Below, in pieces: positions 1-64,000 of a stretch of DNA of 64,000 nucleotides. The position numbers were made by a program, and so were the translations under genes. Each line of letters begins with the position of its first letter. The stretch's first letter is position 1. Under the pieces are notes generated by a model that was given only the letters and a program-made list of their open reading frames with translations, did no database searches and was not told the origin of the DNA. The stretch is taken from assembly GCA_964036665.1 (NCBI GenBank), contig OZ038528.1, positions 186,001-250,000 on the forward strand, in the 5' to 3' direction. The stretch is from Gordius sp. MW1 (taxonomy: Eukaryota > Nematomorpha > Gordioida > Gordea > Gordiidae).

Positions 1-621
1 ATTTTTATTTCTTACCTTTTTCATAATCTACTTATTAATCTATAGAGTGGGTTATTCAAATTTATATATTTAAAGTTGTTGTACAGATAAAATTTTCATT
101 CCCGACTCAAAATAAGGAGCTGTGTTCTTATCTTATTATTTTAGATTGATGAACAATATCTTATATTAAATTAATATATGATTAAAAAACTTGAAGTATA
201 ATCTCGATTGGTTAGCTAATGGCATGGGCGTAGCCAGAGGGGGGGGGGGCTAAATTACGAAAAAAAAATTTAATGCAAAAACTTTGAAAAATTAAAATTT
301 TTATATTTTGTTCCCATCTAATTGAACTTTTAAACGTTTTGCCCCCCCCCCCTAATTCAAAACCTGGCTACGCCCATGGGTAATGGTGAATCATTTATGA
401 CCAAATTTTAATGAGATGTGAATTATCATTAATATTGGCAAGCTATTTTATCTATGTAAACTTTCAATAGATCCCTTTTGAAGGCCAATTCATTGAATTA
501 ATTGCGTCTATATTTTTCTAAAGTACTCATAGATGTGATGTGAACAAGTGTGATTGAAATCCACAAAGTTGAATAAAACTTTAGACGTGGAACGAAAAAT
601 GAGGCGCGAAGTTATGTAAAA
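1..621. other. Intergenic, downstream of MTIF2, with one MITE
   Basis: I see no coding sequence here. The stretch is AT-rich and carries one short inverted-repeat element at 223-378. The 3' UTR of the minus-strand MTIF2 gene should extend into it from position 621 downwards. Confidence 0.6.
223..378. mobile_element. Short MITE, family B (GGGCGTAGCCAG ends)
   Basis: The element begins CATGGGCGTAGCCAG and ends CTGGCTACGCCCATG, a near-perfect terminal inverted repeat. G-run and C-run blocks lie just inside each end around an A/T-rich core. It is 156 bp with no coding capacity. Related copies occur at 3253-3368, 4143-4493, 10050-10155, 18481-18621, 24181-24299, 42221-42384, 48494-48655, 48996-49170 and 56653-56797. 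Confidence 0.8.
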
Positions 622-3600
622 TCAAAATCCCAGGTTCCACACAATTTTTCCCGGAATCTTTTTGAGTGAAATGGCTTTAATAACGTCACCCGGTTTATAC
701 CTAACTGTGAGATCGTCTAATACTACGCCACATTCCGAACCCTTTTTAACCGATTCCACGTCGCTTTTGAAATGCTTCAAAGATTTGATAGAACCTGTGG
801 AGCATAATAAACATTACGCAGCTATAACTCACACAACAGCTGACATGTATAAATGACGCGCCAAGGACAATTGCTATTGCATAAGATTAGATGCGCACAC
901 TTTATGTATCTATATTAATTCAAGAATATTAAGTACAAAGATATTCCTTGGACTTAAGGTAAATTTAATGACACGTGGTAAATTGGCAAATCACGTTCAC
1001 TACTATTAATTGGGGAACATCTTAAAGATGACCACACTTGTAATTAAATTAATGCTTAACGATAAAACACCGTGCAATTTAATGGGGTTCTGGTGCGGCG
1101 TTGTTTTCCCTTAAGCAAATACAATGACCGCATTATTTAATACATAGGCAATAGCATATAAATATTGAGTGTGAGGTGAGGATATCTAAATAAACAATAA
1201 CGAAGATGATAAAGAATGTAGTAAACCTTTGTGTATGAGACGATCGCCACGCATCACATGCACTTCGCTACATTTCTTGGTGAAAGTACCGACGTCTACT
1301 ATGCAGCCGGCCACGGGTATTTTGGCTTTGCCTTCGCTCACCAAAAATTCTTGATTGACGCCCGCCTCGCCTGTAAATAAATACATTCAGCATAAAACGG
1401 TATTCCACTTCTTTAATAAATTTCTAATTGTGCGATTATTAAAGATATATAAAAAATTCTGATCGGCCTGACAAAAAACTTCTTAAATAGGTTTTTAAGC
1501 TCATAAAGATTTAAAATTGGGACAACCCAGTATTTCTTCCACCTCCACCGCGGCTAATTTATTCGTCATCTCTAAGATGAGGTCGTCGATCAGTTTATAA
1601 ATGACGTTGTGCTTTTTGATCCTAACCACGTTGCTACTTGGCCCAACCATAGAATCCACGTTAAACGCGTAAATGATTCCTGCGATATAAAGAATGAAAG
1701 CATGAAGAAAGCTATACAAACATAAGGGAATATAATTTAAAAAAGTGGATGTGTGAGGAATTATAGGATCATGGGGAGAGAACCTTTAAAAGTTTGAGCC
1801 AATTCAACGTCGAATGGAGTAACGGGTCCAACTGCGTAATGTAAAACGTCGAGGTGACACGCATTCATCGATTCGTCGTAGGTTGCCAGCAAGTCTAAAA
1901 TGGCTTCGATCGAACCAATCACGTCCCCTGCGCTTTCAAAATTAAACATTACATAATACTTCAGGCCATTTACTATGATCTTATCTCATTATATATTCTT
2001 TAGATTCTCAGCAAAGAAGTGCATTCCCTCAAAGTCCATAACTTTTTTATCGACCAATTAACGCCAGCAAAAGGCTAATGTTTAATCTTAACAACTCATT
2101 ATGTGAACACATACAAATTTGCTAACCTTTGACGACAATCGAGAGGCGCGGTTTTTGGGGGCCGGTATCAGAATTCTCTGTCAAAGACAACTTGGGATTG
2201 TGTTGGGCGGAAAGGGCTTTCGGTAATTTGCTGTAATTCAAAGCTTTCTTCACTTTCACGTCCCGGTTGTAGCTATTGCAAATGAGATGGATATTATTAA
2301 TATATATCAATAATAATTAGGAGATAAGAACAAATCGAATAGTACTTAATCAAGTGTTTTTTTCGCTCTTCCTCAATCACCTTCCAATCCAGTTCCAATT
2401 TGTCCGCCTTTTCAATGTCCATCCTATAATGAACAATCTCTCGCGCTCTCTCCTATCCCAGCACATGTGCAAGTTGTAATCACATTATACACACGTAAAA
2501 TATAATGACAATTAGTTTGGAAGTAGTGATGTAAAAACGGCTGAGTTTTGTTTGGTGGCCGGCCCCTTGGTTTTAGTCGACTAAACATGGAGATCCAAAG
2601 ATTTGATCAAAACCCTTTGGTCTATTTATGGGAGTAAAAAAAACAGACCAAAAAATCTTGGGTTTGTTAATGTATATTCGTCAACTAAGGGTCGACCAAA
2701 CATCACCCAACCCTTTTTAAAACACTAGTTGGAAGGAATGTGAAATGAGTGCTTCATACCTCGGAGTCCACTTGGTAAATAGGAGTTCCCACGTTAGGAA
2801 CTCCCTTCCATCCGATAACCTCGACCGGATATCCTGGCAGAACTTCAGTCACGGCTCGACCCGAATCATCGAACATGGCTCTCACTTTACACCACGTGGC
2901 CGAAGCCTGGTTGGCGGAAGATGATTGATGAAATTGGGGAGAATGGGCATCTGGTAGGTTCTCGTCTAGGGATATTAAAATATTTCCCTTCTTCAAGGTT
3001 CCCCTCTGTATTAACAGGGTGGACAAGATACTAGGGGATGAATTAAAAAATTACAATTATACTTCACTCATTGAAATTGGTAAAAAAAGTAGAGTTTAGT
3101 ACCCACGATTTTTATCCAGACGCGATTCTATGACGACCCCTTCTACCGGGCCAGCGTAATCAGCTGTGATGTCCATAACCTCGGCCTGGGCCATTAAAGC
3201 TTCCAGCAAACCTTCGATATTTTGGCCCTATATAATTGGTAAACAACGATATATATGGGCGTAGCGAGCATTGGAATCAGAGGGGGGAGCAAAATGATCA
3301 TTTTTTGAAATTTTAGCCATAATTTTAATAAATTTTGAATTTAGAGGAGGAACTTGGCTAAGCACATGAAGTAACTTGAAAGGAATTCATTTAAGGCTCT
3401 ACAACAGATGTTTATATCTAAAAGTCATATTTACAAGCTAATCGAGATTCGAGAATATGAGAAAAGAGTAATTCCGTCCGATATATAAAAATTGGTGGAG
3501 AGAGAGAGAGAGTAATATATGAGAGGAGACATGAAGTAACCTTTAAAGCGGATATGGGTATGGCCTGTACTTCTCCTCCGTATTCCTCCACGCACACCCC

Positions 3601-6600
3601 ATAACCCAGAAGCTGTTTCTTCACCAGCTCCTACCAACCACCACAATTCGGATTACAAATTAAGAATACACAAAATGCGATAACCTACCGCGTCTATCTT
3701 CTCCTTGTCCATTTTGTTGATGGCCACAACGATAGGAACTGAGGAATAATGTAATAATAGATTTATATAAATTATGATCATGATTCATAAGTGAGACTTT
3801 ACATACCTCTCGCTTCCTGCGCAAATTTTATGGATTCAACCGTTTGATCCATGACCCCATCGTCGGCCCCAACCACCAAGATGGCCAAGTCTGTCACGTG
3901 GGCTCCACGTGATCGCATGGCGGAGAAGGCGGCGTGACCCGGCGTGTCCAAAAATGTGATGGCGTCACTCCTCTCACCACCCCCAGACGAATGCCGCTGA
4001 TTTAATCGCACTAAACACACGAGCATAATGTACAGATTCATACAAGTGCCAATTTAAAAAGTACCATATAATTGAGATGTTTTAATTCATACGCCCTTTA
4101 AGAGCAAAAAGGTGAAACCCCCTTTTTTGATAAATATTTATGCATGGGCGTACGCAGGGGGGGGGGGGGGGGCGGCTGCCCCCCCCCCCCTAATTTTAAA
4201 AATATGATTTTTTCAATACAAAAACCCTCAAGAATTAAAAAAATTTGTTTTGCCCCCCCCCCTAATTTTGCTCTGCCCCACCCTCATTAGGCTCTGCCCC
4301 ACCCTAATGTGGCTCCCCCCTCCAAATAGTCGAGACCTTTTTTTTTCTGCTCTCAGTAAAATTTTTGGTAAGGAAAAATTTTGGATTTGGATAGTCGAGA
4401 CCTTTTTTTTTTTTTTTGCTCTCAGGAAAATTTTAGAAAAAATTTTTTTTTTTAATCTGCCCCCCTCTAATTCAAAACCTGCGTACCCCCATGTATTTAT
4501 GTTATCAATAAAAAAAACTATATATTAGTTTGACATACATGTTTAAAACTATAAAATTTGTAAAATTTGAGTGGCAAAGATTAAAGCTCTTGAATTATTG
4601 GTGGGGGCAGTATATAGATTTATAAAACCTGAAACACTTATTAATTCCTTCGCGCATCACATGAAAAATGCATTTTTACGAGTGTTTTTACTTACGATGA
4701 TAGATCATTGTCTACAATCTCATTCAGCGAAATGTTTGATATACTTTGATTGATCAAAAGGAAAGGGGAATGTTGGGCAATGTTGAAGATGGGGTAATTA
4801 AAGATAGAGATAACTATTAAATTAGTAAACAAGTGAAGAGGGTTCCGTCACATTAATTAATTAATTATATGTGTGAGTGACAAAGAGACATTGGGTCAAA
4901 TAAGGGTCACCTTGACACCCCACTTTGCCCCTGCCCTCCCCCCCCCCTCCTACCCTCTTTTTCCCTCTCCTACACAAAAACAATCACACTACCATTCATT
5001 TATACTCATACCCCTATGTCGGCAGCTAAATTACGCGCACACACACATTAACGATACTTCCCCAAATTATGCCTGATATATCGATGAAGGGAAAAAGGGA
5101 GTAAGCCTTCAAATATAATATACATATCACCTTCCATTTTTAAAACCGGTTCTCAATTAGTGAGGAATACATAGATGTGGTCGTCACCATGGGACATACT
5201 ATTTCCATCATTTAATCATAAATATTCCTGCGGGGTGGCTCTTTTGTTAGTCCTTCTAACCACCACGCTCCATCTCTCAAACTCATACAACACCAATAAA
5301 TCGTCCGTCATCGGCAAAGTGGCATTCCCAATCCAAGGTCGTCCCCTTCAAAGTTTTTGGGGTGAAAAGGGGAGTGGAGATAGTAGGATGAGGAAAGTGC
5401 ATACAGTGGTACCCAACGGATTGTCCGTCACTTATAAAAGATGGCTACCCTACAAGGGTAAAACATACTACGACATATTCGGTACCATCCCCACCGAGGA
5501 CGCCGTAGCTGTCCACAAAACGCCCCATTCGGAAACCCAAGGCAGCACAAGCACACAATACCAACCTCATGGGCACGGTACAAGCATAGGAAACGAGGTT
5601 TTTGCCAGTCCGAAGAGTTATCAAAGAAATATAAATAGCAACCACAATAATTATATCCTGAAAACTGATAAAGCTTTGCAAGAAGCTGCCTTAGCTGCTG
5701 ATTCCAGGAATCCTTTCGATTGGTGGAAAACGGCTGCTTCGGGGTCGCGAAATAAAGTATTTTCCGCACTGCCCCTAACCAACCAATTCATGGCTAAAAG
5801 AGAAGCGGGGGCAAAATACGGGAAGGATGTTGCCTTAAAACCAAAGTCTCATTTGGATGCCTCGTTTTGGGAGAAGATTAGACGGGCGAATAGCGTGGAA
5901 GCCGATTTGGATTACAGAGAAATCCAGGCTTGGAAGCAACGCAAACGCTACGAGGCTGAGCACGATGACCCACCCTCGTTACCCAGGGTACATTTCCATA
6001 ACGAGGGGGAAACAAAAAGCACGACTCCCATCATTAAGACCACGACGACCAGTGCAACCCTAATTCTGCCTATCACCACCACCACCACAACGAGCACCCC
6101 CATCACCACGGAAGAGGCAATATCATCGACCGATTCATTACAAACAACGCCTAGTATTGACGATGACGGCGACGATACGCAATTTGAACGGAAACCTAAA
6201 AGGGAAGTCAAATTATTTTCGGCCTGGCCCCCTTCTCCCTCGCGGATGGATGGGAGTAAGGGCGTTAGAGTGAACAGAATTCGTGCTCCCGAGAATGCCT
6301 TATCCCTCAAGATGGCAGCGATGGAAAGGCGAGGTTGGTGGGGCAGGGGGTCGGGTAGGAAGAGATACATGGTCTCCCCGCCTTATCTCATGGCCGCCTA
6401 TTACGGCAACGATGAGGAGAGCAGACAAGATTACGAGACCCACCACCACGATCGTTTCGATGTCATAGATGATGGTGGTCCAAAGGAGAAATCAATCCAA
6501 GGAAATGATGGGGGTGGTGCAGAACGGCAAATCATAAGAGCTTACGAAGTTAAAGAACCTATTTTAAAACGGGGTAAAGCATAGTGCGTATAAATATACT

Positions 6601-9600
6601 ACGAGGAGGAAAAACAAATTAATGTTTAAAATGTAAAGAGGGTTGGTTATCATGAATATTAAGTTTGTTGGCTGTTTCTCTAACATAAAGTCTTCAAAGA
6701 GACATAAAGACATAGGCTTGGATAATTAAAAATCATAACTGTTTTAATGTAGATATATATTATCACCATACTAGAGAAACTAAGTTATTAACATGTTTCA
6801 ATAATGTTTGCGGAAAATTTCTAAAGTTACCATAAATAATATGTAAATAAGGGGGAAATGTAAATGCACGTCTCATTCATTATATTATAAAAAAAATAAA
6901 TCATATTAATTCTTATCTCCAACTATAGGTGTAATAAAGGAAGGATACGGACCACCATTAACATCCATGAGCAGGGGCATTTCTCACAGCCATCAAGATT
7001 ATGGGGCGAGGCTCAAGGGAAATGTCGAGTCTGACGGGCGTAACGTGAAACTTTACCTGAAGTTGACGCACATGCTAGCTAGTCGACTGTTCGATCGTCG
7101 AGATGAACAAAGCCCTGGCACTTTAAAGAGCAAGAAAGTGGGCCGGACTGAAAAAATGCCTTGGTTCATTCGAAAGAAGAAGTCACGGGGCAGAAGGATT
7201 CCTATGATTAATATGACGTCCCAAACTAATTTAGATCCGCCCCTAAAATACGCATATTTCAAGCGCCAGGTTATTAGGGCGGTAGAGAAGTCAAATTTGG
7301 AGGTGCCGAAGGAAGGAATCGTCGATAAGAGGGGAAGGAGGATTCGGGTGAACAAACACCGAATTTTACCGAGGCCCCAGCAGGCCGTGGTTCGACCTCC
7401 TTCTCAACCTTCGAAAGAAGAACAACTTTATAGCCGTTCATCGAGTCCTAGGGTGTACCACGATTCCCTACTAAGTAAGTACTACGGTAACAAGGATAGC
7501 CTGGATTTATTGCCAAACAACATGCTATATCTTCGACAGAAACAACAACAACCTAATATCGTGGGAGATGGGAGACCGTACCAGAGCAGTACTTCGATTA
7601 CTCTAACCTTCAATACGGTCATAAACGGGGTTGAACCTTCAATGCCGGATGAGGATGTCAGGCAAAATACAAATTCACCCATTCCATATGCCTGGCTTAC
7701 AAACGTAGTCAGGACTAATGACAACAATACATCGTACCAAAGCGCAGTTGTCAGGCCAAGGATCTTGGCACCGAGAGCATCAACTAAATCAGCGGGCACT
7801 CGTCCGGAAATTAATAAAATTATGATTTCGAGTGTGGATACAAAAACCACTAACATTCAAAGAAATTCCTTTTACCCACGAACAACAACACGGTATCCAG
7901 AAATCGCGAAATTCATCCAATTTCCATCATCGATCATGCGTAGAAACCGGCCCTCTTTCACTAAAACCACGACAATGGGTAATCGATTGGTTAGTGTCAG
8001 AAATTCCCATATATCCGGTTTGAGAAAAAGTGTGATCGTTACTCCAAAATTGCTAAGGTCCGCTGTGTTGAAGAGGTATAAAATTGTCAGGGTACCACAA
8101 GTACCGCCACCTAGAGAGCAACCATTTTTAAAATATCTCGCTCCAGGGCCGAGAATGATGAATGAAGGGGAAAGTTTGTTGAATAGTAACGTGTATTCGG
8201 CAGAAAATCCTAAATTATTTCAAATCATAAGAGCACAAGCAATTCAAACCACGACTCGGGCGATTGAGAAGATGGTTAAAGTGGAGGCAAAGCCAGGTGT
8301 AACTACTTTGATACAAAAGGAATTCAATCAATTTAAAATGGCACGTGCGCCCCCACGTAAAGGATCATCAAAGAAAGTGGGAGATACCGAGGCCTATCTC
8401 GATACGGCATTAGCTTTCGGGAAACCCGTGGGTAAAATTAATTACAGTGAGGGTATGATGGATATGCTGAAATATGTGAAAGACGAAATGAGACATGACA
8501 TTAAAGTTGGTCGGGGCTTGGGTTTGAATAATGAAATGAGGAGAAGATCGGGGAAGAAGTATAAATACAAAATTGAGGCGGCTACCCATTACTTAGACAA
8601 CGCCTTAAATTTTGGAAGTCTCAAAGATGGGCAAAGTGATTATGAAATCAATCGTAACCTCACTGATCCCCAAATCCCTTACGTAACATCGTTTATAAGT
8701 TTGTACAATAGAAGAGGATACTTGCCAGGAGCTAGTGTTGGTAAGGGTGTTAAATATTCATTGAGGAAGAGGAAAGTTATAGAGTCAAATAGGAAAAAGC
8801 CAGCTTCTTATTCCAGGTACAGACATCCTTTAAATGATCGTGGATCAAGAGTTGGCATTTTAAGGAGGCAGTATGGAAAAAAGGTTGCTGATAGAAAAAA
8901 ACAAGATTACCTCAATTCAAAATGGCAAAATAATGATTCAAAGGTTGGAAAAGATTATGCAAATAGTTATATATCTAATAGCCCTTTGATAGCAAAAACA
9001 GAAGAATTTGTTCAGTTAAAAACCACAAAAGTATCTCCCACCCTTTTCATGCTTAAATTAATACCAAAAGATGAGTTTTCTGGAGCACGTCTTATGACTA
9101 ATATTGTTTTATCTAGAACACATTAAAGGGTTCAAATCTAGTTAATAAATTATTCAATAAATTTTTATATATTGTGCCATTTACCAAATTGTATTACATT
9201 GTTAAATATTTTTAAAAATGCCAATAAATAATGATAATACCTGAGAATGCTCCAATATGTTGAGTTATTCCGCCAAATTCCTTATCCACCATTGAAGTTT
9301 TTCTAATCTGATCTAATAAAGTTGTTTTCCCATGATCAACATGACCCATTATTACAACAATAGGACATCTTCCTTTAAGATATTCTTTTTTAGGAAGGGG
9401 TCTAAATGTCAATGAATGAAATAAATAAAAAGGCATACTTCCTCACAAAATCTTTTGTCTGAATATTTGCCATAACATTAGTTATATTACTTTGAGCCAG
9501 TACTGTTTTGCACCCAAAGACTTTGAATATTTGATTTAATAATTTTGGGTCATTAATATCTGTTTTATAAGTAGGCAGCAATTATATTATTACTATCTCT

Positions 9601-9960
9601 AAGTGATAAATTTTCAGCTCCATTAACATATGTTAGTGCCTCTTTAACTTCGCCTATTTAATTATAACATTTTGCTAAAAATTTTTACTTAAATTTTTTT
9701 CAGCTACTTTGGCTATGTCTTTCAAATTCATACCCAGCCATATTTCACAAACTTTTTTCTCCTGTTGCAATAGGTTTTTAGGTTTTTTAATTGCATAATC
9801 TTTGGATAAAAGTTCAAAACGCTCCTTTTTACTTAAAGACGTTATCTAAACATTTAAGACTATGAGATCAAATTAAATTTTTAGTAACATTTTTTATGAA
9901 TTTGGAATCAAAATGTGGATGCGAGAGGCAAAGAGTGCGAAAAATATTTTTAAATACCAT
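622..9960 (-). CDS. MTIF2: Mitochondrial translation initiation factor IF-2, 16 exons
   Basis: GTPase that places initiator fMet-tRNA on the mitochondrial small ribosomal subunit. Exons, 5' to 3': 9960-9889, 9845-9689, 9653-9594, 9559-9439, 9401-9241, 4010-3807, 3738-3689, 3630-3541, 3227-3103, 3030-2760, 2407-2346, 2272-2127, 1927-1784, 1679-1527, 1370-1227, 794-622. All junctions are GT-AG and the phases agree, giving 710 aa (human about 727). The first exon (24 aa, [12 protein letters not shown]...) is basic and hydrophobic like a mitochondrial transit peptide. G1 GHVDHGKT is at about residue 156, G3 DTPGH at about 212, G4 NKMD at about 266 and G5 SALK at about 302. Exons 13-16 encode IF2 domains 3 and 4. 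Intron 5 (5230 nt) hosts an antisense gene. Exon 11 could instead use a nearby AG; the choice made keeps the frame open. Confidence 0.95.
2524..2727. mobile_element. MITE family A copy 1, inside MTIF2 intron 10
   Basis: Starts TAGTGATGTAAAAACGGCTG and ends CCCTTTTTAAAACACTA, imperfect inverted repeats. It is non-coding and carries internal TTTAGTCGACTAAA palindromes. It matches the copies in YTHDC2 introns at 19463-19682, 22721-22921 and 24927-25095. Confidence 0.75.
3253..3368. mobile_element. Diverged MITE family B copy in MTIF2 intron 8
   Basis: Left end ATGGGCGTAGCGAG, right end CTTGGCTAAGCACATG, with a purine-rich block inside each end. It is an older relative of the element at 223-378. 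Confidence 0.55.
4143..4493. mobile_element. MITE family B copy in MTIF2 intron 5, expanded
   Basis: Begins CATGGGCGTACGCAGGGG and ends CTGCGTACCCCCATG. Long G and C runs and a duplicated block (TAGTCGAGACC followed by T-runs) make it longer than other copies (351 bp). Confidence 0.7.
5175..9126 (+). CDS. Orphan secreted, Thr/Arg/Lys-rich protein nested antisense in an MTIF2 intron
   Basis: Two exons, 5175-6573 and 6929-9126, join in frame through a 355-nt intron (donor GTAAAG, acceptor CTATAG) to give 1198 aa. A hydrophobic stretch ([17 protein letters not shown], about residues 19-35) looks like a signal peptide or type II anchor. There is a Thr-rich tract at about 286-315, many dibasic sites (RKPKR, RRG, GRKR) and a very basic second half. 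A partial repeat in the second exon reads YLDTALAFG and [10 protein letters not shown] recognise no domain or family. The reading frame stays open through both exons and splices cleanly, so it is very likely real. It lies wholly inside MTIF2 intron 5 (4011-9240) on the opposite strand; its stop is 114 bp from MTIF2 exon 5. A cuticle/matrix protein or a peptide precursor are guesses only. Confidence 0.85.
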
Positions 9961-10049
9961 ATGGTAAATTTGGCATATTGGGACTAGCCCTAATTGTGAC
10001 CCTAAACACATAGACCAGTGGTTCTTAACCTTTTTATACATGCGGCCCC

Positions 10050-10155
10050 ATGCGTACCCAGGTTTTGAATTAGGGGGGGGGGGGGGGGCAAAACGTTTAA
10101 AAGTTCATTTAGAGGGGGGCAAAACATATTTTTTTTCCCTGGGTACACCCATGCG
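10050..10155. mobile_element. MITE nested inside the hAT left end
   Basis: CATGCGTACCCAGG at the left and CTGGGTACACCCATGCG at the right form the inverted ends, with G-runs between. The hAT sequence GCGGCCCC is interrupted on both sides, and the second hAT copy at 27120 lacks the insert. Confidence 0.7.
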
Positions 10156-10338
10156 CGGCCCCCCGAATATTTTATAATTTTTTCGCGGCCCATATTTTTT
10201 ACATAATAATTTAATATATTGATTTTCTATTATTGTTTTATTTTATTATATAATAAACATAGAAAACAACTTTATTATTTCATTATCTATTTAAATAATA
10301 TAAAAACTTCATAGTTAAACATAAAAAGCATTCATTTA

Positions 10339-10584
<246 letters not shown>

Positions 10585-10976
10585 TTAAATTACAATCATT
10601 TATTAATTCTAATATCTTCATCATTTGATGATAAATTGGTATTTTTATAATTGTTGTATGGATCTTGAATCCAGAGTTTTGTAATGTGACCTTCATCAAT
10701 AGGGAAATATTTTTCAAATTTATCAATTAATTTTAAAATATGACATTTAATTAAGTAATTTACATTTTCTTTCTCGAATTGAAATTTTGAATCAGAGATT
10801 TTTTGTGGATAAATGGAAACATTTCATATATATTTGAATCTATTCTTTGAATCCATCTTTGTAATTTCATTTTCATAGCCTCAATATGCGGCCATTGTTA
10901 CACGATCCAAATTCTTGTACTTTATAAGTGATCTGACATTCCATTTTCTTATTCGATCCAAAAAATAACGAAGCAC

Positions 10977-11018
10977 CGATTCGTGTTTTTCTCAATCGGA
11001 AAAACACGAATCGTAAGA
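10977..11018. repeat. Hairpin inside the hAT element
   Basis: CGATTCGTGTTTTTC and GGAAAAACACGAATCG form a stem of about 15 bp around a short loop. Confidence 0.7.
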
Positions 11019-11628
11019 AATAAACAAAATTTCTTCCTCACGTTTTCATATTGTAATTTCGGTCTCGTGTATCCAATCCATTTTTTTATTCTTTCAAGAA
11101 TTTCTCGTGGGAATCAATTAATTAAAGCTAAGGAAAAATAAGACTGACTATGGTATTTGTTTAATTTTTTATGTATTGGATATATTTAGGTAATTTTCAT
11201 TATAAATAATAAGTTTCACACTTTTTTTAATACCAGCAGGGTATGAGTGTTTATAGCGAACATCTTGTAAACAGGTGGCAACGAGTTTGATTCCCCTGGT
11301 GAGGATTTTTTCTAAAGCTTTTCTGAATATTTTTATTATATTCTAATTGCATAATTTGGCGGCCCCCCCCCCCGACAAACTTCTCATGGCCCCCTAGGGG
11401 GCCGCGGCCTCCCGGTTAAGAATCACTAACATAGACTAATAAAACCACAGACTGCCGAACAGCCGATAATTTTTTAGCAAATATAGCAAGCACCATTTTG
11501 TGGGAAACTGTAACCAAACATTAGAATTCAGCATAATTTATTGTTCTAATTTACTTATTTTTAATTATTTTGTAAATTAGTCTCATTTATTTTCTTCAAT
11601 ATTTTATCATGTAGAAGTATAAATATAC

Positions 11629-11793
11629 GGTACCCTATCAACTCGCCGAAAACAATCTCGCCGAATTCACCCTGGGACATTTTGTGATTGGTTGAATAAA
11701 TTTTGCTGGAGGACAGTTTTGAATTAGGGGACATTTTTTAACAGGGGGACATTAAATTCGCCGAAATGGTTTTCGGCAAGTTGACGGGCCACC
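11629..11793. mobile_element. 165-bp MITE with 9-bp TSD (Mutator-like)
   Basis: TIRs of about 25 bp read GGTACCCTATCAACTCGCCG at the left and, inverted, GGTGGCCCGTCAACTTGCCG at the right. The flanks are an exact TAAATATAC repeat at 11620-11628 and 11794-11802. A 9-bp target duplication is typical of Mutator-like elements. No coding sequence. Confidence 0.75.
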
Positions 11794-14039
11794 TAAATAT
11801 ACCTGTTGTTGAGTATTTCCTACAATATGGCAGCTCTTATGGTGTATGATTTTAATGGTAAAAATAAGCTGTTCGCATTTTATGGTTTTTCTGTGCCTAA
11901 ACATTACCATAGATGTCCAGCAGTTTAAAAATTTGTAAAAAAATACTCAGTTGTAAATGCTACTATCGCACGTTTAGTAAAACTCTTATTGAATTATAAC
12001 AGTACTAATCAATAATAAAAAAATATTCAAAATTATCTTTAAATTTCAATATATTTAATTTTGCCAAATTTAATTTTGCATTTTCATCGTGATAAGCAAA
12101 ATTCCTGATTAATTAATTAAATGTGAAAATAGAATATATAAAGATTTTGCATAGAAATTAAATTTAGAATATTATTGTAGCAATGGATAAGGTAATCTTG
12201 TCAGATACAAAAAATTTTAATAGATTTACCAAGAACCTTGATAAGTTGAAAGACATAGGATAACTGGCTAAAACAAATCGCAACTTAAAAGACCGGATCA
12301 AAAAATATTGACAACGTAGAGAAGATTGCGCAATTAAAAATGAGATTTTTAATTAGGGGAGATTTAAAATTTTTAAGGCATATAGCAAAATTTTGCTTAT
12401 TTTCTTGTCATCATGTAATCGGTCCCACCGTCGGGGGTTATATTTTGATGAGTTTCATCCATCTAGATCTACATCATCATTGTCTACTTGCCAAGTGTTT
12501 TGATCTTGTATGGGTCTCGAAGACAAAATCTCATCTCGTCATTTATGAAAGTCTAGTATCTCGTCTCGTGTTGGCCTAAAAATCTCTTCTTAAAATTTTT
12601 ACTTATTTAAATTATATACAAATAATAAAGGTTCTTCAAAATGGCGAATTACAAAATATTTTATGAACATGTCATTTTCTTGTTCGAACTAGATGGGGCC
12701 CTTAGTTAGCATTGTCAAAATAAGTAACTTTAGATAAATAAATTTGAGAAAAAAGTTTATAATCTGTTGTCAGTTCGTTGATAAAGAGTTTACCACATGT
12801 TAATTATATTGCTATAGAAACTTTAAAGGTACGTTAATACTTTTTACCATTATTTATAATAGAGGTAGTTAGTTGCACAAATTGAAACGTTGTAAAAGCA
12901 CCTATAGAAGTGGCATTGTAACGGGAATAGAAACATAAGAGTTTTAAGGATTTCACAAAGTTGCAATATAATTTATAACAAATTGAACATTTAAGAGTAA
13001 GCGATTATATCCCAAACTATATACTTAATACATTTTTTTTTTAAATTGCCGTGAAAGCGTTTTTATGTAGCTTATGCTTATATATTATACTGTAGTCCAA
13101 AATAGTACAATTCAATGGATTACAGCTCACCTGCCAACCCTACTTTCGAGCATATTTTATTATATACGGATGTTTTATATACGGATTCTCCCACTATTTA
13201 ATTGTACAAATGTTAAAAACTCCCCCCCCCCTTCTTTCTTTATACATTAATTGTAAGTTCGTTAATTGTGAGATTACTTAGCATTTTCGGATACCCCTTT
13301 TGATCTTACACGCGTTAATTAATATAACTCGTACATATATAACATCTGCTGTATCCCATACACTTCGAATTTCTTATACTGATTTTAATATATTACATGT
13401 GTGTTACTTTTCCTCCCCCCCCACGCGCTTGTACGTGTTTGTTAATTTTATCGACACGCATCAGTGAATTTTGTATATGCGTACACAACGCGTATTGTAT
13501 CGATAGCTTTTTATAAATATTCATTCTTAAGAGTTTTTATTCCTTAGTTTTAGCATAGTAAAATAAATAACCAAGATGTAAAGAAAGAAATAAAAGTATA
13601 TTGTTGCGTACGCGGTGGAGTCTTTTAACCCTTTTTCCCCTTATCTGCCGTCCCCCAATATATCCCCCTATTAGCCACAATTCTCCCAATATATCAATGA
13701 TTCCCCTTCAAATTTTACCCGCAGACCTTTTCTTTATTCCGCGCGGAACATGATACCTACATTTATAATGTCAGATGTAATATAAATGGCATAAAATGCA
13801 TATTATGCCTTGATAATATTAGAGGTGAATGAGTTCAAGCACAACAAACCCCTGGTAGACTCATTCTTTAATTTAATGTTTTTGAAGGCAATCGTTCGGA
13901 AAGCTCAGAGGTCGCTGAGGGTGCTCAATATCTTTTAATTAATGCCAGAAATAAATATACACTAAATATATTAAAATTTTACATGCCATAGAGGCCGGAG
14001 AAGTAATTGAGATTCTTCTAAGATATTCCGAATCCCTCC

Positions 14040-15470
14040 TTTTACGTGATGCGAGGTCGTCCTCTTACTCTTTTCACCGGCACCTCCATGTCCAATATTT
14101 TTTGATCTACATCATTCGTCTCCCTTCTTAGTATATGCCCATAACCCCTTAGCCAATTTTTGTAATTAAGTCCGCCATAAATTGTATACCCATTTTAGAT
14201 CTGATAAAGTCATATGGTCGAGCCTAGTACACTCCAAGCTCCACCGTAGAATTCCCTTCTCCGTGTCCTGCAACAACTTTTCTTCTGTGACGTTTAACGC
14301 CCAGGTTTTACTTCCATATAGTAACCGTCTAACGATGGATTTGTAAGCTTTGCTCTTCAACCATATTGGCATTTTCTTGTCGCACATTGCACCGGATATA
14401 CTTCGCCGTTTAAGACATCTTTATCCGGGCATGGACTTCTGTTGCACAACGTACCTGCTGATGTAACATCGCGCCGAGGTATGTGTACCTGTCAGCTTTT
14501 GGGTCTTAAGATGGTCATCTAGAGATTGGATGCCTATAACGTTTATTTCTTTTATACCGTTTTTTGATCGTTGACCTTTAAACCATTCCAGGTAGTGCGA
14601 AGATTGGATCAATTAGGGATTCGCCGTTCACAAATTCGAATTTTAGATATTTCCACCTCGCTTATTAGCCGATATTTCCACCTATTTTTTTTTAACCTTT
14701 TTACTAAGATCCTGCTTCAAGGATCAAGTTAGTTTCATAATCTCTGTAATTGCCAAGGTCCTGAGGGTCTCCTTTGCCTTTAAATAAGGGTATATTTGTG
14801 TTTGCTCTCTATTTATTAGGAATTTGCATTCTATCAATATCTTGTAAAAAAGGTTGGTCATGGTCGTGACCCTTCTATCCGACCCATGCTTTCATAGGAT
14901 TCCATATGGGGCATTAGCTTTTCCTTTTTGGGTCTTGTTCATTTGTATCCCCTGAAGAGTTCGACCATAATCATGTTTGGCTCAATATCGGGAAGGGAAT
15001 ATTGGTCATTTGCAATATTTATACGTTCAGTAAAATATCCTTTCCGCTTCTCCATCACTATATTCGTCGTGAAAGATTTGACCCTTTTTGTATATGACTA
15101 TTTTAAGGACTCCGCCTTTATCTCTGCAAATTTGTGTATAATCCTGTCGCCCCCTTTAAAGTTTATTTACCTCGGTGTACGCAGAATTCTTCGCAATTGC
15201 AATGGCCTTTATCGCGGTTCTCTATACTCTTAATAATCATGCCGACTTTTTTGATTTGTGCCACCGTTTATAGAATTTTTCTTTCTTTTGATGAAATCAC
15301 TAACCAATTGATCCCACCGCCATAGCTCCCTATTCAAAGCTTTGCATCATTTGGTCTGCCCAGAACCTAAATCGCTGTTTCTTTTATGTCCTTAGTTAGC
15401 GTCTCCCAATCGTCGTCTAAGCCCCTTTGAAACTTTACACCCAAGAGTGAGGACGCTTTTTGCTTTAGCG
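14040..15470 (-). pseudogene. Decayed non-LTR retrotransposon (LINE ORF2 3' part)
   Basis: Minus-strand translation shows the C-terminal part of a LINE reverse transcriptase polyprotein in broken frames: a segment with LLYGSKTWAL near 14330, then RLDHMTLSDL near 14210, and at 14040-14140 the terminal GHILRRE ... RVRGRPR motif. Upstream at about 15370-15430 is a linker with LTKDIKETAI and an in-frame stop. Stops and frameshifts interrupt it throughout. A related 3' end lies at 26640-26760. Confidence 0.75.
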
Positions 15471-16417
15471 TTTCGTATCGAATTTGAGGTTCACACCCTT
15501 CTTTATTCGAAAATAATAATTATGTAATCGATGTGCAAAAGAAAAATCTACATGCCTTTATAAATATAATTATATATTTAGACAAAAAGAGGATTAATTT
15601 TATTTTATTAAATGTAACGCGAGAAGATATTACGACGAATAAATTACGTAAATATAAGAAGCGAAGGGGAAGAAATATGGGAAAAAGTTTTGGACGCGTG
15701 GATATAAAACAAAGGGGTTGGGACTTGGGAGAAATTTTTAGCTTATTTAAGACGAAAATTAAATTATGTTCTTAAACGCCGTCTTCTAGTAGAGGGAAAG
15801 GCGGGAAGGACAAGGTCAAGAGTGATTTGACATATCGCAGCTTAAATAAATCGCAGAAGGCTTTGTTGTTGAATTACAGGCTAAATATCGTCTGCTTTTC
15901 TTAATTAAAATATCATTGCCCCCTAAGTTAGGTGATTAAATCTGCTTTTCTTTTAGCAATTAGGGTGAGGTTCAATGGGAAGATAAGACAACTCGTATAT
16001 TACAAATATGACTTAATCTATTAACTTTTTGCTTCTTATGAAATTGCAACAAAATAAAATTGCTAAAGATTTAAAAAAAAATCCTTCTTGAGACTGGCTG
16101 CAAGTTAATAACGCCCCTCCTAAAAAAAGGTTTGATTTCTGCAAAAATTAGAAAATTTTTAATCCTACCATGCCCTAAATAAGTATATTTTTATGTCTAT
16201 AATAATAATCTAATGCTAAAGGATATTTGCTAAGAAATATAAAAAACGCTATAGCTGCCCTTGCTAATCACAAACCTCTTTGTACAAATACTTCGCAAAG
16301 TTTTAGAAGATTAGAGAATTTTAAGCTGACAATGAACCCAAAAACATAAATTATTTGACTATAAATATGTAAGATAATGCACGGCAAGTGAGCGCAGACG
16401 ATTTAAATCTGGTTTTA

Positions 16418-19400
16418 ATGGGCGATATGTTGTATGATTTAGGCGTTGATGATGAGACACAACTAAGCATTATGCTCACAATTAATCGCTTTCTATCTTC
16501 GGATGAAGCAAAATGTAAACCTAATTACATACATTTTATAATTTAACAGTGAGTTTTCCTACGTCTTTAATTAGTAAAGAAAGAAGATTAGTTCACAAAC
16601 TTTGTGAACATTTTGGTTTGACAACTAGAACCTTAGGGTAAATTTAGGCTAGGATTTTTTCTATTTAATTTGAAGAAAAGGCTCTGGCCGTTTCGTTTTA
16701 TGTGTCAAGGATGAAAGCTTATTAAAAATTGATGAGCCTAATTCATTTACCTTATCTCCTCATACTATTCAACAATTATTACAATTTTGTCTAAGTTACC
16801 CATTAAATCACAAAGAAAGGTTAGAATTGCTAGTAAGGACAGAAAAATTTGGAAATCCTCCACCAGATGGTAAATATTTTAAATCATTGTGAAGAGTTTT
16901 TAATCAGAAGTGGATAAGAACAAGGCTGTTGGAAGAATAAATATAGGATTGGCCTTAGTTCCAACTTGTTTTCAATTTAATTATACAAAAGATCCAATTA
17001 GCTTATCCAAATTAGATATAATTAATTCAATTAATACCTATCAAATTACATTAATATCAGGAGACAATGGAGTTGGAAAATCAACACAGGTGAATTTCGC
17101 AAGATTTATCACAAAAATCATTTATATTGAAAATATTTTTATGATTTCATTTTTGTTTGATATTGTTATAGGTGCCAAAATATATTCTTGAATTTGCTCA
17201 ATCTCAAAAAAAAGCTGTTAGATTGGTTTTTATACAAAATAGTCGATTATTAGCAGTATCCATGGCAGAAAACTTAGCTTCACAATTAGCTGAAAAAGTT
17301 GGTCAAACTGTAGGCTATCAAATAAGGCTTGAAAGCAGGTGAATGAATATATATTGTAATATATTTAACATATATTGTGTACCCTATGATTACATAACGG
17401 AAAAATGAATAATTAATTGCTATGCAATTTATGGGTATTTACTACATTTAACATGATTTAGTTAATAAGACAATAATTATTATAAATTAATTACCTTTTT
17501 AATTGAATAAATGGCTAAAAAATTTTATTTAATACTGTACCTTTAGTTAAGTTGAAAAATATCCTTTATGTATGTATAAGAAATATAAGTTAAATGGCAT
17601 TCCAGCTTAAAAATATGAAAAAAACATTAGATATAATGTCAATAATGTTAAGCCTATATGCTTACCTTTATTTTTATGGTATTTCTTTTCTAAAATATTA
17701 TGCATTGTATAATTTTATTATTGTCATCACCATTACATGTGTATGTTTTAGAGTTTCGCCAACTACTGTTCTTACGTTCTGCACCCCATGGGTATTTTTA
17801 CGTAATTTAATAAGTATGGATCCCGACATTTCTCGCATTACACACATCATTATAGTAAGTAGCATATGCTTTAATAGGTCTGTTGGAATGGAATTATTTT
17901 TCACATTTTGATAATAAATTGCTTAAAATTCCTTTAGTAGAATTATTTCTTTTTTTTTTAAATATAATATACATTATTTTAGAGGGTCAGTTTGGGTTAA
18001 ACTTTAGATTAATTATAAAAAGGGTTCTAAGTACTTATGTCATCCATCCCGCTAATTTTAGAGGATTCCTTCACATCTTATAACATCATATTTAACACCG
18101 ATCTCGTAAGGTATTGCAACAATTCTCATTATACTACTCTACATATTCTTGCTATATTACTACACAGGATGACGTGGATTGCAGGGTCAAAGCTGTCGAT
18201 TTAATCCTGGTTTACCTGAAGCTCTCCATGTTACCCAAAAACAAGGCTATGAAATTAATTCTCCTCTCCTCCCCACAACCCTACACCCAACACTTATTTC
18301 AAAAATACTTTGCCGCTTTCAGTACAACTCAGCTCTTGAACGGTAGTAGTTATTTCATTAATATGATTAATTTATTTATTATGTGCATTTGATAGTGGGT
18401 AAACAGATGGATTGCAAAAGAGTGACCGAAATGTTTCTGGGTCAAACCTTACAATAGTAATTTTTTATTTATTCTGTATACACGGGCATAGCCAAGGGGA
18501 CTTACAGGGAGGGGCGGCTGCCCCTTTTAATAAAGAATTTGTTGAAATTTATTCAAAATGATCATTTTGCCCTTCCCAAATCATTATTGCCCCCCTCTAA
18601 TTTCAATGCTGGCTACGCTCAGTTTATATATTTATGCTAAATACTTATTAATACCTCGTGTTATTTCAATAGTGTGGGGTTGTTGAACGATGAATTGCTG
18701 ACTTTCACGAAGGCCATACCTACGCGTAATGCTTTTATCAACACGACTTAATTTGCGATAAATATAATATAATCACTTACATATTATATGAAGAAATATC
18801 CTATTTATGTCAAAGGAGCTCTGACATTGCAGAAGTTGCGGGAAGTTCTCTCTTTTCCCCACCAATCCAACAACGCCCATCGCCAAGACAGGCGAGACAA
18901 GTTGAAGGATACCCCCGCTCTCGCGGCTCTCCTTAACTTTTTCACCACTCATTACAGAAATGCCGGAGAATTTAAGGAAAAATTGGACAAATTCCTCCTC
19001 ACGGTACCGCTTTTAATTAATTTTTATTGAAGAAGTGTAATGTACGTAATATATTATATGGTAGAGGAGGGATAGTATAAGTCAAAGTTCTTCGTCTCAA
19101 GTTTCGCCGTCCAGCGGAGGCGATACCACCCACAATAAATCCGCCTTATTCTTCACGTATGGGAGCAACGGAGGGGGTGATGATGACAATAATCGAGGTA
19201 TTCAGTACCCGTATCATAACATGCACCCCATGTTACCGGGCCTACTTGATGCGGCTATGGAAGAAGCCTGGTATTTCGAATGGTCTCTTAACACCAACCC
19301 CCCAACTGGCCCCGCCTCAACCTCTTCCCCTTCTCCCATCGGCACACCCCGGAGTTGCTTGGATGAGTGCACTAATACTATTACCACAATCAACCAAAGG

Positions 19401-22400
19401 CGCCGTTACCTGGACGCGCTGCTGGAGATATTCATGGCGTACGGGATAGAAGGTTGTTAGACTAGTGTTGTAAGAACGGCTGGGTGGTTTCGTTTGGTCT
19501 ACCTTTGGTTTTAGTCGAGTAAACATAAACAGGCACCAAAGGACTTTTTTGTCTGTTTTTTTTGTCTGTTTTTTTTGTCTGTTTTTTTTGTCTGTTTTTC
19601 TTAATCGCATCAATGGACCAAATGTTTAGTCGACTAAAACCAAAAGTCGGCTAGACAAAACCCAGCCCTTTTTACGCCACTAGGTTAGACACACGCGCAA
19701 TTTATTGCTCGCTCACTCATTAATTTTGCGTGTGATTGATTAGTTGATAGGGCTCATTCGGTGTTGGACGTGACGTTGCTCATGATGTGTTCGGGGTTGG
19801 GGCTGTGTAGCCTCGTGGAAAAATTAATATACTACGGCGCAAATCAGAATCGATATTGTTACCTCGACGGATCCATTCCAACCGATTGGGCTTTAGCCTT
19901 CGATAAGCCTGAAACGGTTTCCTTGCTACAAACGTTCAAGTAAGACCCACCCATTCTTCATTAAACCTCAATTTTGCACATATTTTATTACGAATGTAAT
20001 ATGAGAGGTTCAAAAAATGATGAATTCTGAAAGATTATTCATGAAGAACTAAGTGATTCCGGTCTCTACTTGTTTAAAAATTCTATTTTAAAAAACGTAG
20101 TATCATGATATTGTTTATCAGGGGTGCGGGCTATTTAGATTCCGTTTAAGTTGTTAACCAGGATAAGGGCGTTTGGTATATAAAAATTTTAGTTGAAATC
20201 ATTTTTATTTTGCCATCAAGCATGTTTACAATGCAATTTCCATATAATACTAAACGTAGCTACAAAACAACATCTTTAAAATATTATATTACGAATAAAA
20301 TTAAATTCAATGTTGTGACTTTAAAGCGCTTGGATGTGCAGAGTCCTCATTGCCTCGTAGACAAATTAGGAATTACATCTCTCCTTGTATTTATATAATA
20401 TATATAGCGTTTTACTATCTTAAAATGATGGCAACCTTCCTTAAGGGATATGATGGGGGAGATGGCATTCGAAGAAGCTCGCCTACTACTCGATAACATG
20501 GATGAACCGGAAAATTTGCTGGAACCGCGTTACACCCATCTATCCATGGCACGTCTATATTATGAGAAAATTCATTTCAACAACATCAACAACTTCAATG
20601 GGGGCCAACAAGGACTTGGTGCCCGGGATCTCTTGCTCACATTAATTATCAACCTCGTGAACGAGCTCAACTTTCAACACAACCAGCAGCAGCAATCGGC
20701 TAAAAAAGGTGATAAGTACAATTTAACTCTACCATTGTTTGGTCAAACAAGATTATGGTTCAATGTAGTTTAGCGTTAAGGTGGGCATTACTTGTTTACG
20801 AATTAAACGAAATAAGATTGTAGTTGTGGGGGGAAAAATGGTTTATGCTAAATTGTGTGTTAGTTTTTGTAAATGGTAAAATAAACTGTCTAACAGGCTC
20901 CAAGTGTATATTGGTTTTCTTGCCCACGTGCGACGAAATCACGCGTACTAAAGAAGCCCTACTCTCAGATCCGGTTTTTTCTGCAGCAAGTTCTCACAAC
21001 AAGTACCATCAAGTCTTATGTATATCATCATTTAATTGAATGAGAATCTTGTATGAATTTAGCTTAGTGACTTCTTTTAATATAATTAATCGCAGGGTGC
21101 GCGTATACGTTTTGTATCGCGAGATGGTGGCTTCGGATCTCAAGCAAATCTACCAGAGCATCGGGGACGAGTGCGTGAAGCTTGTAAGCACCTCATCCCC
21201 CCCCTCCCCATTTTAAAATCTCTTTTACCTATTATTTTTTTGGTTATTTGCAATCGAATACATTTACGGAGGATTTGTCTATACTTACACAATTGAGGCG
21301 GGTTTATTATAAAGTAATTTAAGGTTTTCTTATTAGCTCCTTATAGCCAAAATACCACTAATTTTATCGATGTTAAATATTAAGTAATCTACTTTATTGT
21401 TGCCTTATAAAATTTATTTTTAAAATGTGATAGATATTGGCTACGGATATTGCAGAGACTTCGGTTCCCATCTCAGACATCGCTTACGTCATCGACAATG
21501 GATTGGTTGAGAAGGTAAATGAAACTTAGTTTTCATTATAATCTAACAAAATGAACAAATTTGTAATTGCTTAATACTTACCTTTAATTATTCCCCTCCA
21601 TCAACCTATTGTTCTCATCTTTTGTTAAAAGATTTCTGCCATAAAGTATTACTCTGTTATATTGACGATAAATTCTTATGTCCACTTGATAAAAACGTTT
21701 TGTAATTATAAATATATGTATCGCTTAATTAGCATTTTTTGTCTCTTCTTTGCATCCAGGAAATGTACGATTGTAAAAATAATGCTTCGAGGCATGGGTT
21801 GTGCTGGTTATCGAAAGAAAACTACGAAAACAGAATTAACGTGTAAGTATATCAAAATAGCTCATCATGATCAAGCATAACTGTTTGCATCCCTCCAAAA
21901 ATAGGCTGAAAAAAGGTTGGACATCTGCTACTGGATCACCGGGTTTAATTTGTTTTCGGCTCTACACCGAACTGCGGGCATCTCATTTGATCGAACGCTA
22001 CCCCAGCCCCTTTTCCCTCGGTTCTTTGAGCGAATTACTGTTACAAGCAAAATATTTAGCCCCCCTCAATTCGTCCCTTCAAGATTTTTTGGGTAAAGCC
22101 CCGGAACCCCCTTCAAATTCCGTCATGCGTTCAATGGTACAACATCTTAAGGTATGTAATGTTACGACATGAAGACACGGTGTTTTGCTTTGACCCTGAT
22201 CTGATGATAACCCATGCTAATTAACTTTGATTTGTTTAATTGTGTTAACGTATGAATGAAAAGTCAATGTTTAGGATAAATAAGCAAAGGACTATGATGC
22301 AACTAAAACATTTTCTTTATGATTATATTGCCCCCGTGTTGAAGCACTTGAAAGGTTATGATTATATTGTGGAAATGTTGAATTGGTTTGATTACAATAG

Positions 22401-25400
22401 GCGTTGGATGCGTTGGACGATTGCTTGGATTTGACGGAATTGGGACAACACCTGGTAGATATACCCTTGCACCCTTGTTTGGGTAAGATGATATTGCATT
22501 CCATCGTGTTGAAGTGTTTGGATCCCGTGTTGACCATCGCCTGCGCCCTGGCTCAACCCGCTAAATCTAAGAGTCCTTTCGTGACCCCTTCTATCGCCAC
22601 TAAATCTTCCATCATCTCCGTCAAGTATCGATACTCCGAAAAAACCTTCAGCGATCACATGATTTTACTCCGGGTATTTCAGGTAAATACCCTTCTTTTA
22701 TTTAACCCTTAGGGGGCTTATTAATGTTTTGGAAACGGCTGGCGTTTCTTTGAGCGACCTTTGGTTTTAGTCGACTAAACATCAAACTGACCAAATGTTT
22801 TTTCGTCTGTTTTTCTTAGCCGCATAAATAGGCCAAACGCTTTTTGGTCAAGCCTTTGGTCTATTTAGGTTTAGTGGACTAAGGTCGACCAAACATAACC
22901 CAGCCGTTTGTACAACCTTGGTCTTCCAATGTATATAACGCAGGGTTGGCAAAAAGCGAGGGTGGACGGGTGGGAAAAGCAATTTTGTTCCCGTAACGGT
23001 TTGTCCCCATCTAATTTGGATGCCATATTCACCCTTCGAGCCCACATCCTCGGTCAACTGCGGGCTTCGGGTTTGGTGAGATCACGTGGATTCGGGGATA
23101 TACGAGATCTCAACATTAATTCCGAAAATTGGCCTGCCGTCAAAGCGGTACTGTGTACTTCGTTGTACCCCAACTTAGCCCGGGTCATTCATTCCCGTAA
23201 GTGAACATACTTATTTTACTCTTTAATTTTCTTAAAACGTCCAAATTTATGTTTAAATTTAGCGCAATTAGATACCCTGCAGAACCCAGATGAAAAGGAT
23301 AGAATCGAGATGGGAGAATTGTTACTGGGATTGAATGTCATATTATTGACGGTGTGTGGAGGCAATGCGGGTAAAGGATCTGCCCTTTCCAATTCTTCCC
23401 CCCAAACCGTGAGAATTAATCAGAAAAGTCCCCCCACTTTGGGCACCGACAGTGATGTATACAATGAAGAATCTTCCCTATCAAACTATCAGCTTTCTCA
23501 AAATAGCACCACGTCTTTGTAAGTTCATGTACTGTACCAATATTCTCAGCATTTTTTCTAGTGACCTTTTAAGGATGTATTACAATAAGGGGGGGGGGGC
23601 GTAGGCAACGAAAATAACTTTAATCCCTAAATCAAAAATTTTGGTTTTCGTTCACATTATTTATTAAGATGAGAACTATATCCATGAGTACAAAATAATT
23701 TACAACGAATAACACTTATATTTGCCCCATATCTTTGCACATTTATGACTCACACATGATACATTTATCACATATATACTTTCATGTCCAAGGTGTGAGC
23801 GCAAGGTTAAATTAGGGCCCGAAGTTTGTTTTGCCTCCAATAGCCTAGCTTCTTCTGTTAGCCTCAAATCCAATCGTTCGTTCGGTAACAACAGCCTATG
23901 GGCTACATTTTGTCCTTCGGATTGGATCATTTATGATTCTTGCTTCCAGCTCAAACCATTCCTCGACGAAGGGTCCGGGACTGGTAACGGTAATCTTGGG
24001 AAAAGTCATTTCGATTGTAAGGAGGTTCCTCTAGGGTGTGCCGGTTATTTACAAGGTTGCACCCTGGTTTCTCCCATAACCGTTCTCCTGTTTGCGGGAC
24101 CTAATCGGACGCCTAAAGAATTTGTACAAGATATCGAAAATCCGGAAAGTAAGTATCGTCCCCTTCTCATCCATTCCTGTATTAGAATTAGAGAGGGGCA
24201 AAATGATCATTTTTTGAAAATTTTAATAAATTCACCAATTTTTTGATTTAGAGGGGGCAGCCGTCTCTTCCTGCCCCCCACCCTGGCTACGCCCATGTCC
24301 ATTCCATTAATTAAAGTTGGTATCGGCCTACCGGTAAATCCCTATCATTATCATAGGTATACAAAATATAGCGGGGGTAATGGTAGAAGTTGAAAGTGAT
24401 AGTGGCGACGATTCGGATCACAATCAGGCAGGGAGCAATCGGGGTGATGATAACAATAGTTCCTGTGCAACACCACATCCATCTTCGAAGCAGCAACGCT
24501 CAATCACCCTCACCACCGAACTGAAATTGGATGAGGGATTGGTCTTTCAAAACGACTTAGAGGTATTACGTAACGTTCTTCACCTTAGGCAAAAGTATCA
24601 TTCGCTCGTTTTAAGGCGATTGAAAAACCCTTCAAAACCTTGTTCTCCCACCGACGAGGTAAGCAAATCACATATATGAATTTATCAAAATTAAAATATA
24701 CGTTATTTCATTGAAAATAAAGACGACGCTGAAGATGGTGATAAGCATTTTGGCTCAAGAGGAAAATGCGTTAGGATTGCCTCAACCCTCGGGTGTTGGT
24801 CAAAGGCCTAAACCAATGTCGACTGAACAAAGTAATAACAACAATACCAATAACGACGAGCCGCCCCTTCTCTCCTCCCCTCCAAATCCATCTTCCTTCA
24901 ACCCACATCAAAGAGGTACTACACATTAGTGTTGTAAAACGGCTGGGTTTTGTTTGGTCGCCCTTTGGCTTTAATCGACTAAACATAAACAGATCATAGG
25001 TTTTTTGATCTTTTCCTCTGAGTAGCATAAACAGACCAATGATTTTTGGTGAAGCTTTTGGTGTCTCTGTATGTATGGTCGAGTAAAATCAAAGGTCTAT
25101 TACACGCGCATTTCTTCCAATATTTTATTTCATTCCTTTATCGTTGCGCTGTTTTAGACATGATGGGTGCAATGACAAATCTTTCTCTTAACGATTCCGA
25201 TAATAGGAGTGCTCATAGCCAGGATATGGGATACTACAACAATCATGGTGCCTTCTACGATCCATCACCACATGTCTATTCTCAACAAAACCCTGCATTT
25301 GTTTCTGCTCCTGCCATTACGATACCACCACCACAGGCCCCTGAGTCCTCTTTGGTCAGATTTTATCTCATCAAACCGACGGTTAGCCCGGGTAGCCATC

Positions 25401-26149
25401 TCGTAGCAGGGGGTAACGCTAAATACATTCCATCCCCTTACCAAGTTCCCGCATCGGTATCCATGGGTACGCCCGATGATTATTGCAATTACCCTCAACT
25501 AGATCACGAAATTAAGAGAATCCTCGAAACGACTCATTACTTCAACCTTTCCCAAAACGTAAACACGTAATCCTATAATCAATCCTATCCTACATTTCAT
25601 ATTGCCATCCCTTAAACGTTTGTGTTATAAAGGATGAACAACTTTCTTTGTCCGGCAACTGTCGAGGTGTCAAGACCGTCATCGGGTTCATTTTCAACCC
25701 AGTGTCCAAAATATTTTTGGGGATCGTTAAATGTATGATCGTACAAGGAGGAGACGTCCCTAACCCCGGTCTACCACCCGCTCAAACCACTCTAAACACG
25801 ACGACGGCCATCGTGCTTCAATTGGACTGGATCGTGAAGTAATATTAATAACTTCGATAAATGCAGACCGATTTAAACTTTATTGATAATAAGTGGGACA
25901 TCATGATAAAAATACAATTATTATTTTATGGCATTCTATGAAACTCAGAAAAATGGTGGAAGTGCATTCAATCCTCAACGATCCTCTCACTTTAACCCTC
26001 CCACACTTGGAACCTATGATTCGTTCGAATCAAGTGCTATGCGTAAGTCCTAACCTTATTTTATTCACATGCTGAAATTTATTTGTTTTATCTTAAAGGA
26101 ATTGGATATTAACTTGGTGCCTTATCTTCTCAAATATTTTCAAGAATGA
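16418..26149 (+). CDS. YTHDC2: YTHDC2 orthologue with degenerate helicase and YTH motifs, 26 exons
   Basis: Orthologue of the meiotic m6A reader/RNA helicase YTHDC2 (Drosophila Bgcn family). Exons: 16418-16514, 16550-16637, 16676-16869, 16908-17089, 17172-17338, 17752-17854, 18168-18342, 18816-19003, 19065-19438, 19751-19939, 20446-20708, 20897-21002, 21096-21183, 21434-21514, 21760-21842, 21905-22151, 22401-22682, 22944-23196, 23263-23518, 23793-24148, 24357-24658, 24723-24915, 25158-25558, 25633-25838, 25949-26042, 26099-26149; 1672 aa (human 1430). Order: R3H (about 10-65), P-loop GDNGVGKSTQ (178-187), ankyrin (524-586), motif V TDIAETS (740s), HA2/OB (790-1140), YTH-like (1488-1672). Motif II reads DDVDCR instead of DEVHER, and motif VI lacks its arginines. 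The start is the first in-frame ATG after a stop; an upstream exon is possible. Exon 9 could end at 19452, but only 19438 keeps the frame. Confidence 0.92.
18481..18621. mobile_element. MITE family B copy in YTHDC2 intron 7
   Basis: Ends CACGGGCATAGCCAAGG and GCTGGCTACGCTCAG around G-rich and C-rich blocks; no coding content. Confidence 0.6.
19463..19682. mobile_element. MITE family A copy 2, YTHDC2 intron 9
   Basis: TAGTGTTGTAAGAACGGCTG at the left and CCCTTTTTACGCCACTA at the right. The centre holds an expanded 12-bp T-rich repeat (TGTCTG plus T-run, about 19541-19598). It sits 10 bp beyond the alternative donor at 19453. Confidence 0.78.
22721..22921. mobile_element. MITE family A copy 3, YTHDC2 intron 17
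   Basis: Has the GGCTGGCG / CCCAGCCG ends and internal TTTAGTCGACTAAA-type sequence of the family. The right end lies about 20 bp before the acceptor of exon 18. Confidence 0.65.
24181..24299. mobile_element. MITE family B copy, YTHDC2 intron 20
   Basis: The right end CTGGCTACGCCCATG and preceding C-rich block are clear. The left end is eroded to ATTAGAGAGGGGCAAAATG. Confidence 0.6.
24927..25095. mobile_element. MITE family A copy 4, YTHDC2 intron 22, right end eroded
   Basis: TAGTGTTGTAAAACGGCTGG starts 11 bp after the exon 22 donor. Internal palindromes are recognisable but no clean right terminal repeat remains. Confidence 0.6.
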
Positions 26150-26559
26150 AGATACCCCTAAAACCTTTTTAAGTATAAGTACATCATCTACGCGTCTATA
26201 TTATCTTCATTTAGGACTTAGTATTTCACCTTAACACGTATTACGCGCTCATTGTTATATCATATATTCAGGTACCTAGTATTTAACCTATTTAAACCTG
26301 ATCCACATAATATATTTGTTTTATAGACAATCACATAAGATATTAAATCCCTTCCCATATTCCATAATGTTAAAGACTGTCGCCCTCTATTTTGTTATTA
26401 ATGCCTTCGCACTCTATTACTACATAATCCATATTTATTCACTTTATCATATACATAAATTAAAAGTTTGTTATAATATATCTTAAATTCAACAAAATTT
26501 CGACTTTTAGTTTCTACTAGAACTTAACTTATATGTTATTCTTTTTATCATGTATTAAG

Positions 26560-26760
26560 TCTCAGTCGCGAGGTTTGTTTTGATAAGTTTCTCCATCTTA
26601 ATCGAGTAAGCGCCATTGATAAATTTTATGCGTTTTCATAACTTTGTCTACTTGCCCTCATGTGGGTCGTCCTCTTTATCTCTTCCTCGGCACCCCCCTG
26701 TACATTACTTTTCGATTTATATCATTCGTCTCCTTAGAATATGATTATTAGAGGTCAGTT
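26560..26760 (-). pseudogene. LINE 3'-end fragment
   Basis: The minus strand resembles the tail of the LINE fragment at 14040-14140 (LRRRRMI-like then RGRPT-like, with stops). The shared stretch TCATTCGTCTCC is visible in both copies. Confidence 0.5.
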
Positions 26761-27119
26761 TTATTTAAAAAAATTGCCTGAACCCGGTCTGATTTTATAA
26801 ATTAGCTGCCCGACCATGCCAGAATATTTAAATTTCCTAAGATTTTGTAGATTTTCTGCAAAATCGAATAAAATCCTATGTTATACTTTTATTACACAGG
26901 TATACAAATATTGACTTTCCAAGCACACATGAAGGGGGCGGGAGAGGAGATCAGGTGAAGGGAGATGTGTGAGTAAACATTGCGTAAGCAATATCTACTC
27001 TAATGTACTCCGTTTTCCAACCATAATGAGGATTTTAATAGGGGGAAGGGGTTCACTTAAACGCGAATAAATTCAAATGTAGAGGCGAATAAAAAAACTA
27101 AAATAATTGACCTATAGAT

Positions 27120-27798
27120 CAGTGGTTCTTAACCTTTTTATACACGCGGCCCCCCAAATATTTTATAATTTGTTTGCGGCCCCACATTTTTTCATAATAA
27201 TTTATATTTGTTATATTATCTATAATATATTGATTTTCTATTATTTTTTCATTTTATTATATAATAAACATATTTAAATAGATAATGAAATAATAATAAC
27301 ATAAAAACAATGTTTAAAATAATAAATATATGCATTCGGAAATATATTTAATGAGATTTCTGCTGCTGAACATCTTCAGCCAACTTGTTAATTCTTGGTT
27401 CAATTGATTGTAATGCTATCCTCATGCAGGAATCTAGTCGCAATCGATTGCGTTTTTTAGTTTTTATATCCACCATAGTTGAGAAGCCCTTTTCACACAA
27501 ATATGTACTAGCGAAAGGCAGCAAATTTTGAATTGCTGCTGAAAATAATGGAGGATATTCTGCACGAATTTGTATCCAAAATTGCGGCAAACTTTTAGTT
27601 TTAAACAAAGATTTTAAATTGCAATCATTTATTAATTCTAATAATGAATCTTAAGGCAAGGAGTTCGAATCCCCTGGTGAGTATTTTTTCTAAAGCTTTT
27701 CTGAATATTTTTATTTTATTCTAAAAACATTTGGCGGCCCCCCGGCAAACTTTTCGCGACCCCCTAGAGGGTCGTGACCCCCAGGTAAAGAATCACTG
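27120..27798 (-). mobile_element. hAT transposon remnant, copy 2, with 8-bp TSD
   Basis: CAGTGGTTCTTAACC and AAAGAATCACTG termini are bounded by an exact CTATAGAT duplication at 27112-27119 and 27799-27806. A minus-strand fragment at 27608-27348 ([18 protein letters not shown] ... [10 protein letters not shown]) is the C-terminal part of the same transposase as in copy 1, better preserved. It is 679 bp, an internally deleted derivative. Confidence 0.9.
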
Positions 27799-29196
27799 CT
27801 ATAGATGACACATTAATCTACAGGAATAAATAAATATTTTTCAGTTTAAATTAAAAATGCTGTGGCAATGTAGCCTCAAAAAGGCTAAAATGGGCATTTT
27901 TGCACCTTCAACCTCGTTTATCTATAAAACAGGAAGTTTTGGGAAAAAATTAATAAAGATTATTGTTCAGCGCAAAATTTTCTATTAGAATTATAGGTCC
28001 GATTGCAGGATATTTTTTCTGTTGACCTGTGTACTTATAGGAATGAAGTGTTAATAATATAATAACTCCAAGCCCTATGTTATTTCAAATTTTTTATTAA
28101 AATAATCAAAATTTTATTAAACTATAAATATAATTTCGTCTTTCAAGGGTCTCACTTTTACAAAGATTAAAAAACTCCCTGCTTTAAAAAAAAGAAATAA
28201 GTATTTTTGAAGCTGGCTAGTTAAGGTTGAGGTTTGATCTACTTAATGATTAATTCAACATTTATTGTTACAGAAATCTTCGTTTTCAAGTTTTATAATT
28301 CCATGAAAATTAAAATATCTTACACCGGTTCCATTTTTTACATTTTTATAAAGTCAGTAGCAGTACATTCTAACTAAATAATTTTAAATATCCTTTATAT
28401 AGTGTTTCTTTACATCGAGTAAAAGTATTTTTGCTGTGGATATATTTTTGGCTTGAGTGAAATGTAAGTCGAAGGTGGACGAAAGAGGGAAGATCTAAGC
28501 TTATTAGATACATCGATGAATTAAAATGGAACGAGCTCAAGCGAATTAGAAAATAGATAAAGGAGCTGTTGATCATTTAGTTTGACAGATATAGGATAAA
28601 ACCTCATTTAATTAAAATTAATGATCGACCTAAAACAAGGGTACGCCACTGACGATCCCTTTTGTTATATAAGTGCAGTGCAACTTGTGTATTAGGAAAT
28701 AAAATGTGTTTGTTGATTATTACATCTCAATATATTTCAATTTTTTCTTAAGGAACGCTAGTATGTCAACCCCGGTAAAAAGTATTATTTTAGCATAGGT
28801 CATTTTGACACTTTTTTATAAATTTGAAAATTAACCCCACTAACTTTAATCATTAAATATGGCGCAAAGTGTAATTAATAACCCCTAAAAGTGCTACAAT
28901 TTTAAATCATTTGTTTTACCGTTTTACCCCGTCATCGAAGAGCCTGAAATAACTTTATTTAACAATTTTAAATAGATCATTTCAAAATGCTTTGCCGTTA
29001 AAATAATGATTTTCTTTTGAAGCCGACAAAAAAGAATTGTGGCTTGGTTGGTAGGATCGTAAAGAAAACGGCAATTGATGTGCAATACATCGAATCATAA
29101 GCAACAAACAAATCCATTTTATTGTGAAACTCAAGTATTATGAGGAGGAGCATATTGAACATATATGTTTGTGAATGAAATAGTGTTAAGAGGAGT

Positions 29197-30628
29197 TCAA
29201 TCTGAATGCAACCATAGTTTAAGCCTGTAGGCGTCGGCGCCGTTGAGGTAATAACGATACAATCTCTTATCCCGCACAAAACCCAATGCTTCATACAATG
29301 ACAAAGCTGCCTCATTACTAACCTCCGTCTCCAATACTACCTATTACATATTAGTTAAGAAGTGGCAATTTTATATGTAAATCATAAAAATGGGTTTTCC
29401 TTATTTTTACACAATCAGCTTGGTTGCCTTAATCATAGCACTTAGTTGTAAATAATGGTAACCATATCTTTACCAAAATGTATAAATAATAACTATATTG
29501 ACAAGTAAACTTTGCAAATCCGCGTTTGAATTAAGTTAGGCATGCAAAATTTTACTTCACAGTCACATACTTATGCACAATGGCCTCACCACTGGTTTAA
29601 TGCACAACAAATATCAAAATAAAACTTATCTCAAAATATTGATGGTAGATTCTAAGACTAAAATTATTTTACAATTATTTAATAAAATTTATATAAAGGT
29701 TCAATAAAACATAAATATATCAAAAAAACATACTCACACTTTTAAATGAGTGTTTGATAACTACATATACATAATTCTAATAGCATGCCTTGACCCAAGT
29801 TATTAACAAAGATATTACGCCATATAAACCAAAGATTTAAAATATAATTTTTTTAAATGTTCTACTAATATAAATATACTTGCAATTTTTATATTAAAAC
29901 ATAAATTACTTCATCACATCCCTTTTTAATCATGGTAATTATAGCTTGTAAAACCAAGTTTGTCCCTAAAGTTATAATAAAATAATTTTATAAAGAAAAC
30001 TTACAATATATATATAATTTGTAAGGATTGGGCATATAATTTACCAATCTTTTTCCTTCTAAAATCCTTATCAGTTGCTAGCATGGCAATATATCCCCTG
30101 TAAACAAGCTTCTGGGAAGCCAAACAATAATGCATTTGCTTATGGACATCTAATTTACAAACAATAGCACCAATACAAAAAATTTCATGCATTGCCTAAA
30201 AATTCAATATAATTTTATGCATAGTTATACCAAGAAACATAAATCTGGCCAATTATGGATAAAGTAACGATAAGTATAAATGGAATATGGTTCAGACAAA
30301 TCTTTGGTAATTAGCTTAATTATATCTGGCATTATGCTTTCAGAGACATAAGGTTTATATACAATTTCTGGATATTTTATTAAATTTCTATGCATTATTT
30401 CTTCAATAACTCTTAACTTAATGTCTTCAGCTTGAGACGGTTTTATGTTGCTTCAATTTATAACATACCTTCAAATTGGTTCCTTTTGTCATTAATGCCT
30501 TGTACATCAAACTCATTAATTAAGTTTGTTAGGTCATTTTTAATAGTATCCTCTATATAAAGATAGTCACTTTTAGTATTAACATCGTTAGAAGTATTAA
30601 CATTTTTACGCCTATTTTTTTTACTCAT
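29197..30628 (-). CDS. NAA30: N-alpha-acetyltransferase 30 (NatC catalytic subunit), 5 exons
   Basis: GNAT-family enzyme that acetylates N-terminal Met followed by a bulky hydrophobic residue. Exons, 5' to 3': 30628-30469, 30430-30231, 30195-30045, 29965-29910, 29340-29197, giving 236 aa with consistent phases. Exon 2 has the conserved Y-x-x-R-x-F-x-x-x-W-P-x-x-C-F segment. Exon 3 has [16 protein letters not shown] and the acetyl-CoA loop start RRKKIG. Exon 4 (56 nt) carries TNLVLQAI and KKGCDE. Exon 5 carries [27 protein letters not shown] and RLKLWL, the family signature. Introns 1 and 2 are 38 and 35 nt. A Gypsy element begins 180 bp upstream of the ATG. The N-terminus (about residues 1-60) is Lys/Asn-rich and not conserved. 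Confidence 0.94.
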
Positions 30629-30807
30629 TCTAGATGAGTATTTATGAATAAAAATCAAACATATGTTCAATACTAAAGTTTCACTAAAAGGGTACAATTA
30701 AGATCTCCTGTTTGCGACCCGTCTAAAGCCCAAACATCCTGATTCGAATTTTCCCCTGTTCCTCTCACTTTACCTCTATGATGGTGATGTCAAATTCTAT
30801 ATATAAC

Positions 30808-31000
30808 TATTAGAGTTGGGGATCTTTATTTACTACAGACATGGTTTCGAAGCGATACATTAATAGAAAGTAAGTAAAAACGTGTATATCCAACGTATAT
30901 AATGCATTCCGCATATAACCAATTAACGATAATTTTATTGACAACACATTGGTAAATGACATATCCTCTGAGGCACTTCGCACTCCAATTACCTCTCTAC
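30808..31000 (-). repeat. 3' LTR of the Gypsy element
   Basis: On the plus strand it begins TATTAGAGTTGGGG and ends CTCTCTAC. It matches 34712-34905 over its full length with about 11 mismatches. It is the LTR nearest the NAA30 start codon. Confidence 0.92.
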
Positions 31001-34000
31001 CCCCCTTTTCACAGACAAAATCCTTAAGGAATGCTGGCGGTTTCCGACTACGCTGCGGGTATCTAGGTTCTTCTCTAGTCGTTCCTGACTGTTTTTGAAT
31101 TTGTTTCCTTCTAGGTTCTTCTCTGGGCGTTCCTGACTGGTTTTGCATTTGTTCCCTTATAGCACTTGTTCCCGCTTCCCTTTCTGATGATATCCTTTGC
31201 GGCCACCCGTTCTCTTTTCCCAGTGGGGTCCAATCCAAGATTTTCCGTTTCCTTACTTGATCCACGTGTCGGTGGTGTTTTCTTCCCTGGGCCCATACAT
31301 CGTAGGACCGACTACCGTGCTTGGCTTTTATCGTGCCTTCTACCCATTTGCTTGGTCCTAAAAACATACGTACCCAAACCAAGTCTCCTACGTTGAACAT
31401 CCGCGGGTTCCCGGTCTCTACCCATTGTTGTGGTACGGTTTCCCTCAATACCTCCCATTCGGTTCGCATACGCCTTTTTAGCATCACCTCTGCTGGGCTT
31501 TTACTGGTTGTGGGGTGTTTTGTAGATCTGAAGTTTTCTAAAAATCTACTTAGCCCTACTTCCGACTCGCTTCTAATAATGGCTTCTTTAATTAATCGTA
31601 CATATCTTTCTGCCAGACCGTTAGACTAAGGATGGTAAGGAGCTGTCCATCGCTGATTAATCCCTCTCATCTTGCAAAAATTCTGTAATTCCTGCCCTTT
31701 GAATTGTGGGCCGTTATCTAATATTAACCATGGCGGATTTCCAAATCTAGCAAACGTTTCGGCAAGTTTTTTTTATAATGGTGGTCGCTGTGGTGTCTTC
31801 TAATTTAAACACTTCTACCCATTTCGAGCTATTGTCCACCATCACCAGGTATGACTTACCCTTGAGAGGACCCATGATATCGATATGTACCTGAACTCAC
31901 AGTTTATGGCTAGGTTGACACTCTATCAACGGTGCCTTCTTCGCCGCCGCGGCAGTGTAATTGCAATTAAGGCACCCTTTCGCTACGCTCAATAAGTCAT
32001 CGTCTAGAGTAGGCCACCATATATACTGCCCCGCCACTTCTTGCATCCGCTTGATACCCACGTGGCCCCTATGTAATCTTTGGAGTACCGCTGCTCGTAA
32101 CTTAGCCGGAATTAATATTCGTCGTCCTTTGTAAAATGTTATGCTTTTGGCTTCGTGTAACTTTGGCAGGTGTTTTTCGTAGGAGCGTTTTAGACCATAC
32201 GCGACCATTGTGTTTTGTTTACCTCTAATCCACTCTTTTAATTGTCGCAGCCCCGGGTCGTCCAAGGTGTGTTGTCTTACTACGTCCAATGATATAAACG
32301 GATTCGTCGAGTCTTCTGGCATTTCCTCGCTAACCTGATACGCGTTTTCGTTCGGTTTTCTAGACGAAATCTGCCGCGTTTTCGGATCCCTTGTTGTACA
32401 CAAACTTGGTCGTGTAGCCTGATACCCTGAGCGCCCACGTAGTTAGACGTGGTGATCATTGTTCCTTGCCCCTTTTGCTTTGATCGAATATATATACTAG
32501 GGGTCTATGATCCGTCATGATTGTAACGCTTCGTCCTTGTATATATTCATTGAACTTTTTTAGTCCATAAACCACCGCAAGGGCCTCTCGTTCGATCGTC
32601 GAATACCGGCTTTCGCTATCGTTTAAAGCTCTTGAAGCATAGGCCACCACTCTCCAATTCTCCCCTGGTGCTCGTTGCTGTAAGATGGCCCCTAACCCTG
32701 TACCAGAGGCGTCTACGACCAGGCCAGTCTCCCAATCTCCATTAAAGTATGCCAGTACGGGGGCTTTAGTAAGCGCGGACTTGATGGCTTCGAATGCGTC
32801 TTGTTGTTCTCCACCCCAGTGGTACAGCACGTTTTTTTCGTGAGTTTCTGAATCGGGTGCACGATTTTGGCGTAGTCCTTAATAAACTTTGAAAAATATG
32901 CTGTTAACCCCAGGAACGATTCTATTTCATTTTTGTTTGTTAAATTTTTCCACTGCTTGACCAGTTTGGCTTTATTGTCGTTGATTTGAATTTTCTTGTT
33001 ACTTATTACATATCCCAAAAATGTTACTTCCTTCGCCCACAAGATGCTCTTGGAAATGTTTGGCACGAAACCCTATTTTTGTAACGTTTCTAGTACTTTG
33101 AGTAACCGCTCGTTGTGGATTTCTTCCTTTTCCCCCGCGATTAGTATATCATCAATGTATACCGCTACCCCCTCCATGCCTCCTAATATCTGATCCACTG
33201 TTTTTTGGAAAATCGCCGCGGCGCAATTTAAGCCAAAAGGCATTCGGTTAACTTTAAATAGGCTCTTGTGCTTGGAGATAGTCAATCATTGGCTCGTTTC
33301 TGGACCTAATTCGAGTTGTAAGTACGCTTTCGTAAGATCCAGCTTAGTAAAACAACACGCTTTATCGAGTTTATTTAACAAATCGTCGATTTTGGTTAAG
33401 GGGTATAACAATCCTTGAGCGTATTTGTTTATAGTAGACCGGTAATCAATACATAATAGAAGAGTCCCATGGCTTTTTTTCACGGGTACCACTGGACTGG
33501 CCCATCTTGAGAAATCGATCGGTTCTATCACCCCGTCTCTGACCCATTTGTCCAGCTCTTCTTCTACTTCTTTCTTCCACGCCATCGGTACCCTTCGTGC
33601 AGGGATAAATACGGGATCTATGCCCTCTTTTAACGGTACTTCCACCGTTATTCCCTTGACTGCTTTTGAAAATTCGTTTAGCTGGCCCTCCCATTGCTTC
33701 ATCACGTGCCGGATCGCGGACTTGGAATCCTTCGGCCTTTCTAAGTAATTTACCGCGAACCGCTCTGCCGCAGCTCTGGAGTTCCAACGAATTCGTCGCC
33801 AAATTTCAGGCTCAAATTCTTGGATCCAATCGATCCTTACAACGGCGGCCCAGCTACGTCTGCTATCAATAACGACAGCTGTTTTCTCGTGTCCCCCATT
33901 CGGACATCAGCTTGCACCTTGGCTACGATCTTTATTTCCTCGTGGCCGTACGCGTACACCGTCGTGACGGGCTCTTTGTTGCGTGGGATCTCCTTCGCCC

Positions 34001-34711
34001 ATCTTCGCGCCGGTATTATCGATACCGTGGCGCCGGTATCGAAGATGCATTGGAATAATTCGTTATTAATATATATATCTACAGTTAACACATCTAAAGC
34101 ATGTTTTAACCTGGGAATTCGGACCGGCCCAGGCCACGCTTCTCGTCCCGCCACCACGCTCCACGCTTCTTCGGACCCGTCTTGCAAAGTGCTTAGCCCC
34201 CCGTTTATCGTCTCGGCCGTTAACGCCAGCTCGCGTAGGCGGTCCCATTTGATGTCATTTTCTGCCAACAGTCTCGCCTGTAAGCTTCTATCGCGCAATC
34301 CTATAATGAATTGGTCGACGATTCTGTTCTGCAATTCTTCGTTTCCGAAGTAGCAGCTGTTAGCTCCAGCCTTGAGTCTATTAGAGTACGTGTCTATCGT
34401 CTCTCCCTGGCCTTGTCGGACATTTGAGAATTCATACCTCTTTGCCCTCGCGCATGAATTCCTTTGGAATTTTTAACCGATTTATAGCTTCTTCATATGT
34501 AATTCCTGTTAACTCTTGAGGTCTATAATCCTCTAGTATTAATTGGAATGCCTCCCCATCAAGGTTGGTTAATAATAGAGCTGCTTTTTGCTCATCTGTA
34601 TCCGTGTTATTGCTCCTTAGGAATAGCTCAAATTGTGTTATAAAAGCGTCGATGTTAGCCGTTGTTTTATATTTCTGCATTCCCGCGTAAGCTTATCCTT
34701 TACGTCGCCAC

Positions 34712-34905
34712 TATTAGAGTTTGGGATCTTTATTTACTACAGACATGGTTTCGAAGCGATACAATAATAGAAAGTGAGTAAAAACGTGTATGTCCAACGT
34801 ATATAATGCATTCCGCATATAACCAGCTAACGATAATTTGATTGACAACACATCGGTAAATAACATATCCCCAGAGGCACTTCGCACTCCAATTACCTCT
34901 CTACA
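34712..34905 (-). repeat. 5' LTR of the Gypsy element
   Basis: Begins TATTAGAGTTTGGG and ends CTCTCTACA on the plus strand; in element orientation it opens with TG. It is directly followed by the ATAAC target duplication. Confidence 0.92.
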
Positions 34906-35579
34906 ATAACTTTATTAAATAAATAGTTTGCTAATGTTTTAGGTTGAAAAGAATATTTTTTTAAGCCTTATATTAGTACACTATTTTTATTTGTTTTTGT
35001 AATAAATGCCTGCTAGCTTTACCTCTCGCATATATTTTCAATACCATGAGCACTACAACCGAGACTTATATGCGTCTTATTAATTACTGCCTTATTCCCG
35101 TCTCCAGCAGCAAATGTACGCTACGCCGTATGAGAGCATTTGGAAAATTCTCGTACTATAAGGATCATGTTTAATTTTGGCATACTACACATTTTCAATC
35201 TTTGAGAAGGGGGATAACTTTTAAATCCCGAGGTTGTCTTTTATGCTCGGTGAGATTTTACGCTTTGCGGTTTACGTTATGGGAAGGCAAGATCTGATTT
35301 CTATTTTATTTACGACGAGTGCATAAATAATTATATAAAATTCATTTTTGTAATATGGTCTTTTTTTAGGTGATAACTATCCTTATCACTAAATATATCC
35401 TACGCATCCAAGATCATTCTTTTGCAAGCCGGTGTAGCAGGTAAATACGCCAGGATATTAATGCGCCCCAATTAGATTGGTTAAAATCATATTTGATAAA
35501 TATGATTAGCGTGAATGTTTATAACACGTGGAGCAAAGCGATTTTTATTAGGTCTACTATCCCATTTTTCAATTGCAAT

Positions 35580-36660
35580 GCATTCATTATTGAAATCCAC
35601 TTTTGTCCAGGATATTAGTGCACTAAACTTTGCAAAGTAACTACTCAACTTATAACTTCAATATCTCAATAGTATTTTATTTACTATATAATATTTCGGC
35701 TAACTTATTTTTTAAATATTCTTTATTAGTACATCAAACATGGAAAAGTATCTACTCAACTTATGGCTTCAATATCTCAAGAGTATTATATACTATATAA
35801 TATTTAATTTCATTTATTTTTTAGATATTATTATACTGTGGTGTTCCACATTGGTTTTATTAGCACTGTGGTGTTTCCCCCTCCCTGAATTATTATTACT
35901 TATTTTATTACTTTCCGCGTAACACACGATTGTTTATTAGCTTATTTATTTTTGTTGGTTTGTTTATTCCCCCCCCCCACACACACGCATATAAATATAC
36001 GCTATTGTGCCAGATCCCTCTACGATTAAAATAGATTTTATTACCCATCTCGAGCGAGCGCTGTTTCGTGATCGAGCACTTTTAATGGCCTTCGCGTTCG
36101 CGTTATCGATTATTAATATATCTTTTTTTGATTAGTATTTATTTAATAAAATTCAAAATGTAGCCCTCCTAGAAATAGAAATTCAATTAATATTATTTCG
36201 CGCGTTTTAAATACAATAAATATTCCGCGAATAATAAATAAAATAGTTTGAAACAAAGGAATTCTTTTTGATAATTCCGTAAAGGAATCCTTTTCTTAAG
36301 ATTCCAAATATACTAAGATAATAGTACATCAAACATTGCATAGTATTCACTTAACTTATAACTTCCATATCTCAATATTATTATTGACTATATAATATTT
36401 AAGCTCAATTATTGTTTTAGTTATTCTTTTTTTTCAGGATAGAGTGCATCTACTTTGCAACTAAACTCCTAACTTCAATATCTCAATAGTATCAATTAAT
36501 ATATCCTATTTAAGCTCTATTATTTTTAGATATCCTTTTTTCCAGTACATTAGAACATCAAACTTTACAAAGTATCGACAACTTATAATTTCAATAACTC
36601 AATTGTATTAGTCACTATACCATATTAAAGTTCAATTATTTTTTTAAATGGCTAAATATG
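35580..36660. repeat. Degenerate tandem repeat, unit about 110-130 bp, interrupted
   Basis: The phrase ACTTATAACTTCAATATCTC followed by AATAGTATT, then TATATAATATTT and a T-rich tail recurs at about 35650, 35760, 36355, 36470 and 36590. Between 35830 and 36310 unrelated sequence with CCCTCC and C-run motifs interrupts the array. Unit boundaries are approximate. Confidence 0.6.
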
Positions 36661-39479
36661 ATTTTGATGTTTATATATTAGTAAATACATAGAGGAATAC
36701 ATGATGCCTGGAACATTTGACATAAATCAAAGAGCCTACTTAAAAAGAAAATCTGCCTTTTTCATATTAAAAAATGAAAATTTGTTTTATAATAAACTTA
36801 TATGATTGGAAATAATAAATTTATTTCCACTAAATGATAGGATCTATAAAATTAAACATAGATTTATATTAAGTATATCTAAACATAAAACATAAAAATT
36901 TAAAGATAAAACAGTTATTTTTAAGTGAATTGAAACAGAAAACATACAAATTTAAAGATTAAGTAAAAATTTATTTAGTATATATAGAAACTAGATTTAA
37001 ACAAAAGCTGAGAAATATGAAGTAAAATTAAATAGAAAACATAAAAATTAAGTATACATTTGTAGTTATAATCAGTAAAATTGAATGTAACTATATAGCC
37101 TAAAACTTTTCTATATGAAACTAAATTATATGGTATGGATGTCATGTGACGTATGTAAAAATTGCAAAGTCTATCTGTCAATTGAACGTGATTGACATGT
37201 GTAAGCGAATTTCCATCTTAGCGTACAAACACAACCTTACACCTGTAATCTAAATAATACTAACCTTAAGCGATTTCTAAGGTGTATAATTTTAAATGTA
37301 TCGGTTCACTGCTGTAGACGTTTTTATACATCGGTAGCTCTTAATATACACCAAAGGTTAAACAAATAAAATCTTATTATCAAAACATATTCAGCACAAT
37401 TTATCAATTTTGCGAATGAGACAATTGCATGTCTATTTCAAGGTTGCGATTAGATTTAATATACATCATACACCAAGAGAAATTAAAAATTCCCAAGTGG
37501 AGCATTTGTTGCTATACAATTTTAATGGTATCATTATCATTCTAAACTTTTATACAAATATTAAACAAACACCAGAGAAACAATTTACCTTAAAATTCGA
37601 TAGCGAGGTGCTTTATGCCATAAATATTCTAAATCGGTCCTTAGATTTTTATAATTATGCGTACTTTGTGGCTAATTTAATGCTCAAGTAGAGGTCATTA
37701 AATGTGATAATTTTTGCCTACAGATTTTTAGGGTTTATTTTAACAAGACCATCGCAAGATTTAGTTTATTCGATCTTGCACTAGCTGATCGATTGGCACG
37801 TATGTTTCTAGTTGGTATAGGATAAGAGTATGTACATTTGTATCTCTTTACCTTTCCCATATCATTTAATTTGTTTAATAGCTACTTAATATAGCCATAT
37901 TTTAAAAGGAATCTTATTTCCTATAGTATAATCTTAATGCATATTACTTTAACTGTATACCAGTATATGTGGATTTATAATTAAGATAATGCAATTAAGG
38001 ATGACGCTGCATTATGATCCAGCTTATTGATTTATGGTTATTGACATAATAAGTGTTTTTTAATGAAGACTTGATTAATTGTTGACTCTAATTAAAACCA
38101 TATAAGGTTAATAAAAATTCTTATGCCCTCAGTAAATTATAAATTAATAATATACACTATGGTTTTGAATGTATGGTATTTAGTCCTTATTAATTTTCAA
38201 TCTACTATAAGGACTCTTCATTGTTAAACAGTGATCACCATTTTCAAATTTATCAAGGAAATGGATGTTTTTTGTTCCATAAATTGCTTTGGAATTATTT
38301 TAGGATAGCTTCGCTTTCAACTTAACCGCCTGCTATAAGGGGGAACGCTTTATTATTTTGGGGATATCTTCCAACTTCATAAAACGGTACGGACACCGAC
38401 CGTTTTTAAAACATATTTACAGGCAATGTCAGTGGTGACAATAATGCAGAGTTTTCGCTCTATGGCCACAATTATCGCTATGATTGGTTGGCTTAGGAGT
38501 GTAGGGAACGTGTGTGTTTACAATTATTGTCGCTTCCAATGATTTGGATTTGTACGTGAGCACGCGTTGTCGCCCATTTTTTGTCCTTTTGCTCATAATC
38601 TTACTAAGCGTAACTTTTAATACTCCCCTCATTATTTTTACACTACAGTGAGTAGGCGCAAATCCTTGTACGATGACCAGGCAAGATATAGCCTAGTATT
38701 TCGCCTTAACATGACACAATCTTATTCAATACACCAGATTGTGCATGTGATTCTCGGGCATGTTTTACCATACACCTTGACATCCTCATATATATTATAA
38801 CTTTAATACATGGTTTGATTTACCGTAGCAAAAAGGGATTAAAATAGCAGATTACCTACTATCCACCCGCTTTCAATAAAAAGGGAGCATCTATCAGCTA
38901 GGAAAGTTTTTGGGTTTTAACACTAAGTGTACAACTAAATGATTTGAATTATGGTTAAAACATCTCCACACCATTATTTAAACAAAAAATTTGTTATCTT
39001 TAGAATAATGAAGATTAGAATAGTGTATAGTATTGTTTCTCCCAGAGGCTATCTTAAAAATCGAAATGACAATATGGTTGTCGCTCTAAAATAGTTAGAC
39101 TTAATCCGACATTTTGTTTGAAAGTTCCATTCATATACTTTATTTTTTGCACTCTAATAGGATTTTAATATGTATGTGATTCTTATTATGCACATATAGA
39201 GTATGGCGCACACATAACGGGAAGTGAAAAGTTAACTTTGCCCTACCCAATATCTTCAAGTAAAACGTGGTTAAAAACAATATTAAAAAGTATTTAATAA
39301 ATCCGTCCTACTACACTAATCTATAAACGATTTCCATAATGAGATTAAGATTTTTATGGGAAACACGAATATGTTTTTTGTTTTTTAATCGTCAATGGGT
39401 TTACAATTGAGATAATCAGCGTTTTTGCCCCCTTTTAAAGATGTTTACTGCCGCCACAAATAGATCAAAATAACTCGGG

Positions 39480-39560
39480 CCTTCGGCCCTCGTGGAAAGA
39501 GGGAGAAGGAAAGGGGGAAGGGGGAAGGGGAGGAGGGGAAGGGAAGGGGGGACGACTCAT
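39480..39560. repeat. Purine-rich GGGGAAGG tract
   Basis: Low-complexity G/A repeat (GGGAGAAGGAAAGGGGGAAG and similar) just outside the left end of the TIR element at 39588. Confidence 0.7.
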
Positions 39561-39587
39561 CTATACTCCGTATAAACGTAGCATATT

Positions 39588-40595
39588 TTCTATGCAATTT
39601 ATGGGCGAGAAAGGTAAGAAGGGGCGAGAATGCCTATAGGGGGGTATTAAATAGTTAATTATTAATTTATACAAATATTTAAAAAAGTTAAATGGTATTA
39701 ACAAGAACGATATATTAATTTAATTTAAAAATTCATATTATCAAGGGTCAGTGCCCAGAGACGGTCTATAAATACATACGAGTCAAAAAAGACAAGAAAA
39801 AAAATTTCGAATCACTACTTTGGCTAATGGTCATTTTTTCATTGGTCAGTAGCCAGCGGACGGCCAAATAGTCACATTATCAATAGTATTAACAAGAACA
39901 ATATATTAATTTAATTTAAAAAAAAAAATAAAAATGCCCTCTCCGGGATTTAAACCCACATTAGTAGAGGCATAGGCTTTTGTAGGGGCACAGGGACCCA
40001 TATCAGTAGAGGCATAGGCCCTTCTAGGGGAGGGCACAGGGTAATTATCAATGTTAACCAATTCAAAAACGAAAAAAAATTTGGTCAATGGTCATTTTTT
40101 TCATTGGTCAGTAGCCAGCGAACGGCCAAAAAGTCACATTATCAATGGTATTAACAAGAACAATATATTAATTTAATTTAAAAAAAAATAAAAATTTTGC
40201 CCTCTCTGGGATTCGAACCCACATCAGTAGAGGCATAGGCTTTTGTAGGGGCACAGGGCCCCATATCACTATAGGCATGGGCCCTTGTAGGGGAGGGCAT
40301 AGGGTAATTATCAATGTTAACCTAATATACCCAATTCAAAAACAAAAACAAAATTTCGATTTATTTGGCCAATGGTCATTTTTTTTCATTGGTCAGTACA
40401 GCGGAAGGTCAAAAAGTCATATTATCAATAGTATTAACAAGAACAAATTATTAATTTAATTTTAAAAAAAATAAAATAAATTCGTCCTCTCCCGGGATTG
40501 AACTCAAGACCTCCAGGTCACAAAGCTGGCATAACTTGGTGAACGACGGACGGACGGACGGACAACAAAAAACGAGCCCATAAATTGCATAGCAA
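39588..40595. mobile_element. TIR element with internal tandem units and tRNA-like sequence
   Basis: CTATGCAATTTATGGGC at the left and GCCCATAAATTGCATAG at the right are inverted copies. The interior repeats a module about three times, marked by ATTAACAAGAACAATATATT at about 39697, 39891, 40151 and 40433 and by GGTCATTTTTT, TCATTGGTCAGTA. The modules contain GGGATTCGAACCC on the plus strand, the reverse complement of a tRNA T-arm/B box, and near 40500 a second tRNA-like stretch read on the minus strand. An (ACGG)n run lies near the right end. Confidence 0.65.
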
Positions 40596-41608
40596 TTAAA
40601 AATAGAGCATTTAAGGCGTAAAAACTTAGTTATAGAGAAGGGAGTAAGCCCATTTGACATGATTTTGCACTTTTAAATATAGGAAGTAATTGAATTTTAA
40701 TATGATTTTAAAAACTAATATATAGAAAAAAAATTAGCGATTTGTTCTCGCTGAGTACATCCTTAAAAAGGGGCAAATATGATTATTTCCGCAAATTTAA
40801 AATTTTAAATTTTTTATCATCTAACATTATGTTTATATTTTATATCCAATATAGGCCGCCAAATATGGAAATATAAAAATATGCTTAAATAGTCTAATTA
40901 GTGTGGGTTGTGGGTAAATATCTATGCAAAAATATTATGCACTTATTTTGCCCAGACCCCATAGCATATTAAGACAAAAATTAGGTTTTTAAATAAGGTT
41001 ATATAGTACATTTAAATATTTAAGGCCTGAGGGGTTCATTAAATATGCAATTTTTGCTTTGATGTTTCTTCATGCGACATATATATACTCATTTATGAAC
41101 TAGATTTCTATTAAAATTTTTAATATTAAGTTTGAATTCTTTTAATAAAACGTATCAATATTCCATTTTACTATCCTATAAAATAGATTAAGTATGGTGT
41201 AAGTCAAATTTTCAAAAAGCCAGATTCATTGTTTTTCTTGATATCAAGTAGTAGTATTATTAAGATTTTTAATATTTCAAGTAACAGAATTCTAAATTCT
41301 TAAATGCATATGCTACTTTTTAGCTATACGAACCCATCTTTATATATGAAATATTTATGCATTCCGAACCCTAGAACATCGATTGTCTAAAATAAAAGTG
41401 AAGGTGCGTCATAGCTATTTATTATTTGCCATCCCTCCTTGATAAAGCTGGTTTTTATTATATAACCGCGATAAATAAACTTTTTCAGAGGGGTAATATT
41501 CAAACGGTATTATATATTAAAATAGTTTGATTCAGTAGCATTTGACAAAAAAGCAAAAAACAAATAAATGTCTACGAAAATGCATTTATCGATTGAAATG
41601 TGTGCATC

Positions 41609-41662
41609 TAACCCTAACCCTAACCTAAAACCCCGACCTAAAACACTAACCCTAACCCTCCT
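41609..41662. repeat. Short interstitial telomere-like repeats
   Basis: CTAACCCTAACCCTAACCT at about 41609-41627 and CACTAACCCTAACCCT at about 41645-41660, the C-strand of TTAGGG, separated by degenerate units. Confidence 0.6.
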
Positions 41663-42220
41663 GACCAATCTTGATCTGACCAATTTTTGGTTTGTAGAGT
41701 TGAGAAACCTGAGCATTATCAATAGATCCATAGTTTGGATAAGCTATTATGAAGATAAGATATAATAATTAGAAACATTACTTGTATGGGGATGTGGTCA
41801 TAATTTCTTGTTATAATATAATACAGTTTTCGTCTCTGTAAACCGCTCTCGAGGAGCATTTTCGTTAAATATTCATATACATTTCATTGACATTCATAGA
41901 CTTTTGTCAGTAAATTTTTTGTCGAATGATTATGTAGGAAATAGTTTTGCATATTTAGTTAACTGGATTATAATAGAAAACTTACTTTCTATTAATTAAT
42001 AATACGGGCACATAGGCAGAGCTCTAATATATGTTCTAGGACCGCATTAAGACCTATTATTTTGGCGTTCACTCTGAAAATGCAAATTAGCCTTAAACTA
42101 AAACAATTGGAACACACAATCTTTTCAAATTAAAACGACATATAATATTTTTAGATTCAACCCTTTTACAAAAACAAATTTTTATCGAAGCCACTAACAC
42201 TTTTGACATGGACAGATAAC

Positions 42221-42384
42221 CATGGGCTTAGCCAGGGGGTGGCAGGGAGGGGCGGATGCCCCCTCTAAATCTAAAAATACTTTAAAATTATTCGATTTAT
42301 GGCTAAATTTTTAAAAATAATTTATTTTTACCCTTCTTAAATTATTATTGCACCCCTCTAATCCCAAACTTGACTACGGCCATG
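42221..42384. mobile_element. MITE family B copy
   Basis: CATGGGCTTAGCCAGGGGG at the left and TTGACTACGGCCATG at the right, with G- and C-rich subterminal blocks. Confidence 0.65.
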
Positions 42385-43948
42385 CAGATAATAAACTATT
42401 TCGTCGATCTTGAAATAAAATCTTTGACTATGTTAATCTACTTGGATTGTTAAAAGGGTCTGAAGTTTTCAGTTATACACTCAATTGATAGTCATTTTAT
42501 ATTTAAAAATTATTATCATTATTAACAGATTATTTTATACGTTTAACCTCCCTTTTATAACAGTTATAATATTAACAAAAATTGTCATTTTCATAAATTC
42601 AATAAATGATCCAGCGATATACATGAACTGGTCAATTAATCAAAATGCTATTTTTGAAAAACTTATAGGAGGATGAAGGTAAAAACAGTTTCTGACTTTT
42701 TCTTATTTTTAATCGACAATTAATATAATTTAAACTACTTTTCACTTAAAAATCTAATAAAAAATGAGGTCATCAAGCAATTTGATCACAACTTTTTAGA
42801 TAGTTGCGCTAAATTTTTTTATTGTATTATTAAACTTTTCGAAAGTGGCAAATTGTTCTGGCATCATTTATCATATCTGGACTTTAGTCTAGTCTATATT
42901 TACAAGACTAATGTAATGATTTGTTATTTCATACTATTCATTAAGAACCACTATTCCTGTCCCTATCCCTAGTCTAATTTTTTGTGCTCTCTCGATAGGT
43001 ATTTATAAACTAAAAGACTGCTCGGCTCGCCCCTTTTAACTAGTGTTTCATTGACATCCATTTGTTGGATCATCTAATTTAGTTGTTTTGAGAAAAAGCT
43101 TTTAATGACATTTACTACACCTTATATATTTATTTGATAAAGGAGGAATACAAACTATTTTGGTTAAATTGAGATATAATAGCGATTGAAATAAGTTAAC
43201 ATTGAGATAAAATTAGCTTTTTTCCTTTAATTTTTACTAAAGTGTCGATTTGTAGAATATTTAGTAATCTATTATATATTTATGTCTCACTGGCTCTACT
43301 TAAAAATCTAGCAAGTATATATGGATAATATGCCTTTTCCGAATTGTACAATTTTTAACATTAAATGGTATAACTATATTTTTACCATATTAATTAATTA
43401 AAATGTTTTCAAAATCCAGCATTTTGAGCTTTAATCGCTAATACATAAATTTTAAAGCTTAAATGAAAGAAGCTATGATTCACAAGGTGGAGGATGTTTG
43501 ATTTTACGTGTTTATATTTTATAAAATGTGGGATAAAAAGGAAAGGGTTGAAGTAAACATAATTTTACGTGGCTTCGTTTCTGTGTTTACGTAAGGCGAA
43601 ATAGGCATTTGTAAATAAATATTAGATTGAATGAACTAACACACTTAATTACCTTTGTTTTAATTGCCCACAATAGAGCATATGCCAAATTTCCCCCAAG
43701 AAATGTTAGCGAAAAATTATCGAGTATTTAATTGGTATATTCCAATAAATTCCAATTATTTATTCAGAGGGACTGACTCCCATTACTGTAAGTTTTGAGA
43801 TATAAAGGTATGCTACTATAATATAAAGCTTTAATCTTTTACATTTTAACGAAACGATTTGATAATTTAGAAGGGTACCATATGTAATTGGCTCATCAAA
43901 CTGGCGTTTAACGTTAACTTAATTTTATATTTAGCAAATTGTTTTTAG

Positions 43949-44226
43949 CAGGTGCGTAGCCAAGGGGGCGAAAAACGGGACTTTTCTACCCCCTTGACCA
44001 AAATTTCGACGTTTTTTTGAAGGTCCATGTCCTTTTTTAAGGTATAAAAGGGATAGTAAATGCTATGATTAATGAAGAGAAGAGATTTTTTAAAGCTGGT
44101 TATATAGCGCCTTGAAGTTTCGCATATATCCTACGCGAAGTTTATTTTTGTTACATTATAAATAAAAAGTGTCGTAACTTTTTTTAAATTTTTCCTCCCC
44201 CTTGAGAAAATCCTGGCTACGCGCCT
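43949..44226. mobile_element. MITE related to family B (CAGGTGCGTAGCCA ends)
   Basis: CAGGTGCGTAGCCAAGG and CCTGGCTACGCGCCTG form the inverted ends of a 278-bp non-coding element 155 bp upstream of the LRR gene start. Confidence 0.7.
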
Positions 44227-44380
44227 GGTTTTTAGCATGAATTACCAAATCCTTAGCGATGAACATTATTTACAACTTTAAATATTTTAAATTATCATTT
44301 CTAAAATGCTCAATATAACTTTTGCATTTATAATAAAATAGGCTTAAATTTTTGATGAATCAGTAAAGAGAAGGCAAGGT

Positions 44381-46619
44381 ATGTGGTATTACCTTTTATT
44401 ATTGATATTCCGTTCCAAATATTGTTTAACCCAATCTACGACCTTAAAACCAAATCTCTCGGTAATTGGATGTTTCGATGTTAGATGGGAGAAGGAGCCG
44501 AATAACTTAGCTTACAATGTTACTTGTTCAGGCCTCAAATCAATTATAGCCTTGAAAACAGCCATACAACCATACCAAGGCAAAATTGTTATAAAATTAA
44601 TCATTGCCAAGAACTACTTCCACAACGCCATTTTCGATGACGACGTTTTTGATGGACTCACCGGAGTGCACAGTTTAATGTTAATTAATAATTATATCGT
44701 TAAATTGGGTTCCGAGGTAATGAAGGCATTTGGGGAGGAGTTGAAGTCTTTCGTGTTTCAAGAGAAGTACTCTCTAATCCCAACTACGAGTTTGACCTCA
44801 TTTCCATCCACCTTTTTCCACCCACTCACCAATGTTACGCTCATTAACATAGTGTCACCGAACATCAGGCAAATCCATGACGATGCATTTGTCAGGTGCA
44901 CGTGTTTGGAGACTCTCGTTATTACCACGTTTAAATTGAACGATTTAGGTGCTAGGGCTTTTGCAGGCTTGCATAATCTAAAAATGCTGCATTTGAAGGC
45001 GGATAATCATATAGGCTTGAAAGGGGAATTGTTAAAAGGATTAGCTTCCTTGAAGGTGTTATATTTGTCATTAAGTGATCATTTAAATTTACCCACTGAC
45101 CTATTCGTAGGCTTGAGGCAGCTAATTCACTTAGAATTTGTAGGTTCTGGAATTAAAACGATTAGTAATGACACCCTATTGCCCATAGCCTCAACCCTAG
45201 AATACCTTTCCCTGGTAGCGAATGATTTGATAAACATACAAGATTTTATCTTGCCTATGCCTAAATTGAGGGAATTAATCCTATCGTTCAACAAAATATC
45301 CCATATTACAAATGCTTCTTTCCACAATTTACCCAATTTGCGAAATGTTCAACTAGATTTCAACGATATTTCTAATATGGCCGACTCCTCTTTCCTTCAC
45401 AACCCATTATTGCGCACACTTAATTTGCGTTACAACGAGTTGACGCAATTAAGTTCTGATACCTTCAAAGGACTTAAGAATTTGATAAAACTCGATTTGA
45501 TGGGTAATTCCATTGAACTTTTAAATGACGATGTATTAAGTCATATGCCAAAGCTAGAATATTTAGGATTATCTGAAAATAGTCTATACAAAATAGTAGA
45601 AGATGCCTTCCAAGGAGTGGATAAGACCCTGATGTACCTTGATTTAAAGGGTAATTTGTTGGAAGATAATTCTTTTCGTGCGCTGAAGAAATTAGATGCT
45701 CTTAGGTGGCTCAATATTAGTAACAATCACTTTTCCACTCTTCCACTTCAAATTCTATCCAATTTTGATGGTTTGTTGCAATTGAAAGTTAAAGGTATTT
45801 CTTATTCATTATTATGCAGCTTATCTAGTTATTCTGATTTACCCTCTATAGTTTTTGTAATCAATAAATTTTACATGATCATTGAGCCCTAATGAAATGT
45901 TGAAACAGATTTAACTATATATACCGATTTTTTGAACCCAAAGGGCTTGGGTAATTACATAAATCTATTTAAAACAAAAAATTAGTCGCTACAATTAAAG
46001 AGTATTCTGCATTCAAGCTAACTCTATTACCTCGATAGCAAAAAGTATAGGCTAATTTTGTTGAGCATACAAGTGTTACTTAACAATATCGTAATTTATT
46101 TTAGACAATCCGTGGGTATGTGATGATCGGATGAATGATTTCATTAAATGGTACAATAACTGGACTCTGTTGGCAGGGGATTGGGAAACGAGTGAGGAGC
46201 GAATCAGCGATTTAGCCCAAGCCAAGTGTTACAGTCCACCTCCCCTTAAAGGCATATCCTTGTATCAAGCTAATTTAACCTTATTCCAATTACAAAATGG
46301 ATCTAGTGTCCATCTTTTCACTAATCTATCAACAGCTCATATTCTTAAATTCTCCCTTTCATCAACATCACAACCCACCTCGTCTGCAATCCAATTTGGG
46401 ACCTTTAATAAAAGGATAAAAGGTGGTCCATTATTAACGTGGATTGTGATGACATCACTTTTTGTCATTTGCATCACGGTTTTCGTCATCTATTACGTTA
46501 AGGGGCACCGTGGTCACAACTGGTCTCGTAAGTCTTTAGGGAATGGTGCTTGTTTTATCAAAGCATGTAAATTGGATAAGTTGTTTAATCGACAAAACAC
46601 ATTTTCAACCTTTTCTTAA
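44381..46619 (+). CDS. Leucine-rich-repeat type I transmembrane receptor, 2 exons
   Basis: Exons 44381-45794 and 46105-46619 join at GT-AG in frame to give 642 aa. A signal peptide (MWYYLLLLIF..., about 1-18) is followed by a short N-terminal cap with a Cys pair. About 12-14 LRRs of roughly 24 residues follow (e.g. LRELILSFNKIS, LRTLNLRYNELT, LEYLGLSENSLY). The intron falls exactly at the LRRCT cap, whose start NPWVCDD is the first sequence of exon 2. A single membrane span (WIVMTSLFVICITVFVIYY, about residue 580) precedes a short basic tail of about 45 residues without a TIR or kinase domain. This is the layout of adhesion/chaoptin-like LRR proteins; ligand and exact orthology are unknown. 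The stretch after codon 471 would otherwise be read through to a stop at 45892. Confidence 0.9.
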
Positions 46620-46751
46620 GCCAACCCAAGCCTTCCGCCACTAGGAAGGGGATATTTATTTGTGACGATATGTTATATTATATATCTGAAGTGGCTCAAA
46701 TCTTGTTACTCATATTTAAAAAATACCCGCCTATTTATAAATGCTTGCCAA

Positions 46752-46752
<1 letters not shown>

Positions 46753-46791
<39 letters not shown>
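46753..46791. repeat. (AT)n microsatellite
   Basis: Uninterrupted run of about 19 TA dinucleotides in the 3' flank of the LRR gene. Confidence 0.9.
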
Positions 46792-46793
<2 letters not shown>

Positions 46794-48493
46794 CTAAAGT
46801 AATGTCGCGCGAAGCAATCTTATTATAATAATAAAATTAATTTGTTTTTAGAATACTAATGAAAAATAAAGGAAATAGGACATTAAGGTAAGAAAAATAC
46901 ATAAAAACATTGTTACCCACAAATGTGTATGTGAGAAATTGGTCCTCCCTCTAAAATACCCTTTATTAAAAGTGTTTTAAAATTATCTCGAATCGGGAAA
47001 ATTCAATCAATAAGTCTTCTAAATAAAGTAGCCCGTAACACTCGGGTACACGTGTACTTTTAATTTAAAAAATTACTATATCATTAAGTATATCAGTGTT
47101 TGCATATTAAATACAACGCCCTGACTGATATTCTTCCAAAAAGTAAACAATTTAATGACGATGCGTCACAAATTAAACTTTGACATTAAATATTCATTTA
47201 ACGAGACTTTTTATTTTAATACGGTGTGTCAATACAAATGAAGCAACAGCCAACAATTATATAATGACGACCAACTCAATGAACTGGATTTTTATCATTT
47301 AAGAATGATTAAGAATCGCATGCAGCATACTGTTAATTCCTTAAATCTGGTACAAGTTTCCATTATTGTTGTTCAAATGAATGGTCTCAATAAATACCAA
47401 CTCGTCTTGAATAAATTTGTTTTTAGTTTATATTATTTATGATATCATTGTCATCTTAATATATATATAGGGTAAGAGCTGCAATATTTTTATTTCTAAA
47501 GACAGCAATAGTAATTTTCTCGTATGATGTCTTCGCCACTGAATCCCCTTATTGATTAATACTTGATGTGTTTGGCAAGCTGTTCACGTATAGTTTCACT
47601 TCATTGTTTCAGCGTTGTGAATCGAATACAATTTTGATTTCTCTAATAAAAATGTTGTTAAGTAAGCGGCAAATGGTAAGGAATTTATTTGGCGATATTT
47701 TGGCAGGGAGTATCTTTATTTCTCCTCATTTGGACAATTGTCAACGTCCATAATAGTATAGGTCGCACTAATGGAGAGGGGTGCCTAAATATGGGAGTTT
47801 ATTAACTACCATAGCAGTTTTTATATAAATTTATACTCTAGATCTCTATTGGCTCACTGTAATCTATTTTTTCATCATCTCAGGCATCTGTATACTTTTC
47901 CATATTTATGCCGTCCAAATTGCCCAAAATTTTTTAAGTTTTTCCGGAATCCAAAATAGGTCCTAGCTATATGAAATATCCGAATCCTAAGATTCGATAA
48001 GATTGACTCAATTGAATTTAGTTACATTACATATTATTTATGAACAACATAATTTGTTGAAATTTATGCAAATTTATTTAAATTTTTTAAGAAAACAAAT
48101 TTTTTTTAAATTTAATATCATAGATCTTTCAAAACTATAAAAAATTTTACATACTAATATTGGGTTACAAAAAACCAATAATTATTCACTTTGAACAATA
48201 TAATAATATAACGCCAAAATTAATATAGATTGCGCCAAAGAAACGCCTTTAATGATGCATAGGTATAATTGAGAGTTTTACAATTTACGGTTAAATAATT
48301 TATTACATGCATCAATAAATTTAATATAGGCTAAGTGTGTAATTATTATGTAAATAGACATATTTTATTAATGTGACTCGTTCTCTTATATATTTTTTAG
48401 AGCTTAATCTGTAACCGACTCTTAAAATTTCAAAAAATATTTGTTTTATAAATATAGACCTTAGAAAAATGTAAGAAGTGCTGTACATGATAA

Positions 48494-48655
48494 CATGGGC
48501 GTAGCCAGGGTGGGGCAGGGGTGGGGGCGACAAAAAAAAGTTTAATGCAAAAATCCTTGAAAATTAAAAAAAATTATGTTTTGCCCCCCCCCCCCCCAAT
48601 TGAACTTTTAAACGTTTTGCCCCCCCCCTTAATCCAAAACCTGGCTACGTCCATG
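48494..48655. mobile_element. MITE family B copy
   Basis: CATGGGCGTAGCCAGGG at the left and CTGGCTACGTCCATG at the right, with long C runs inside; 162 bp. Confidence 0.8.
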
Positions 48656-48995
48656 CATGATAATATTATTACATGAGAGCAATTTTTTGAATCATATTGG
48701 GATTTTCACTTTTTGTACAATAAAACCTTTAACAGCAGGATCGTTTTCCATAGACCTTATAAAATCAAAGATTATATAATTATTCAATAGTGCTTGTTTA
48801 AATCAAATAAGCGCCGATATTAAGTGAAAATTAAATATGTGTAGTGAAATGGCGTTAAAAAACAAAAAATTGTGATATATCATTAAAAGAAAAAATTAAT
48901 ACCATGAAATTTGAAAATTCCCGAGAGTATTTCCCTATCGTGCCATCTCTACTTCTTTAACATTAATAACGCTCACTTTTCATATGAAGTCATGT

Positions 48996-49170
48996 CATGG
49001 GCGTAGCCAGAATTGGAATCAGAGAGGGGGGTGGGGGATAATAATGATTTAGAGGGGGCAAATTAACAATTTTTATAGATTCTAGCTATAATTCGATAAA
49101 AATTTTAAGATTTTTTGAATTTAGAGGGGGGCAGCCGCCCTCTTTCTGTCACCCCCTGGCTACGCCCATG
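48996..49170. mobile_element. MITE family B copy
   Basis: CATGGGCGTAGCCAG and CTGGCTACGCCCATG are perfect 15-bp inverted termini around G-rich blocks; 175 bp. Confidence 0.85.
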
Positions 49171-49231
49171 TTTGAAGTACTTAACATTTAGGGGGTAAAA
49201 ATTATAATCAAAATCCCCTTACTATCCAGAC

Positions 49232-50320
49232 TAGAGAACTGCAAAGTCACTTTTTTTCAACCCGAGCCCGACCCGACCCGAAATCATTTTCAAAATTTCT
49301 ACCCGGACCCGACCCGACCCGAAATCATTTTCAAATTTTCTACCCGGACCCGACCCGACCCGAAATCATTTTCAAATTTTCTACCCGAACCCGACCCGAC
49401 CCGAAAGCATTTTAAAAACTTCAACCCGAACCCGACCCGACCCGAAAAATTATAAAAAAATTACTTTCGAGCGCGAAAATTGCCGTGTGTAAAATTAAAT
49501 CGACTAATAAAAGCCATGATGATTTGTATTCTTTAAAGGGGATGGTGAAAAAAAACTCATAATTATTTATCTATATTTAGTTTCCTAATATCAAGTAAAC
49601 TGCTCATATGTTATAGACTTGAGACAACTATTTAACATCCATTTATTGTTATTATGAAACCATTAATATATAGCTGATTATAATCAATATAGTAAATAAG
49701 ATGAAATTTATAGTGACTGTCCAAATGTTTTAAGTTTGAAGTGCAATTTAAGATAAATTCATTTGATATGAAACTTTAAAATAATTATAAGGTATTATAA
49801 AAAAAAATTGCACATGAAAAATTTATAAAATTATAACTTACTTTTAAGTTGGCTATGTATTAAATGTAATTTAAATTAACGATGAGGATTAGCTAAAACT
49901 TCACTGTTAACACTAAAAAAATTTAAAATAAAACTTTATTGAAATACTTTACCTTTTAATAGTCAAATTAAAAACAGGAGTAATTTATGAGTTTGAATTA
50001 GTGATGAGAATTAGCTAGCACTTCAGAGTTTGGAGTTTTAAAATTTAAAATAAGAGGAAGAGAATTAAATAAATGAATGATCCAAATTAATTGTGCATTT
50101 TTAAAAACACTCTTTGCTTAGCAATTAACATTAATTAAAAAAATAGGTCTCGCGTGTTTTTTACAATGTATAAACCTTGGACCCGACTCTATAAATTTGA
50201 CCCGACCCGACCCGAAAGCATTTTTAAATTTTTTACCCGGACCCGACCCGAAATCATTTTCAAATTTTCTACCCGAACCCGACCTCGGGTCGGGTCTCGA
50301 TTCACCCGTGCAGTTCTCTA
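49232..50320. mobile_element. Non-autonomous hAT-type element with CCCGA subterminal repeats
   Basis: Perfect 12-bp TIRs TAGAGAACTGCA / TGCAGTTCTCTA are flanked by an exact 8-bp duplication ATCCAGAC (49224-49231 and 50321-50328). The left 200 bp is a minisatellite of ACCCGACCCGACCCG blocks alternating with AAATCATTTTCAAATTTTCT; the right end carries the same blocks and then their inverse (TCGGGTCGGGT). The 1.09-kb interior has no transposase reading frame. Confidence 0.88.
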
Positions 50321-51147
50321 ATCCAGACTCATAATAGTTTTTAGGATGGAAGAGACCACATTTATAAAGGAAGACTTTTTGAATGCAGATTATTTTGTGG
50401 TTATTTTATTAATTAAATTGTAACTCTTTTAAATAAATTGCAAAGGATGGTAATTTGCATTATAATTATAAATAGCTTATAGCATTTTTTATATTGTACT
50501 ACGGTTTATATTTATATCAAAAAATAACAGCCCTAAACCATGGAATGGGGGGGGGAATTTTCAATATAAAGGTAGCGGTCCCTTCAAAGGAAATCAACGC
50601 AAATTTTTGTAGATAACTTATCAAAGGGATGCGAAGATAATAAAGTTAGCTATTATGATGACAAGAAAAATGGAAAATAATTAAAATATATTGATGTTTA
50701 TTTGATTGTCATATTCTTTGTTGTATAAGCGATTATATGTTGATCGGTAATTATTAAATTGTATACAAAGAAGAACAATGCTAAGGGTGGGTGGCTTTAT
50801 GTCTATTATTGCGTATCAACAATCTGTTACTTTTTGAACACCGTCCTTCTTTACTCAAGTATTAATTAGCCTCTAGTTTGTGACATGTTTTAATCAAACT
50901 CCGACATTGATGATGCATTTGAATATATGCTTTGCTCTGAATAAGAAAAAGTTGATTATAATCAAATTTCAAGCAAATATATGCAAATTTTGTTTAAAGA
51001 TGAAATTATTACAATGATTTTATTACCAGTTTTGTAATAATATCCTTAATTCTTTTTTATTTTATTATTTAAAAAGTGCACCTCATGTAATTAAGCTTAA
51101 ATTAATTTTGTTTCTTTATTTGACTTCAAGGCAAAATGAAGAAGGAT

Positions 51148-51870
51148 CATAGGCGTAGCCAGGATTGCCTCAGGAAGGGGGGGGGGGGGGGGTTTAAAAA
51201 CTAATTCCAAATAATACTGTTAAACATAGAATTACAAAGCTTATATACAGAAGTGACGGAGGTAGGACTATCTAATTAAGGGGGGGGGGGGGTAAATTTT
51301 GTGTCAAAGAATTTCGATTAAACACTTATTAAAATTATATAAATTTAATATCTACGATGTGTTTTTGGTCAAAAATGCATTAATAATATCTTCAGAGACG
51401 CAAATTGCAAAGAGCTCTTTCCAATTTTTCTGTTTGCTCTAATTAGGGCCATCGTTTAAACTAAACACTTACATTGGCCTTTTAGGCTTACATTTCCCAC
51501 CACAACCAATAATTGTTCCGCCCGGGACCGTTTAAATGAAATTATAAGCCCAAGTTCGCCCGCTGCTAAAATTTTGCTTTTATCAGCATCTTCCTCGTTT
51601 AATTTAGAGACTGAGATAGTTTTTTAGAGAAATAATTAAGAATTAAATTTCTTGTTGTTAGAAAACACACACTCGGGACATAAATTTTTTGTGTAAATAA
51701 TGTTATAATTAGTGGATTTCATTTAAAATTAAATATCAAATTTATTAAGATAATATATTATTTCTATATGCGCAACACACACAAGACTTCTATTTATATT
51801 TTTTTCGTAAAATTTGAATTTTTTTATTTATTTATGTCAATGGGGGGGGGGGGGCCTTCCCTACGCTACT
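51148..51870. mobile_element. Composite G-run-rich repeat, family B-like left end
   Basis: CATAGGCGTAGCCAGG starts it and G runs of about 12-17 occur near 51180, 51281 and 51842. CCTTCCCTACGCTAC near 51860 may be the eroded right end. Around 51400-51590 it resembles 58700-58880 (CGCAAATTGCAAAGAGCT). Boundaries are uncertain. Confidence 0.4.
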
Positions 51871-52374
51871 GAGAAGAATTTTAAATTAAAATGCTTTAAA
51901 TGAATGACAAAATTAAAAAATATGATAAACGAATGTTTAATAAGTTGAGGGAATACGAAATATTTGATAAATATAGTATTGCAACCATTATTAATTGTTT
52001 GTTATTTCATATATTTTAACGTTGAAAAAACTCCATCATCCCTCGCACCCCTTTGGATTACTAAATTCTGGATCTGTTTTAAATGCCTTCAGAGGCGCCT
52101 GAAATTTTTATAATTAAAAACTGTTCTGATTAAATAATGTGTATGCCCAAAGATTAAATAAATCAATAGTTTAATACACATAAAAATAAGTTAGTTTTAT
52201 TCATAGAACTTGCAGCAATATATAAGATTCATTATAATGTTTAAGTAAAAAATATTTAACAATAATAATATACTTATACCTTTTTTAAATTAGAACATAT
52301 ACTCCTCTGATTCTTAAATATTATTTTTTTAGAGATTTCCATTACACCAAGTTATTATTGATTATAGTGTTGTG

Positions 52375-53262
52375 AATGAACGCGTTCAAACGGCGTTCTT
52401 TTTTTGGTGAATTTTGAACGTGAACGCGTTCCTTTTTTTGATTAACGCGTTCAAATTTAACGTTCGTTCAATTTTAAAAACCCTTTTTTATTTTTAATCC
52501 TGATAAAGATGTTAATCCGAATTTTGTAACAAAAAAGACTTATATTTTTACATCAGCTGTTTGCCTTTTTTCTATTACCTATTCTGATTTAACATACCAT
52601 AGCGTGCAAAAGAAGATAAGATTAAAGTTTATTAATTTGATATTATTAATTATGTTTCAATTTATAGGTTAATATGGACAATCATATTATTTTATCGTCG
52701 TCGTCTTCAGATTCTGAATATTCAAAATCAGCAGATGAATTGACATTTGCCATGGCCAAAATATGATAATTACTCATTTAATATAAAGGACCGAATTTAT
52801 TAATTACTAAATGTAAAACAGAATAAACTTTTTATCGCAATTTTTTGAAGCGTAGGACATTAAATCTTTTTAATAAAGTTCCGGCTTTAAAAGATTTGTT
52901 TATTAAGTCAAATACTCAAATCCTCTCATCTGCCCCTGTGGAGCGGGTTTTTAGTATAGCTAATCGTATTACCTTACCTGCCAAGCGTTCCTGCTTATCA
53001 GACGAAAATTTTGAAAAGCAATTATTATTATTAAAATCTGACAAGAAAAATATTTAATAAATAAAAAACCCTTATGTTCGCTCTATTATATTATATTTAC
53101 AATTATATTATCGAAATAAACCTATTATTTTTTATCATGGCTCATATAATGTGTTAAAAAACATAAGACATTAATTTATATTTAATTAGATTTGAAAAAA
53201 TTATCATACAATTTTGAACGAACGTGAACGCGTTCGATTTTTAAAAAATGTTTACAGCACTA
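52375..53262 (+). mobile_element. hAT remnant with dimerisation-domain fragment
   Basis: Ends TAGTGTTGTGAA and TTTACAGCACTA are imperfect inverted repeats, with GAACGCGTTC motifs subterminally on both sides. A plus-strand frame at 52845-53057 contains [15 protein letters not shown], the hallmark of the hAT C-terminal dimerisation region; the rest of the transposase is gone. I found no exact target duplication. Confidence 0.75.
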
Positions 53263-53482
53263 CTGTTTAATTATATAACAAGGCTAACAGAATCAATATA
53301 AAATTTATTTAGATATAAATATTTGATTTATGAGGGCCGTTCTTATAACAAGCTTTAACTTCGTTGTCACTTAGTCCTAAATTTATTATTTCAAGTTGGA
53401 TAATATTCAAAAAATACTTTATTAAATTTTGAAGTATATAACAAATTAAAACACGATAACAAATGAATCACTGCTGCAGCAT

Positions 53483-54480
53483 TCAAAAATAAGCATTTTG
53501 ATGATATGGTAAAAAGCGGGGGTCGTGATGGTAGTTAATGAAATGCGGAAACGAAGTGGACAAGGGGGGAGGATAAGTGGCTATGAGTTGACATGCCGTA
53601 CTTCGATCCGGAGATTCAGGACTTTGAGAAGCTGCTATATGTCGGAGGTAATAATAATGGTAGGGTGGGTACAGGATACCAGGACATTTTATTGCAGTGG
53701 AGTGTTGACCAAGGTGTTGTGGAATCAGAGATTGATGTTTGCTTGGAAGCCCTATTTGGTTATGATGAGCGGAGTAACGTCTTCTTAATTTTCCCGTGCT
53801 TTCCCCAATAAATATATCCTCGCTATTTAGGGGATCCAACATCCAGTAATTTCCTTTGCCGGGGTCATTAAAATCTCGAGGTACCTAAACGAACACGGGT
53901 GTGTCAATAGAAGGCGATCGTTTATAAATATTGATCAACCGAAATATAAATCGAAATGATCATACTAAGTAAATAATGAAAATAGCAATGGGATTGAGAG
54001 TGTATAAAACTTTACTTTGATGAAGCACTTGTTGAGACTGAGGTTGTGTCTGATGGAATTTTGCCATCCTTGCTTATTGTCCTTATAATAAGGGAACCGG
54101 TTCATGATGTAATCGTATATCTCGTTCAGACACAATTTTCGACCAGGGCTCTCCTTAATAGCCATCATAATAAGGGCGTTATAGCTGAAAGAGGGTTTGG
54201 TGCCGTATTTGTTGAATTGATTGGGATTTGACGGACTAATGCTCCTTTTTACATCAGTATGATTTTCAGCTAACACTTTTTCGTCTTCGCTCTTAATGTT
54301 TTTCACCATCATTTTGGCATCCTGATCTTCTCCCCTTTTTCTCTTTATTCTTTGACCGTTCCAGTGTTCTGAGATGCTAGCTATTGTTGTTGTTGTAGAG
54401 GGTGGAACTTTAGTAATTTGTGATTTGCATTCGGTCAATAATGATCTTATATCGAAAGATTTTGTTTTAGCCTTTGCCAT
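53483..54480 (-). CDS. FoxG: Fork head transcription factor FoxG, 2 exons
   Basis: Exons 54480-54016 and 53884-53483 join through a 131-nt intron to give 288 aa. The fork head domain starts at about residue 96 with [14 protein letters not shown] and continues through [16 protein letters not shown]. The intron cuts the domain after FIK; exon 2 resumes with [15 protein letters not shown] and [14 protein letters not shown], the FoxG-type wing sequence. An SFDIRSLL motif near the N-terminus is a possible Groucho-binding eh1-like site. The tail is His/Tyr/Pro-rich. FoxG (sloppy-paired, BF-1) patterns anterior nervous system in bilaterians. The ATG at 54480 is preferred because no in-frame ATG lies upstream. 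Confidence 0.93.
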
Positions 54481-55381
54481 CAAGAAAATTTTAAAAATGA
54501 AAATTCCTAAAAACTTTTTGCCAAATTAAAAATAAGAAGAAAGGATTTAGGGGTGGCTCAAATAAAATTAATGATAGCTGTGCCTGCTATGCCCTAAAGC
54601 TTACTCTGTTATACAAATAAATTAATATAAACATAATATCAATCACAATGTACACAAACAACACCCACAAGAAGCTCTCGCAGTAGGATGAGAGGGGCAC
54701 CCGTGTGTTAAGTAAGAAGAGGATGAATATTAGCGTGAAGAGAGTGTGATTATGTCAAAGAAGGTAATCAAATATTTAATAAATAAATAATATGCTTAAC
54801 GGGGGGGGGGGGGCGAGCATTGCGTTGAAGAACAAGATCAAGGGAAATAATTGACCAGGACACTCAATCAAAGAAAGCTGAAGAGGTAAAGGACAAAAAT
54901 GACGACCAAAGAAACAAAAGAAATGTATGTCCATCCATGGTTGTTATTATGGTAGGATGAGTTGAGGTGTTGTGTGTGAAAGATTATAAAATATTAACCC
55001 TTTTATTTTAATATTGCTCTATGATAATACTGATGTAGCTAGCATGTCCGTCCACGAGAAAGATGAAAGGATAAAAAGTGAGAAAAGTTAATTAGCTTCT
55101 TTAAAAGACTAGTTTTGCGACAAAAGAGTTTTCCTTTCTTACGCTTCCTTAATAAACCGTCACACTCGTTTTACGTCAATCACTTTCCTGTCCAACGTTA
55201 ATTTACTACACATTAAATTATGAATAGTTGCGTGCTCATTTAAAATATAATTTAATTGAGCTTGAGACATTTTGGTGACAAGATACAACATCATGGATAA
55301 TCTTAGAATCAGATTTTTAATGATATCAAAAAATTATTTTTATGCTTTAGGATTATTAAAATAGTTATATGACTTAAAACA

Positions 55382-56316
55382 ATATAGGGGAGACCGGGGC
55401 TAGTCGTAGCCCGGGATTACTATTATCTTTTTAATTATTTTTCAAATATAAATGATATTATATCAAAATTTAAACCATATGTGTATTTTTCCATAAGGCA
55501 TAAGTAAAAAAAAATTTTGTTTAGAAAAAATAAAATTTAGAATTTTTATTGAGAAAAAACGATTTTTCGGGGCTATTAGTAGCCTTTACAAAATTTTTTA
55601 TTTTGCACATAAAATTTTTTTGGTTTTATATTTTGGACTAATTTAACTTTTATCTCATAAAGGGATATTTTTTATATAAAAACCGTCTAATGATTAAATT
55701 TTTATGCAATATAACATCTAAATTATTGATTGTTTATGAAAATATGGGTCGGGGCTAGTCGGAGAGGGGCCATTGCTAGCCATTTTTCATAGTGTCTTAC
55801 AAATGACAAGATTTAAAAAACAAAAAATTTTGTTTAATAATCTAACTTAGTGTTATTTGGAATAGAAATAGACTATGATTAAACATTGCAAAACGACTAA
55901 AAGTTATTTTCCATTACCAAATCCGTCTTTTAAGTGTTCCTAAGTCATATTGTCATCTTGACCCTTTTTTATTTGTTTTACAAAAAAAATAATTATATTA
56001 CATTTTTCTACATATTTTATAATGGAACAATATTTTTATTGATTTGAGTTAGCATACACTAACAAGAAGTGAAAACGTCAGAGTTAATCTAACGGCTATG
56101 ACTAGCCCCGGGCATTTTCAAATTTTTTTGGATTTTTGTTTTTTTTAAACATATTTTGTGAGAAAACTATTACTTATTTCCCTCCAAATTTTTTTCTTAT
56201 AGTAAAAAGACCTTAAAAATATATTCCAACAAAAAAATTGAAAAATTTTTTTTTAGTTTTTTTTTAAAACGCGATTTAATTTTTTATGGCTAAAGTAACC
56301 CCGGTGTCCCCTATAT
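55382..56316. mobile_element. TIR element, ATATAGGGGAGACCGGGG ends
   Basis: Left ATATAGGGGAGACCGGGGCT and right CCCCGGTGTCCCCTATAT form about 18 bp of inverted terminus. Between them GGGGCTAGTCG / GACTAGCCCCG and GGGGCTATTAGTAGCC motifs recur in both orientations. No transposase; superfamily not assignable from the sequence. Confidence 0.7.
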
Positions 56317-56652
56317 ATCAAATCTTTCGTTCTTTTATATGGGTAGCAAATAATTAGTTAGAAATACAAATTGTTGTTTTGTTGAGACTTAAAAGAGCAC
56401 AAATCTATTTTTTTCATATTGTGATAAATCATTATAAGCAACCTTATTTAAAGTAATTGATAATATCAGTCCTATTCAAGGGTTTGCAGATCTCATAGAT
56501 AATATCAGAAAATACAATAAACGTCAGATAGACGTTTTATAGAGATAGGTAAAAAACTTAGCTGCCAAAATAGACGTGAATTAGTTATTTTGATTATTAA
56601 TAATGTTTAATGTACACAGTATATGTCTCTTTGATCAATTAAAACAAATGTA

Positions 56653-56797
56653 AATGGGCGTAGCCAAGCTTGAAACTTGAGGGGGACAATAATGATTTTA
56701 TTGAAATTTTACTCATAATTATAATTTATTTAATGTAATTTTTAGATTTATTGGGAGACAGCCGCCCCTCCCTGCCTTTCCCCGTCTACGCTCATGT
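56653..56797. mobile_element. MITE family B copy, diverged
   Basis: AATGGGCGTAGCCAAGC at the left and CGTCTACGCTCATG at the right, with a C-rich block near the right end. Confidence 0.65.
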
Positions 56798-57505
56798 AAA
56801 TGTTCTATTTATTAAAATAAATTATTTCTAATTAAAATTATATTTTTCAAGCCCATATAAACATAGTTTATGTGACTTAACTAGACGAAACGTGTCCTAC
56901 TTACTACACACTAATTAATTTTTATCACCTGACAAAATATAAGAAGACATTTTGCGGGTAGAAATCGATGAGACTTGAACAATGACTTTCACTTTCATTC
57001 TTCTCTTAATGGACTACAACTTAAGTATAGGGAGGGAGGGAGGGACTCATTTAGTCTGTTTGTCACGTTGTATATAGCAAACAATTTAGGAGGCCTCTTC
57101 TTATTCTTATTAGTATCCCGCGGCCATTCATCACCACATCACCACCTACACCTTCACACTTGCCCATACATACGCTTCCTTCTTAGTCGTATACCAATGG
57201 GCAATGGCATTTAGCAACACTCAAAAGACACTTGATTGATCTTAGGGCAAATTTAGTGATAAGCATCAAACAAACGTCTCACAGCATTAGTTAGAACCTG
57301 GCTTAGTCATTAGCCAAAACATTTTAGGATATGTCATAGAATCATAGATGTAGCTCCTTTTAAAGGCTTCCTCAAAAATGGTTGCCTGCTGTGCTATGAT
57401 GGGTAAGTTTAGTCAGACAAATATTTTATTCGGTGCCAGGTTGGATTGTCATCTACATGTTTCTTTAGTTCACAAAGGCAAGATGCAAACATATATATGC
57501 AAAAG

Positions 57506-58487
57506 ATTATTCGATTCGAAATTTCGAATCAAATCCGATTTCGAATCCTTAGTCTAAATTTCGATTCGAATATTTAACTGATGACATTCGAAAATCCGAA
57601 TTGAATCTTTAAAAAGGGATTCGATAAAATTAATTATACTTGATAATTATTTTAAATATAACAAGACGATTAAGCTGTTTTCATCTTTCCGCAAATTAAG
57701 TTATTTTCCCCGATCACTAAATTTAAATTTTATAAGCATACACAATATATTGAAATTAGCTTTTTTTATATATATGTGGAGTTCACCTTCAACAAAATTT
57801 CCAATATTTTTTAACATTTTAGGTCAAGCGTTATTTAATGTTAAATAGTATTATTATACTTATCCACTAAACTTTAATATAAATTATTAAACTATAACTA
57901 ATATATTTTGATATGCATTAACTTTATATGCCTATATTTTATTTATATACATAAACATTTTAAATTCATAATAAAACAATATATTAACCCGTTGTACGAA
58001 TACCAAAACTAAATAAACTCTAACTAATGCCATCTAGGCGAATTTTTGAATTAGAGATTATGTTAATTTTAGTTAATTCTGATACTAAAGAAGAAAAATA
58101 AGTTAATGGTTTGGGATCATACTAAATCATCGAATTATGCTACCTGCAATCATGTGAATGTTTTTTTATATTACAAACACTGATTAAAAAACAATTCTTC
58201 ATTGTTTTACCGATGTCGATATTTTTTCCTTTTGGTCTTTAATAATTTTATAATCAATAATTGCGTTTTGAATAAATTTTTAAAATTGTAAAATCAATCA
58301 AATGCGATATTAAGGATTAAAAGAAACTTGAAAAATATTAGAATCGAATTCGAATCTTAAAATTTTTTAGAATCGAATTTTAATCCTTATTTTAATATTC
58401 GACGAATCTCGAATCTAATATTTTTTTAACCAAAAATCTCAAATCCGAATCGAATACTAAAAATATTCGATTTGATTCGAAATCCAC
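57506..58487. mobile_element. Non-autonomous element with ATTCGAA subterminal repeats
   Basis: Both ends are dense in ATTCGAAAT/ATTCGATTCGAA motifs (57506-57620 and 58330-58487) around a 700-bp AT-rich core. Such clustered subterminal motifs are typical of non-autonomous DNA transposons, but TIR and TSD are not clear. Confidence 0.45.
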
Positions 58488-58699
58488 AGGCGTAGTAGAG
58501 CTTAAACCTTTTTGTGGTGGTGTTTTTTAATTTTGTTGATAAATTGTACTAGTATTATGCATCTTTTTATTTAGAACTAATCACATTTATATACATTCAA
58601 TTTCTACACTGAGTTTTAGATAAAAAGCATGTTTGTATTTGGAATAAGGAATAACAACTAAGTTTTTTAAATTTTATAATCCAATTTCGCCTTTTTTCC

Positions 58700-59415
58700 T
58701 TCCAAGGACGCAATTTGCAAAGAGCTATTTTCAAATTCTTTGTTTACGCCAGCCAGAGCCATTGTTTGAACCAGGGATATGCATAAGCTTTTAGGTTTAA
58801 CTGGCCCACCAGTACAAAAATATAAAACCCGGTCCTGGCCCGGACCCTTTAACATTAAGTTTTTGCCCGAGCTCGCCCCATTACCTCCAAACATCCTTAT
58901 ATTATTTGCTGCTTTTTTAATGCAATTTTTTGTTATATTAAAATAATAATTTATTTGTAGGTTAACAATGTTCAGTAATAATCATGTTAAAAAATCATCA
59001 CATCATCAGTCTCACAAGGGTTTCTATTTCTTCCACCAAGCAACCCGCCGTTTAACTTTCACCAGTAGCAATTGCATAAAACCATTTATGTCTTATATAT
59101 TAAGGAACTTAGTGCAAGGTTAATTTATTTAACATAAATTACCACTCTCTGCATTCGGAATTCATTTATTAAAGATCAATAAGTTGTATGAATAAATGGC
59201 AAGGTAATGTTAATTATATGATTTTTGTGCAAATAATAATTATAAATTTGTAATGCATGATAAAAAACACACCATTTTGTATATATTAAATTATAAAAAC
59301 ATAACAATTTTTAAATAATTTTGCTGGTCGGAGCCGAGCCCACAAATAATAGCTAGGCCCGGCCGGGCCAGTTTGCTTATCTTAAAGCCCATCTAAGCCC
59401 GATCCCTAATTTTAT
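58700..59415. mobile_element. Probable hAT-like remnant with GGCCCGG motifs
   Basis: CAGGGATATGC near 58772 and GATCCCTAA near 59400 resemble inverted hAT ends. GGCCCGGACCC and GGCCCGGCCGGGCC motifs occur subterminally. A minus-strand fragment resembles 51400-51590. No TSD was found. Confidence 0.4.
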
Positions 59416-60565
59416 TTTAACAAAAAGCGAAGCCCCCTTACTTTTTGTTAGCGTCCGGCGAGAACTGATTTAGGGCTCTACCAGTGCATTTGTAGAACCA
59501 TTCCTAACGCTCACATCAATTTAACTAAATCTGCTAATTGACCATAAATATGCACATTTAAATGAGCATCATCCAAAACAAAAGATAAATTGTTGTTTCC
59601 CATAATATTTTCTATTACAAAATAAAATAATTAGAAGTCGTACTAAAATTAATAGTCAATTCTAGTATTTAATATGAACTAGGGTAACGCTGAATAGTAT
59701 AATTTATCAAAAAAAAATTAAAGACCTTCAAGGAAATCCTGCTCACGCCACCAAAAGGAGATGACGCTTCATAGTGCATGTTATTGATGGGTAAGTAATA
59801 TGGAATTTTCAAGTAATGAAAAAAAGGAAAACCATGGACACAACGTCTACGGACACAAAGTTAACCAAAATATTAGGCGGGGCATGGCAAATAAAAAAGA
59901 TGAGACGATGGGTATGTATAAAAGTTACGAAGATAAAAACGATATAGATTAAATAAATTGATGTGGTGTAGTGTAATAGTGATATAAGGGTTAAAAGCAA
60001 CTCCGGTTTAAGTAAGATGAAGAGGAGACCCTTTTTGTTTGGTAACCGTTGATCGAATGATAATAACTCGAATTTTTATGCCATCTCATGCAATGTTTAA
60101 ATTAGAGACTAATTTGGCTAAATATATGCCTCTAATTTTTAGCATGTGTGAATTCAATCTGATTTGTCTTTATGTGACTAGAAAATTAATTATGGCATAC
60201 TGACGAGCTTCAATAAGAGCGAAAACGTTATATGCCTCTTATTAGATAAATTTAGCCAAATTAGTAACTAATTTAAAAATTGCACTAAATGGCATATAAA
60301 TTAGAGTTAGTGTTACTTAATTCGCGGTTATCACTTGTACTAATGTTGGTCTCGTCTTCATAATAGCGACGTGTAATTTAAAAAAGGCATGAGTTATAAT
60401 AATAAAGGATTGAAAACCAGAATGATGACAAGTATTCATCGATAAAAACATCATTTTGCCAAATGATTGCATCAGTATATAACGTCATATTCATAAGCTT
60501 TCAATTAATTTTATTTCTTATAATACATGCTTTTCCTTGACTTCGGTATATAAATAAGATTAGAG

Positions 60566-60871
60566 ATGAATAAAATAGATCCGATAAGTATACCTATTCC
60601 AGTTAAAATACGGAAAGAGGACATATCATTAAGTTTAAAAACGTTTATAATATCCCAAACCAAACGTTTAATAGCCAACAAGACGAAGGGAAGAGACATA
60701 GTAAAAATATTGAAAAAGGAGTTGCAATTGATTCACGAACCTTATTGGCACTGCATAATTGGCAACAAATTCGCCACTTACATCAGTTACGAGAAAGGAT
60801 GTATGATTTGGTTTACCATCGGAAATGTTGATGTTTTAGCTTTCAAATCGTTTTATTATGTCAAAAAATAA
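60566..60871 (+). CDS. LC8-family dynein light chain, divergent, single exon
   Basis: 101 aa with no intron. The C-terminal half has the LC8 signature: a D-I-V-K-x-L-K-K-E-L helix, then WHCIIGNKFATYISYE (DYNLL: WHCIVGRNFGSYVTHE type), then the closing strands WFTIGNVDVLAFKS. The N-terminal 15 residues (ISIPIPVKI) extend the usual 89-aa length. LC8 is a dimeric hub bound to dynein intermediate chain and many partners; the strong divergence suggests an axonemal or lineage-specific paralogue. The stop codon is 35 bp from the end of the converging CNBD-BTB gene. Confidence 0.88.
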   Translation: MNKIDPISIPIPVKIRKEDISLSLKTFIISQTKRLIANKTKGRDIVKILKKELQLIHEPYWHCIIGNKFATYISYEKGCMIWFTIGNVDVLAFKSFYYVKK

Positions 60872-60906
60872 TAAATATAATATTATTTGATTAAACAAAG
60901 TGTGAA

Positions 60907-63744
60907 TTATTTTTTCTTATCTTCCAAACTGCTCTTATCAACTTTTCTCAATCGCGACATTCTTTCATTTATAGGTACATCTTGATCACTTTCGCTCTTC
61001 GATGTTGTTTGTTTGGTAAAACTTAACTTCACCTTCTTATCCTCTGCTTTGGCCGTTTTTGAGACTTCCTTCGCTTCTTTCTCCGTTTTTTGTATGGCAT
61101 CCACGTTTTCGGCATGTTTTTTATTTAATTGTTTGTCGACCTGCTCTATTTCTGCCAAACTTCTCACCTGTTCTTTACCTTTATTCGAATCTTTATCCTT
61201 CACCTCCACGAATTTCATAGATTTGCGTGGCCGTTTAAAGGCCTCGCTGCTCGCCATTGCACCTATTAAAAAAATATGTAAAAGTTTGCAAAGTGTATCT
61301 TAATAATATTTCCTAAAATTATTAGTAATATTTGTCATCTTAATATGTATAAAAATCTAACTTTCGCCAGTTAAAGCAGGTAAATCCGAATTTTCAGCTA
61401 AGGCACCGTCTTTATCTTTCATTTCGCCGTCTGAATCTGACGTTAAAACAGATGTCCGACTCAATGATTTATTAAACATCTTACCATCCTTTGGCAAATT
61501 CATTATAGAAGATTTTTTTCGGGCGAAAGAAACTGACATTTTGGAACCCGAGCTCGTTTTAGATGAGCCGGTAGAACCTTCTAGACTATGTGACGATCTA
61601 AGTTGATCGCTTGATCTAATTCTACTTGTAAAATTAACGGAATCTAGGACCCCGGGATGCAAAGCGTGGTAGGTAATGGCATTTAGGACTAGTGCTTTAC
61701 ATTCCTGCCCTTCAAATATGTGTGGATTGGGTAGGGTAACTTTCAGTATGTCGCTTGGGGGTATGGAATTAAAACGCACACATTGGTTGATAAGTTTAGG
61801 AGCCAGAGGTAAACGTGATCCGGGATCGGCATTTATCCAATCAACTAAGGCCTTTAACACGTTGTACTCAGACTCTACCTTTAGCTCGTTGTGAGTCAGA
61901 TATTTGATTATAAGTTCAGGGCTGAGATTTTTGAAGTCTTCCTTAGACGCCAGCACCTCAAATTTTTGAGTTAAAAGTCGTGCCATTCTCGCTTCGAGAG
62001 ACAACGATTTTATATCTTGGAATGATTGTGACACTTTCAAAACATCTTCGGGCTCAAGGTATACTTCTGCAAAGTGTTTACACATCTCTATTAATGATGG
62101 AATACCAAGAGTCAAGGCGCATTTTAAAACATTCTGTACGTTTGAAGTTGTGAGTATAATGCGAGCTGTATAAAGATAATATAAAGTCTCTAAAATGGAT
62201 TTAGGAGTCAAGTTGGTTAGAATTAAGGTCTTTGGATCATCCTGATTGAGAAGAGTATCGTAATTTTTGCAGAAAAGTTTCAAGATTAGAGAATGAACAG
62301 GGAATCGATGATAATTCATTTTTATAACCGAATCACAACATCTATTCTCCATCCAAAGTTTGAAAAGGTGAGCTAAAAACTCACTTCCTCTATCGACAGG
62401 TCTGGGTATTTGTGTTTTGCTGCGTTCCTTACCTTCTGCAGCACCAATCTCTTCGTAAAAATGACCCCACAAGTATTCGGCAGCCGTGGCCTTAGTTTGT
62501 CCTGCCGGCTTTTCACTCTTTTTAGGTAAAAGCTCACCCAAATCTTTTACTCCAAATTGTAGCAGTTGGTCCTTGTACAGTTCGAGGTGTTGGGCAAAAC
62601 CTTGCATGATTTTTGGGTTTGGAATGAGATACTTTATAACGGCTGATAAGGGCAGAAATAGAACGCGAACCGATTCGGAACCCACTAATGCATTAGTGTA
62701 CCTACACATTGGCGATATGGGAGTTAATTGTGAATGGCAATGATAGCATTCTGTCTCGCCAAAAAATTCTTCCGGCCCTAAAGAAGCCACTAGCAATGAA
62801 ACTTTGGCATTATTCAGATTGTCAGAAGTCGAACTATCAACTTTGTCGTAAATTAAATCGACAACACCTTCTTCAATGAAATACATGCCATCAGGATCGT
62901 CACCTTGTCTGTATATATATTGATTTCTACTATATGACCTAGGCTTTATGATGTCCATAACGTTTTCTTGTGAGTCGTAATCCAACAAAGTAAACCATGG
63001 AAATTTGTCCTTTAAAATTCGATAAATGTCCTCTTTTTCATAAGGTCCATAAGCCGACTCGGGTCCAACATCTCTCAACTTTAGATTTTTAATTTGTTCG
63101 GGAGGCTCAATTTTAGCTAAGTGACCAAATGGCTCAACGTATCTCTTTATTGCATCATGATCTTTGTGTGGCCTAAGTCCAATCTTTACATAATTTCCAT
63201 CAATTGTCCTAACAGTAACTTCAATAGCCGGTAATGGCGGAGGAGTAGGTATTGGTGATGGCGATCTTCTTTTTATCTTTATTCCGCTATCTTGTCGACC
63301 TAATTTACTTGGCCGATTTGGTTTGATTTTTAAGCCAGAGGCTAAGTTCGCCGACAATCTGTTTGCTGAAGATGGCGTTTTACTAGGACCTTCAGATGAA
63401 CTACTTCGTCTCGCAGATCTTCTTCCTCCACCCCGAGTATATGAACGACGTGTAGTAGTCAATCGTGCTAAATCGGGAGAAACAGGACTTGTGGAAGATG
63501 ATCGTCTGGCGCTGTTTCGTTGACTCCCATTACTTTCATATGTGTCGTTACCGTGCGTTATCCTGGAATCTTCCTCCAGACTTAAATCTTCTTCTATATC
63601 TAGAGGAGCTACAAAATGAGCCCACAAAAAATCTTGAGCACTTTGGGCCGATGATTGTTTTAGAACGTGCTTTTTTTCTTTTATATCGCCGATTTTTTCA
63701 TCTTCACGTTTATCAGATGCTGCTTTTGTTAGTGCGGCACTCAT
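60907..63744 (-). CDS. Cyclic-nucleotide-binding + BTB + BACK fusion protein
   Basis: The main exon 63744-61362 and a second exon 61262-60907 join in frame through a 99-nt intron (donor GTTAGA, acceptor TTTAATAG) to 912 aa. Without splicing the first frame stops at 61357 (795 aa), and the second piece (ATG at 61257) would be a separate 116-aa Lys-rich protein. Order: Ser/Arg-rich N-terminus; cNMP-binding domain at about 245-390 (YIYRQGDDPDGMYFIEEG, then FFGETE and CRYTNAL in the phosphate-binding cassette position); BTB at about 455-560 (CCDSVIKM, FPVHSLILKLFCKNY); BACK at about 570-690; Ser-rich then Lys/Glu-rich tail. There are no Kelch repeats. A motif LWAHF / LWGHF precedes each half. BTB-BACK proteins are commonly cullin-3 adaptors; a cNMP-gated adaptor is inference. 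Confidence 0.85.
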
Positions 63745-64000
63745 ATATGCAATAAGTTTAACCTGCTTATATTAAATATATCTTTGAAAATGCTTTCCAG
63801 AAATTAATGTACATCATAACTTTTAGAATCAAATTTTTGTTTTCGATAGCACATACTTTATCACTTTATGATGTTCTATTAAGACAAAAATTGTCCATCC
63901 ATTTTTATTTACATTTTTTAAACCTTTTATGTCTGGGAAAATAGTTTTACTATAATAGTTTGAAATCATAATATTCCTAAAGCAGAGTAATAGCGAAACC
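63745..64000. other. 5' flank of the CNBD-BTB gene
   Basis: AT-rich, with no coding sequence. It presumably includes the 5' UTR and core promoter of the minus-strand gene. A splice-acceptor-like AAGCAG lies about 15 bp before the ATG. Confidence 0.4.

What the first reader, a model, noticed from the sequence alone, without database searches (positions are those of the whole stretch)
17040..21960. YTHDC2 orthologue that looks like a pseudo-helicase
The P-loop (GDNGVGKST) and motif V (TDIAETS) are kept, but motif Ia TQPRR reads IQNSR, motif Ib TNG reads TPW, motif II DEVHER reads DDVDCR, motif III SA reads SP, and motif VI QRxGRxGR has lost its arginines (KKGWTSATG). The segment after motif III is also shortened. 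Splice phases agree across all 26 exons and the flanking HA2/OB exons are well conserved, so this is not simple pseudogene decay. Drosophila Bgcn, the fly member of this family, is known to have lost key catalytic residues; this would be a comparable loss with a different residue pattern.
Basis: partly seen in the sequence, partly recalled or inferred. Interest (0 to 1): 0.85.

Follow-up and report, generated by a model that had tools for sequence, protein, structure and literature searches.

The report
Hairworm YTHDC2 with dead helicase motifs
A parasitic hairworm carries a germ-cell RNA helicase gene, YTHDC2, in which the residues needed to burn ATP and the recognisable m6A-reading domain are gone while other parts are kept, so it probably works as a passive RNA-binding scaffold, as has been described for a related protein in flies.

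Summary
Window 16418-26042 (+) gives 25 exons with GT-AG introns and one open frame of 1663 codons: a YTHDC2 orthologue (R3H, helicase with long insert, HA2). No frame of 12000-30000 offers replacement motifs, no second YTHDC2 was found in the 211.8-Mb genome, and ten other DEAH loci there keep the motifs they show. Orthologue-invariant positions survive in HA2 (60 of 72) more than in RecA2 (33 of 70). One detail fails: the region after motif III is not shorter. New here: the organism is a nematomorph; no recognisable YTH domain remains; METTL3, METTL14, YTHDF and YTHDC1 were not found while METTL16, METTL5 and the YTHDC2 partner MEIOC were (a VIRMA domain was found too, which speaks against a clean writer loss). 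Best reading: a single-copy, catalytically dead, m6A-independent YTHDC2 acting with MEIOC as an RNA-binding scaffold, lost independently of fly Bgcn. No expression data and no second nematomorph were available; function is inferred.

The parts
16418..26042 (+). YTHDC2-like gene, 25 exons, 1663 codons open (first Met of the model at 16418; stop at 26073-26075 if exon 25 reads through)
16466..16700 (+). R3H domain (residues 17-70, exons 1-3)
   Evidence: Pfam R3H 38.8 bits, cut-off 26.8; place
17060..17086 (+). motif I, GDNGVGKST (GxxxxGK[ST] kept)
17232..17246 (+). motif Ia, IQNSR for TQPRR
17780..17791 (+). motif Ib, CTPW for CTNG
18168..18185 (+). motif II, DDVDCR for DE[VI]HER (first codons of exon 7)
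18267..18278 (+). motif III, SSPQ for SA
18816..20708 (+). insert between the RecA halves (exons 8-11), in the place of the ankyrin part; 27 of 63 invariant positions kept from motif III to IV
20908..20931 (+). motif IV, ILVFLPTC
21443..21463 (+). motif V, TDIAETS (orthologues NIAETS)
21906..21935 (+). motif VI, LKKGWTSATG for QRKGRAGR: Gln and the arginines gone
21969..23196 (+). HA2 (winged helix, ratchet) and the start of OB, exons 16-18, best conserved part
   Evidence: HA2 60 of 72 and HA2-OB 39 of 52 invariant positions kept; Pfam HA2_N, HA2_C
24357..24821 (+). conserved C-terminal linker, exons 21-22, ending in GQRPKPMS
   Evidence: 25 of 33 invariant positions kept; place
25158..26042 (+). 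segment in the place of the YTH domain; YTH not recognisable
   Evidence: no Pfam YTH hit; 26 of 2000 shuffles score as high against a YTH profile; one Trp in the last 265 residues

Best explanation
This is the only YTHDC2 found in the genome of a nematomorph (horsehair worm). Its two RecA domains are still recognisable but can hardly hydrolyse ATP: the catalytic Glu of motif II is Asp, its His is Asp, and the Gln and both arginine fingers of motif VI are replaced. The m6A-reading YTH domain is gone or beyond recognition, in a genome where the METTL3/METTL14 writer and the other YTH readers were not found. HA2, the start of OB, the C-terminal linker and, less so, R3H are still constrained, and MEIOC is present, so the protein most likely acts as an ATP- and m6A-independent RNA-binding scaffold with MEIOC in germ cells, bringing target mRNAs to decay or repression. 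Shown: motif losses, open frame, no second copy found, MEIOC present, writer and readers not detected. Inferred: loss of ATPase activity, RNA binding through R3H/HA2/OB, MEIOC partnership, germline role.
For: Motif losses against 120 of 120 (VI) and 118 of 120 (II) fetched orthologues. No replacement motifs in six frames. No second copy with the window protein or a millipede YTHDC2 as query; the only match to query residues 872-949 is this gene. Ten other DEAH loci of this genome (7 places) each show at least one intact motif, and DExH or QRxGRxGR in 9 of 10. Open frame over 1663 codons against simulated decay. HA2 keeps 60 of 72 invariant positions, RecA2 33 of 70, Fisher p 7.5e-6; a millipede keeps 58 of 68 and 57 of 65. 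MEIOC domain in three exons, C3:21312956-21313664. METTL3, METTL14 and YTHDC1 queries: no hit at E<=10; YTHDF2: one hit at E 1.4, a retroelement frame by eye; METTL16 (7e-42) and METTL5 (6e-10) found in the same search; METTL3 again without a hit.
Against: No transcript or protein evidence. No other nematomorph orthologue was found, so selection is not shown by dN/dS. The P-loop is intact, so nucleotide binding may persist. A VIRMA N-terminal domain, from an m6A-writer subunit, was found (C8:6593718), so the writer complex may not be wholly lost; WTAP was not found, a weak negative. R3H keeps only 14 of 21 invariant positions and distal OB 6 of 14, Pfam OB_NTP_bind is under cut-off, and the branch is long (1.37), which fits general fast evolution too. 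Mouse YTHDC2 is reported to need its helicase activity (titles of Saito 2022 and Li 2022 in a reference list).
Confidence: 0.62

Rival explanations
1. Nucleotide-locked clamp: the protein still binds ATP through its intact P-loop (GDNGVGKS, first Asp of motif II kept) but cannot hydrolyse it, and so holds RNA in a fixed, ATP-bound closed state.
For: GxxxxGKS, the first Asp of motif II and most of motif V are kept while the residues for hydrolysis are lost; Bgcn by contrast is reported as changed in motif I too (PMC5832417, passages).
Against: RecA motifs Ia and Ib, which contact RNA (recalled), are also changed (IQNSR, CTPW), which is odd for a clamp; no binding data.
Confidence: 0.17
2. A gene in early decay, in a phylum known for heavy gene loss; the protein has no function.
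For: RecA2 and the insert have drifted far (33 of 70, 27 of 63 invariant positions kept) and YTH is gone; nematomorph genomes lack many universal genes (passage in PMC11603191).
Against: No stop or frameshift in 1663 codons and 24 of 24 introns GT-AG; 200 of 200 simulations at 0.05 neutral substitutions per site gained stops; HA2 keeps 60 of 72 invariant positions.
Confidence: 0.08
3. Still a weak ATPase: Asp for Glu in motif II and other side chains near motif VI take over.
For: DDVD keeps acidic residues; motif V is nearly intact.
Against: Gln and both arginines of motif VI are gone and by eye no neighbouring arginine fits in register with the PG that follows; 120 of 120 fetched orthologues keep them.
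Confidence: 0.08
4. Artefact of splicing model, assembly or code.
For: The model is mine, without transcripts; the start of exon 8 and the end of the gene are the least sure.
Against: Motifs II and VI lie inside exons with conserved flanks; no frame there offers the motifs; other DEAH genes in the assembly read normally.
Confidence: 0.05

Closest known systems
Bgcn of schizophoran flies (PMC5832417, passages; Ohlstein 2000 is cited there and was not seen)
   Same: YTHDC2-family protein with ATPase motifs lost and no YTH domain; fast-evolving; partner of Bam, which that paper derives from MEIOC.
   Different: Bgcn is a paralogue made by duplication, changed in motifs I and II and without a clear R3H; here only one copy was found, R3H and the P-loop stay, and II, III and VI are lost; the genome has a MEIOC recognised by Pfam. 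Bgcn letters were not fetched or aligned.
YTHDC2 of nematodes, e.g. C. elegans F52B5.3 (PMC5832417, passages)
   Same: Sister phylum; no detectable YTH domain; divergent insert between the RecA halves; no METTL3/METTL14-YTH system (PMC8208822, passages).
   Different: [quoted passage not shown] none was fetched here.
Canonical YTHDC2 of vertebrates and many invertebrates
   Same: R3H, helicase core with long insert, HA2, OB, linker ending in GQRP[RK]P; HA2-OB clearly on the YTHDC2 side.
   Different: 3'-5' helicase with YTH domain in most; motif VI kept in 120 of 120 and II in 118 of 120 fetched.
DHX36, nearest solved relative by sequence (5vha and others)
   Same: RecA, HA2 and OB order; 278 bits over two stretches.
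   Different: No such long insert in the printed alignment; separate clade at 100/100.

Membership tests
YTHDC2 family | HA2-OB part groups with YTHDC2 rather than DHX36 | tested here: met
   100/100 split, 13 YTHDC2-side rows (this one included) against 3 DHX36 rows; long branch noted
YTHDC2 family | N-terminal R3H domain | tested here: met
   Pfam R3H 38.8 bits, cut-off 26.8
YTHDC2 family | Long insert with ankyrin repeats between the RecA domains | tested here: inconclusive
   insert present and long (407 residues from motif II to IV), 27 of 63 invariant positions kept, but no Pfam ankyrin hit
YTHDC2 family | C-terminal YTH domain | tested here: not met
   no Pfam YTH hit; profile score reached by 26 of 2000 shuffles. 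Accepted members lack it too (nematodes, Hymenoptera, Diptera; PMC5832417 passages)
Active DEAH helicase | DExH in motif II | tested here: not met
   DDVDCR
Active DEAH helicase | QRxGRxGR in motif VI | tested here: not met
   LKKGWTSATG
Active DEAH helicase | P-loop GxxxxGK[ST] | tested here: met
   GDNGVGKST
Bgcn subfamily | Changed motif I and lost R3H, paralogue confined to schizophoran flies | tested here: not met
   P-loop and R3H kept; nematomorph, one copy found
Bgcn subfamily | Loss of ATPase-critical motif II | tested here: met
   Bgcn letters themselves were not fetched
Bgcn subfamily | Acts with a MEIOC/Bam partner in germ cells | not testable with these tools
   a MEIOC gene is present; binding and expression unknown

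The most novel reading that the evidence does not exclude
A lineage of animals, the hairworms, having lost mRNA m6A writing and YTH readers, keeps YTHDC2 as a single-copy protein stripped of both m6A reading and ATP hydrolysis: a second, independent origin of a Bgcn-like pseudo-helicase, working with an ordinary MEIOC. This would show that the YTHDC2-MEIOC switch can run on RNA binding alone.
Probability: 0.5. Interest if true: 0.72.

Novelty: new variant of a known kind. Interest (0 to 1): 0.58.

Why it matters
Whether YTHDC2 works as a motor or as a scaffold is open: two mouse papers are titled as showing a need for helicase activity but not for m6A binding (titles only), while fly Bgcn does without ATPase motifs. 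A second lineage that lost catalysis in the only copy found, with a recognisable MEIOC, would separate the effect of the partner (Bam against MEIOC) from that of the helicase and gives a natural set of changes to test. It also ties the decay of the YTH domain to a missing writer.

Tried and rejected
Family searches of the genome for YTH and MT-A70 gave nothing but rang in no control genome either, so I did not rest on them and used protein queries with built-in controls. The genome tool scores only the best candidates (28 of 38, 32 of 57), so a weak second copy cannot be wholly excluded. The best non-window hit to millipede YTHDC2 (C1:1302367, 52%) was checked: its exon scores 135 bits to RNA helicase A/DHX9 and at most 84 to the 120 YTHDC2 proteins, so it is a DHX9/MLE gene. 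The only YTHDF-like hit (L038, E 1.4) lies in a frame that by eye is a retroelement integrase. A claim that a YTH fold persists was rejected: hmmsearch E 0.033 (whole) and 0.07 (stretch) for one sequence, hhalign probability 0.5%; the profile score 16.7 is reached by 26 of 2000 shuffles, and the best of 33 other segments of the same protein scores higher, 18.7. A whole-length alignment did not align the YTH part. A first tree was spoiled by a 42-residue Xenopus piece picked by mistake and by a long protist branch; it was rebuilt without both. The RBM46 query found RRM genes (best 76% identity, C2:13753987) and only a weak dsRBD hit elsewhere (E 0.69, C7), so RBM46 against SYNCRIP-type genes is not resolved. 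Two searches for a nematomorph orthologue in the protein collection showed none (best 120 of 470 seen, 92 of 92, lengths of about 290-925). Structure prediction was not run: the tool admits only proteins that the DNA gives letter for letter, and the spliced protein is not one contiguous reading. Literature: no paper of the held library has YTHDC2 with Nematomorpha, METTL3 with Nematomorpha, or YTHDC2, Bgcn and 'catalytically inactive' together; subscription papers are mostly not held, and Saito 2022 was not. The roles of motif residues (catalytic Glu, arginine fingers, RNA contacts) are general knowledge of DEAH helicases, recalled.
Full report
What is there. Splicing the window gives 25 exons on the + strand, 16418-26042, with 24 of 24 introns GT-AG and one open frame of 1663 codons. 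Exon 25 can read on for ten codons to a stop at 26073-26075 or splice to an exon that I did not find. Pfam finds R3H (38.8 bits, cut-off 26.8), Helicase_C (26.0, 23.5), HA2_N (23.4, 21.0) and HA2_C (33.4, 21.3) over cut-off; DEAD (17.0, 26.0) and OB_NTP_bind (13.5, 29.5) fall below, and YTH is not found. The best relatives in 5.8 billion proteins are YTHDC2 proteins, 32-40% identical over the aligned part (470 found, the best 120 listed and fetched). On the HA2-OB part (window residues 816-1057) the protein joins 12 YTHDC2 rows against 3 DHX36 rows at 100/100, on a long branch of 1.37.

The motifs. In the 120 orthologues fetched, motif VI is QRxGRxGR in 120, motif II DE[VI]HER in 118 (the other two have a gap), TQPRR in 119, the P-loop ends in GKT in 120. 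The window has LKKGWTSATG, DDVDCR, IQNSR and GDNGVGKST. Of 92 further, mostly partial, proteins 52 hold motif VI; the two with motif V but not VI are models broken there. A six-frame scan of 12000-30000 for these motifs printed no match. Ten other DEAH loci of the same genome, from seven places, show ordinary motifs: DEAHER or DEIHER in L044, L046, L047 and L049, QRxGRxGR in L041, L042, L045, L048 and L050, motifs I and Ia in L043. One detail of the finding fails: the distance from motif II to IV is 407 residues against 273-330 in 118 orthologues, so the region is longer.

Not decay. Of positions at least 95% identical among the other aligned proteins, the window keeps 60 of 72 in HA2, 39 of 52 in HA2-OB and 25 of 33 in the C-terminal linker, but 50 of 81 in RecA1, 33 of 70 in RecA2, 27 of 63 in the insert, 14 of 21 in R3H, 8 of 14 in the linker after it, 6 of 14 in the distal OB part and 2 of 5 in the YTH place; a millipede keeps 58 of 68 in HA2 and 57 of 65 in RecA2. 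HA2 against RecA2: Fisher p 7.5e-6; HA2 against RecA1: 0.0038. Simulated neutral substitution of this coding sequence, without indels, left no stop in 80 of 200 runs at 0.005 substitutions per site, 25 at 0.01, 5 at 0.02 and 0 at 0.05. I infer that the loss of motifs is old compared with any time the gene could have been free of selection. This is indirect: no second species was at hand.

One copy. The window protein and a millipede YTHDC2 find only this gene at high similarity. Other places reach at most 54% over short exon pieces; the strongest of them (C1:1302367, E 4.6e-18) is DHX9/MLE by score (135 bits against 84). Only this gene matches query residues 872-949. The tool scores only its best candidates.

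Whose genome. Contig C12, 14,798 bases, carries COX1, which reads in the invertebrate code and is 95% identical to Gordius sp. VVA-2019, 87% to Gordionus alpestris, 81% and 80% to two other nematomorphs, and at most 67% to the rest of the 120 listed. The organism is a nematomorph; the species is not known to me.

m6A. Human METTL3, METTL14 and YTHDC1-YTH gave no match at E<=10 and YTHDF2-YTH one at E 1.4 that is a retroelement frame by eye, while METTL16 (E 7e-42) and METTL5 (best exon E 6e-10) came up in the same search (query layout). METTL3 gave no match again. WTAP was not found, but the N-terminal VIRMA domain was, which speaks against a clean loss of the whole writer complex. Nematodes, the sister phylum, lack this writer-reader system (PMC8208822, passages). 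The last 265 residues have one Trp; 104 of 105 orthologues in which a pattern for the first YTH strand was found have a cage-type Trp within 40 residues. The segment's score against a YTH profile is reached by 26 of 2000 shuffles and passed by the best of 33 other segments of the same protein, so a YTH relic is possible but not shown.

Partner. The MEIOC domain is present in three exons on C3, matching profile positions 6-164 of 166; two of the three pass the cut-off.

Reading. The simplest account is a pseudo-helicase scaffold that binds RNA through R3H, HA2 and OB and works with MEIOC. In the passages that I read, Jain et al. 2018 (PMC5832417) report loss of ATPase motifs in the schizophoran Bgcn paralogues and intact motifs I and II in nematode YTHDC2, so the loss here is most simply independent, with a different pattern. 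[quoted passage not shown] If the hairworm protein is active in germ cells it would be a second lineage that does without.

Noticed in passing
window 16418-18342: Third-position GC is 0.15-0.34 in exons 1-6 and 0.42-0.77 in exons 7-25, a sharp step at the exon 6/7 border, just before motif II. Cause unknown.
   Followed up: partly
G000: C1, C3, C4, C5, C8: 24 of 25 COX1 matches lie outside the mitochondrial contig C12, among them a full-length one on C8: many nuclear copies of mitochondrial DNA, or mitochondrial reads built into chromosomes.
   Followed up: no
window 30813-34692 (-): Open frames that by eye are pieces of a Ty3/Gypsy-like retroelement.
   Followed up: no
window 6910-9123 (+): Open frame of 738 residues without any Pfam match at E 0.001; a 469-residue frame precedes it at 5175-6581.
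   Followed up: no
window 61360-63771 (-): Open frame of 804 residues joining a cyclic-nucleotide-binding domain with BTB and BACK.
   Followed up: no
window 53968-54525 (-): Forkhead-domain gene.
   Followed up: no
window about 2757-9442 (-): Frames that read like mitochondrial translation initiation factor 2 ([18 protein letters not shown], name recalled).
   Followed up: no
window 44348-46616 (+): Leucine-rich-repeat protein followed by a frame with a likely transmembrane stretch, by eye.
   Followed up: no
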